From Loxodes magnus (lineage: Eukaryota > Ciliophora > Karyorelictea > Loxodida > Loxodidae): a DNA stretch of 64,000 nucleotides. Every line of letters begins with the position of its first letter. Positions within the stretch are counted from its first letter, which is position 1. Location: the NCBI GenBank assembly GCA_946699065.1, contig CAMPDV010000132.1:639592-703591 (forward strand). Direction: 5' to 3'. Of the stretch, positions 1-64,000 are shown one piece after another. A model generated the notes under the pieces. The model saw nothing but the letters and a program-made list of their open reading frames with translations, ran no database searches and was not told the origin of the DNA. The translations under genes and the position numbers were made by a program.

Positions 1-740
1 ATAAATCATAAAGATAGTAAAGGTACGGAAATATACCCCTGAATTTTCATATATGGTAGAGAAACCAAAGCAATAAAAAGAAAACATAAAAAACTAGAAA
101 GTGCATAAATTTTACTTAGGATAAAGCAATAAGCATTAGCTAGCTAGTGTTGATGAGCTTCAATCTTCAGAAAAAATCTAATCTGAAAGAAACAAAAAAA
201 TAATTCAAAAACAGAAGCAAGAAAATATATAGAATTAATCGAGACTGATGATTTAAAAAAGAGATGCTTTTGGACCATCTAGTAGGATTAGAGCAATTAA
301 ATCGCCTAACTTGACGAAAGAGTCAAGAAATAGCATGAGAAAATAAAGTTCTGAAGCACACGATTAAAAGAAAAAAGGAAGCTTCGCACAAAAAGAAATA
401 TAAAAAGAAACAATCTTTAATCTTCAGTAAAAGATGCTTTAAATTTGTCAAGAAGAAATGTTAATGCTGTAGAATTTGCTCATATCTCTTTAGGATTTGT
501 TAGAAATTTAAGTTTTGTTAGGAAATTATCGAAAAAATTAGTACCATGAAAAAGAGTCAGAAAGAAAAAATCAAGACCATTTTGAAAGATAAACTAAAAA
601 TAAATTAACATAATTCTCATCAACCAAACTGGGACGTTAAAAAAGTGAATAGACTAATTGAACAGAGAGAGTAGATGTGATTTAAGAAGAATGGGGATTG
701 AAAACTCGGGAATCTCCAGTTTTCAATCTTAAAAAAATAA
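1..740 (+). pseudogene. gag-like retroelement ORF remnant (G1)
   Basis: This is the decayed 3' part of a gag-type (LINE ORF1) reading frame, cut by the window edge. Reading TAA/TAG as Gln gives a Lys/Gln/Glu-rich sequence. At 459-500 the spacing C-x2-C-x4-Y-x4-C matches the zinc knuckle of the better preserved copies, with TAT (Tyr) where the knuckle His (CAT) is expected, one transition away. The segment around 620-720 has the Asn-Trp and basic residues seen after the knuckle in the other copies. Frames shift along the way, so it is not functional as read. Such proteins bind nucleic acid and coat the retroelement RNA. The family assignment rests on spacing and is moderate to weak. Confidence 0.4.
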
Positions 741-3050
741 ATATCCTAAACATTTTTTGAAACATAAGCATGTTTAAACTGCTGATTTCTGTATGAGGTA
801 GCAATTCCTTTGTAATAAAAAAATTTTATCTATCTTTGTTATTATAATTAAGAGGACTAAAGTTAAATAATTTCTTTTAGACTTAAATATTTTATTAAAT
901 TAAACATTAAATAAATAAAAAATAGTCAAAATTATATTTAAATTATTAATAAAAGTAAATTTGAATTTAAAGTTAATAAAAAAAGAAATTAAAAATTTTA
1001 ATATTTTAATATTTGAAATTAATCATAAAGATATATTAAATATGCCGATTACAAAATCATAAAAGTAAAAATAGTTTTTAAAGTTTAATTGTCTAAAAAT
1101 AAATTTTTATTTTAAAATGACAAAACAACGCACATCTAAATTAAAAAATTACAATAAAAAATCTATTTAAAAATAATTAAAATTTAATATAAATAATTAT
1201 GATATTTATTTATTTTCAATTACTAAAAATAATAAAATGCTATATTTGTAGAAATATTTTAATTTATTAAAAAACTATGTTGTACAGCTTTTTAAAATTT
1301 AAATATAATATACTTTTAGAATTTAATTAATTGTAAAAATTCTTTAATATTAAACTAATATTTGATAGGAATTAATATAAATTATCTATAAAATATTATT
1401 TTAACATATTAAAAATACAGAAGCTGTATTTTATTTTTTCTTTATTTAAAGAAACATTTTTAATATTTGAATATAAAATATAATCAAAATATTCATTTTA
1501 TTAATTATAAATATTTTTAAAATTATTAAAATGGCTAAAACTTTTACTTTAGAGGTTATTTATTATTTCAAACTATAAGAACAAATATCCTTGCTTAATA
1601 TAAAAAATAAAATTTTATTTTCTCTAAAATAAATTTAACTTTCATATGGTTTATTTTTCTATTCTAAGTATTTAATTTTATAATTATAATTATTATGCTC
1701 AAACTAATTAATTATAAATACAATTTAATATATATCTTAAATATTTGTTACTATAAATAAAATTTTTATTTCATATACCAGTTTAATTTTAACTACTCTT
1801 TACTATGAAGAGATATTTCTCTTACTCATTTAAAATAAAATAATTTCTTATTTTTAATAAGCAAATCTTCTTGATGTATTGTAGATAATTAAAAATTTTC
1901 AATTTTCAAAGATAAAATTATTTTAATATTTGATAGTTTCAAAAATTTACTATGATATAACGAAAGAAATTAAAATGATAACTAGAGTTAAGATATAATT
2001 AATGTAACATTTATAAAACCTAATTACAATTTTAATTAGTTAAAGAAGTTAAAATGTATTTACTTTTAATTAATTAGCAAATCTAATAAACTTCTATCTA
2101 ATTTAGTGCTTTAAAAACTGAAAATATATTATATTGATGCTAATACTACAACTAGTAATTCTAAACAAGTGAATTGAATATATTAATAATTAGCTAATTA
2201 AGTATTTAAATATTATATATATTAATGATAAACTAAATTAATTTAAAATTATATTCTTAAACTTTAAATTTCTTTAATGCAAATAATCTAAAGCTTTTAT
2301 AAATTATAACTTATTAATATAAAAATTTAAATGCAAGTGAAGATACTATGCTAACGCTGCTTATATCCATTTAACTTAACAAGGGCAGTAAAATAAAATA
2401 ACTTATTAATAATAAATAATTAGCTAATAGTTAAAATTTAAAGGCATTGATTGTTTAATATAGAAATAGAATAAATTAAAGAAGTTAAAATAAATGTCTA
2501 AATTCTAAAATTTAGTAGAAGTACTAATTTCCTTTTGAAATAAAACTTTAGAAATTAGTACCAGATAAAAGAGGCTAAATATATATTCATTTAGAGGAGT
2601 AAATAAAAAAAAGTTATAAATTATATATGAAAATATAATAAATAGAATGATACATAAAACTAGTATTATTTCAATCTTCTTGAAGTTCTTTGTTTTCCAT
2701 TAGTGTTACTATAACCTCTTATTATGGTAGGAGGAATAAAAAATTGAATTAAAATAGAATATTCCAGAAAATATACAAAATAAAGAATGAATAATGATAA
2801 TAAATAGAATTAAAACATAATTCTTATAATTTATCAGGATTTAAAACTCGAGATATATTTGCTTATTCTTTTATTCTAGATTTATCAAACCTTTTATTGT
2901 TGAGAATAGATGTAAGAAATTTGAACTACAAGAATATAAGAATAGTATGAAGAGAGAAGACTAAATATTTAAGTATTTTTATGATTAAAAAGTATTTAAA
3001 AATAGCAATTTAGATATAATAAATAGATAATAAATGTTAATTACATATTA
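741..3050. other. A+T-rich DNA without recognisable gene
   Basis: Very A+T-rich, with long A and T runs and no conserved motif, RNA gene or repeat shared with the rest of the window that I can see. The short G+C-richer patch near 2,340-2,390 is not repeated elsewhere here. Confidence 0.5.
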
Positions 3051-3059
3051 ATATTTCGA

Positions 3060-3640
3060 CTGAATTATTATAGGCAAACTTTTAGTAGCTGAATTACTTT
3101 TATCCATGCTAAACTCTTCTTTAATCAATAATTTAGTTTTAAGTTGTTCATACATTTATTGATAGTAATCGATGAATACTTCTACAGCTACTCTAAATAA
3201 ATTTCAAGTTTGAAGTATATTTTTTATTGTTTTACATTTTTTAATTTTCCATCTTATCTATTTGAGGTTAGTTTTTAAATTGATAATTTAAATTATTTTT
3301 TAATTTTCCATGGATTTGTTGCTATGTTTTTACTATTAAAACAAATTTGGAAATTAAAGCTTCATCTTGAAATTAAACTTAACTTACCAATCCTTGATTT
3401 TCCTTTCTTTATCTTACAAAAGTTGCCTAAGATTTTATTTTTTCGTCTTCAGGATCTATTTTTCTTAATTCATTTTCTCAATTAAGTAATAAAACTGAAT
3501 AATGTTTTGTTCATGAATTTTCTCAAGCCTTTTAGTTTGTTATGAAATTCAGTATTTCTCAATCCTTAACAGGAGTAGATTTATCTTTTTGAATTTTTGG
3601 TTATTATTAGTTAATTGAGACTTAAGATTGATCTATTAGA
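3060..3640 (-). pseudogene. possible coding remnant, charged and coiled-coil-like
   Basis: On the minus strand, with TAA/TAG as Gln, this reads as a Lys/Glu/Gln-rich stretch with heptad-like Leu/Ile spacing, resembling the coiled-coil part of the gag-type ORFs elsewhere in the window. There is no zinc knuckle and no clear start. It may be an old gag remnant or chance composition. I cannot give it a function. Confidence 0.2.
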
Positions 3641-3649
3641 ATTTAAAGT

Positions 3650-4423
3650 TTAAATTTCCGGATTTTTTTAGCATTTTTTTTTTGCATAGCATGTATAAAG
3701 TACTTATATTTTAAAATAAAAAAATAATTGTAGCAGTAAAATTTGTATATAGAAAATAAATATTAAAATATAGCAAAACTATAAATATATAAGAAATTGA
3801 AACAAAATATAAATTATTAATAGCATATTGATTGCAATATGTATCATTTATTAATAAAAAGCTTTTTTATATATTTTAATTACTATTCTTTTTAAAGTTT
3901 TATTTAAATACAATAAGCAAAAATTTAGACTAAATTTAATTATAATGCTTATTTTCTAAATTATTTAATTTTTTAATGTTAATGATACAATATTAGCATA
4001 AAATTAATTATTAGAAAAAATATAAAAATAAATAGCAATATTTTGCAATATTTCATTTATTTATTAGTTATAAGAATATTTAAAATAATTAAATTAAATA
4101 TATTTTAGGCACTTTAGTTATTGTTTGATTATGTTTATGAATGGTCAATTTTTAATTAATTTTTATAACATGATTAATTTATTTCCTTCTTTTAAATTTT
4201 AGTATCTGAGGATTTTTGGTTTGATTTTATTTAGAAACAGATATTATTTTTTCTATTTCAATGATTTTTTTGAATTTTTAAATTAAAATATTTTATCTCG
4301 AAGCAAAAAAAATTAGGATATAAATTAAGATATTAATAACAACTTAAACTCCTAAAAATAGCTTTAAGAATAGACTAAGTAAGTTTAAATTGAGATTATA
4401 ACATCTACTATTTTTAATAAAAA
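3650..4423. other. A+T-rich DNA, nothing recognised
   Basis: Low-complexity A+T-rich sequence leading up to repeat D1. No motif or repeat was found. Confidence 0.5.
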
Positions 4424-4839
4424 AAATTATTATAGAGCGCGTAGCACTTCATTGGCGTACAGCTCTTTCAATATTAATATTTAATATTAAGGAAATGCTC
4501 TCATGTTTCTTGTTAAAATTCTAGAGGTCCGATGAGTCACGTCAGCTTCTTCAAATGGGGAATCTTCTTATTAAAAATTATTCTAAAATCTTGAGTCAAA
4601 TGCTTCAGTCTTCTTGAATAAGGTCCAAATAAGAGATAGTTATTAAGTCGGTAATTAGAAGGCCCGTCAATCAAATTTTCATTCTGCTTGAGAGAACAAT
4701 CGGGTAAGTTAAGCATGTTTCAACGAAGCTTATTCACCCTTCCCCGTGATGGCATCTAGTTTGATATTACTCGCAATGCAGTATACACTGCACCAGATTA
4801 CCTACTAGTTTGGTTGACGCGGCCGATATCCATTTTATA
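4424..4839 (+). repeat. dispersed 0.4 kb repeat D, copy 1
   Basis: About 415 bp clearly richer in G+C than its surroundings. A second copy lies at 43581-43995 in the same orientation. Both start near TAGAGCG and end near TCCATTTTAT, and both contain the block GTCCGATGAGTCA and a perfect 6 bp hairpin TGCAGT-ATAC-ACTGCA. The ends are sharp: flanking DNA differs between copies. No ORF is conserved. Copy 1 sits right beside the (TAA)n tail of a gag element and copy 2 inside another gag element. It is probably a short non-autonomous retroelement or an RNA-derived repeat; no tRNA-like B box was seen. Confidence 0.75.
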
Positions 4840-4844
4840 CGTTT

Positions 4845-5677
4845 TATAATAATAATAATAATATACTAAATTAAAGTGTTTGTATCTCCGGGGGATTTTA
4901 AAACCCTTCAATACATACCCCCAGAATTCGTTCCTTGAGGTTTAAAATAAAAGTTCGGGACTTCCAATTTTTTGGAGTTTTGGCCCTCCCTTGAAAAAGC
5001 ATCCTTCTAAATATTCTTCCATCCTTGTCTACATAAATTCTTGACAGTTCTCTCCAAATCTCTTTGCTGTTTCTTCTCTGTTTGTCCAAATATATCTTGC
5101 ATCTCTTATATGTGTGGAATCTTGAATTGCACAGGTAGCACAGCTTGACGATCCTTCTGGGAAGAGTTATCTCTATGGATTTTGTGTATTCTAGTTCCAA
5201 TTATTTTCAGCTAAGGTTTAAGGTTAAATTCTTTTTTATCCCAAAAGTTTCACTTCGATTTCCTGCTTCATTAATCTTTCTTCATTGTTTTAACTTTTCT
5301 ATAATAATTTTTAGTTTTCTTTCTTTAATATTTAAACTTCTTTTTATAGGTTACGGATAGACTTCATAAGTTATTCTATTATTAACTATTCATCATTTTT
5401 CTATTTCTACATTATTTTTTAGTTACCACTTTTCATGTAGTTACTTGATTGTGGCTATGGGGAGTAAAAAGTCTCGCTTGCTTTAGTCAGTTTCCGTTGA
5501 CTTAGTTTCCTATTCAATTTAAGATTATCTTTATTTTTCAAATTTTGGGAGTTAAAGAGCCTAAGAAAATTATTATGTTATTAAAGAAGACATGGTAGGA
5601 AAACAATTAGAAGTCTCTGGTTTTCTTTCCTTTTTCTATGAAGCTGGAAAAAAACCCTTCTTGAGACCTTCTGCCAT
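4845..5677 (-). CDS. gag-type zinc-knuckle ORF of a gag-only retroelement (G2), apparently intact
   Basis: The best-preserved gag ORF. It starts at the ATG at 5677 (MAEGLKKGFF), which aligns with the starts of the copies at 12970 and 9791. One unbroken frame then runs through a Gln/Lys/Glu-rich helical region to a CX2CX4HX4C zinc knuckle (CYLCNSRFHTYKRC, about 5098-5141) and a basic segment with GRIFRR and NWKSRTFILN. The same order appears at 16195-16945. Two adjacent TGA codons lie upstream of the knuckle. The 3' end, on the left, is a (TAA)n-type tail at about 4846-4862, typical of non-LTR elements. No reverse transcriptase follows, so the unit resembles a half-LINE. The stop is uncertain because TAA/TAG are sense; the frame runs into the tail. 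Family gag proteins form RNA-protein complexes; that role is inferred here. Confidence 0.6.
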
Positions 5678-5809
5678 TTTATTTGAAAAATGGATTTGAT
5701 AGGTAAATGTAAATGAATTATGAATAATATTTTGATATTAATTGAATTATATTGGAGTAAAATATTAATCACTATATTATAGTAAAACTAGTATTTTAAT
5801 TTTTTATAT

Positions 5810-8095
5810 GGCTATATATTATACTATTTACTATTATGATCTGTTTCATTTATATATATGAGATATGGTAATAAATAGCGTATTTAGTATATGATTTGAT
5901 TGGTTTTAGTTACTAATAAAGACTAATTTAGATAACTTAAAGGATTTAAATATTATGCATTTTATTAATAATTTATAATATATTTACTAAGTTATCAGCT
6001 TATAGTTTTAAACTTTATTTTAACTTTTGTAAATTTTCCTTATTAGCTAGTATTTCTTCAATACTATCATTATAATGGATTTATAGAATTAATTATTATA
6101 TTTAATTGATTAGTTATAGAATTCAAGTCACTTTTCTTTACTCAAAAGTATTTTCTCAATAACTTATAAAGTAAGAGTTAATCAAATAGGCTAATATAGC
6201 TAAATATTTTCTTAAGTTTAAAGAAATTATTTATGTTCTTACCTTTTAATTAGATATTAAATAGTAAGATAATTACAGTTTAATGGTGAAAACATATCTG
6301 TTTGCTATTCAAATTACCTTTATTTATTTAGTCCATTAAAATGTTTAATTTTTCAATCCATTATCTCCTGTTTGTTATCTTATGTTAGTATACAATATTT
6401 TCTTTATCTCATTAAACTTATTTTTGATACTTTTTTAATTCATTTCTTAAACGTTTTCTTTCTTCTTTTTAAGTATCAGCAACATATCCACAAGTTAATT
6501 TAACTTCTTATTTTTGCTATATCATTATCTAGCTTAACCAGCTTCAAAGAATATGTAGCTCATTGTGAAGCTTTTCCAATATTTTTCCAATTTTCAGTTT
6601 TTAGTAATATAACCTTCTTACTTATGATCTATATCTGCTATTTTAACAATTAATAGATATCATCTAGTATTCTTTCCTAAACAATTCTTATGCTAATTAT
6701 GCTATTAGTCCCTTAAAAAATAGTCTTAAACTTTCTTTTGTAGTAATCTAGGTTGGATCTTATGCTGAATTATTGCATTATAGTTTTAATTAATTCTAAT
6801 AGCTACTATCCTACTGGATTTAGTTTATTTGCTACAAATTATGTATATGTGCATTAAATCTCATACTATACTTATAAACTTAAATTGCTTTTAATTAGGC
6901 TTTCATAGAAACCGATTCATTATTCCTCAAGTAGGCGCATATACATTAAGTAAGATTCATACAAATTACAACCCTTCCAGTATTTCATTTTATTCCATTT
7001 ACTTCATACTCTCTCCATATCAATTCTTCTTTAATATATAAAGCCACTCCTTTACTAAGTCTAGTTCCTTCTTGAGTCACCATAATATATCTTTTTCAAG
7101 CATTAATTTACATAACTCTTCTTTGCTCGACCTCTTATATTATCAGTTCTTATGTTTAATTAATTTAAAATATTCAATTTTCTTGATCTTCATTGTTTGA
7201 TTCTTTCTATTTAGTATCATCAATTTAGCTTAGTCTTTTTCAAAACCAAAATACTCTAATGTTTGTATTTATGTTCAGGTTTTATGTATGCTATCTTTTC
7301 TGATATTATTTCTTGTTTATTATTAAAAATAATTGCATCAGTTATGGAAGTTAGTTAGTTACTTATTGAAGCTTATTTTTTCAAAAGGTTCTGACAATTC
7401 CATTTTTCTCTCATGGTGTTAAGTTTTGGCTTTTCCATATATCTAAGTAGCAGAAATCATTTTATCTCAGCATTTATTCAGTTAAATAATTTTTTATATA
7501 TCTTCAATTGTTGCCTATCTCGCATATAATTATTTAAGCAATTTTATACTTTAGGATCCAAATTTTTGCATGCTACTCTTCTTTGTAATTTCTTTAGTTT
7601 TTCTATTTTTATTTATATATCTTTTATTTTAGTGTGTTATTTCTTGTTACATATTTACCACTTTTTTGATATTCCAATATAACTGATTATTAGCTTGATT
7701 TATTTTTTATCTTCTATATTACTTAGTACTGTGTCTAATTTCTTACAGTTTACATATCATCATATTGCTAATTGATTTAACTTTACACGTAAATTTTTTT
7801 CTTCCAGTCAAGTAGGAATATTTTCTGGATAAGTGGTTCGAATATTTCTAGGTACATAGTTGTTCATCCATTAAGTCCTATTGTTCCTTTTGTTGTAAGC
7901 AAAACTGTTTTTTTTATATTTCCAAAGGCTTTTAGCTATTTTTATGTTTGAGCTAAGCAGTTATCTAAACCTAAAGAATATTTTATTAGTTCGTCATATT
8001 TTCCTTGCTTTTTTTCTCCATTCTAAAAACTTGATTTGGATGTTACTGAGTAGTTCTTAGTGGTTTATCATATTAATCTCGAAAATTTATTATAT
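5810..8095 (-). pseudogene. LINE-type ORF with AP-endonuclease domain, copy 1 (A1)
   Basis: Minus-strand ORF reading as a long basic N-terminal region followed by an APE-type endonuclease as in non-LTR retrotransposons. Recognisable pieces are LNIRTDNIRG near 7160 (the TxNxRG motif), a QE within VTQEGTRLSKGVALYI near 7080-7030, LIWREYEVNG near 7010, and FNAHIHNLQQIN near 6850-6800. The last is where GDFNAH is expected; Gly-Asp is lost and one T appears deleted. Frameshifts are present, so the enzyme is dead. No reverse transcriptase follows before the repeat ends at about 5810. The copy at 29455-31795 is nearly identical over its length; the copy at 23400-25205 is shorter and more diverged. 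Several TGA codons lie at plausible Trp positions. Confidence 0.55.
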
Positions 8096-8096
8096 A

Positions 8097-8833
8097 GAAA
8101 AATGGTCTCACCTATCTAGCAAAGCTCAAAATGATTACTTAATCGATCTGGAATTTCTCTTAAGTGAGAACCAAAAGCTATAATATTCGTTTCAAGAGCG
8201 ACAGAGAAATATAATAGTCCTATAGGAAAGCATCACTGGAATTCACATCAATAGTAATTAGATCAAATAGCACTTAACCTTATTCATTCGACTGAACAAA
8301 TTAATTAGAGAATTTAAGCGACGAAAGCAAAATTAGAGTTTTTCCGATAATATAATCAACAAATTTGTGAAATGGATTTCTTAGATCATGTAAAATCAAG
8401 GAAACGATCGGATGGACATAGAAGCAAAAGACCCATAGTAATTTATTATCAGGAAAAGAAAAATGCTGATACTGTAAAAAAATGGGACACAAGATAAGAG
8501 ACTGTTGGTAGTTATTAAAAAAACAAGAATATAAAAGTCAAAAATAATGGTATAATTTAAACAAGTTGTGATGCACGCAAGATGGCAGAATATTCAGAAA
8601 AAATGATTGTAAATCACTTAGAATGCTCCTAAATTCAAGCGGCTGAAGTAATTTCAACAAAAGTTGGTTAGGATTCGACACAGAAGAGATACTGAGAAAG
8701 AAAAGATGTAGATTGTCAAGAGATATGATAACGAAGATCGGAACAAATTTAAAGTAGAAGGTGAATTTATTAAGCTTAACAAAAAATTTGATTTGTGACA
8801 AAATAATAATGTTGAAGTTAAGATAATCTATTA
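8097..8833 (+). pseudogene. gag-type ORF (G3) nested in composite copy 1
   Basis: Plus-strand, opposite to its host. One frame without shifts runs from about 8101 to 8830 when TAA/TAG are Gln and TGA is Trp. It contains a zinc knuckle at 8464-8505 (C-W-Y-C-KKMG-H-KIRD-C, the W written TGA) followed by QDGRIFRKN, the same post-knuckle motif as in the copy at 4845-5677. No start Met is obvious, so this is probably a 5'-truncated element. A homologous copy at 31796-32566 occupies the same place in composite copy 3 but has an extra A beside the knuckle that shifts its frame. The middle composite (copy 2) lacks the insertion, which gives the empty site. Confidence 0.55.
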
Positions 8834-8848
8834 TATTATCTTATCTTA
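8834..8848. repeat. target-site duplication, left, of gag element G4
   Basis: TATTATCTTATCTTA, repeated perfectly at 9794-9808. The 15 bp length is typical of target-primed reverse transcription. Confidence 0.8.
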
Positions 8849-9793
8849 ATAATAATATTAATTTTAAGTTTTCCGTTTTAGGGATTTCCAACCCCGTCAG
8901 GAAGACAGCAGTTCATGCTCTCTGCTGTTAAATATAAAAGTTCGGGTCGCCCAATTTTAGCGAGATTGGGAACTCGGATTTTTCCAGGTTTTCCCTCCTT
9001 TAACTTGCCTTGATTCCATCTTAATCTTGTATATTGAACCATCCAGATTGCAATACATTCTTTTCATTCTTGCTTCTTCTTTTTTCTTCTTTTGTTGTTC
9101 TTTTATCCAATAATTTCTTTATTTCTATTAGAATTTCTAACACTTCCGATAAAAATGTCATACGCTTCCACAGCAGAAACATTTCTTTTTTATTTTTAAT
9201 TATTTTTCTTGATTTGTTTGCTCTTTCTAGGCTTCGATTTCCATTTGTATAGCTCCAGTTTCGCTTTACTCTTTCTTAAAAGTTTACAACTTCTCTTCTA
9301 CTTTTCCAAGTCCGTTTCTAAAGTTTATTTTAGGATTCGTTAGTCTGACTTTGTGAGATATTCCAAAAGGCGTTAAGATCTCTTTCCTAGGACATAAGTC
9401 TTGACTCAATTCCTTCTGCTAGGCCTATCTTTGCCATCAGCATATCATTGTCCTTCTTCAATCTCTTGACTTCTTCCTGGAGGTTCAGTACCACTTTGAT
9501 GAGCTACTCCATGCTCATCTGGCCAGAGGGGTTGAACTCTGATACCTCCTGATGGAGAACAGACTTCATCTGTTTCCTCGATTTCTCGCTTGAGGTTGGA
9601 GTTTCCGTGTGTATATTCTTCAAGGTTGGCTTTCGTTCGTTTTGTTAAATTCCAAGTTGTTAGTTCAGTGTTGGTTAAGGTTGTGATAAAGAAGATTGCT
9701 AAGATTATTAAGACTTGGTTTCTTGCTTCCTCCCTTCCTTTTTGGCTTAGGAAGAGGTGGTATAGAAGCCTGACTTGAAATCTTCAACCATTT
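8849..9793 (-). mobile_element. gag-only retroelement G4 with 15 bp target duplication
   Basis: A 945 bp insert flanked by perfect 15 bp repeats. Its 5' end lies two bases before the ATG at 9791, so there is almost no 5' leader, and its 3' end is an AT-trinucleotide-rich tail. The ORF starts MVEDFKSGFYTTSS, has a Gln/Ser/Pro-rich stretch, then NPSGQMSMEQLIKVVLNLQ and a Leu/Lys/Glu coiled coil near 9480. After a frame change it has a zinc knuckle at about 9136-9177 (C-FC-C-GSV-W-H-FYRK-C, with TGA at the W) and a basic end containing RTFIFN. It aligns with 12970-13890. No polymerase is encoded, so it must have been mobilised in trans by a LINE. The frame change between coil and knuckle suggests it is inactive. 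Confidence 0.7.
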
Positions 9794-9808
9794 TATTATC
9801 TTATCTTA
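9794..9808. repeat. target-site duplication, right, of gag element G4
   Basis: TATTATCTTATCTTA, matching 8834-8848 exactly. Confidence 0.8.
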
Positions 9809-10332
9809 TGATTGATTTTTTATCGAGAGTATAGGTGTTATAATGGCTTGGCTTTATTATTGATTATAAAAGGGACATTTTTAAGTTATAGATTTTAGTT
9901 TAAATGATTAAAGGAAATATGTATTTTAAATTTGAAGATGTTGATTTGATGATAGTAGTGATGATTTAATTAGTATTTAGATAAAGTATAGCTTAAAGAT
10001 AATTTGATTATAGTTTTGATTTGATTAAATAATAATAGAGTAATCTAAGTAGTATTTATATAATTTGAATTTAAGGATATAATTAAAGATAGTTTTTTTG
10101 ACTGAGTTGAATATGTTTTAGTATGCTATAAGCTGAATGTTTTATCTGAATAATAATAATATTTAAATAAAAAATTTTGAAGATGTTTAGATAAAATTTA
10201 ATTCTTTATTTATTTCAGACACTTTAAATATTTAATAACATATTTACCTAATTATAGATCTTTAAACTACTTCTTTATTAATGAGATTATATTTAAATAT
10301 CATTAATAATATAGATTTATTTATTATGTTTA

Positions 10333-11727
10333 TCAGTTATGACTTCTAATACTTCTATAGCTCAACTTTTCTAAATCAATCCTCATTATTGAAACTCTTT
10401 TCTATTCTATAGCAAAAACATATCCATAGTTATTTCTTATTTTCATCTACGTTAAAGCTACAACATCTTTAAAAATTTAACTTTATTGCCATTATTCTTT
10501 GTTTCTTTTATATATTCTTCTTGAATATTATTTCGTAGACGAATTTTTCATACCTCCACATATGACAAGAGGCTCTAAAGAAACTATAGGATAAGCAATA
10601 GCTTCAGGAAGACTCAAATTTTACTTACTCCATCTATCATTCTATATGTTATACTTTCAAATATCTTTTAAAGTTTATCCTTTCTAATTTCCACCTCCAA
10701 AAGAATAAATATTTTATTCATCTTTATCTACTACTAAAGTTTAATCCCCTATTTAGAATGGAAATTAAGAGCAGTTTTATCATTTACTTTAGTTTCTTAT
10801 CTTTAACTTTTCTACTGATTATAAAGCTTGATTATTATCAGTTAATCCTCCAACCACATAAAGATATTTTTAAGCAGCTGCTATTCCAAAGCCACATCTT
10901 CCCTCATTTAGACCACTAAGTTTTATATTATTACCTTCATAATCGAACTACCAAGTTTCTTTTATTCCTTTCTTTTAATTTTTGTTATATCCTCCAATTA
11001 AATATAACATATTTTAATATTCTATACTTTTACTATTGTCTGGAATAATAGTTTAAACTTAGACTTATCGTAATTACTCTGTTTAAATATTAAATAAACT
11101 TAATTTTTAAATTCCTCAATTAAAAAAGTGAATATAGTTAGATTATATAAAGTGGTAGCTTAGTTTATGTTAATTAGTCTAAATCTTATTTGGTTACTTA
11201 GTATTGTATTATAGTTTTTATCTTATTAGATTGTAAGTTAATTTAGAGTTTAGTATTGTAGGTGGTTATGAGTTATATTAGAGTATAGTTGGTTTTAGTG
11301 ATTAGTAGAATTAGATAATATTTGAGTGTTATTTTTGGTAGATAAATGTTGGTTAATGATTGATGATGATATTAGTTAGTGGTATTATGAGAGTATTACT
11401 AATGTTTGATTATTTGGTTGTAATGGTTTTAGATTTTTCCATAATTTACCTCCTTATCTCTTTTAATTTCTATCTAGCATCTTAAATCTTTTATATGTAT
11501 TATTAGTTTTAAAATATCACTCTTATTAAATCACTTTCTTAAGGTAAATCATCAAATCTAAAATGGAATCCTTTTTAACAAATAGGACATTACATTATGC
11601 CTTATAATCAGTACTGAGTATTCAAACACAAACCACAGTAAATATGTCCACAAGGTAAGACAGTTGGAAGAGCATTAGTTAAGTTGTAATCTTCTAAGCA
11701 GATTAAGCATTTTGGTAACGCTTGCAT
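10333..11727 (-). CDS. RING-finger / kelch-repeat protein, copy 1
   Basis: A 465-codon frame without a shift, from ATG at 11727 to TGA at 10333-10335, which is followed by TAA. Residues 7-50 form a C3HC4 RING (C7, C10, C26, H28, C31, C34, C47, C50), the fold that recruits ubiquitin-conjugating enzyme. Residues ~80-200 are an Asn/Gln/Thr-rich linker. From ~230 kelch-like beta-propeller repeats follow (YLIGGYN, YLYVVGGLTDNN, IYSFGGGN), usually a substrate-binding module. RING plus kelch suggests an E3 ubiquitin ligase with a propeller adaptor; the target is unknown. Four internal TGA codons (40, 204, 316, 357) lie where Trp is expected or possible; codon 259 is TGG here but TGA in the other two copies. 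All three copies have exactly 1,395 nt. It lies upstream of a LINE-type ORF on the same strand, as a first ORF would. Confidence 0.75.
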
Positions 11728-11934
11728 TTTTATTATTATTTAGACTACAAAAGCTATAAAGGTAATTTATAACAGTTACCATCAAAAATTAGTATATAAA
11801 TATCTATTATTACATTATTACTTTATTTAGTATCTAATTATATATTTTGGTATAAGTATAAAATAAATAAATGTATATAAGTAAATTAGATGATTAATAC
11901 AAGCAACGTATATAACATAAAATAATTTATTAAA

Positions 11935-12715
11935 GTGACTTCACCTTTATTTGGTTTACTAATTAGTCTTTGAGTTTTAAGATGTAAATGAATCCTTCAG
12001 GTCTTCTTCTATTGCATATCGTGTTGTACAGATTTAACCTTTCTTGATCTTAGCAATTTTTCTTCAATCTCAATTAGGTCCCAATATCTTCCTCGTCCTT
12101 CTTTTTTGAGCATTTACTATATCCAATAGTAATTAATCTCCACTTTATAATTTTTTCTTGTAAAGTTTTCCTTCTGGAGAACAGTATAATTTTGTCATAT
12201 TATTTCATATCTTTCAATTATTAGATTCTTGCTTCTTCTGAAATACTAGAATCTTCTAAAGATGTATCTAACCTTTTAGCAATAAAAACATCTTATTTTA
12301 CAATATTTCGAGTTATGTCCTATTTTTAAGCATTTTATTCATTTTTGGAATTTTAAAAAATTGACAATTTTTTTCTGATCCGAAAAAGAATTTAAATTTG
12401 TTCTTCTATTACCATAGGATCATTATTAAGATTAGAATTGTATGGTTTATTAATTTCTACTATTTTTTGCTCCGTTTTTTCCAGTTTTTAATTACCTTGC
12501 AACATCAAGGCTTTAGTGCTTATTTCCGTTTTTAACCATTAATTTTCCTTTTATAATTATTGCACAGTAAAAGTTAGAGAATCTAATCGTTAAATCAAGT
12601 CTAGAAGTGATTGCTGCATTTTTTTGTTTTCCGCTTCTAGAGAGTATATTTCGATTAGAGAGTTTGATTGCTCGATTTCCTGTTAGTTTTTGGTCGATTA
12701 TTTCTTAGGAGCCAT
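11935..12715 (-). pseudogene. gag-type zinc-knuckle ORF (G5)
   Basis: Starts at ATG 12715 (MAPKKQSTKNQQEIEQS), like the MASKK starts at 16195 and 44363. A Leu/Gln coiled coil follows (about 12700-12540). In a shifted frame near 12320-12345 a zinc knuckle reads [TGA]-IK-C-LKIG-H-NSKY-C: the first Cys is a TGA codon. The end reads ...TKQR-TGA followed by AGTCAC, an end partly shared by the elements at 27437 and 43120. No polymerase is present. The frame change plus the lost Cys codon suggest decay. The role would be nucleic-acid binding by an ORF1-type protein. Confidence 0.5.
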
Positions 12716-12969
12716 TTGATTTATATAATATTTTGAATTAAAATAAAGTAAATTTAAGGTTTACTAATAATTTTATATATTTGTATTTTAACTTAATTTA
12801 AATATATAATATTATTTATTCTTTAGTAGCTTAAGTTATTTATAAACAGCTTATTTATATAATTATGCTTAATAATTTTTAGGCACTTAGAGAAATATAT
12901 TTAAAAGATAATCTAAATTTATATAAAATAATAATTTTAACTTAGATAAATCAATTAAATAATAAAAAA

Positions 12970-13890
12970 ATGGTTGAAGGTTTCAAAAAGGGAGTTTATA
13001 CCACCTCCGCAAAAAAGGAGACAAATCCAGAAACAACTTCTCATCAATCTTCTTACACCTAACCCTAATCTTTTTCTTCTTAATAACCTGGATTATAACA
13101 AGAAGATCGGAAACAGCCTAAAAAAGCGACACATACTGAAACGCCAACGTCGGAGGAGTAAACAAGGACGCAGATGAAGGCTGCCCTTCACCAAAATGTC
13201 TCTGATGTAAATCCTTCTGGCTAGATGAGCATGGAGCTGCTCATCAAAGTGGTCCTAAACCTCTAGGAAGAGGTCAGGAAACTCAGGAAGGAGAACGAGA
13301 AGCTATCAAGCAGACCCAGAATGGATTGCAGGATACTTTAGATCTCAGAATGGCTAACACTGAAAGGGAGATTGATGTCCTATGGAAGTATCAGCAGGAG
13401 CAGTTTAACCAGACTAACTCTTAAGTGCAAAGGATACAAGATTAGAGCCAGCAGATTGAAAGCATCTTGCAAAGTCAGAGAAGTTAGCAGATCCCATTAG
13501 AGTAGGTAAATTCTGATAAGATGGAGATTGAGAATAATCCTCACCAAGAAAAAATAATTGAACCAAAACTCAAGATTTAGAAATTTTGCTACTACTGTAA
13601 AAGTAAATAACATCTTTGGAAGAATTGTAACGGCTTTAGAAAACTCAAGGAGAAACCTTGGAAGAGATAATTATAATAATAAATACGAAAAAAGAAAAAT
13701 TAGATCTGGTGCAATGAAAAAGGGTTAGTTTATAGAATTAAGAAGCCTTCTGAATAAAAAGAACCAGAAGAATTAATTTGAATTAATACCGGAAGGAGAA
13801 AGAGAATTTGAAATACAAGACTCGCGAGTGTTAGGGCTCGTAAAAAGCTAGATTTAAACTCAAAAACCTTTATTAAGTGGTGATTAGTTA
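12970..13890 (+). pseudogene. gag-type zinc-knuckle ORF (G6)
   Basis: Starts at ATG 12970 (MVEGFKKGVYTTS) and aligns with the elements at 4845-5677 and 8849-9793. The Ser/Thr/Gln-rich N-terminus is followed by NPSGQMSMELLIKVVLNLQ and a coiled coil (VRKLRKENEKL) near 13220-13310. A one-base shift around 13305 moves the frame; downstream a Gln-rich helix leads to a CX2CX4HX4C knuckle (CYYCKSKQHLWKNC, 13587-13628) and a basic C-terminus to about 13885. The tail is TAATAATATTATTAT at about 13910. Local base composition is more balanced than the flanks, as in the other gag copies. Apart from the shift it is well preserved. Confidence 0.55.
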
Positions 13891-14730
13891 GACACCACAG
13901 ACACTTTTTAATAATATTATTATAAATAAATAAAATATATAATTTGTAATAAAAGAAAAGTAATAAAAGAGAAATATATAATATGAGATAAGAATTAATA
14001 AAATAATTATATAAATATACATATATAAAATATATATGCTTTTAGTAAATACAAGTATTAGTAATAGATTTATAAATAATTATAAAATAATATCATCTAA
14101 AGCTAAAAAAATTAAGCAATAAACTGCAGAAGGATTTTAGTTAATTAAAAGAGTTAAAAAAGGAAAGTAAAATTATTATAATATTTAAATTTTGTCAAGT
14201 TAGATTCAATTTTTAAACTAAAGGTAAAAATACATTTTTTAAGACCCTTTCTGTCTAAATTAATTTATAAAAAGTTAAAAATATAAAAGGTAACAATATT
14301 TTATTAATTTAAAAATAAAACAAATAAAAAGAAACCATTAATTAAAATAAATAAGATAGTTATAAATTTTATTTATGTTATTTTTACATATAACATAAAT
14401 AAAAAAGTTATAGATTAATATAAAATTCATCAAATAAACTAAAATTTCTTAATCAGTTAGATATTTATAGGATTTTAGTTGCCCATTAGTATAATTTCTT
14501 TTTTAGAATTTTCTAATATGATATATATTACATGAAATGGAACAATAGCTAATAAAAATTTTAAATAAAATTGATCTTGATATACAATAAAATTAATAAA
14601 AATATTTTTTGGATATTTATTAAGTTAAATAGATATCCTTTTATTAAATTTAATAGCTTCAAATTATATTTAAATTAATTATATAATTAATTTTTTAATT
14701 TAACTAAAAATACCTTGGTTAATAGGTACT
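13891..14730. other. A+T-rich DNA, nothing recognised
   Basis: Begins with the A/T trinucleotide tail of the preceding element and continues as low-complexity A+T sequence. The reverse strand gives hydrophobic reading frames of the kind any AT-rich DNA gives in this code, and I do not call them. Confidence 0.5.
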
Positions 14731-14734
14731 CTTT

Positions 14735-15570
14735 CTTATGAATTTTCCCTGTTTAAACAAAGTTATTCCTCTCACGAATATAGCTCATCTTCATCCATAA
14801 AATGTCTGGTTTCGATATTCCTTATGTAAATTTCCTCGCCATCAGATCCAATACATTAATTTTACTAATTGAGTTCTTCTTGGATTTATTTTAGTTTCTC
14901 ATTCATTAATTTTATTTATTCTTTAGAACTTAAATTTATTTTTTCAGTTCTTCTATTTCCTTTCATTATCTATATTTGATTCTGTCAGTTCTGTTACACT
15001 AAGGATACCTTGGTCCTATAAATTCTAATAGAATTGCAGTAAAGCTCGTTGTATTTTATCAGGTCTTTTTAATGTGCTTCTTCAGAGTTAGTTTTTACTT
15101 TTTGTATTGTTATTATAGGAGAGCAGGTTTGCTGTTACATCAACTCAATTTTATTCTTTTTTTGAGAATTATTGTTTGCTTAATTTTCTATAGGTGTTGA
15201 TATTCTTACTCGCTTAAATCCAATTTATTAAATTGTTTTTTCTATCTTTTTTCTAATTCATCAGTTTCTAATCAATTATTTATAGATTTCTAATTTCTTT
15301 CTTATAAGGCCTTCATTTAATCTCTAGCTTTTGTAGATATATTTCTAACCGATATAAAGTTAGTTTGAATCAGGAGCTTTTTATTTTGATTAGATGATTC
15401 CAAAAAGCGTAGTTTGATTCCAGAATAATATAAATGGTATTGTAGGTCACTTGATAAAAAAATAGTTTTCTTTTACTCTTGATATTAATATTGGTTAAAT
15501 GTTCTGATATTTCTAGTATTTAGTCTTAAGCCTTATATTAGTTAATAAGCTGCTTATAAATGTAAAATAT
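14735..15570 (-). pseudogene. coiled-coil ORF remnant, probably gag-like (G7)
   Basis: The minus strand reads, in two overlapping frames, as charged helical sequence. The left part has a clear Leu/Gln/Lys/Glu heptad run near 14920-14860 (EQIKLMNEKLKQIQEELNQQ) followed by an acidic stretch with SDGEEIYIRN and DEDELY. No zinc knuckle or start was located. Base composition is less A+T-rich than the flanks. Its position among other gag-only units suggests a divergent gag ORF, but a host coiled-coil protein fragment is possible. Confidence 0.35.
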
Positions 15571-15599
15571 ATAAGATGGAGAGTAATAGGGTATTGTTT

Positions 15600-16194
15600 C
15601 TAGACTATGATATGTATAATAAAAATGAGTAAATATCTAGTTTAAATAATAGTAAATTTAGTAATTTAGATATATAATTATTTTAGTTAATATTTATACA
15701 ACTAAATATAAAACTTACATTTAAATTAGCTTATAAACAAATACAATATATATAAACATTACTAATTTAACATTATTAATAGATCTCATATTTTAAAATT
15801 AATAAATCATCATCCACAATTTATAAGAAAACGGTAAATTACTTTAATTCTAAAAATTTAATAGCTTTATAAATAATATTAAATAGAATTAAATAATAAA
15901 CCAATCATTTTAAGACTATTCATCTTTATTCTTATATCTTTATAATCTTCTTTTTATTTCTACTTTACATTTCTTATTTAAAACTACTTTAATCCAACAC
16001 ATTTTATCCAAAGTCAACCAAATTCTATATTCTATTATTTTTATATCATCATTACTATTCAAACAGTGCTATTCTAAAATAAAAAATCAATTATTGTCAG
16101 TCAAATTTATTTTTTCATGTCAATATATAAAAAGTAAGAATAATATATTCTTATGAAAGCGCTCTTTAGATTAAAATTTATTAATATATATAAA
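15600..16194. other. A+T-rich DNA, nothing recognised
   Basis: No motif, repeat or RNA gene seen between the two gag-like units. Confidence 0.5.
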
Positions 16195-16945
16195 ATGGCT
16201 TCTAAGAAATAACAGAACTTTGAAAAAAACAGTTAAACAGGAAAATTCTATAAAAAATAAAAAAGCGAAATAATTACAATGAGTGAAAGAAAGAAATATG
16301 ATTGATATGACGAACATTAACCACTTGGAAATCCAGAACTAAAAAAACTTCCGACACAAACTCAAATAGAAAATATTATCTAAGTCATTAAAAGAGTTTA
16401 TGTTTAAAAATAGATACCTCACTGATAAAGTAGAAAAATTAAAAAAACTAATAACGTCTTTACTTGAGAAACAATATTAATAATTATAAGAAATAGAAAA
16501 CAAACTGGAACAAAGAATTCTTTAAATTTAATAATAAATTCAGGTTACGCCATTTTCGATTTAACAGAATTAATCATATCCTATGGAAATAGAAAATGAA
16601 GCCTCAAATTAAAATAAACAGTAAACGTTTATTTAAAATAAGTAGTAAATTTAAATTAAATAAGTGTTACAGGAATAATAGTTTAAAAGAAGAATAAAAT
16701 GCTACGTGTGCAATAAATAACACCAATGAAAATACTGCTACTAACTAAGCGAAATTTAAAGAAAGAATAAATAAGATATTTTTAGAAAACTATTTAGGAT
16801 ATATCCAACATAAAGCGGAAAAATTTATAGAAAAAAATTCTTTAATTCAAATCTTAATCCTTGGAGAAATAATTAGGAAAGTTACTTGCAAGATGAAAAC
16901 TATTCAGAATATTAAAGAATGGTGCGCTAATGAAGTGCTACACCG
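16195..16945 (+). pseudogene. gag-type zinc-knuckle ORF (G8)
   Basis: ATG at 16195 opens MASKKQQNFEKN. After one frame change near 16330 a long frame shows a classic coiled coil (LTDKVEKLKKLITSLL, about 16420-16510), a Gln/Asn-rich linker, and a perfect CX2CX4HX4C zinc knuckle at 16700-16741 (CYVCNKQHHQWKYC). It then has IQRKN, IFRKLFRIY and GKIYRKKFF, which align residue by residue with the post-knuckle region of the element at 4845-5677. No endonuclease or polymerase follows. The single shift may mark decay or a sequence error. Inferred role: ORF1/gag-type RNA-binding protein of a non-autonomous retroelement. Confidence 0.6.
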
Positions 16946-18780
16946 CCTAACTAAGCCTAGTAGAAATTCAAGACAAACTAATGGAGACAAGCTGATAGAA
17001 TAGGTCAGATGGCTGACTACTAAGGCTTTAACAAAACTTTTTAACATTAACTTTTTTAAAGCAATTTTATTAAACAAATCAATTCATTATATCAATTTAG
17101 CCTCCCGTTGCAAATTAAAAACATTACTAGAAAATTTAAATTTTAAATTAATAAGATAAAAAGTAAAATTGAATGCTTTAATTTAAATTTTATTTTGTTT
17201 AATTCTTAGTTAATTTAAATTAACTGAAAAACTAGTTTCAAAGTTTATTTTAAGCAATTTAATAATCTTACAACAATTTAAATAAATTTATCTATCTAGT
17301 TAATATTTTTAAATTTAACTGATAATATGAAAAATTTTTAAATGATAAATAAATAAAATTATAAACTGACATTAAAAAAATTTAATAATATAATTTAAAA
17401 TAAACAGAAAGTTTAAAAATGGGAAAAACTAATTAGAGCAACTGTTTAAGGATTTATTTTTGCAAAATTTCTTTTCTCTCGTTACCTTTTACATTATAAT
17501 TTTTTATTTATTTGATAACTATAACTATTTAAACAAATTTTTTCTAGAAAAAACTTTAGATTAAATGAGTAGTTCTTTATTCAATTATTTTAATCTTATT
17601 CTATAGAAATAAATTTTGCTTCTTTTTAATTAATATCTGTTTTATTTTTATAGTTTAATAAAATAATATGACACAGTTTAAATCAGGAATTTTCGAGGCT
17701 CAAAAAAGGAGTTATCAACATCTAGAGAGGCTAGGGCTAACAAGGAGGCATAAAAAGATCACCCAACCGAATCAAGAATACTATTATTGAAGAGAACCTT
17801 ATGAATTAGTTTAAATATATAATTAATTCACTGTTTCTGATTTCACTGTAAAATAGTAAATAAACTATTTATTAGCTGATTAAAGTGTCTTTAAATTTAT
17901 TGAATCTTTCTTGTATTTTTCTCGACTCAACTTTGATTTAATTTTAAGATATTCCAATTTCTCCAAGAGGGAATTCTTATGCGATCTTTAATCTTGGATT
18001 TTTTCAAAGCAAACGACTATTTTAATAGGTATTAATTTTAGAAAAGTGAAAGTTTCCTCAAAACTTAACATAATCATCTTTAATATTTGCCTTATTATAC
18101 GACATGTGAAAAAGGAGATTTGAATCAAGAACCAGGAATCATAGAATAGGAGCAAACCGTCAATCGAGCTTTAAAACATACGATAATCTTGAATAAGTTA
18201 AGTCTATCCTCTAGAGACCATCGATCCTAATCTACAGTTGATAGCTTATAGACCAAACTGAAAGTAACCATAAATAAAATTTTAAATTATTAAAGTAAAT
18301 ATAATATAAATAAAAATATTGATTAAATATACAAAATTATGAACAAAAATAATTAAAAAAAATAAAAAAATGAAAAATTTTAATAAAATTCTATCCATTA
18401 TAAAATATATGTAAAAGCAAAAAATCTTAATTTTGGTATTAAAAGAAAAATAATAAGAGTAATACATATAAAAGAATTTTAAAGCATTAGAATTAATAGA
18501 ATGAAATAAAATGTAAAAAATGATAAAAGATTGAGATTGAGCATAAAGGAAATATAAAACTAAAATAAATAAAATAAATAATTCAAAACATTTAATTTAA
18601 AAATAAAATTAGATATATTAGCACTATTGCTAACAGTATATTATCAGTAATTTTTGAATAATATAATAAAATTTTTAATTTTATTATATTTTTAAAGTTA
18701 TAATTACTTTTATATATTTATCTTTAAAATAACATAAATAATAACATATAAAAAAGCTTAAGTAGGAGTACTATTTGATC
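16946..18780. other. mostly empty A+T-rich DNA
   Basis: No supported gene. A G+C-richer patch at 17671-17810 reads MTQFKSGIFEAQKRSYQ and may be a fragment of a gag-like end, but has no conserved motif. Around 17950-18240 a second patch of mixed composition has no recognisable coding signal on either strand. Confidence 0.4.
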
Positions 18781-20699
18781 AAATTAGATGGGAATTATTT
18801 ATTTGTAAACTGTTCTGATGAATAGCAACATAATTATAGCAGTTGAAAGATTTACCATAGTGGTTGCGCTTTCTACAAAGCTGGAAATAAAATATTCAAA
18901 TTTGAAAATTAGGTAATACTTTAAATAAAGCTCTGTTAATTTCACTACTTTGCCAAAGAATTTTTAAGTATTTGAAATGGTTCTGATAAATTCAATAAAC
19001 TGAAGAGGCAAAAAGAAAATAAATCTCAAAGAAGATGGAAGATATGTCCAAGCCATGTAGTTGATATAATTATGATTAGCTTTATATTTCTTTTATGACA
19101 CAGTAATTTTTAAAAAAACAAGCAATTTAGATCGGCTTCATCAAGAGCCAAAAAACCTGAATTATGATCCTAATATCCAATATTTTTAAACGCTTCCGAA
19201 TTGAAGTACAAGTAATTTGGAAGAAATACAAATAAACAAAAGTCTAGGTTGAACAACTACTTCGGACTTCTTATGAAGCCTACATTTGATAGACTTTAAA
19301 AGTTTCATAATATTTTTTAATCTTTAATATCCGAAAAACAAGAAAAAAAAGGACATTTTAGCATAGCCTCTATATTTTTTCTATCTTTTTGGAGTGTAAT
19401 TACAGTATCTGAATTATTTTATGTAGCTTAATTATTTTCATTTGGAAGAAAGAAATATATTCTTTTAAATATTTACCGTTTTCTATTCAGTAATTAAGCA
19501 CAACGTACTACTTTAGATTTACAATTTTAGATTACACCCTTTTACCATACTTCATACTGAAGTTTGATTTTATATTTATATTATCATATTTTGGTAAATT
19601 TTCGTTTCTACACTCGATCAAAAAAGAAAAAATACTAGAATAAACTTTTTTCACTCTAGCAAATTTTTTTCTGTAGTTATCTTAGCTTAATAATGTGTTA
19701 TCTAATACCTTTTAGCATTTTCAATCCTAACCATATATTAAAAATATATTTAGTAGCAGTTAAAGCATTTCTTTACTTAGACTAAAAGGATTTTTTATCA
19801 TATAATCAAGTTAAAATTTCAGCTAAAATGTTTCTAGTTTTTTTATCTCTGATCATAATAAGCTACTTAGCCCATCTATAGAAATAATACGTATAAAATA
19901 TCAATTTGAAGTTCCAATATTCTCTTATTTAGGTCTAATTAGTACTTATGTAAATTTTAACTATCTAATTTATATTAAATAAGACTTATTTTAGTTCTAG
20001 ATGATTTTAAATGTAGAAATCTCATTAGACAAGCAAAGCAAGTTTATATATTAGTTTTAATTATTTTTACTTTTTTTATTTTAAGTTATTAGTTATATTT
20101 ACCGAATTTCTCTTTGCTCATCTTAAATAAAAGTAGAGTTTAGTTTTTATTTTCTTAAAATATTTAATTATTAGTTTTTTTAGCAATATATTCTACATTT
20201 TTATTTTACTGGTTGCTTTAAACCTGTAATCTGTGTGACGATATTATAAAATGCAAGATATTTTGAAAAGTTATTAATAATACTATTCAATTCTATTATG
20301 GCTTTTTTACACTATTTTATCTTATTCTTCGATCTTAACTTATATTAAATATATTAAATTACAAACATTCTGCTTTATTTCAATTCTGAATTTAGTATCT
20401 TTAACTTTATGAAAACAAAAAGTTGTTCCTTATTTAGAATCTTACTTTATAACCGTTTTTAATTACGTTTATCTTAGGGGAAATTGTTTTTGCTCAGTTT
20501 TGCAACAAGAGCTTCTATTAATCTAATTTTAAGTATATATTACTTTTATTATTTAGCAAGCTTTATCTTATTTCAAAAGAAACTATCTTTAATTTCAATT
20601 ATAGCTTATTTGCTATTAACTTTTACTCCAAATTACTATTTGACAGTCTGTTAAGTACATTTTATAGTTTAGTAAATATAGTAAGTAAAAGATCTCTCT

Positions 20700-20714
20700 T
20701 TAATAGGTATAGTT
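20700..20714. repeat. target-site duplication, left, of S1
   Basis: TTAATAGGTATAGTT, repeated exactly at 21030-21044. Confidence 0.85.
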
Positions 20715-21029
20715 ATAATTGAAAAGATGGTGGGAGCTGAGAATGACCTTCGTGACAACACTTTCTGGTTTTATGGCTAGGAACAAGTTTCTTTCCTGTC
20801 ACTGAGAAAGTCCCTGGTCAGAGTCATTTTCTGAAGGGAACACTGTCTTTGAGATTATCCGCTCTTGGTAGGGGCTTGAAGCCTAGCTGTTCATAGCGAT
20901 GGAGCTCCCTAGCAGCTGTGCCTGGAGCACAACAGGATATCCCCGTTATTCCATAAAAAAGAGAGCGTCGGGTCGTGCAATCGGAAAGGAGTTTCCGGTC
21001 CAAAAAATTTTTTAGTTGAAATTAATTAA
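20715..21029 (+). mobile_element. SINE-like G+C-rich element S, copy 1
   Basis: A 315 bp insert of strikingly balanced base composition in very A+T-rich DNA, flanked by perfect 15 bp target duplications. It begins ATAATTGAAAAGATGG and ends AAAAAATTTTTTAGTTGAAA then ATTAATTAA. It contains a 6 bp hairpin CGGAAA-GGAG-TTTCCG near its 3' end and other stem-forming blocks, but no conserved ORF. The only other copy here is at 23928-24239, inverted and nearly identical. The structure suggests reverse transcription of a structured small RNA by LINE machinery. A weak A-box-like TGGCTAGGAAC is present; no B box was found, so tRNA ancestry is not supported. Confidence 0.75.
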
Positions 21030-21044
21030 TTAATAGGTATAGTT
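21030..21044. repeat. target-site duplication, right, of S1
   Basis: TTAATAGGTATAGTT, matching 20700-20714. Confidence 0.85.
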
Positions 21045-21749
21045 TGCTATAAAGTTTAGAATGAGAGCAAATTCTAATCCTAGTCTTTCTCTTATTCCTT
21101 TATTTATCAAATTTAATATAATTTAATTTTAGATTTTTATAATTTATAGTTTTGCTAATAATCATCTTTTCTATCTTATTCTTTTAAAATATTATATCTA
21201 CTATCTAAGGCAAAAATAACTGTATTCCTCTATTAGCTAAATCGAATCTTTGGCAATTTTATAAGATATTATGTAAAAAATTTGAAGGCGAAAATAAAGG
21301 AATACTTATATAATTTATATATTTTATGCCTTACATTACTCTTATATTTCAAACTCTTTTAAACCTTCTTATTTAATCTTGATTTTTCTCAGAAAATCTT
21401 TCATTTTATTCGACAATGTTTGCAAATTAGCTTAGATTAGTTAGTTATTTAGTGTCTATAATTTAAGTTTGCTTTTAATATTTTACTTTTGTTAATCTTT
21501 AGTTTAATTAAGACCAAGAAGTTCCACAGCCTCTTTCTTTTAAAAATTAGCTAGAACGGATTATATACTTAGAGTTTTTATATTTAGTTCGATATTCTTT
21601 GCGCAGAAAAGGTTTATTGAATATTCATTTTCTAAAAGGTTAATGAATTTTTCATTTCTCATTTGCACATAATGAGCTTATTAAGTTAATTATACTCCAA
21701 AAATAAATAAAAATCTATCACTTATATCCAAGGTAACCAACTACTGAGT

Positions 21750-21847
21750 GAATCGGATTAAGTTATTTTTGCTTTTCCTAGTTAAGCTCCTCCGTTTTGA
21801 ATCGGATTAAGTTATTTTTGCTTTTCCTAGTTAAGCTCCTCCGTTTT
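21750..21847. repeat. perfect 49 bp tandem duplication
   Basis: Two exact copies of a 49 bp unit (21750-21798 and 21799-21847) starting GAATCGGATTAAG and ending CTCCTCCGTTTT. A third partial start GAATCG follows. Since 49 is not a multiple of three it would shift any frame crossing it. Confidence 0.9.
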
Positions 21848-22900
21848 GAATCGTATTGGTAAAGAAATTTTGAGAAGGTTATTATAGCTGACTCCATATA
21901 AAGAAAGGTGTTTGCTAAAGGAGCAGAGCCAGGGTAGTTAAAAATGGTATATTTACCTAATTAATTCTTTGAGGCTATTCTTTTACTTCCTTATAACGTC
22001 AGAGAAATTTATTAGAAAGTAACTAAATTTATTACAGCCGAGAATTTTAGATCTTTAGATACTTTCACTTAAAACACCAAATTAGTTTTAGTCCTCAAAA
22101 GAGCTTTACTTCAGCCTGACATATTGAGCTAGAAATTATCTAAAACTGATTGATCTCGCAAAGTGAGTCAAAAGTTGAAAGAGCTGCATCTCATATAGCA
22201 TTTTTCTTCAAATGCTGCTCTATTAGAGTTATTAAAACTATCAATTTATTAATCTGAAAGGACTTGAGAGTTAGACTTAGTTGATGGTGCTTGAGGTTTT
22301 TTATAATAAATTGACCCTAAAAGAAAATACAGACTTAGTTGAAAAGAATGATAGTCCTGAAAAGATAAGCATAAGATGTAATTTTTTATCATAAATATTA
22401 CTCAAACTTAGAGTAGATACGATATTTTTAGAAAATGAATCAGCTAAAATTAACTAATTTTAGTATAATATGAGTAACTGTAAAAAAGAAGAGTTTAAAT
22501 GCAGCTAGCTTAAAAAGAAACTACAGTTTAATTATTTTAAAATAGCATAGAAGAATTAAATATGGTTGCATTTAAGTAGAGTAGAAATAACTTAATTAAT
22601 AAAAAACTAAACTGAAAAAATTTGTTTTAAGCAGTTCGAGCTGAAAAATTAAATTAAAGATGTTGGCGAAGTAACTAAGTGAATAATTTTAAAGTTTATT
22701 TGAAGTTAACGTGTCTCAAAAGTAAACTTGCAAAAGTAATACTGAAGAATTAATCAAGCTACTGCTAAGTAATTAAAAGGTTCTTGAGGATTAATCATTA
22801 TCTCCTATGATTTTTTTCACTTTCTACCTTCTGATCTACTTAAGGATATTTATTAAAGTAAAGAGATAGAATAAAAAGGGATTAAAGAAACGTCAAATTA

Positions 22901-23399
22901 AAATAAGAGTTCTATTTCAAGCTTTTATATTTTTATTTGACCTACTCGATTACTAACAGAAATAAAGACAAATTAATTGGATTTATAAATTATAATAAAT
23001 CAAATAAATATCTAATTCATTGTCAAAGAAAAACAGTAAAATGCATTATAATATTTAATCTTAAATAGCTATGACTAATTTTAAATCGAATTCTGTTTGA
23101 ACTGGTTTTAAATTTCTTTATTATAGCATAATTAGATTTATTCAAAGTATTTTATTTCTACTTTGAACCTGATAAAACTTATTTTGAGAATTTTACTACG
23201 ATTATAACTAAATTCTCACTTGATATCATATTAATAATTTTAAATTAAATACTCGCCTAACAAAATTTCTACTTCATATGTCTATGAAATTTTATTCTTT
23301 GTTTCAGTTTATATGAATTTTATGGTGCTGAAATAATTTAAAGCCAATTACTCAGAGATTGGTCTTACATTAAACTCTTAATTTAAAAATTAGCTATAA
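22901..23399. other. A+T-rich DNA, nothing recognised
   Basis: No motif seen. Similarity to the composite repeat begins at about 23400. Confidence 0.5.
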
Positions 23400-23912
23400 G
23401 TCTAAATTATTTACTTTGATTATTTAAAGCATTTCTTTAATTGAATCCATACAATTTCTTTAATTGCCATAATATCTTAATCTTTTTCTAGCATGAATTT
23501 ACATAACATTTCTTTGTTCAACTTGATTCCTCTTAAATTATCAGTTCCTTTAGTTAATTAGTTTGATTCTTCCTATTTAATATCAACTATTAATTTAGGG
23601 TTGCTTGTTTAGTCTTTTTCAAAGCAAAATTATTCTAATGTTCGTATTTATGTTCAGGCTCAATAAAAGCTATTTTTTCCGATATTGATTTTTTATTTAT
23701 TATTAAAAGGGATTGCATCTATTAGTTGTGGAAGTGAGCTAGTTGCTTGTTGGAACCTATTTTATCTAATGGATTTTGTCAATTACACCTTTTCATCATG
23801 GTGTTAAGCTTTGGCTTTTCCATAAATTAAGGTAGCTTAAATTATTTTATCGCAGAATTTATTAAGTTAAATTATTTTTTATTATTCTATCAATTGTTGC
23901 CTATCTCGCCCA

Positions 23913-23927
23913 TCATTCAAATTATTA
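23913..23927. repeat. target-site duplication, left, of S2
   Basis: TCATTCAAATTATTA, repeated exactly at 24240-24254. Confidence 0.85.
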
Positions 23928-24239
23928 ATTAATTTCAACTAAAAAAGTTTTTGGACCGGAAACTCCTTTCCGATTGCACGACCCGACGCTCTCTTTTTTA
24001 TGGAATAACGGGGATATCCTGTTGTGCTCCAGGCACAGCTGCTAGGGAGCTCCATCGCTATGAACAGCTAGGCTTCAAGCCCCTACCAAGAGCGGATAAT
24101 CTCAAAGACAGTGTTCCCTTCAGAAAATGACTCTGACCAGGGACTTTCTCAGTGACAGGAAAGAAACTTGTTCCTAGCCATAAAACCAGAAAGTGTTGTC
24201 ACGAAGGTCATTCTCAGTTCCCACCATCTTTTCAATTAT
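23928..24239 (-). mobile_element. SINE-like G+C-rich element S, copy 2 (inverted)
   Basis: Reverse complement of 20715-21029 with only a few differences (for example GGGAACTGAG for GGGAGCTGAG near its start). It has its own, different 15 bp target duplication, so it inserted independently; the two copies are not the ends of one transposon. Near identity between copies implies recent activity. Confidence 0.75.
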
Positions 24240-24254
24240 TCATTCAAATTATTA
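24240..24254. repeat. target-site duplication, right, of S2
   Basis: TCATTCAAATTATTA, matching 23913-23927. Confidence 0.85.
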
Positions 24255-25750
24255 GTTAAGTAAATTTTATTCTTTAGGATTCAAATTTTTGCATGCTATT
24301 CATCTTTACTATTTCTTATAATTATTTAAAATTTCTTTAGGTTTTCTATTTTTGTACCTGTATCTTTTATTTTAGAGTGTTATTTCTTGATACGTATTCT
24401 ACCACTTTAATTGATATTTCAATATAACTGATTATTAGCTTGATTGATTTTTATCTTCTGTATTACTTAGTACTGTTTATAATTTTTAGACTGCACATCA
24501 TCATATTGCCGAATGACTTAACTTTGCACTTAAATTTTTTCTTACAGTCAAGTAATAATATTTTCTGTTTAAGTGGCTTTTAATAATTCTAAATACATAA
24601 TTTTTCTATCATCAAGTTATTATTTTCCTTTTATTTTAGTTAAAATTATCTGCTTGATATTTCTGAAGGCTTTTAGTTATTTTTTTGTTTAATTAAACTT
24701 TTGTTTATATCTAAAGAGTAGTTAATTAGGTAACTATTATTATTATAGTATCAATTAATAATTCACTTCTTGATAGAAATATCAAAAAATTAATATTATC
24801 ATTTTTTGTTAGATAATTTATTAAGTTATTCTTAATCAAAGAAAACAGTTAGAATAAGTCTAGTTGGTATTATTCGTACATAATCTACATGTTATCCAAA
24901 TTCTCTCTATAGGCATCTGAAGAGTTCCGTTGATGATACACATTATTTTATTTTTGCTTTGCTTGTGTTATAACTTTTTAAATGTCTCACTATATTAAGA
25001 TGAGATAAACTATTCTTATTTTTTAGATGGAGTTTTATACTTTATTTTTTTTAAAGTTGCTTATTTTATAAAATTTTATTTTCTGCTAGTTTTATTAGTT
25101 TGACATATTTTCCTAACTTTTTTCACCCTTAGACATCCCTCCTAAAAACTTGATTTCGATGTTGTTTTAATCTTATTGGTCTATCATATTAATCTCGAAA
25201 AGTTATTATGATTGAGTTTTTATCAAGAGTATAGGAGTTATAATGGCTTGATTTTATTATTAGCTATAGAAGGACATTTTTAAGTATATATAGTAGTTAA
25301 TTAAATGATTAAAGAAATAATATATTCTAAATTTGAATATGTTGATTTGATGATAGTAGTTATTACTTAATTAGTATTTAGATATAGGTATAGCTTAATG
25401 ATTATTTGATAATAGTTTTGGTTTGATTTGATTAGATTAGATAAATAATATAATCTAAGTAGTACTTATATAATTTGAATATAAGAAGGTAATTAAAGAT
25501 AGTTTTTTGACTGTGTTGAATATGTTTTGGTATATTATAAGCTGTATGTTTGTATCTGAATAATGATTTTATTTGAATAATAGATTTTTAAAAATGCAAA
25601 CGTAAAATTTGATTCTTTATTTATTTAAGATGCTTTAGATAATTTAATAATTAGTAAAATATTTACCTAATAAAGATCTTTAAACTACTTCTTTACTTAT
25701 GAGACTATATTTAAATAATATTAATAATATAGATATTATTATTATGTTTA

Positions 25751-27145
25751 TCAGTTATGAATTATAATACTTCTATAACTCAATTTTTCTAAATCAATCC
25801 TCATTATTGAAACTCTTTGCTATTCTAAAGCAAAAACATATCCATAGTTATTTCTTATTTTCATCTTCGTTAAATCTTCAACATTTTTAAAAATTTAGCT
25901 ATGTTGTCATTATTCTTTGCTTCTTTTATATATTCTTCTTGAATATTCTTTCGTAAGTCCATTTTTAATGCCTCCAAATATAATAAAAGGCTCTAAACAA
26001 ACTATAGGTCCAGAAACAGCTTCAGGAAGATTTAAATTTTACTTACTCCATCTATCATTCTATATATTATATTTTCATATATCTTTTAAAGCTTATCCTT
26101 TCTAATTAAACCCTCCAAAAGAATGAATATTTTATTCATCTTTATCTACTACTAAAGTTTAGCCTGCTATTTAAAATGGAAACTAAGTACAGTTTTATCA
26201 TTTACTTTAGTTTCCTATCTTTAACTTTTCTACTGATTATAAAGCTTGATTATTATTAGTTAATCCTCCAACCACATAAAGTTATTTTTAAGCAGCTGCT
26301 ATTCCAAAGTAACCTCTTCCCTCATTTAGATCACTAAGTTTTATACTATTACCTTCATAATCAAATTATCAAGTTTCTTTTATTCCTTTCTTTTAATTTA
26401 AGTTATATCCTCCAATTAAATATAACTTATTTTCATATTCTATACTCTTATTGCCTAAAGGAATTATAATTTAAACTTAGACTTATCATATTTGCTCTGT
26501 TTAAATATTAAATAAGCTTAATTTTTAAATCCATCAATCAAAGAAGTGAATATAGTTAGATTATATAAAGTGTTAACTTAGTTTATGTTAACTAGTCTAA
26601 ATCTTATTTGGTTACTTAGTATTGTATTATAGTTTTTATCTTATTAGATTGTAAGTTAATTTAGAGTTTAGTATTGTAGGTGGTTATGAGTTATATTAGA
26701 GTATAGTTGGTTTTAGTGATTAGTAGAATTAGATAATATTTGAGTGTTATTTTTGGTAGATAAATGTTGGTTAATGATTGATGATGATATTAGTTAGTGG
26801 TATTATGAGAGTATTACTAATGTTTGATTATTTGGTTGTAATGGTTTTAGATTTTTCCATAATTTACCTCCTTATCTCTTTTAATTTCTATCTAGCATCT
26901 TAAATCTTTTATATGTATTATTAGTTTTAAAATATCACTCTTATTAAATCACTTTCTTAAGGTAAATCATCAAATCTAAAATGGAATCCTTTTTAACAAA
27001 TAGGACATTACATTATGCCTTATAATCAGTACTGAGTATTCAAACACAAACCACAGTAAATATGTCCACAAGGTAAGACAGTTGGAAGAGCATTAGTTAA
27101 GTTGTAATCTTTAAAGCAGATTAAGCATTTTGGTAACGCTTGCAT
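25751..27145 (-). CDS. RING-finger / kelch-repeat protein, copy 2
   Basis: Same length (1,395 nt) and layout as the copy at 10333-11727: C3HC4 RING at residues 7-50, Asn/Gln/Thr-rich linker, kelch-like repeats, end at TGA then TAA. Internal TGA at codons 40, 204, 259, 316 and 357. Codon 259 (26369-26371) is TGA here and TGG in copy 1. The RING and linker half differs from copy 1 at only a few bases, including silent sites, while the kelch half differs at many. In the second kelch region GRCGFG of copy 1 is GRGYFG here. Absence of any frameshift against visible substitution argues for past or present coding constraint. Function as for copy 1: probable E3 ubiquitin ligase with kelch adaptor, substrate unknown. 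Confidence 0.75.
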
Positions 27146-27245
27146 TTTTATTATTATTTAGACTACAAAAGCTATAAAGGTAATTTATAACAGTTACCAT
27201 CAAAAATACAGTCAATAGTATCTAAAACTACATTATTACTTTATT

Positions 27246-27436
27246 TATTATAAAATTAGATATTTTTGCATACTCATTTATAATTAAAATATAATTAGAT
27301 TATTATGCAAATCATATTACTATCTAAATTAGTTTACATATATTATACTTCTTAATCTTAAAAATAATACAACTATCAAATTTATTTAAAATTATCATTT
27401 ATCTTTGATATAACATAATCACAGTTATATTAAATG
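27246..27436. other. A+T-rich spacer
   Basis: Short sequence between the composite repeat and the next gag element. Nothing recognised. Confidence 0.5.
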
Positions 27437-28400
27437 AAGTCACCTCTATTCAGTTAATCACAAATCAAGTTTATAGAAATTTTTATCTTCAAAAGTTTCA
27501 AAATCAATTTCTTCTGATTTCTCTGTGTCGTTAATTCTTATAACTTGCTTTTCTCTTCCTCTTTTTAGTGATGGAAAATAAACCGCACAATCATTTCTCG
27601 AATAATCTCAGTGCTTCTATAATCTTGTAGCTTCTAAATATGATTACATTTTTTTAATAAAGACTTCCGCGTATAGCATTTAAATTTGTAGTCTTCAGTA
27701 TTAGTGCTTCTTCTATTCCTAGACTTTGTTACTAGCATGTATGCAGCATCCTTATTCGAAGCCAAATTGAATTATCCGGTATACCATCGATAGAGGCTTG
27801 ACGACAGGCAATAAATAGCGATGGGTTTCCCTGAATGCAGGTATCCAAACATCAACTGCCTATCCCCGGTAATGGGTAGTACTTAAAGGCCGTATATTAG
27901 GAGTTATGGCTGAGTAAGGTGTGAAGCTTCCGAGCAGAATAGATAAAATATTTGAGTTTAAAAAATAGATAAAGTCTCCTATTTGGCGTGCAATAAATAT
28001 TAAAAAGGTTGTAAATTAATTTTCTGCTGGTAAGTCTTACTTTAATTAAAATCTATAGCAATTTCTTATCTTGTGACCATATTTTTTGCAATACAACGTT
28101 TAATTTTCTTTTTTAATATATGAAGCCTAAGTAAGAATTGCTTTTTCCCTCTTAACTCTTGATCAGTTCGTAAATTGGAGGATTCCAAGTGATTAATTCT
28201 CTGATCCAAATTTGGTCTTAAACTGGTTTGGATTTCATTAGATCTATTAGTTAATTTCTTATCTTAGGTTGCATTTATTGATAAGTCTATTGAACATAAG
28301 TGATAAAGTAATTGATTGACTTAAAATAATCTGATTAGGTTCTAATAATGGAATTAAAGCATAATGACTTAAGTGTATTTTAAGTGTTTTCTTTGAAAAG
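27437..28400 (-). pseudogene. gag-type ORF remnant (G9), split by element E
   Basis: Minus-strand gag remnant. Near 28080-28105 it reads Y-C-KKYG-H-KIRN-C, the distal half of the zinc knuckle, nearly identical to KKMGHKIRDC of the element at 8097-8833; the first knuckle Cys is lost (Thr in its place). The left end shares the TGA-CTTCA end seen in the element at 11935. A G+C-richer block (27725-27990) interrupts it. No intact start was found. Confidence 0.4.
27725..27990. repeat. G+C-richer insert-like block E
   Basis: About 265 bp of balanced composition inside a decayed gag ORF. It contains self-complementary pieces such as TATCCCCGGTAATGGGTA but no ORF shared with its neighbours. It is unrelated by eye to elements D or S and occurs once in the window. 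Exact ends and a target duplication could not be fixed. Probably another short non-autonomous insertion. Confidence 0.35.
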
Positions 28401-28445
28401 ATATAAATTTATAAATAATAGTATAATAACATAATTGACTATTGT

Positions 28446-29200
28446 CACAGTGCCTTTATTTTTCATTTATTAGTTTATAAAAAGTCTCAAGAATCATCCA
28501 AAAACTCATTGAAATAATTAATTTCTTCTCCAGATTAATATTTTTGAATTATATATCTATGGCTGCTAATTTATCCTTTATTTAACCTTGGTATTTTATT
28601 TAAATCTGATTCTTTTTCCAAACAATTGCTTGGTATTTGTTTTTTGATTGTCTACTATTTGCTAGAGTAATTAGTCTGCTTGGATAATTATTGGTTATAT
28701 AAGTCACCTTAATACAATAAATGTAAGTTTTTTAAAGAAATAGTTTATTTTTGGCAATTGTATCTTAGAATTTTTTGATATGTGCTAAGGTTGTACAGAA
28801 TAGATATTTTTTGAAATAAGTTGATGATCTAAATTTTGAATATTTGGTTAGTATTTAAGTTTGATTATTGAATCTACATTGGATGATTATAGGCTGATTG
28901 GTTATTGGTGATTGATTGAGATGATTAATATTGAATTGAATTTGAAGTTCTTTTAATTTCTTAATTAAATAGATGTGTAGAAGATTTTAAGCTAAATTCT
29001 GTGTTAAATGTTTGATTATAATTTTAGAGTTACTTAATTTTAATTAACTGCTGTTTATTTGCTTAATTAATTGCTAAATTGCATCCTATAGTTTTTTACC
29101 CTATAAGTAACAAATCAAGCTTATAGTTAATTAGGAGCTTTTAGGTGAATTGCTAGGTGCCTATATACCATTATATTATTAATAAGATAAATTTCTTTAA
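28446..29200 (-). pseudogene. gag-type ORF remnant (G10)
   Basis: The left 150 bp parallel the 3' part of the gag element at 43120 (shared GTCAC end, then CTCATTGAAATAAT and GGCTGCTAATTTATCC-like blocks). Near 28790 it reads F-C-TTLA-H-IKKF, a knuckle with its last Cys changed to Phe. Strongly decayed. Confidence 0.35.
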
Positions 29201-29454
29201 AAATAGATTAAAAGTGAACTAAAAGGGGAAATTATAATTAATCAAACTCAGCCATTTAGATTTCCTTGGATTCAAAAAATTCTATTATTTATTTGAGTAA
29301 ATTAGTATACTAAATCATCAAAACTAACTGCTATATCTATTTCTTATCAATCAAACATTATACAGCTACTACCTCAAAGCCCTTTTTTTAAAAACATTAA
29401 CCTTTAAAAACTTTAAATCTTTCCCATTCCCTTATAGGGCCGTGATTGAAATGA

Positions 29455-31795
29455 CATATTATAGTATTTACTATTATATTCTGTTTGAATAATGGTAATA
29501 AATAGCGTATTTAGTATATGATTTGATTGGTTTTAGTTACTAATAAAGACTAATTTAGATAACTTAAAGGATTTAAATATTATGCATTTTATTAATAATT
29601 TATAATATATTTACTAAGTTATCAGCTTATAGTTTTAAACTTTATTTTAACTTTTGTAAATTTTCCTTATTAGCTAGTATTTCTTCAATACTATCATTAT
29701 AATGGATTTATAGAATTAATTATTATATTTAATTGATTAGTTATAGAATTCAAGTCACTTTTCTTTACTCAAAAGTATTTTCTCAATAACTTATAAAGTA
29801 AGAGTTAATCAAATAGGCTAATATAGCTAAATATTTTCTTAAGTTTAAAGAAATTATTTATGTTCTTACCTTTTAATTAGATATTAAATAGTAAGATAAT
29901 TACAGTTTAATGGTGAAAACATATCTGTTTGCTATTCAAATTACCTTTATTTATTTAGTCCATTAAAATGTTTAATTTTTCAATCCATTATCTCCTGTTT
30001 GTTATCTTATGTTAGTATACAATATTTTCTTTATCTCATTAAACTTATTTTTGATACTTTTTTAATTCATTTCTTAAACGTTTTCTTTCTTCTTTTTAAG
30101 TATCAGCAACATATCCACAAGTTAATTTAACTTCTTATTTTTGCTATATCATTATCTAGCTTAACCAGCTTCAAAGAATATGTAGCTCATTGTGAAGCTT
30201 TTCCAATATTTTTCCAATTTTCAGTTTTTAGTAATATAACCTTCTTACTTATGATCTATATCTGCTATTTTAACAATTAATAGATATCATCTAGTATTCT
30301 TTCCTAAACAATTCTTATGCTAATTATGCTATTAGTCCCTTAAAAAATAGTCTTAAACTTTCTTTTGTAGTAATCTAGGTTGGATCTTATGCTGAATTAT
30401 TGCATTATAGTTTTAATTAATTCTAATAGCTACTATCCTACTGGATTTAGTTTATTTGCTACAAATTATGTATATGTGCATTAAATCTCATACTATACTT
30501 ATAAACTTAAATTGCTTTAAATTAGGCTTTCATAGAAACCGATTCATTATTCCTCAAGTAGGCGCATATACATTAAGTAAGATTCATACAAATTACAACC
30601 CTTCCAGTATTTCATTTTATTCCATTTACTTCATACTCTCTCCATATCAATTCTTCTTTAATATATAAAGCCACTCCTTTACTAAGTCTAGTTCCTCCAC
30701 ATTATTCCTTTATTTAAACCATATCTTTAATTCAATCTATAAACACTTCTTGAGTCACCATAATATATCTTTTTCAACCATTCATTTACATAACTCTTCT
30801 TTGTTCCACTTTATTCCTCTTATATTATCAGTTCTTATGTTTAATTAATTTAAAATATCCACATTTTCTTGATCTTCATTGCTTGATTTTTTCTATTTAG
30901 TAACATCAATTTAGCTTAGTCTTTTCAAAACCAAATTACTCTAATTTTTGTATTTATTTTCAGGTTTTATGTATATTATCTTTTCTGATATTATTTCTTG
31001 TTTATTATTAAAAGTAATTGCATCTATTAGTTATGGAAGTTAGTTGCTTATTGAAGCTTATTTTTTCAAAAGTCCAATTCCATTTTTTCTCTCATGGTGT
31101 TAAACTTTGCCTTTTCCATATATCTAAATAGCAGAAATCATTTTATCTCAGCATTTATTCAGTTAAATGATCTTTTATTATTCTATCAATTGTTGCCTAT
31201 CTCGCGTATAATTTAAATAATTATTTAAGCAATTTTATATTTTAGGATCCAAATTTTTGCATGCTACTCTTCTTTATAATTTCTTTAACATTTCTTTAGT
31301 TTTTCTATTTTTATTTATATATCTCAGTGTGTTATTTCTTGTTACATATTTACCACTTTTTTTGATATTCCAATATAACTGATTATTAGCTTGATTTATT
31401 TTTATCTTCTATATTACTTAGTACTGTGTCTAATTTTTTGACAGTTTACATATCATCATATTGCTAATTGATTTAACTTTACACATAAATTTTTTTCTTC
31501 CAGTCAAGTAGGAATATTTTCTGGATAAGTGGTTCAAATATTTCTGGGTACATAATAGTTCTACCATCAAATCATGTTATTCCATTTATTGTAAAAAAAC
31601 TGTTTTTTTATATTTTCGAAGGTTTTTAACTACTTTTCTGTTTGAGCTAAGCAGTTATCTAAACCTAAAGAGTATTTTATTAGTTCATCGAATTTTCCTT
31701 GCTTTTTTCTCCATCCTCAAAACTTGATTTGGATGTTTCTGAGTAGTTCTTACTGGTTTATCATATTAATCTCGAAAATTTATTATATAAAAAAA
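29455..31795 (-). pseudogene. LINE-type ORF with AP-endonuclease domain, copy 3 (A3)
   Basis: Near-identical to 5810-8095, with the same degenerate GDFN site and the same left boundary but a few extra indels (for example around 30690-30760, where copy 1 lacks about 70 bp). No reverse transcriptase follows. Dead copy. Confidence 0.55.
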
Positions 31796-32566
31796 TGATC
31801 CTGAAAAAGTAATCATCACCTATCTAGCCAAGTAAAGCTCAAAATGATTACTTAATCGATCTGGAATTTCTTTAAATGAGAACCAAAAGCTATAATATTC
31901 ATTTCAAGAGCTACAGAGAAATATAATAGTCCTATAGGAAAGCATCACTGTAATTCACATCAATAGCCATGAGATCAAATAGCAGCTTAACCTTATTCCT
32001 TCGACTGAACAAATTAATTAGAGAGTTTAAGCGACCGAAGCAAAATTAGAGTTTTTTCGATAATATAATCAATAAATTTGTGAAAAATGGATTTCTTAGT
32101 TCATGCAAAATCAAGGAAACGATCCGTTGGGCATAGAAGCAAAAATACCATAGTAATTTATTATCAGGAAAAGAAAAATAGCATGCTGATACTGTAAAAA
32201 AAATGAGACACAAGATAAGAGACTGTTGGTAGTTATTAAAAAAAACAAGAATACAAAAGCAAAAATAAAGGTATAATTTAAACAAGTTGTGATGCACACA
32301 TGATGGCAGAATTCAGAAAAAATGATTGTAAATCACTTAAAATGTTTCCTTAAATCAAGTGTCTGTAAGTAATTTCAACAGAAGTTTGTTAGAATTCGAC
32401 ACAGAAGAGATACTGAGAAAGAAAAGATTCAGATTTATCAAGAGACATGATAACGAAGATTGGAACAAATTTAAAGTAGAAGGTGAATTTTATTAAACTT
32501 AACAAAAATTTGATTTGTGACAAAACTAATAATGTTGAAGTCAAGATAATCTATTATATTATCTTA
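31796..32566 (+). pseudogene. gag-type ORF (G11) nested in composite copy 3
   Basis: Homologue of 8097-8833 at the same place in the composite. Near 32187 the knuckle reads TGC-TGA-TAC-TGT as in copy 1, but one extra A in the following A run shifts the frame, so the His and last Cys are out of register. Decayed. Confidence 0.5.
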
Positions 32567-32582
32567 TCTTAAGATTGAGTTT
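32567..32582. repeat. target-site duplication, left, of gag element G12
   Basis: TCTTAAGATTGAGTTT, repeated exactly at 33421-33436. The empty composite (copy 2) has TGATTGAGTTTTTATC here. Confidence 0.85.
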
Positions 32583-33420
32583 ATTATTATTATTATTTTA
32601 ACTAAATGTAAAATTAAAGTTTGCATATCCTGGGTTTTCAACCAGGTTTCTGCTGACAAGTTTTTTTCCGTGGTTGTTCTCCACGACCTTTTTTTAAAGT
32701 GGACGGCTACCACGAAGGATTCTCTTAGTTTCTTGTTCATAGTTTCTATTTATATATGCCTTACTCAGTTATCCAAAGTTTGTTTAAGTTTCTTCAGGTC
32801 CTTTATTCTTCATTGTTCTTGAGTTATCTTCATTTCTTACAATGTCTTAGTAAATGATACCAAGATTAGCAGTACCAAACAATTTTTATATAATTTTTCT
32901 AATTTCTATTTTTAAAAAACTTTTTTCTCCAGCATCTCAATTCTTTTGTTTATGTTTGTATCATTTTTTTCTTAATTTTACTTTTCTTTATGTTGTATTT
33001 TGTGCTAATCTTCTTCTATGATTATTCTTTGTGATTAATTGAAGTTAGTTTACGACATTTCATAAAGTTAATTTTCTGTTACTACTAAGTTTTTAATCAG
33101 TTAACTTTTGAGAATTAGCAGTTCGTTATTTTAGTCTTCTATGTAATTCATTAGCTCCTGGATTTTTTCTCCTTGATTAAAAAATATCTCTTCATATTTT
33201 TCAATTTTTTGCTTTCATTTTTTCGATTTCGCTTTGGAGTAAATTGTTATTTTTGGTTTCAGGGTTTTATTGTTCATTCGGACCAACCATTACTTTTCCC
33301 TCTGAAGACGAGCTAGATTCTCTATCCTGTCTTTGCTTTTTTAGCTCCTCGTTCGTCACTTGTTTTCTTGCTTTTCTTTGTTATTTCTTAGAAAGACGAA
33401 TGTTCTTCTCCATTTTTTTG
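32583..33420 (-). mobile_element. gag-only retroelement G12 with 16 bp target duplication
   Basis: An 838 bp insert with perfect 16 bp target duplications. The 5' end is CAAAAAAATGG, the ATG at 33413 lying about 7 bases from the end; the 3' end is (AAT)n. The ORF opens MEKNIRLSKKQQRKARKQ, then an acidic Ser-rich stretch and a coiled coil, with frame changes further on; no full knuckle was found. The last 40 bases before the tail (CCAGGATATGCAAACTTTAA) match the ends of the elements at 4845 and 8849. It lies at the same composite junction as the insertion at 8849-9793 but with different sequence and duplication, so it is an independent event. Confidence 0.7.
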
Positions 33421-33436
33421 TCTTAAGATTGAGTTT
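33421..33436. repeat. target-site duplication, right, of gag element G12
   Basis: TCTTAAGATTGAGTTT, matching 32567-32582. Confidence 0.85.
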
Positions 33437-33969
33437 TTATCGAGAATATAGCTATTATAATGGCTTGGCTTTATTATTAATTATACAAGGGATATTTTTA
33501 AGTATATAGATTTTAGTTTAAATGATTAAAGGAATAATGTATTTAAGGGTTTAAGATGTTGACTTGATGATAGTAGTGATGACTTAATTAGTATTTAGAT
33601 ATAGGTATAGCTTAATGATTATTTAATTATAGTTTTGATTTGATTAGTTAAATAGTAATCTAAGTAGTACTTGTATAATTTGAATATAAGGATGTATTTA
33701 AAGATAGTTTTTTGACTATGTTGAATATAAGTATGTTATAAGCTGTATGTTTGTATCTGAATAATGATAATGTTTGAATAATAGATTTTTAAAGATATTT
33801 AGATAAAATTTGATTCTTTATTTATATTCTCTTATTAAGGTATTTAATAGATTAACCTCTTTAATAAGTAGTAACATATTTACTTAATTATATATCTTTA
33901 AACTACTTCTTTACATATAAAACTAAATTATAAATACTATTAATAATATAGATATTATTATTATTTTTA

Positions 33970-35364
33970 TCAGGAATGACTTCTAATACTTCTATAACTC
34001 AATTTTTCTAAATCAATCCTCATTATTGAAACTCTTGGCTATTCTATAGCAAAAACATATCCATAGTTGTTTCTTATTTTCATCTCCGTTAAAGCTTCAA
34101 CATCTTTAAAAATTTATCTTTATTGCCATTATTCTTTGCTTCTTTTATATATTCTTCTTGAATATTCTTTACTAGAATGATTTTTTATACCTCCAAATAT
34201 GACAAGAGGCTCTAAACAAACTATAGGTCCAGCAACAGCTTCAGGAAGACTCTAATTTTACTTACTCCATCTATCATTCTATATGTTATATTATCATATA
34301 TCTTTTAAAGTTTATGCTTTCTAATTTCAACCTCCAAAAGAATAAATATTTTATTCATCTTTATCTACTACTAAAGTTTAAAAAGATATTCTAAATGGAA
34401 ATTAAGAACAGTTTTATCATTTACTTTAATTTTCTATCTTTAACTTTTCTATTGATTATAAAACTTGATAATTATCACTTAATCCTCCAATCACATAAAG
34501 ATAATTTTAAGCAGCTGCTATTCCAAAGTAACTTCTTCCCTCATTTAGATCACTAAGTTTTATACTGTTACCTTCATAATCGAATTATCAAGTTTCTTTT
34601 ATTGCTTTATTTAAATTTCTGTTATATCCTCCAATTAAATATAACTTATTTTAATATTCTATACTTTTACTATTGTCTGGAATAATAGTTTAAACTTAGA
34701 CTTATCGTAATTACTCTGTTTAAATATTAAATAAACTTAATTTTTAAATTTCGCAATCAAAATAGTGAATATAGTTAGATTATATAAAGTGGTAGCTTAG
34801 TTTATGTTAATTAGTCTAAATCTGATTTGGTTACTTAGTATTGTATTATAGTTTTTATCTTATTAGATTGTAAGTTAATTTAGAGTTTAGTATTGTAGGT
34901 GGTTATGAGTTATATTAGAGTATAGTTGGTTTTAGTGATTAGTAGAATTAGATAATATTTGAGTGTTATTTTTGGTAGATAAATGTTGGTTAATGATTGA
35001 TGATGATATTAGTTAGTGGTATTATGAGAGTATTACTAATGTTTGATTATTTGGTTGTAATGGTTTTAGATTTTTCCATAATTTACCTCCTTATCTCTTT
35101 TAATTTCTATCTAGCATCTTAAATCTTTTATATGTATTATTAGTTTTAAAATATCACTCTTATTAAATCACTTTCTTAAGGTAAATCATCAAATCTAAAA
35201 TGGAATCCTTTTTAACAAATAGGACATTACATTATGCCTTATAATCAGTACTGAGTATTCAAACACAAACCACAGTAAATATGTCCACAAGGTAAGACAG
35301 TTGGAAGAGCATTAGTTAAGTTGTAATCTTCTAAGCAGATTAAGCATTTTGGTAACGCTTACAT
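33970..35364 (-). CDS. RING-finger / kelch-repeat protein, copy 3
   Basis: Again 1,395 nt with no shift, ATG at 35364 (second codon TAA where copy 1 has CAA, both Gln) to TGA at 33970-33972 followed by TAA. RING and linker are almost identical to the other copies; the kelch half differs at many sites. Internal TGA at codons 40, 259, 316 and 357; codon 204 is TGC here and TGA in the other two copies. Codon 259 (34588-34590) is TGA. The CAA/TAA and TGG/TGA interchanges at aligned positions support the reading of TAA as Gln and TGA as Trp. Function as for copy 1. Confidence 0.75.
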
Positions 35365-35730
35365 TTTTATTATTATTTAGACTACAAAAGCTATAAAGCT
35401 AATTTATAACAGTTACCATCAAAAATTAGTATATAAATATCTATTATTACATTATTACTTTATTTAGCATACATTAAATAAACAATAATATTAAGCTCTT
35501 ATATAAAGCAGCAATCCTATATTCCACATGCCGCCAATCTCTGATCGAGATTGCTAGGTAAATTTAACAAAGACATGAAAGTGCTTTACAAGTTAATCAG
35601 ATTATAGATGTTATTTTTAAGAAAAGTGTGTTTGTTGCAAAATATTTAAACTACTAGGAGGAATGCACAAAAAGTGACAGAAATCTTAAAACTAAGTAAC
35701 TTATCAAAAAAGTAGGTAATTTAGAATATC

Positions 35731-37733
35731 ATGCAAGATAACAACTCTATGCAAATTGTTATAATGGAAGAAGAGAATAAGCAAATTCCAGAAAATGAGG
35801 AATAGAATATGTAGCTCAAAACTGCTAAAGAGTAGGAGTTAATTTTTCAATAAATTTTTACAAGAAAATTACTACAGCCAAAGACTCAGTCCTGCAGAAA
35901 TGCAAGAAACTGAAATAATTCAAGCATTTCTCAGATATCTATAATAGAATATGATAAAAATATTGAGAGTCTGTAAAGCTATCAGATAGGAAGATTTATT
36001 ATGTGAGTTAAAATAAGAGAACATTCACACAATTCGGAAATAATAAAGCATGGAAGTGTAGAAATTTTTTAATGCCAAAAGAGCAAAAGAACATAGAGGA
36101 ATTCTATAGCATTAAGAACTACCCGATTCATTGAACAATTAACTTTTATTCAAGTTTGAAACATGTAGAAACCCATTTATAACAGTACGGAAAAATTATA
36201 TATACAGAGATCAGAACTGTAAAAGGTACAACGTGAGCCAATAGGAAAGTGAAAACTTATTTAGAATTGAAGGAGATTAGAGATTGAGAAAGTATACTAG
36301 ATAAGTTAAACGAAGGAGGTAAAAGCACTTACTTGAGTCATCCATCAATTAGAAAATGTATGAACTGTAACAAATAAGAGCATAGCACAAATTAATACTT
36401 TAAAAAAAAGCTATAAAGGAAATAATTAAAAATGCTAAGGAAGTAAAAACCAGGTTGATGTATTTGGAAATTAGGAATAAAATACCTTACTATAAAGAGA
36501 AATAGATAGCGAAGGAAAGAAAGTGAAGAAAACTGAAGAGGATTAACCTTCATATAGAATACCACTTTGAGCTTCTAGCAAAAATTTTAAATTTAAGACA
36601 TACTTAAGTTTCTTTAAAAGCGATCGACTTTAATAGATAATTAATTAAAAAATTAAATAAATAAAAACTGAGGCTAAACGATACATGTCACAAAAAAAGA
36701 AAGCAAAATAGGAAATATGTCAAAAAACTGAAACAACTAGAAAGTAGTGACAGGAAGGAAGTATGCATAAACACAACGCCATCTCGGTAAAAGATAGAAA
36801 AATATATATAGGAATATAGTATCGAGTAAAAAAATTGAAGACATAATTACAGGAAAAATAATAAAAATTAGAACGATATGGTTTTCACGCTATTAAAGAA
36901 GAGGAAGCTAAAAATGCAGAGTAGGAGGATCAAGAAAAATAGGAAGTATAAGGAAATACTAATATAATAAAATAGAAAAAATTAAACATAGGCACAGCAA
37001 ATGTCAGAGGAATCAAATAAAATAAGGAAGAATTAAACAATTTTATATGTGAAAAGAAGATAGAAATTATGACGATTTAAGAAATGTTTGTGGATAAAAC
37101 TGCTGAAATTCCTTATATATACGGATTCAGAGCAATAATAAAATTGAACACAAAACTTTGCAAAGGAGTAGCATTTATTTAAAAATTGGAATTACCAAAA
37201 GAACCAAAATAATGGATATAGTGGATCTCAATCAAGCAGAATTATTTTAGGGAGGAAGATTAATAGGTTTAATACTTGATGATCAGCTAGCATTGATAAA
37301 AGTATATAGAACTACAACATCTGACTCTGATTAATTAATATCCTTTTATGAAAGTAGCAAGTAGCAAAGGATTATAAATTTTAGGGGATTTTAACGTGCA
37401 TATTCTTCAATTTTTACCGTATGAGCAGAATAATGCAGGCTAATACTTATTTAACTTGATGAAAGATTGAATTTTAGAATGCAAAGATCCTAATCAAGAT
37501 ACAACCTACATCAACATAAGGGAAAGGAAAATTCAAAATAAAATACTTCTTAATGGATCAATATATCACATCTAAAATTATCAACAGTAAATTCTATCGA
37601 TAGAGATCAATAGGAGATCATTAACCAAGCAATATAAAGATAAAAATTGCGGAAGAATATCGAAAAAGTCCATAAATTAAAAGGATAGAAGAAGAAATAA
37701 CTTTAATAAAAATGTTAATGAAATGAAGTTACT
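35731..37733 (+). pseudogene. non-LTR retrotransposon: gag-like region plus AP-endonuclease
   Basis: A helical Gln/Glu-rich N-terminus (from ATG 35731) leads to a knuckle-like CMNCNKQEHSTNQY near 36357-36400, whose last Cys is Tyr (TAC). A long basic region follows, then an APE-type endonuclease from about 36977: IGTANVRGI, an IQEMF at the QE site, KGVAF, ILGDFNVHIL (37380-37410), DTTYINIR and GDHQP. All main endonuclease motifs are present in order. This domain nicks target DNA to prime reverse transcription. No reverse transcriptase follows: at about 37735 the sequence meets the 3' end of an opposite element. Frame changes occur, so it is probably inactive. It is the only element here with gag and endonuclease clearly on one strand. 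Confidence 0.65.
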
Positions 37734-37744
37734 GATATAAATTA

Positions 37745-40700
37745 GATACTTCATTTTAATTATGTTCAAAAAGTTCAAACATCGTTCTTTCCATCTTCCA
37801 ACTTTTCCCCGTTGATTCTTGTGCTTTCTTATTGTTCTTCTTTAGGCTCCAATCAATTATCAGTGTTTTGTTCTACAATTTCAATTCTTTTTTTTAGTAG
37901 ATTCTTATGAAAAATTTTTATCTGAAGATCTGCATCCATTTACTTATGAGAAGTGAACTGCTAGTTTGTGTAGAGTTAATCGTAAGTTACTAGTTTTTCC
38001 AAGTTTTTTCCAGGAAATTTATTAGAGATATTTCTAACTATGTCCTAAAAGTAGACACATTCGAAGATATGTCTAAACGTTTCTTTTCCACCACATTTAC
38101 AGAGGTAATTTTTTACAGGATAATGACGCATATGTAAGTTATATTGAAAACTGTAAGAATTAGTTCGTAATTTAAAGATTGAGATAATTTCTTTTTTATA
38201 TTCTTTGTTTAGTTTAGTGTAATTTATTTCAGGAAATTTAAAAAGCCTCCAAGTTGCTCTCCAAATATCTGTGCAGTGGGCATGTCTCTATATCATATAG
38301 TTACTTCTTAATAGAATTTGTTTCTTATTTTTTCTTCAATAAGATTCTGAAAAGAAAGTTAATTAGAAATCATGGTTTGGTCGTCATTGCTAATTCCATA
38401 ATATTAAAACATCCTTTTAACTTACTAAAAGTACAAAAATTTTTAGTTTCAATTGCATTCAAAGAGTCTTCCTATATCGGATTCCGGATAAGTCCTAGCT
38501 TCTTTCCGTATTTTAAAGCAGAAACGGAAAAAGCGACTAGCCATAATATGCTCGAAAGGGAGCCAGTTAAAGTCTATGTAACAGGACTCATTAAAGACAG
38601 AGATAGGCGATTGTAAAGCCTCCCTCGCAATTATACGCATATTTTTATTTATCTTCTCTTTCATAGACTATGAGACTCTCATTATAGTTCAAGGAACCAA
38701 TTCTCCACCGTATTCAGCCTTAGGCAACGTAAATATGCAAAGCATTTTAAAGTATCAGGGAATAATATTCTTGCATCGACTGAAAGTATAAATGCATTTC
38801 TTTACCGATTCTAAATATGTTTAAATTCTCTATTTACAGTGATTGATCAAAAGATCATTTTCTTGTATTATAACTCCAAGGTATGTCACTTGATTCTTCT
38901 ATTTGATATATTAACCTTCCAGTTTCAAGTTTAATTCTAATTTTTTAGCTCTTCTTTTTTTTAACAAATTTTATTGCTTCACATTTACTAGTGTTTATTT
39001 ACAGAAAAATTCACTGAAAATTCTGTTACATTAATTTATTAGTTATTACATCCTTTAAGCAGAACAAGAAAGGAGTATAAAGTCTTCTGCCCACGCTCTG
39101 CATACAAAGTTCATATTGTGCAGATTGATACCTAGATGTGCCTTTCTTTCCTATAGATGTCTGATTACTATATCATAATATAGGAGGGAGAGTACAGGAC
39201 CATGTGAACTCCCTTGCATAACTCCATTGTTGTAATGAAGTCGTCGAGTTGTTATCCATCGATTATAAAAGAGGAATTCAGGTAACTTTAGAAAGACTCT
39301 AGTGCCAGTATCAATTCCAGAGGTAGTTTTATTCTCCTAAGATTTGAAAAAGTGTTCTTCTCTCAATACTATCAAATATCTTCTCAACATCAATAAGAGC
39401 AAAATTATCCTTGTTTAGCCTTTCCCTTCACTCTAATAGAGGTCAATTATCTGCTACAATTATCATATTTAGTGGGCTGCTTGTCTCTTCTTGAAAAATC
39501 CCATTTATTCAAGATGTATGAGGTTTCGTTCTTAAAGAATTTTGTAAGTCCTTTCTGTTAAAGCCTTTTCGTAGATCTTCAATATAGTGTTCATAAGGGA
39601 AATTGGTCTTCAGTTTTTCCAATCACTCTTACTACCTTTCTTGAAAATAGGAATGATAATGGAGGTATTCAGTTTTTATGAAATTTATTAAAACCGCATC
39701 ATATTATTGATAAAACAGGGAATTATTTATTGTAACTCTTCTCTAGCATACTTGATGAGTTCACCCTTTATTCCATCTGGACCATTTGCCTTGCCATTTG
39801 GACTATGTTGAATAATTTCTTGAATTCTTAAAATTGAAAAGATCAAAATTTTATAAGTGAGAATATGGGTAATTGATAAGTTAAGGATTTCTATAAATGA
39901 GATCTATTTACCGTTTACTAAAATTAAGTTGTTCCTATGTACGTTTTAATGTTTGTTTAATACAAAGATTTCTCAGTTAACAATAAAGGAGTTACTAAGT
40001 TCTTCATTCAAATTCATTTAATTCCTTATTTTAGGGTTTATTATCTTTTTCGCCTGACAGAACATCGTTCGTTGATTTCTATTTAGTTTGAGAAATTTAC
40101 CTTTAGCCTGAAGCTTTTTCCATTTTCAATAAGAACGCATATATATTTTTTAATTTTCTGGCTACAGAATGAGCTTCAGTTACTGTTTAGTTAATTCTTC
40201 CTTGTATAAACATCAATTTCTTATACTCCTAATTTGCTCTTTTAACAGCTATATACTTCAAAGTGAAATCCTGAGGCAATTTGTCTAATTAGTATTTTTT
40301 TTAACTACTCCTATTGGTTTATTGCACTATTCTAAAGTAAGTTCGTGATGAAACTATATTATGAGTCTAAGTTGTCTGTATCCACAGTCAAAAAACACGT
40401 AAAACTACCTTAAAATTGATTTTAGTAATTTTATCTGTCCATTGGGACAAGTAGCTTATCAATCTTATAGAGTAATTGTTGTTATCTTGGAACATTTGTG
40501 GTTGCATTGTAAGCAAGAGTCACAGATATAGGCTTATAATCAGTGATTAGTTTGTCATAGTGAGCCTAGAAATCGTTGAATTAATCAATGTTCAAGTGTT
40601 GGGTTGCCAAAATGTAATTATTACAATAATATTATTGATTAGCTCTATGAATGAATGCATTTGCTATAGGGTCGTTGATAATCTAAAAATCATTCTGTTG

Positions 40701-40985
40701 AATAAACTATTTTAATCGGGATGTATTATCGTAGTTGCTTAGAGGATTACTATCAAAATCTTCTAGTAGTGCATTAAAATCACCAAGGAAGATGTGAGCA
40801 TTATGGAAAAACGCATTAGATATTTCATTGAGAATGTCATAGGCTTCATCTTTCATATATATTGTCTTGTTGCTGTCTGGCATGTAGCATGAAGTAAAGA
40901 GTGTATCGTCAAGTTTATTGTACAGAATCTGACCTAGGCCTCTCCATTTGGCTCTTAAACTATTTAAGTTTTATTTAGCAATAAA
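37745..40985 (-). pseudogene. non-LTR retrotransposon: endonuclease, reverse transcriptase, C-terminal Zn finger
   Basis: 5'-truncated LINE. From the right: the later part of an APE endonuclease with HIFLGDFNALLEDF (about 40760-40800) and NDPIANAFIHRANQQYY; a linker; then reverse transcriptase blocks: GKANGPDGIKGELIKYA (39735-39815), SDWKN-[TGA]-RPISL (39600-39640, TGA at the Trp/Tyr of the usual N[YW]RPISL), ALIDVEKIFDSIE (39360-39410), GVMQGSSHGPVLSLL (39170-39230), and AWAEDFILLS (39065-39100) where YADD is expected. The end holds CKCGGKETFRHIFEC (38050-38115), the C-terminal Zn finger of many LINEs. Several frameshifts break it, and the catalytic box has Glu for the first Asp. Family role: target-primed reverse transcription. 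Confidence 0.75.
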
Positions 40986-41882
40986 TGTTAAATTTGATAG
41001 GATTGCAAGATTAAAGAGAGATAGTATTTAAATAAATGAAATAAAGATAGAAATAAAAGATAAGAGAGAAAATAATGCTTATATAATTCACAGTAGCAAA
41101 TACAGAAAATATTACAAAAGATTCTATCTATGAAAAAAGATAGCAAGAAGAAATAAAAATTAAAGAAAAAACACATAAGAAATTTAAGGAAGAATAAAGA
41201 GAAGTTTAATGTAATGATTAAGAATAAGTTATAAGATAAAAATGCAAAATTAAATATAATAAACAATAAATATATAAGTAACCATTACAATAATCAAGCA
41301 ATTAAAATTTTTTATACAAATTCGGAAAGTTCTGGAGATTTGCGGGAAAGATGTTTAAATACCTACAAGAAGATAAAACTTAAATATAAAATAAAGCATA
41401 TTCTATCACCACTCTATTACATTATATCTTTTAATCCTATATTCTAATATTGTCTATATTAATAAATATTAAGCTTATCTCTTTTCATTCATTATTATTT
41501 TATTATGCTTTATATCTAAATATTAATCTTAAAATATACCTAATATATTAATATATTTATAGTTACAAGTTTTAGGTCAAAATTTAAAAGCAGCAGGGTG
41601 TTTGAAAAATATTTAAGGTTTAATTTTTATTAGTAAATTACTTAGTTATTATAAGGTTAAAAAAGTTAAGCTATAATCTTATAATAGATAATCTAAATTA
41701 GATAGTTTTGCTTTATTTTAAATACTTTTCACATTCTTACCCATGTTGTATTGCTTTTTTAAGGGTTTTCTCTCCGTTTCATTAGTCTTAATATTTCTGT
41801 GTACTGCTGAAATTTCATTTTTAAGGCAGTGTAATCTCATTTCTTGCTCTAAAGAGCTATTTTATCTTTTTATTCTAATCTA
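40986..41882. other. A+T-rich DNA, nothing firm
   Basis: Low-complexity A-rich sequence at 40986-41290, then AT-rich DNA. No motif recognised. Confidence 0.5.
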
Positions 41883-42115
41883 ATGGCTTCCCGTAACCCT
41901 TCCAAAAGGATCGTAAAAGAGGTATTAGTTTTTTTAGAATTTATAATTTTGTTCCTTCCTTTTCTGATTTTCGTGACGTTCTTTCTCAACCTCTAATTAC
42001 CGCAATTAATCTCTTTATTCAAAGAGAATTTCAAAAAGTTTCTACAGATATGCCATACTATCGCATTAGAAACAATACTTTTTAGGACTTGATTGAAAAA
42101 TAAATTATTAAATGA
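41883..42115 (+). other. small possible coding remnant
   Basis: ATG at 41883 opens MASRNPSKRIVK, similar to the MASKK starts of the gag ORFs. In a shifted frame the following 200 bases read with good composition (SFSDFRDVLSQP, REFQKVSTDMPYYRIRNN) to a TGA at 42113-42115. I do not recognise a domain. It could be a truncated gag start or an unrelated fragment. Confidence 0.2.
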
Positions 42116-43115
42116 TTGACTATATATCTGTGTCTATAGCTTATTTACTCTGATAAGCACAAATTTTTAAAACCTTTTAATATAATATTTTTCTTAAGCT
42201 TAGAATCTTTTTAAATTATACTAGTTTAAGTTAAATATTCAATATATTCTTTATATTAGAGTGATTTGATAGCCTCAAATAGAAATTAAAAAAGTAGAAA
42301 GTCTTAAAATTCTACACAAAGAATTAAATAAAAAGGTTATTAAAGAACCAAATATCATGCAATCCTTCTTTTTATGTTTTATATTATTATAACCATGGTA
42401 ATTTTGCAAGCCTTTTCTTTCCTACAAATCTTCGTTTATCAATTTAACTTTTACCACATTCCTAAAATGATATCTTAAGCAAATTGAATATTTCATCCTT
42501 GCCTTATGATTATAATAATTTGCCCATTATATAGACAAATAAGCAATAAGACTTCTTTCAATAATTTCTCTTAATAACCAGTATAAGATACTTTTTAAGG
42601 ATTAACTTAATAGCAAAATATAAATAAATATGTATACAATAAATCATAATATTTAATTATTATTCAAAATATATCATATAAATAAAGTTTATTTATAAGC
42701 CTAGAGAACACTTCATAAATTATAACTTCAATCAAATAATAAAGAAATATCTTATTTATTAGATTTACTGCTGCTTAAAAACAGAAATAAAAATAATAAT
42801 TTCAAGTATGATAATAAGACTTTTAAGTTCTAAAATTAAATTTATGATAAACTATTTTAAAATATCACTTAAAATTACATACCTATTATATTAATTCAAG
42901 AGCTAATATATTTTAATATATAGTATTAATATACTAAGATTAGATAATTTTAGATAAGCTTAGTATAGATTTTATATAAGCATATAGAATTTAAAATATT
43001 AAACTAAGATAAGTTAGATTATTTTTTAGTTTCTATTTTTTATATTTAAATATTAAATTGTTATATATTGATTATCTTTTTTTTAAAATGTAATTATAAT
43101 AAAAATAAAAATAAT
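42116..43115. other. A+T-rich DNA, nothing recognised
   Basis: No motif, repeat or RNA gene seen. Confidence 0.5.
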
Positions 43116-43119
43116 TTAT

Positions 43120-44363
43120 TAATGTGACATCGCTTTTATTTGGCTTGTCACAAATAAATTTATAATAAATCCCAAAAATCAATTCTATTATTCATTGAAA
43201 TCATCCATTTCTTTTCAAGGTTCTAATTTTTGTAAAAAAAATCTTTGACTGCTAATCTGGCCTTTCTTTACTGTTGGTATTTTGTTACTTTCTCAATCCT
43301 TTTCAAACATTTGTTTCGTTCATTCATTTTTGTATCTACTATTTTAAAATAAATAGTTTTCTCCGATCATTTTTTTCTATATAGATCACCTTCTGATGTA
43401 CACTAAAGCTTGGCTAGGTTTTATCAGAACTTTTTATTTTCGTAACTATGAAATTTTTTGTATTTCCAGCAATTTTATTTTTTGTTCCCTAAAACCTTCT
43501 ACAAAATCAGCACATAAATGGTCTTCTTTTTATTACTTACTTAATTGTTTAATTTTTTAATGTTTAATAATAAATAAATAAAAATTATTTTAGAGCGTGT
43601 AGCACCTCGTTGGCACGCAACTATTTCAATATTAATATTTAATATTAAGAAAAATGTTCTCATGATTCCTGTTAAAATTCAAGAAGTCCGATGAGTCATG
43701 TCAGCTTCTCCAAACGGGGAATCTTCTTATTAAAAATTATTCTTAAATCTTAAGTAAAATGCTTCAGTTTTCTTAAATAAGATCCAAATAAGAATTAGTT
43801 ATTAAGTCATTAATTATAAGGCCGTCAGTCAAACTTTCATACTGCTAGAGAGAACCTAGGAGCAAGTTTGCATGTCTCAACGGAGCTTATCCACCCTTTC
43901 CTGTGGTGGCATCTAGTGTAAGATTACTCGCAATGCAGTATACACTGCACCAGATTACCTAATAGTTTTTCTGACGCTGCGGACATCCATTTTATATAAT
44001 AAATAATTTAATAAATATTTAAATTTGATTGTTCAATTTCCATTAAATCAAGCAGGGCTTTACTCGTAACTCGTTTGGCAATTATTTAATTGAGATTTCT
44101 AACTTAAAATATTTGTTCTTTTGTTCTTTTAGATTAATGATTAAGTAGATGTATCAAAGCTTTTATGCTTAATTGTGTATTTAGTATTTTAAATAATTTT
44201 AAAGCTAGTTAATTTTTAAGTCTAAACTGTTAATTTGCAGAATTAATTGCTGCACTGCTTCTTATAGTTTTTTAATTTCTGATTATAGCTAATAAACCTC
44301 AATCAAGGTATCTTATTGTTAGTTAGAAGATTCATTTTAATTTAATTTTTTCTTAGATGCCAT
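43120..44363 (-). pseudogene. gag-type ORF remnant (G14) split by repeat D2
   Basis: ATG at 44363 opens MASKKKLNQNESSNQQ, followed by a Leu/Gln/Ile coiled coil (about 44330-44230). The frame is then interrupted by the 0.4 kb repeat D2 (43581-43995) and resumes to about 43120, where the shared end (GTCAC then TTAATAAATTATTT) matches the element at 11935. The zinc knuckle was not recovered. D2 may be flanked by the 10 bp repeat TAATAAATAA, but in such AT-rich DNA this is weak. Confidence 0.45.
43581..43995 (+). repeat. dispersed 0.4 kb repeat D, copy 2
   Basis: Second copy of 4424-4839, same orientation, with scattered substitutions and the same hairpin TGCAGT-ATAC-ACTGCA. It is inserted inside a gag-type ORF, which shows it is an insertion and gives its limits. 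Confidence 0.75.
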
Positions 44364-44754
44364 TTTATTATCTATGAAAGGTAAAAAAGGTTCATAGATG
44401 AAATCGAAGTAAGGAAGATAAAATAAAAAGTATAAAATAGGTAGTAATAAATATGTAACTATCCAAGAAGATTTACTAGCAGAATTGATTCTTAACTCTC
44501 AAATTAACAAATACTAGACATATTGGAAGAGGAGATAGAAGAAGTGTGAGAACATAAAGGAGACCAGGAGAAACTTGTAAAATTTCTATATTATTATTAT
44601 AGTAAAATTTGTTTTCTCTTCTTAATTATGGTGAACTTAATAATGGTAGAACCACGTAATTAATTAATTTGATTATTTATCTAATAAAATATTTTTTATT
44701 TAAATATATTATAAAAATTATTAATAAGATTTATCGTATTTCATACAACTTCTA

Positions 44755-47700
44755 TCATTACTCCTCCTTGTCCAAATTTCTATTTTCATTTATTCGGTCT
44801 TCACATTTCTTTTCATCTAAAAATTCAATTTCTTATTAAGATTTCTCTAATGTCTAATCAGATTGTTAAAAATTCCATAATTCATTCTATTATTCGGATT
44901 CTTCAAGAGTTTCAGCAATTGCTTATAAGTTAATAGATTTTTTGATAGATATTTTTTGAATCTTATGCTTATTTTAATCTGCTTATTTCTCAACTTTTTT
45001 GTTATAATTTCTCATCTTTTATCTACTGCTTATTTTTGATTCTAATTTAATCTAAGACTGTATCTACTAAAAAAATGGAATATCATTTGATTAATAGGAT
45101 TATTATGTCTGATTTGAATAGTTTTAGGTTTAAATTTCTTCTTGATGACTATTTTAATTAGTAATAGTATTACTTGGATTATTTTAAATTTAGCTTGATA
45201 TTTATAAGAATCACTTAATTCTTTAATTTCAATATTCTGTTTGCGTTAATATGAAGTTTCTAGAGTTTTAGTTATAGAGTTCATATAAGCCAATGCTGAT
45301 TAAATATGATAAGTCCATTTATTTTAAGATAGTTATATCTTCTTTCTACTTAAAATGAAGGGTTAGTTTTTTGGTATGCTTATTTTCTTAGTTTAGGTTA
45401 TAAAATTAAACTTCTTCTTTATCATTGAAGATCTTTATCCTTTTTCTTCTTAATATTGAGGAAATCTTATTTTAGCATTTCCTTCATTTACTCTATTAGT
45501 CTCTAAGATAATTTCCTTCTTACTTTTCCCATTAATTAATAGTTTCCATTAAATCTAACTTTTATTAAAAGCAGATAAAGCAAAAGCATGTTTTGAGATA
45601 TTTTCTATAGTATTGACTTCCAAAGAGAAGTATAAAGTAGTATATCCAGACAAGAATGAAGTATACATTAGCAGCAACTAGTAGTATAAAAGAAGCGATA
45701 TCAATAATTAAGTATCTTTATCCAGAATCAAAATAGATACCTATATATAGTGTAAATGCTGATACATATAAGTAAATAGCTTCTAGTTTATTAAGCTCTT
45801 CTTTTATATAAGCATTATTTTACCTCTACAGATAAATAAACACCAGCAGTACAAGAATTAAGCATCAGAACTAGAAAATTATAGTATTCTTCTATAGAAA
45901 AATAAAAATAAAGGAAATTTAAAATTTCTAGTAAATTTTGAATATTTCTCAGTAGTAGAAATTCTCTTTGTACCCTATTGTTAGAAACCCAAACTAAGAC
46001 TTTATTTAGTAGGATTTTATTATTTTTCTCTTCCTATATAAGTAAATAAAAACGTTAAAAGGAACAAAAAACGCATACAGAAGTAGTGAAGGTAAACCAA
46101 ATATTAAGACAAACTTTATATGCCTTCCCTTTCAACATTATATATCAGTATAAGAGTTTAGAACGTAATAGTCATCTTCTATCTTATAGCAACTAAAAAC
46201 ACTAAAAATAGTAGAGGTTAAATTAGTACAAATTTGGAAGTAGGAAACACTCATTATAGTTATAAAGATAGAATTATTAAACTTTTTATATTTTATGCAA
46301 GAGTATACACTCACTAATACAAGGGATATTACTAAAATTATTAAAGGTAACATCAAAATGCTCAATACTTTGCTATAATAAAACTCTTCTCCTTCTTAAA
46401 ATAAACAATCTATTTTCAATATATTAGAAGTCTATGCCGTTATTCTTTAATTTGCTTCAAAGTAGCTTTTAAGTACATTTGATCAATTGAACTAAAACTT
46501 CTAAATTAAAGAAGAAAATTAGAAATAGTTAGTTAATACTTTTAAATAGACCCCATAGTAAGACTCTTACTTTTCTGCTGATTTAAGAGTTTGAACAACT
46601 AAGTATATAACGAAAATGATGAATATTGTTATAGTAAAAGTACCAAGTAAGATAGATCATCTTTTACTTAAACATTTTTGACACTCATTTATATCATTTT
46701 TTGTTCAATCTTTCTCGCAAACGTCACACATAACACCTTTATAACCTTCAGCACATTCTCCTTTTCAATTAATTCCTTTCTTGAGATCTTCTCTATTTTA
46801 CTAATCGGTGGTTTATAAATAAATATCCACAAAACTATCATTTAGAGTAGTTCCTTTACATGCTTTGCTATTAGGACATTCATGAATATTATCTGTTTCA
46901 AAACTTTTTCTTCAAAATCCTTTTTTAGGTCCAATCAAATCACTTCCATAACATGTCGAACCAGCAATACACTCTTTGCATTTCAGATTGCTTTAGTTAA
47001 AGGAATATTATCCATAAAGACAATTATAGCATGAATTACCCTCTATAAGTATTTATCCTTATAAGCATTTCTAAATGTATACTTCCATATTAAATTTATT
47101 GATAAACTTTAAGTTAAAAGGTAAAGTATCAATATCAATGGCATTGGTTTCTATATATAAACTAATATTAGTTTTTGGTTCTGCCTTTATTATTATATCC
47201 TTGAAATCAAACACACCAAGTTCAGCTTATACTTTAGTTTTTCCTGATAACTCTGAATCACTGTTATTGGAATTAATAGATGCTTAAGAGATGTTATCAG
47301 TTCTAACTAGCTAACCTTAAATATCTATTATATAAAATAAATGCTCAGTTATAGGAAAACCAGGTAACTATGAATCTAGTTATCTTTATATTTTGGTGTT
47401 TGCACAATGATCTAATGCATCTATCGTATTAGTATTACTAAGAGTATATGCAAATGAAGCAAAATGATTTCCATAGAAAGCTTAATTATTTTTGAAATAG
47501 AGGCAAATTTCTTAACTTTCTATATCAGGAATGAAAGTAGGTATAGTTCCTTAAAATGAAATAGCTCCTCCTTCACTATTGGTACTTTAAATAGAGTTAT
47601 TAATAAAGAAATTCCTTTCTATTCTATAGTCACAAATTAATTTATTATCACATATCAATCTTAAAGCTCCTCCTTTTAGAGTAGATTACTCTCCTCTTTC

Positions 47701-50700
47701 AATTTTATTGCTTACAAAGTTATTATATAAAAAGGTGATATTAGCATTATAGCAGTATCCTACACCTCCTTATTATAAAGCTGTAACATTCTCAAAATGA
47801 TTATATTAGATTAAATATTTATAAAATACTTCATCATTTACTATTGCAAAGCAAGAACCTATTTAGGATATCTAATTATCACAAGTACAATTAAACATAT
47901 CCAATTATGAGTTTTATGAATAAACAGCTGAACCAGGAAAATTTTTGCTTTGTCCATTTCTAAATGTTGTAAGAGTTAAAGTTAATGCACTATTTTATTA
48001 AATAGCTATTGCTGTACTATAATAGTTAGTCAAAGTACATTATTTCATTGTCATATTTGACTATATCATAAAAACAACTGAGCCTCCTTATTATTAAGAT
48101 ATTATATTGCTAAAAATAGAATTTTAGATACTTAAGTTGGATTACTAAGCATAAATAGTACCATCATTTAAATTGACTATTATATTACTGAAACTGGTAT
48201 TATTTATTACAGCTTCTGATTGAAACACATATAAAGCTCCTCCTTTCTTTCCTTTTTCATTTCGAAACTTAGAATTTAAAATTTATATTTTAGATTAATA
48301 TTCACTATATATAAAAACTCCTTTTTGTGACTCTTGATCATTAAAAATAGAATCACTTATGTAAATTTCAGAGTTATGAATGAAAATTCCAGGTGTTAAG
48401 TCATCTGCAGAGTTGCTGGCAAATGATATTTGGCTAATGCTTAAGAGACTCTAGTACACATAAATAGAAGCTTTCCCTTTATTTTTATATATAGATGCTT
48501 TAGTAATTTAGCATTCACCATTTGAATTCCAAAGATTAATAATTCCTGTTTTATATGCTTAATTTTCATGAATTGATATGTTGTCTAATTAAAATATACC
48601 ATTTTAAGCGAATATAAAAGATCCTTCATCCGCCAAGCATTCGGTAACTTCTGAGTTTGTAAGAATTAATTTGCTTTACATATCAAGAAAAATAACACCA
48701 CCTTTGAGTTTTGCTCAATTATCATAAAAATTGATTAAATCCATCTCAACTCTTGATATAAACATGTAGATAACTGCTCCTTCTAATGCTGAATTATTAT
48801 AAAATTATGAGTTTATAAATGTTACGTTTGATTATTCACAATAGGAAAATCCACCAAAAGCAGCAAAATTATTATAACCTGTTATATTGTAAATTTGTGC
48901 ATCTACTTAGAGAAATTAGAAGGTTCCTCCTTAAAAAGATAGATTTTCTTCAAATAAACTATTATAAATTTAAATTTTATCTTTATTGGCGTCTATCACT
49001 CCTCCTTAGCTTTCAACTACATTCTTTTTAAATTAACAATTTATAATTTAATAGTCTGTAGTGTAAGATTGTATTGAACCCCCTTTCTATCCTTTATTTC
49101 CTTAAAATTAAGAATTTTTTATAATTGCTTTAGTGAATTTTATGTCAATCATTGCTCCACTTGCAGCTTCATTTTCAGAAATGAAACAATTAGTTAAGTT
49201 AAACCGATTGCCTGATATTTCCATTAAATCTCCCTTTATAATATAATTTTATTCCATTTTACTTTCAGAAATATCTAAATTAGAGTTTTTAACTTCTATT
49301 ATTCTATACTAAAGTTAATTCTACTTAAATAAACTATCTCTTATGATCATAGTTTCTACTTGCTAAGCTTAAATTAATGTATTTACTTAGTTACTTTGAA
49401 ATTAGCACTTTTCTAACTGAATAAATTGTACATTTTCTATTTCTAAGAGGTTAGAGTCTGTATCTGTGTTGTTATAGAACTAACTTGATTGAATGTATAC
49501 AGGTGAAGCTTGCTATAGGTATAAGATTATTCCTTACTTAGCCTTATTCTAATAAGCCTTTAAATTTTTAATAATTAAATCTCCATTTTATAGGTAAATA
49601 CATCTTCCTTGTTCATATGCTTCGTTGCTTCCCATTTCTGCCTTATCGAAAGTAACTTAAGAACTAAGGCTAAAAATAACAGCTCCTTTAGATGCATTGT
49701 TACCATAAGCTTGTAGATTAATAAATATTATTTTAGACTGATCAAAGTAAAAATTTCCATTGAATTTAACTTTGTTAAGTATTGCTTAAATATCTTATAA
49801 AACAACTGTCTGTTTTCAAAAGTTTCCAATACTTCCTATAGAAGCTTAGTTAGAAACAAATTAGCAGTTTATAATATAAAATAGATTTTACTTTTTATCT
49901 GTGAATATATCAATCACACCACCTTAAGTATTAGTTTAGTTTTCTTAGAATAAACTATTTCTTATGGTGGCTACAAATGAGTTACTTAGATACATGAATC
50001 CTCCGCTTTAAAATATAGCTTCATTTCCTATACCTTAAACATTTTCCATCAAGGTTATATTCGAATCTACTAAATACAAGGCACCTCCTCTGTTGCATTT
50101 GTTTTATATAAAAGAACAATTTTAAATTAGCTAAGCGTTTGATTTATATAATCAAATAGACCCTCCTTGATAAGTTGAGTTATTCTAAAGAAATTAATTG
50201 TCTATAAAGCTTTAAATGGATTAGAAGTTTATAGAAAAACTGCCTCCATTGTTTGCCTTGTTTTAGCTAAATAAATTATTTTAGATGATTGTAGCTTATT
50301 TATTATCCTCTAAATAAAATGCTCCTCCATCATAGTTAGCTGTATTTTAAACGAAAGTGCTATTTTCTATTAGATAAATATTTGATGCTGATGAAAAATG
50401 AAACCCTCCAAATCTTTCAGCTATATTTCTAAAAGCTTTTATCAAATTTATTTCAGTTAAGTTTGAATGAAAAGATGCTAGAGAGCCTCCATATTAAGCT
50501 TTGCTTTCTACAAAAGAAGAGTTGTATATGAGACTAATACTTGAATTTTCAAAATAGATTACTCCTCCGTAATCTGTTGAAGTATTGTTTTTAAATACCG
50601 AATTAGAGATACTATTTATCTTTGTCGCGTTTAAAAATATGCAACCCCCAAAATCGTTTGCAGAGTTGTTTCTGAAAATACTGAAGTCTATGTTTCTGAT

Positions 50701-52169
50701 ACTAGAGTTAAGAGTTAAATAAATGACTCCTCCACTCTTTTTAGCGATATTATTAGCGAAACTAATATTTCTTAATTAATCAATATTTGATTAGTTTCCA
50801 AACAAAAAGCTTCCCATCTTATCTAGAGCTGTATTTTCCTCAGCAATTATATTTTCAATCGATGTTATATTAGTCAAGTAAATATAGAAAGACCCACCAC
50901 TACTAGCTCTATTTTTCTTGAATAAAGAATCTTTAATTAGTAAAATATTAGATTGGACTGTATAGAAAACAGCTCCAAATATCGATGCATTATTTTAGTA
51001 GAATGTACTGTTTACTATTAACTCTATGCTTGAATATGAGGCACTAATACATCCACCGTTTTAAGTAGCTTAATTAGAATAAAAGAAGCTATTTTAAATT
51101 ACTTTAATCAAAGATTGCTGCATTCAAATAATTCCTTCAGTTCCTTTGTTGTTCTCAAATTTGCATTCTTGAATACTTAAGTTTGAGTAAATTAAATAAA
51201 AGGCTCTAACTAAAGATGAATCTCCATTAGAAAGGAATTGACTTTTAATGAGATACTAATTAGACTTATATGACTAAAAGATTCCTGTAGTTTAGGCTGA
51301 ATTTTACTAAAATAGGGAATTTTCTATAACTAAAGTTGACTCTGTATGCATTATTAGTGTTTTAATGGCTGTATTTTTTTTAAAGTAGTCTTGTTTATAT
51401 TTAACTAGCTATTATAGGAGTAAATCACTTATCCTTAATTAGCTAAGATACTACTGTTTTAAATAGAAAGTATGGAACTATTTAGATAAAATAGCTGATT
51501 TCAGAAAGGAATTTTCATATTTTCTACCTGTGAGTTTTGCAGAAGAAAGCTACTTGAATAGAAATAAAATCAGGAACCTTAGCTCTATTAAGAGTCTTTA
51601 ATAGTGGAATTTATAATAACTAACTGAGATTTGGTAGCATTAAGGAAAGAAGTTTATTAGTTCTAACTAGATTGGAGTTAGTCATAATCTATTTTGTATT
51701 ATTGAATCTTAATTGTTAAGTCTACCATAGCTAAGTAGTCCTTTACTAGTAGCAAAGTACTATTTTTAAAGATGATGATAGTGGCATTTGGTAGTTTATT
51801 ATAGCACATTTCTATGTGACTTTCATTGTCTTAGCATTTCTTAAATTACTAGATTGTTATTTATTTCCCTTATTATTACTAAGCTAATCCTCTCATTATT
51901 TCACATTTATCTATACAATTCTTACATTTCAAGCAGTCTAAGCTATGCTCGTGTGGTGATATGTATATTGTATGAGGCTCTCCTTCTTCTAAAGCATAAA
52001 TAGTCTCTGAAATGGAAATAAAAGGGAAATTTATAGTTCCATTAGAATCTTAAATACTAAGTGAGGTAAAAAGCGCAGGAGATGTTACATAGATTTACTT
52101 AGCTAAAGTTCTGGTAATAGAGAATAAATTGAAGGCAATAAATAGAAAAGTTAAGGGATTAACTTCCAT
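44755..52169 (-). CDS. large beta-helix / Cys-rich multi-pass membrane protein
   Basis: ATG at 52169 opens a signal peptide (MEVNPLTFLFIAFNLFS), then a CxxCxxC-type patch (CLKCKNCIDKC). About 1,500 residues of short repeats follow (NNxA...GGxIY, NSxF), a right-handed beta-helix resembling polymorphic-outer-membrane-protein repeats. Next is a Cys-rich part (about 47060-46650: CYNCLYGQYS, KCKECIAG, GF-[TGA]-RKS, GVMCDVCEKD), several membrane segments (46660-45540), and a Gln/Glu/Lys-rich tail ending TAA-TGA-TAG. Similar large surface proteins are common in ciliates; role unknown, possibly adhesion or sensing. Internal TGA codons lie where the family has Trp, e.g. 46912, 46765, 46705, 46132, 45949. 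One defect: at an A8 run (51369-51376) one base is missing and the frame shifts. A partial inverted paralogue begins at 62403. Confidence 0.7.
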
Positions 52170-52262
52170 TATACAGTTAAGAATAAAATAATAACTAAAT
52201 AGAGCTATTAAATTAATAGCTTAACTAAAACTAACTTTAATCAACTAATATATCAAACATTT
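52170..52262 (-). promoter_or_regulatory. upstream region identical to that of the inverted paralogue
   Basis: The ~92 bp before the ATG at 52169 are identical, as reverse complement, to 62311-62402. Similarity stops beyond that. The region probably holds leader and core promoter; no specific box is recognisable in such AT-rich DNA. Confidence 0.45.
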
Positions 52263-55200
52263 CCATAACTATTATTAGACTGTTCCTTATAAAGGATTTA
52301 ATAGATATACATTAATAAATATAAGAAAAAGGAGAGTAGTTTGTATAAAGAAAGCTATAATAAAGTATATATGTCTTTATTAAATAATTTTTAGTAAGCT
52401 ATTAAATTAATTTACATCTAGTTATTTATTTAGGTACCAAGTAATTAATTTTTAAGACATTGATAAACCTATCTAACTATAAAATTATTGTATACTTATT
52501 TATAGGTTTAGATTTAAGAAACTTAATAGCCTTGTAATTAAGAAAATAAAAGTTAAAGTTAGAGTGTATAATCAGAAAGGTTTGTATTTATTTAATATCC
52601 TCTTTTTCTTTATGTATTAACATTTTAATATCTAAAATGATGTCTTCTATTATGTAGGTAATCTTTCCTTAGATTAAATAATGCAAAACTAAATGCCTTT
52701 TTCCTTATAACTAAATTTTAGAATTAGTTAGGATCTTAGACTTAGCTATAATTATCCTTAGGGTGCATATAGCAAAGAGTAAAGAATAAAATAGCTTATT
52801 TTTTAAGTAATTAAGTTATTTAAGCTTCTTAGGATTATCTAAATAACCATTCACATCCTGCTTTCGTACTAAAGTGACTTTAATAGTTTATTAATTTGAT
52901 TTGTATTGAGATACTAAATTAAAACATTAGAGAAAGATAAGTTCTTATTTTAAAATAATATTAGTTAAGAGCTTCTATTAAGACTTATGCTTTATAAGTC
53001 TATGTAGGTAGCTACTCTCAGTAAAAATAGCATAGTTAGTTCTCTATGTTAGGAAATATTAAATGATGGGCATTGACGATTATACTTCTGTTGTATTGAA
53101 TCCTGCTTAAATAAACTAATTAAAAGTATAGGAAATAAGTTAGTTAAAGATAAACTTAATTATATAGTTAAATACTTTAACCATATACAATCATTCTACT
53201 ATTTAACTATCAAATGCATGAGAATATAAATTTAATAGAGATTAGATAGTTCAGTTATATATCTACTGGAATATATTTCATATATAACTACCTTTAAGTC
53301 TATAACCTTATATAATACAAATATCACCCATTAGTTATTTCTATCCTCATCAAATTAAGTTTAAATAAGAAAGAAAAGGAACAGCTAATCATTTATTTTA
53401 GATATAACATATAAATTTAAATACCAACTTAGATACTTTATTACCTCCATAATGTAAAATCAATCAAGTACCTACTATCATTTATACCCTTAAAACCCAC
53501 TATCTACTAAAAAGTTCTCACTTTAGGTTAATTAGAAATATAAAGGCTTTAGCATTAATAAAACACATACACTTACCTATATAAATAAATCAGTTATATA
53601 TCATTTCTCTTATTTAAAAACATTTCTAAATCTAAATTATTATTTTAATTATATAGTCTTAAGAACTTTCAAACCTTAGTCTTTAACATTAAATTAAAAT
53701 TAAGCAAGGCTGCTACAAAACTGAGTGTCTAATTAATAAAAATAAAGCTTTAAACTATTATTAAGTAATCTATCACTAAATGTTGGCTTATATTATCATT
53801 CAAAATTTAAATTCTCTCTAATAATTTCCTAAAATTTAAGCTATATAAAATAACTATTATTTTAATTCTTCAATCATAATCAAAGCAGTGATATATAAAA
53901 GGAACATTTATATTAAGAATAATAAAAAATAACTAAATAGTAAATCAAAGCCTTTAGAAAAAGCAAAATAAAGATATAAGCTTTATAATCAATTTGAAAA
54001 TGATAATTAACAAAGGAAATATTAATTAAAATATATGTAGCCTCGTGAGTAAAATAAATACCACTTGCTTTTTCTTTTATCCTTAATAAATTTAGAGTAA
54101 CTAAATTAAAGAAAATGAAATTAATAAGACACAAAAATTAGAAAAAAGAAGCAAACTAATTTAAAGGAAAAACTAAAATTGAATAAAATAAATGATGTAC
54201 ATTTATTATAATACTTATGAATAAAAATGGTATAACTACAAAAGTTAATTTATTATATTTATGAACAATTTATAATATTTTTGAAGAATAGATCAATGCT
54301 AATATATTTATTCAAACTATTTTAAATAAAACAAAAGCTAGCATTCTATAGAGTTTAGATATTTTTATTATAATCTTGTAGATAAACATTTTCAATTTCT
54401 TTGATGCGTTTTGTATTTAGTATGGAATTAATAAAAGAAATATTTATTATACTTCAAGATCATTATTTATAGATAAATAGGAAAAGAGATATACATTTTG
54501 GTTAATATTTATTAAAGATTAAGCTTTACGCAATAAAGTTTATAATAAAATGTAGAATTTTATTAGGAGAAGTAGAATACAGAAGAGGCATAAAATTAAT
54601 TTGCGTATTTTATTTGCTTAAAATTAAAAAAACCTATGATTAGGCTACAACTCTTGCTGATCTAGAGAAATTAAAAAAAGAAAGATAAAAATTTTCTAAC
54701 TATTAATTTAAATTAAGCAAATAAGAACTTAAATAATTAACTAATTATCATATTAAAGCTTATATAGCAATAATAATAAATATAACTATATTTAAATAGA
54801 GCTTTGCTTCATTTGTTTTATTTTAAAAAGAGTTTATAAAATAAAGTTATAGTTAATAATAAAAGTATCTTAAAGAATGCTTATAATTTCTTTTATAATA
54901 TAAACTCAAATCTATGATGTATGAAAAATAAATTCATAAGAGAAACAAGTCATAAAATAGACTAAATAAAATAATTAAGTGAGCATTCTTAATCCTTTGA
55001 AATACACTAATTAATATTCTAATATTTAAATTTTTATTAGTAGCTTCTATATTTTAATGCTTTTATCATAAAAGAAAATTAAGAAAAAGAAGGTATTATA
55101 TATTTTATTTAATAGAAGCAAAGATAAACTTTTAACTCTTTGGTAAGTCACACTTAAATAATTTTAAATAATTATAATTTTTTGCTTATTTGTAATATTT

Positions 55201-56136
55201 TATCTCTTAATAAATCTTTAGAAAGTAACTTTTCTCATAAAAAATTCTATAGTAAATAGTAAAAATATTTTAAAATCTAGCTTTTCTTTAAGCTTTTTTA
55301 TAAATTATTTAATTATTTCTCTTTTATTCACTACTGAAGAGAAAAATGTTCTCATACTAAGAAAATAAATCTATATAAAAGTTATGAAGCTTAAATATCC
55401 AAATTATTTGAGTAAATAGAGAAAAAAATCAGAATAAAATAATGAATTAAGAGTTTAGTAATTTCTTTTATTAAATAACTAAGATTAACTTCATCTCTTA
55501 TAATTAAATTTTAAATAACTTTTGTTTTTAAGTATATGCATTCTATAGATCTAATAGTTTTCCCTAGATATAGTATTGGCTTATGTATTCTAAATTTAGA
55601 GAATTATAAAAAATAGGGATAAGTTTTAATCTTTTATCATAAGAGAAAAAATTAGGTTAGAAATATAATCTGCCTTTTTAATTACATATACACTAAATAA
55701 GCAACCTCAATTCCTTTCTATATTAATTAAACTTTCCTTGTGATATTATGGACAAACTTACTACCAGACTAAACATGCGAAGGAAAGCTATAAGCATATA
55801 ATTGGTTCCTTTAATAACTTAGTTTTGAAAAGTTTTTAGCTATAAGCCAGTGTATATTTCTACGAAAGCAGACAAAGTTAAATTAAGTTAGTCACATACC
55901 ATAAAAATATTGGCTAATAAAAAAGCAATTTAAGCTAAATAAAGAGTTGAGTCTTATATGGAAAAAAAATAAATAGATAAATAGAGACATAAAAGAAAGT
56001 CTTTTCGTATCTCTACAATTTATAATTTCATATACTAAGCATACTAGTAATTTCAACATCTTTTATTTTAATATCTGACTAAAATACAGATATAACAAAA
56101 AATAATAGATAAACATTGAAGTTTAAAAAACAGAAC
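52263..56136. other. A+T-rich intergenic DNA
   Basis: Nearly 3.9 kb without a motif I can support. Hydrophobic frames such as the one on the minus strand at 53913-54134 fit composition alone. No repeat of the window's families is seen here. Confidence 0.45.
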
Positions 56137-56178
56137 ATGTTTTATAATCTTATAGTTAAGAGTTAATCATAACTTATG

Positions 56179-58158
56179 AAGCAAAACTTGTTTTAAAACT
56201 TAATTAAAGGAATTAAATTAAAAGGAAAGCGCTTAAGAAATGAGTGGATAGAAAGAAAGTTTTAAATAGCTATTGTGAAAAATAAGAAAAGCATATAAAT
56301 TTTTCTATATTCTTAGGGTATTTTAAATGACTGATGTTCTTAAGAAGAAATAAAGTGTTCTTAATTTGTTAAAGCAAATTAATTTGATTATGAAGATTAA
56401 TCTAAAACCTAAAAACATGAGATAAGAGTATTTTAGACATAGTTTATGGATGTAAAGCGCAAGCTATGGAATCATATTTATATCCTTTAATAGATATTTC
56501 AGTTTTTTAAAGGAAAATGAAATAGCTAATTTATAGTAAGTTAGTAAAGCACTATACCACTTTAACTACTAGTTCTTTAATTAATAATTGGAAGATACTC
56601 AACAAATGAAAATTATACGAAAAATAGAATTGAATGGACTCTCAAATAATTCGCAAGTTCAGATACAAAGTAAATAATTATAAATATGAATAGCTTTTCA
56701 GAGAGCTTAAGTAGCTAAATAAAACAGATTTTTGAAAAATGCATATTGAGGAAGTAAACTTTAAACAGAAAGAGAAAAAGTCTTTAATAGCTTTTGGAGG
56801 TTACAATAGCGAATTGGCCTTCTCAAAAAATTGCACTGCCAGATATTTCAGCATGTGCCAATTTAAAAAGACTATCACTTTACTAAATGAATTTATCTGA
56901 TGAACAGCTTAATTTTTTGGAGAAGTTAAAACATTTGGATTCAATCTATTTGATAAGTGAATAGTGGCATCAAAACTAGATTACAGGAAGTTTTCTGATT
57001 AACTATTGTCTAAGTTTAAATCTAAAGATACTAGAGATATGTAGTGAAAAGATTAATTTTGACTATATCTAAAATTATTTGTCAAAAAAGGGAAATTAGC
57101 TTGAGATACTCAACATTAATAACAACTAACGATTCAATCAGTTCTGCGACTAATGTCATAAGATTAACAAAATAGAGATAACAGAGCCTAGTCAAATAAA
57201 GGAACAAATTTTAAGCAAAATACACAAGAGTAAGCTTTAAAGAATGATAATTAGAAATTCAACTTTGAGAGTTTAAGATTATTAACTAATTTTTTCTCAT
57301 TAATGAGCTTTTCTTTAATAGGTTGAGTTCAGTGATTGCGAAAACTTTACAAAAGAACATTTATAGCTCTTACTCTAAAACTCTCCCAACTTAAAATCAC
57401 TTATTTTTGAGTAGATATTATAGATTAATGATAGTGATTTCCAAATTATTAGTACCTATGGCTAAAATTATGAAGAGATTTCCTTTAAAGAAATGGAATA
57501 AATTACGAATGAAACTTTATAGCTCATATTTAGTAGCTGCAGAAAGCTTAAGAAAATTACTGCTTCTGAAATATATGACTTATAGTTTGAAACCCTGTAA
57601 GTAATGAGAGAAAACTGCAAATAGTTGGAAAGCTTAGAACTGCATTCCTGTTTAAATTTAAATGAAAGCCATATAAAAGAAATTATATCCATTCTAAATC
57701 TAAAATAACTGACTTTGAATAATTTTAGTATTAAAAACGAATATGTGCATTTAATAATTTAAAGTCAGCTAAACTTAAGTTATTTAGACTTAAGCTACAA
57801 TGAAGAAATCAACGAATTTGCCTTTCTTTTTGTGGATGAAGATAACAAAGAATACCCTATTTATAAAAAACTTAGATTCTTAAATTTTTATTCTGAAAAA
57901 ATAAGCGAAGAGTGGATTAAAAATTTAATAGAAAGATTTAGAAAAATAAAGATTTTAATATTTGAGTATGTTAGTATAATAGATTTTGATATAAGTCTTA
58001 GCTTATTAAACATTTAAATGTATAACTCTTAATTTAAAGCTATAAATAACTTGAATCTTTTGGTCTTATTTATATAATCAAATATTATATGCTTTATTTA
58101 AAAGTTATTAAATAACCTTTGTAGCAAAGCTATTTCATTAATCATTTATTATAATTGA
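56179..58158 (+). CDS. leucine-rich-repeat protein, AMN1/F-box type
   Basis: A continuous 660-codon frame from ATG 56179 (another Met in frame at 56137) to TGA 58156-58158. The N-terminal third contains an F-box-like stretch (LWNHIYILQQIFQFFKGK). From about residue 215 there are irregular leucine-rich repeats of the AMN1/F-box-LRR kind: CANLKRLSLYQMNLSDEQ, NSPNLKSLIF, SSCRKLKKITA, NCKQLESLELHSCLNL, LNLSYLDLSYN. Such proteins recruit substrates to SCF ubiquitin ligases; the F-box assignment is weak, the LRR one strong. Internal TGA at 56332, 56518 and 57304; Trp is plausible at the second (GK-W-N, where F-boxes often have Trp). TGG is also used (e.g. NWPSQK, SEEWIK). No frameshift. It lies between the two inverted membrane-protein genes, whose starts face outward from it. 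Confidence 0.65.
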
Positions 58159-60490
58159 AATTTTTAAACTTTAAGTATAAAAATATACTTAGCGATATGA
58201 TTCTGTTTAGCAGCCTTTTTACCTAAATTAGGTTCATATTTTTCTTGATTCTTTCTTTTAAAATATAAAGCAAAAGAGACTTCAAAATTCTATTAGTTTT
58301 TTTAACTTAATCATAATTTAATTCTTACAAAACGAAAAGTTTATTATATTTATACATGCATTTGTGCCATTTAGATCAATTTTAAAAAAGAGCTGCTATT
58401 AACTTTAACTTTTTTATTTTATATTAATGACTGTAAAATTTTACGAAACTTGCTTAAAAAGGATTATATAGCTGCTATCTATTTTTGTTGGTTAACATTC
58501 TTTATATTTATTTATAAAGATTCAAATCTAATTATTTAAAGTCTTGGTTTTTAAGCTAGAAAAATTGATATTTAAGTTATTGTTATTAAATCTATTAAAA
58601 TAATCTCCTAATGAAGAATTTCTAGTAAGTTGTTGTAATTCAAATACATCTAATTGAGATTATTTATGAACTAAAAGGTAATAAGATTCGGTTATTCTCT
58701 CTTTGTAGAAGCTTTTATAGTTTCTCTCTATAGGTATAATTAAATTGGGTTAGAAGACTTTGATGTATATAGTTACTTGATAGTTATTAAGACTCTAAGC
58801 ATATTTAGCGTAGAAATGTTTGCTTTAAAATTAATATAAATTGATAACGAGACTTTATCATTTTATTGGATAAAAGAGCATATGTAGACCTCAACTATAT
58901 ATGAAAGATAAGCAATATTAAAATAAATAACTATGAAGGCTTTATATCCTTAATAATTATTTTTAATTGAAAAATATATTTATGAAACATAGTAAAAAAC
59001 TAAAATACCTAATTATTAAAGAAGAAAAAATATTATCAATAGGAATGAGTCTAGTACAAAATAATAAATAGAGAACAATTGCTGAAATCCGTGAATGGTG
59101 ATTACCAAATTTATATGACTAGAGTTTTAAAATAATTTCGCTCAAAAAATTCAAAGAAAAATAGATTTAATGTGTAACTTATACCGTCTTAATATAAATG
59201 ATTTTATTATAATTATATAGTGGGATATTATGTTTTTGTTAGATTTAAAAACCAAATGTTTAATTAATTAATTTAACCTAATAAATAACAATAATAATAA
59301 TAAAAGCTTAAAGATTCAGTTAAGATTTAAAGGGTTATAAATCAACATTTAGCTTCTTTAATAAAAGTCAGCATTGATAATCAAAAAGATATAAATAGAA
59401 AATAATCAAGCAATATTTTATGAAAAGCATCAAATATCATACGAAAAAAATAAAATATTATATCAATTAGGCTTTTTAAAATGATTCTAAATGCATAAAT
59501 CAAAAACTATGAAATTCAGAATTTATAGCATTATGAAGAATTGCCCGATGATTCATAATAATTATCACTTGAAATTTATATAAATTTTTATCTGTTAAAG
59601 AATGAAAATTATTCCTTAAAACATTAAATTATTTTATTTCTTTTCTAACTAAATTAGATTTTGTCTTTCAGTTCAACAATTCATATCTATTTTAGTCTAT
59701 CTAGCTTAGATTTATACATTTACTTTTATTAAAGCTTTTAAATTTTTTCTTTATCATTTATTTAAATTTATTAGTCTAAAATTGTTTTTCAGTTTAAAAT
59801 TCCAGAACAAAAAGTTGATATTTTAAAGTCTAAACTTAAGAATTAGATATTATTAGTTGAAGTGAGGCTTACCTTTAAATGACAATTGCTATAATAGTAA
59901 AAATACGTTGATTCATCTATTAATTAATTTAATTAATTATAAATGTAAGAGCTTTCATTTAAATTAGCAAACTAAATATAAATTTATAAAAATAAGCTGA
60001 AGATTATACCATTTCTTAAGCTATTAAATAATAATTTTATTTAAAATAATCTTATGGTATCTTAGCTGCTAATTTGTTTATTTCTATCTATTTATTATAT
60101 AAATAAATCTAAGGTTCTTTCAAACCTTTTTTTATTTAATTTACTATTTAGACTTTAATTAATTAAATATCCCTTGGTATATAAATAATTTATTCACATA
60201 AGCATTTTACCTTATTTTTCCTAATTTTCTTTTATCTTTCAAACTTAAAAGTTTTACTACCTAATTTAGATTTTAACGAAATTAGATTTCTAAGCCACAT
60301 AATTATTCCTAAATAAGTAATATTTATTAATAAGTTGAAAGGTTTTTTATTGATGAGCTATATAAATAATTCTATTATTTTAATTTTCATTCTAAATTTA
60401 TTTTATAGATGCTTCTTTAATATCAGATTGTGTCATTACTATCAATCTTAAGGTAAATAATATTTGTGTAATAAATCACTTAAAGAGAAA
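58159..60490. other. A+T-rich DNA with faint coding traces
   Basis: Mostly empty. Around 58780-58900 the plus strand reads IKTLSIFSVEMFALKLIQI, which may be a scrap of an LRR paralogue. Nothing else is supported. Confidence 0.35.
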
Positions 60491-60499
60491 ATTATTATA

Positions 60500-62000
60500 C
60501 ATTGGCTTATCTGATGCTGGTTAATTTATACTTCATTCTAATAGAAAAAGTTTATAAGCTTGAAAAACTTAAATCGAATAAGTTTGAAGTACCTTTTAAT
60601 ACCAGATATAGAAGCAGATATATATGATAAATATTTTAGTTTAGCTTTAATCACATTTATATAAAATTAAAACTAAAATAGATGAGAAAGAGGATAAACA
60701 ATTATTATATAGAATATTTATTTGCTCGTTTAAATATACAAAGGAGTCATAAATTATAATCAATTAAGCAAGAAGTCTATGAATAAACTAATATTAAATT
60801 AAAATTAAAAATGCAAAAAGTTTATTGTTTAACTAAATATTATAAATGCCTATGTAAGGCAAAATCTTAAACCAAATAAATAATTATTAGCAAGCTAAAA
60901 GTTATCGTAATTTCAATCCATTAAAAGATAATAGAAATAAAGAGTCCAAGAAGGTAAAATAGATACTTATTAGATAAATCTTAGTATACTAAGTTTATTT
61001 ATCATAATACTAGAATATTTTTCAGTTTAATATCTAATTAAATTCTTATAACTATAATGAGCTATTCAAGTTATTTACCTTCTAAATTTCCTTGTACTTT
61101 AATTATAATCAAGCAAAGAAAGCCTTTCGGATAAGTTCTAGATTAAAAGTCCTTCTTTGCTTGATGAAGATCAAAATTAAGCTAAACTACTTGCTAATTA
61201 TAAAAAATGTAAACAATTTTTTAAGAGATAATGAGGATATAGTTACTCTTTTATCACAGCTATAGAGGTTAAAAATAAGTTCCAACTTTATTAGTAGCTC
61301 TCTTCAATATGCTAAAGCATCTAAAATATTAAAAGTCTATAGTAAAAATAAAATAATAAGTATAGAAACAAACATAGCTCTTTTTCTTAATGATGCTGAT
61401 TAAATAATTACTATTTACTCTATTCCTTTAAATCAATTTCTTATATCTACACTATTAATCAAATTAAATGTTAGTGCTTATATCACAATAAGGAATTTCC
61501 TAACTTACTATGAGATACTTTAATATTAGTTAGAACTTTCTTTTTGCAAGCTCTTTTAAGACTGTAAAAGTGATAAAGATTCCATTTGATGATATACGTT
61601 TTTTTGATGAACTTGGTTGATAAGTAAAAGCTAATTATCCTTAAATTCTTAAAGGTTTTATTTGTATAATTATAAATTCTTTTTATCTATGCCAATTTTT
61701 TTGGCATTGGCTATATTTGATTTCATTCACCAGAACAATAGCCTAGGACTATTTTAAACAGAATCTTAAAAAAAGAATCTATTTAATAAAGAGCAACTTA
61801 ATGTCCAGTTTTTAAATTGGTTTTATCTTTATCTTATGATTTTGAAGAATATCAATTATTAACTTCTAAACATTTATTTTTACATAAGCTAGAATTAAAT
61901 AAAAGTATTAAGCATTGTAGGATTTTATCTCATAAGAGACTTAATAGTTATTAAATTACTCTATCAGTCAAATATTCTATTTAATACCAAATCAATAAAT
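60500..62000 (+). pseudogene. decayed leucine-rich-repeat paralogue
   Basis: Pieces of LRR-like coding sequence in changing frames. About 60545-60660 reads SLKNLNRISLKYLLIPDIE. At 61110-61590 some 150 codons without TGA read RLKVLLCLMKIKIKLNYLL, then EDIVTLLSQLQRLKISSN and so on. About 61830-61990 reads SKHLFLHKLELNKSI. It resembles the gene at 56179-58158 in repeat style but is broken by shifts, so it is probably a degenerate duplicate. Confidence 0.35.
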
Positions 62001-62310
62001 AAATCTCTTTATGTAGATCTATTCTCCAAGGATCTATCATCATTTATAAATGTATAAGTTCATATCCTATAAGCATGTTGTAAGCTGTAGCTTGACACTT
62101 AGGAATTGTCATTGGATTGGATCATTTAACCTTCTTGCTAAATAATAAAATAACTAGCTGTATATTAATTTAATAACTTACATAAGCATATTTAATAAAA
62201 TCAACTACACTCTATTATAACTTACTTTATACAACCTACTTTCCCTTTATTTTATTAATGATCTAGATCTATTAAATCTTCTATTTAGATAAGTAACTAA
62301 AACTTATTAA

Positions 62311-62402
62311 AATGTTTGATATATTAGTTGATTAAAGTTAGTTTTAGTTAAGCTATTAATTTAATAGCTCTATTTAGTTATTATTTTATTCTTAACTGTA
62401 TA
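62311..62402 (+). promoter_or_regulatory. upstream region identical to that of the 52169 gene
   Basis: Perfect reverse-complement match to 52170-52262 and the outer limit of the inverted duplication. Higher identity than the coding part suggests constraint or recent gene conversion. Confidence 0.45.
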
Positions 62403-64000
62403 ATGGAAGTTAATCCCTTAACTTTTCTATTTATTCTTATTGCCTTAAATTTATTCTCTATTACCAAAACTTTAGCTAAGTAAATCTATGTAACGTCTCC
62501 TGCGCTTTTTAGTTCACTTAGTATTTAAGATTCTAATGGAACTATAAATTTCCCTTTTACTTCCATTTCAGAGACTATTTATGCTTTAGAAGAAGGAGAG
62601 CCTCATACAATATACATATCACCACACGAGCATAGTTTAGACTGCTTGAAATGTAAGAATTGTATAGATAAATGTGAAATAATGAGAGGATTAGCTTAGT
62701 AATAATAAGGGAAATAAATAACAATCTAGTAATTTAAGAAATGCTAAGACAATGAAAGTCACATAGAAATGTGCTATAATAAACTACCAAATGCCACTAT
62801 TAGCATCTTTAGAAATAGTACTTTGCTACTAGTAAAGGACTACTTAGCTATGGTAGACTTAACAATTAGGAATTCAATAATAAACTGGTAGCACCTAAAT
62901 TTAGCCTTTGTAAGTAGCTTTTATTAATGCTATTAAAGCTTAATTAGCCATAATAAACTCCAGTATTAGAGACTCACAATAAAGCTAAATTACCTGAATG
63001 TATTTTTATAAAAGTAGCTTTCTTCTGCAAAACTCATTGATAGAAAACTTTGAAGTTCCTTTAAGGAGCTAAATGATACTTCTTAATAACTCCATACTGT
63101 CTATATAAAATAGCAGCTTAAAGTATAATAGAGAATAAATAATTTAATCTTATCAAAGCCAATTAATTATGAGCAAGTCTATTTTCTAAATGAATACAGC
63201 CTCTTTAAATATAATGTAGCACTAAGAGTCAACTCTTATTATAGAAGACTCCTTAATTGAATAAAATTCAGCCTTAATTGCTGGCTTTTCATACTTCGTT
63301 AATTCAAATCTGAATCTCATCACAAGCAAAGTAATTTTAAATGGAGATAAATCTATAAGCGGGGTCCTTTATTTAAGTTAGTCAAATTTGAGTATTATAG
63401 CGTGCAAATTTGAAGACAACAAAGGAGATTCTGGAGGTATTTATTTGTAGCAATCTTAAATTAAAGCTATATAGAATAGTAGCTTTTATTCTAATTAAGC
63501 TAATATATACGGAGGATGTATTTATGCCTCATATTCAAACATAGAGATAATAGTAAACAGTATATTTTAGTAAAATAGTGCATTCACATCTGGAGGTGTT
63601 GTCTATGCAGTCCATTCTAAAATTTTACAAATTGACGAATGCATATTTAGAAACAATAAAGCTGGTAGTGGTGGATCCTTCTATATTGACTTGACTAATA
63701 TAACATTAATGGATAATCTTAGAGCTGAGGAAAATATAGCACTGAACTAGAATGGAAGCTTTTTGTTTGGAAGTTAGTCAAATATTGATTAATTTAGTAA
63801 TTGTAATTTTGCTAATAATATCGCTAAAGAGAACGGAGGAGTTATTTACTTAAAGTTTAGCTCTAGTATTAGAAACTTCAACCAAAATTTTTTTCAGAAA
63901 CAACTCAGCAAGCAATTTTGGAGGCTGCATATTTTTAAATGCAACAAAGATAATAAGTATCTCTAATTCGCTATTTAAAAACAATACTTCAACAGATTAC
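62403..64000 (+). pseudogene. partial inverted paralogue of the beta-helix membrane protein gene
   Basis: ATG at 62403 opens the same signal peptide (MEVNPLTFLFILIALNLFS) and CxxC patch as the gene at 52169. The beta-helix repeats follow (SGGVVYAVHS, GSGGSFYIDLTN, ENGGVIYLKF) to the window end. A TGA at 62995-62997 aligns with the TGA at 51570-51572 of the other copy, so this codon is conserved between paralogues. Two shifts are visible: an extra T near 62920 and another in the T7 run near 63890. It therefore looks like a decaying duplicate, unless these are sequence errors in homopolymers. The C-terminal part lies outside the window. Confidence 0.6.

Follow-up and report, generated by a model that had tools for sequence, protein, structure and literature searches.

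The 64,000-nucleotide stretch of Loxodes magnus DNA analysed here (the window) is the terminal part of a 703,591-base contig and carries three copies of a RING-kelch gene. TGA codons lie inside the reading frame of every copy, and every copy also ends in TGA. The locus raises the question of how TGA is read in this organism, and with it the question of what a gene family of this kind may do. The gene at 10333-11727 sits on the minus strand, and the copies, the parts of copy 1 and a further kelch-like stretch are located as follows.

10333..11727, minus strand: RING-kelch copy 1, 464 codons from the ATG at 11725-11727 to the terminal TGA at 10333-10335, with internal TGA at codons 40, 204, 316 and 357
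25751..27145, minus strand: RING-kelch copy 2, internal TGA at codons 40, 204, 220, 259, 316, 357 and 413
33970..35364, minus strand: RING-kelch copy 3, internal TGA at codons 40, 259, 316, 346 and 357
11188..11727, minus strand: codons 1-180 of copy 1, the constant part, made up of RING, predicted helix and linker, with hardly any difference among copies, silent sites included
10336..11187, minus strand: kelch repeats of copy 1 (codons 181-464), the variable part, in which about 20 codons are hypervariable
11608..11610, minus strand: codon 40, TGA, in the RING
10951..10953, minus strand: codon 259, TGG in copy 1 and TGA in copies 2 and 3
10780..10782, minus strand: codon 316, TGA, aligned with a Trp of PDB kelch chains
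10657..10659, minus strand: codon 357, TGA
10333..10335, minus strand: terminal TGA of copy 1, 52 codons past the last coding-TGA column (413)
2525..2804, plus strand: short stretch resembling kelch codons 321-416 at about 70% identity, which may be a degenerate relative

The three copies, spaced 15.4 and 8.2 kb apart, each run from ATG to the terminal TGA over 1,395 nt without indels, which confirms the absence of frameshifts described in an earlier, sequence-only reading of the window. That reading had also assigned four to five internal TGAs to each copy at the same positions. Codons 40, 316 and 357 are indeed TGA in all three, but the counts are 4, 7 and 5. Codon 259 differs between copy 1 and the other two exactly as had been described, and codon 413 is TGG, TGA and TGG in copies 1, 2 and 3. 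Codon 204 is TGA in copies 1 and 2 and TGC in copy 3, its column not being Trp throughout; codon 220 is TGA in copy 2 and CGA in copies 1 and 3, and codon 346 is TGA in copy 3, GGA in copy 1 and TTT in copy 2. Pfam searches on the table-27 translation returned RING, with a best E of 1.7e-9, and kelch, with a best E of 1.6e-18. Codon 40 had been taken for the residue preceding the CPxC motif; it actually lies seven residues N-terminal of the first Cys of that motif. Codons 316 and 357 had both been matched to kelch Trp positions, and in the comparison with designed PDB kelch chains this held for codon 316 but not for codon 357, which falls at a Val.

The three window copies were aligned with 40 fetched copies, drawn from the 91 best-scoring matches of a protein search, to give 43 copies. 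Six columns carry TGG and/or TGA exclusively. TGA is present in 43 of 43 copies at codons 40 and 316; the TGA/TGG counts are 27/16 at codon 259, 41/2 at codon 357, 4/39 at codon 366 and 21/22 at codon 413. Site counts were made on 42 copies, leaving out L040, in which 9 nt are inserted in frame close to the end. In these, TGA accounts for all 84 cells of the two pure columns and for 91 of the 168 in the four mixed ones. At non-Trp columns in which the predominant codon lies a single step from TGA, it occupies 5 of 4,620 cells (TAA 1/1890, TTA 0/924, GGA 4/630, AGA 0/546, TCA 0/294, TGT and TGC 0/336). The sole CGA column has TGA in 3 of 42 cells, which brings the total for one-step columns to 8 of 4,662. 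All remaining columns hold TGA in 27 of 14,574 cells, 22 of them at codon 204 and five at codons 230, 231 and 346. Codon 204 encodes Trp, Tyr, Cys, Gln or Pro depending on the copy, and TGA is also seen at variable columns without a Trp codon in other copies, namely 204, 220, 230, 231, 254, 311, 325 and 346. Because TGA otherwise keeps to Trp columns, an origin of these codons by nonsense mutation is disfavoured.

Tubulin genes were used as a housekeeping comparison. A tubulin family search of the genome scored 150 matches among 258 candidates, and 12 loci were read, eight alpha-tubulin genes of one array and four beta-tubulin loci. In the eight alpha-tubulin genes each of the three Trp codons is TGG and the terminator is TGA. 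Beta-tubulin L072 has TGG at W21, TGA at W101, W344 and W397, and a terminal TGA. Locus L073 has TGA at 101, 344 and 397 like L072, L074 has TGG at all four Trp codons, and L075 has TGA at 101 and loses its frame downstream, its later TGAs being uninformative. Positions 101, 344 and 397 are all Trp in PDB beta-tubulin. Over 430 codons L072 and its paralogue L074 differ with pS 0.729 and pN 0.036 (pN/pS 0.049). L072 is under purifying selection, and therefore a constrained gene uses TGA for Trp. The check proposed in the sequence-only reading, a search for TGA at invariant Trp residues of a housekeeping protein, yields three such sites in this one gene. Tubulin genes are themselves multiplied, on contigs C64, C441, C629, C1299 and others, with nine matches on C441 at an exact spacing of 3,342 bp. 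Many tubulin matches contain one to three TGAs, the positions of which were read in the four beta-tubulin loci.

These data bear on two other readings of the internal TGAs. The RING-kelch copies could be pseudogenes in a code where TAA and TAG mean Gln and TGA means only stop, the internal TGAs being nonsense mutations, mostly TGG to TGA, in an AT-rich genome. The TGAs that occur in individual copies at columns lacking Trp codons (220, 254, 346 and others) and the frameshift in 2 of the 14 full copies from the window and array stretches would fit such decay. However, the other 12 keep the 1,395 nt in frame, TGA is almost missing from the numerous other codons one step away, beta-tubulin with a pN/pS of 0.049 carries three TGAs, and the published account of the Loxodes magnus code has TGA as Trp and stop; we consider this reading largely refuted and very improbable. 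Chance and pseudogene origins of the TGAs were both rejected on the column counts together with beta-tubulin. More improbable still is that TGA is decoded by occasional readthrough or as selenocysteine rather than as ordinary Trp. The Cys codons at codon 204 in 4 of 42 copies would suit selenocysteine, but at codons 259, 357, 366 and 413 the partner codon of TGA is TGG and not Cys, the beta-tubulin columns hold Trp in solved structures, and within the window, which also has no tRNA, no RNA family reached the Rfam threshold.

The release factor and tRNA genes were also searched for. An eRF1_1 family search gave three matches, L069, L070 and L071. The latter two, which we take to be eRF1 from their NIKS motif, are close paralogues about 35 kb apart on contig C196; L069 presumably corresponds to a Dom34/pelota-like protein. 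The RF00005 tRNA search scored 63 of 42,786 candidates and gave matches of equal score, apparently from one repeated tRNA, which on contigs C78, C103 and C158 stand in tandem at spacings of 527, 1,752 and 1,753 bp. A single heterologous query, yeast tRNA-Trp, had no match in the genome. A search for tRNA-Trp(UCA) would not decide the code, because Condylostoma is described as reading UGA as Trp although tRNA-Trp(UCA) was not detected there by Swart et al. (PMC4967479).

A second gene in the window and its paralogue also contain internal TGAs.

44755..52169, minus strand: large gene with a right-handed beta-helix region (PF13229, E 1.1e-26 in 46681-51228)
62134..64000, plus strand: inverted paralogue of the 44755-52169 gene, truncated by the contig end, with one shared TGA

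The interval 44755-52169 is 7,415 nt long, which is not a multiple of 3, and it is not one frame. The first 800 nt or so read in frame 0, and the rest, up to the terminal TGA, in frame 2. The single change of frame near the 5' end, near nt 740-905, is probably a short intron or a frameshift, and candidate GT-AG introns of 17, 20 and 23 nt are present at this point. The frame-2 part comprises 2,171 codons with 15 internal TGA against 4 TGG. All four contexts in which TGA had been reported, GF-x-RKS, CEKD-x, IQC-x-KGRH and YY-x-EIF, are present. One TGA had been described as conserved in the paralogue, and that at nt 598 is shared; three other TGA columns in the aligned stretch are not.

Collectively, these results show, with near certainty, that in this ciliate TAA and TAG encode Gln, and TGA is read as Trp within genes and as stop where they end. 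The sequence-only reading had proposed such a code for the organism, and the six TGG/TGA-only RING-kelch columns and beta-tubulin L072 bear it out. Its view that TAA and TAG stand for Gln and that CAA and TAA interchange is likewise upheld, since CAR and TAR codons are mixed in columns that hold Gln-type codons only (6 of 464 RING-kelch columns in 42 copies), and the tubulin frames contain internal TAA and TAG. TGA terminates 9 of 9 tubulin loci with an end in frame (eight alpha and L072, from the 12 loci read) and stands at codon 465 in 42 of 43 RING-kelch copies and nine nt later in the 43rd. The last coding TGA lies 52 codons before the stop in the RING-kelch genes, 152 in the 44755-52169 gene and 47 in beta-tubulin L072, and in all three genes looked at coding TGA is depleted from about the last 20 codons. 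The code itself is nothing new, being already known for Loxodes. According to the published account, Loxodes uses NCBI table 27 (TAA and TAG as Gln, TGA as Trp or stop), with UGA read as Trp when it is distant enough from the poly-A tail and serving as the sole stop (PMC11441545); the karyorelict code with TGA as both Trp and stop, to which the sequence-only reading had pointed, is the one described for Loxodes magnus. Our data share with table 27 the Gln reading of TAA and TAG, internal TGA as Trp, terminal TGA as stop and the lack of coding TGA near the stop, and in the features compared, all of them taken from DNA sequence, no difference from the published Loxodes code was found. Under the model published for such codes, an internal TGA would be translated by default and release would take place only close to the mRNA end. 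The macronuclear assembly is given as 706 Mbp in the same account (PMC11441545), and the assembly that holds the window has 705,730,643 bases in 7,843 contigs.

The RING-kelch gene belongs to a large family. Two genome lists combined give no fewer than 121 separate places, many of them in tandem, spread over 48 contigs. This is a lower bound, because only the best candidates were scored and the second copy in the window is missing from both lists. Among the places listed, contig C132 has 24, C90 has 11 and C392 has 9, and many further contigs have one each. Listed close neighbours lie about 6.9-8.3 kb apart; the listed copies share one orientation per contig on C132, C90 and C392 and are mixed on C294 and C1124. 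A 30-kb stretch of C132 consists of near-identical tandem units of 6,910 bp, and no RING-kelch copy was found in two 10-kb stretches of that contig (1-10000 and 100001-110000). Over the first 528 nt, 17 of 40 listed places, among them that of the window copy itself, match this copy with the score of an identical sequence; the remaining 23 score five bits less. Fourteen full copies were obtained from the window and from stretches chosen around listed places. Twelve of them stay in frame up to the TGA stop, three of these sharing all 20 hypervariable sites (one recent triplication), and two, in L053 and L054, do not. Ungapped flanks had suggested a mobile cassette, an idea dropped because gapped comparison shows related flanks and the 6,910-bp tandem units. 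A Pfam scan of ten window stretches named no second gene in the array unit, its matches being confined to the gene at 46681-51228 (beta-helix and a weak PMP repeat).

Other features of the window include a direct repeat of 3.1 kb at 91.5% identity (5816-8849 and 29456-32572), which overlaps the array unit and had no Pfam match in the stretches scanned there. An inverted repeat of 316 nt at 99% identity (20715-21030 and 23924-24239, 2.9 kb apart) may represent the ends of a mobile element. The segment 36418-37173 on the plus strand has coding-like composition, two in-frame TGAs and no Pfam match. Coding-potential segmentation divided the window into six segments only.

In the literature searched, the family is undescribed: no account of a hypervariable RING-kelch family in ciliates or elsewhere was found, and the words kelch, ubiquitin and 'gene famil' are absent from the main text of PMC11441545.

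Variation among the copies is concentrated in one half of the gene. In 42 copies, diversity at fourfold sites amounts to 0.000 over the 44 such codons of 1-180 and to 0.057 over the 23 of 181-464. About 20 codons, picked by eye from per-codon entropies, are hypervariable (204, 205, 230, 231, 249, 278, 279, 295, 301, 327, 328, 346, 350, 378, 379, 393, 396, 423, 442 and 443). At these 20 codons pN is 0.497 and pS 0.318, and at the other kelch codons pN is 0.044 and pS 0.106; amino-acid change at the hypervariable codons is thus about 4.7 times the silent rate of the surrounding codons, an excess that rests on pairwise counts rather than a likelihood model. By codon position, variation is 0.35 at the third against 0.52 at the first and 0.50 at the second. 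The hypervariable codons recur in each kelch blade, after GG and at R-x-x-FG. Against designed PDB kelch chains, codons 278 and 279 fall at the S-G of R-S-G and codon 295 at the residue following GG, positions that we take to be ligand contacts in KEAP1. The 16 most variable of the 284 codons all lie inside two loop windows, where 4.4 would be expected; extending the ranking to 20, 30 and 40 codons puts 19, 24 and 28 of them inside. The loop windows were drawn after the sites were known, and a sliding control peaks at zero shift. Codons 267, 311 and 325 are variable although outside these windows (entropy 1.67 at 267 and 1.59 at 311). Structure models are poor, with mean pLDDT 40.5 for the whole protein and 45.1 for the kelch part. 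In the former, 12 sites in 278-400 are predicted in, or within two residues of, loops between strand pairs and none in the short turns inside strand pairs, a placement that, at such a pLDDT, is only a hint. Together, these results give the anatomy of the family with high confidence: it numbers no fewer than 121 copies, this gene included, of which many are arranged in tandem; the RING half is constant, and kelch variation is focused on two sets of propeller loops.

The variable sites also combine almost freely. All 42 variable-half protein sequences are distinct, and the 20 sites form 41 distinct haplotypes among the 42 copies, which differ on average at 14.7 of 20. Over 39 biallelic sites, r2 is 0.131 below 50 nt and 0.042 beyond, compared to 0.024 in shuffles, so that sites of the hypervariable half more than 50 nt apart are nearly independent. 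Copies on the same contig differ about as much as copies on different contigs (0.0807 vs 0.0843, a difference reached in 241 of 2,000 label shuffles), and certain neighbours are near-identical, one pair at 0.015 as well as the 6,910-bp units. Such a pattern would be expected if arrays often exchange short tracts, or if change recurs at the same sites.

What such a family does can be proposed from its sequence. On balance, we lean towards a reading in which each copy would be a RING E3 ubiquitin ligase with a shared catalytic end and its own binding face, and the family a repertoire tagging many different proteins. Selection would keep the copies different at the binding face, short exchanges would reshuffle the faces, and the 5' half would be homogenised. 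The targets could be of foreign origin, such as parasites, endosymbionts or retrotransposon products, or they could be self proteins used in mating or kin recognition. A bolder version, which we put forward only tentatively, is that the family might constitute an immune-receptor-like genomic repertoire in a single-celled eukaryote, with at least 121 and probably hundreds of RING-kelch ligases, diversified by exchange tracts of tens of nt, that would mark foreign or non-self proteins for destruction. If true, this would be a possible protein-level defence in a ciliate published as not removing retrotransposons by DNA elimination. The account as a whole, which joins the code, the family anatomy and the E3 repertoire, seems likely to us.

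Two other explanations of the variable half were weighed against an E3 repertoire under selection. The family may be real and its variable kelch codons merely relaxed surface loops of redundant copies, with no selection for recognition. Propeller loops are normally among the least constrained parts, two of 14 copies are broken, and silent change is raised too at the hypervariable codons (0.318), all of which such relaxation would accommodate. Relaxation alone, however, should not exceed the silent rate, and pN at the 20 codons (0.497) lies well above pS at neighbouring kelch codons (0.106); turns on the opposite side of the blades, codons 267 and 311 excepted, are also less variable, with strands taken from the poor model. 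We regard this explanation as unlikely. A directed process of mutation or conversion, comparable to diversity-generating retroelements or cassette-exchange antigen genes, could instead diversify the kelch half, with the 5' half as a fixed anchor. It would be in keeping with the border between the constant 5' and variable 3' halves, with the near linkage equilibrium beyond 50 nt and with the lower variation at third codon positions, and the raised silent change at variable codons would be compatible with a mutation process acting locally. However, tandem copies that undergo ordinary gene conversion and are under selection would look no different, and a directed process is in our judgement improbable to the same degree as relaxed loops.

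The selected E3 repertoire that we prefer has counterparts in known systems, and by analogy the family most likely works like fish TRIM families and nematode F-box/MATH adaptors. The fish finTRIM and class IV TRIM families are described as having hypervariable, positively selected sites in ligand-binding loops (PMC3137616). As in that description, the ciliate proteins combine a RING end with a variable C-terminal recognition domain whose putative ligand-binding loops are hypervariable, and the fish families number tens of copies. In contrast to finTRIM, the recognition domain here is a kelch propeller instead of B30.2, the RING halves are nearly identical and at least 121 copies occupy one protist genome; the comparison sets against finTRIM a family known from sequence alone. 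Membership of the TRIM family itself was rejected, as neither B-box nor B30.2 appears among the 23 Pfam families listed up to E 1, and kelch does. The F-box and MATH adaptors of C. elegans are reported as expanded, with positively selected substrate-binding sites and a link to pathogen response (PMC5392922). The RING-kelch family resembles them, as there described, in being a greatly expanded ubiquitin-ligase-related family with change focused on presumed substrate-binding sites; unlike these cullin-ligase adaptors, it has RING and kelch in a single chain. With KEAP1 and other BTB-kelch proteins it shares the kelch repeats, and its variable positions match the ligand-binding loops of KEAP1, in a register taken from designed kelch chains; here, in contrast, RING replaces BTB-BACK and the binding face is hypervariable. 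The arrays also suggest that repeat annotation of such genomes may hide working gene arrays, and the family lets one ask directly what different binding faces hold and whether the repertoire shifts within a clone. Animals are known to have large families of ubiquitin ligases whose binding sites are under selection; this ciliate family, with its many copies, near-constant RING half and nearly freely combining sites, would stand as an independent and especially clean instance.
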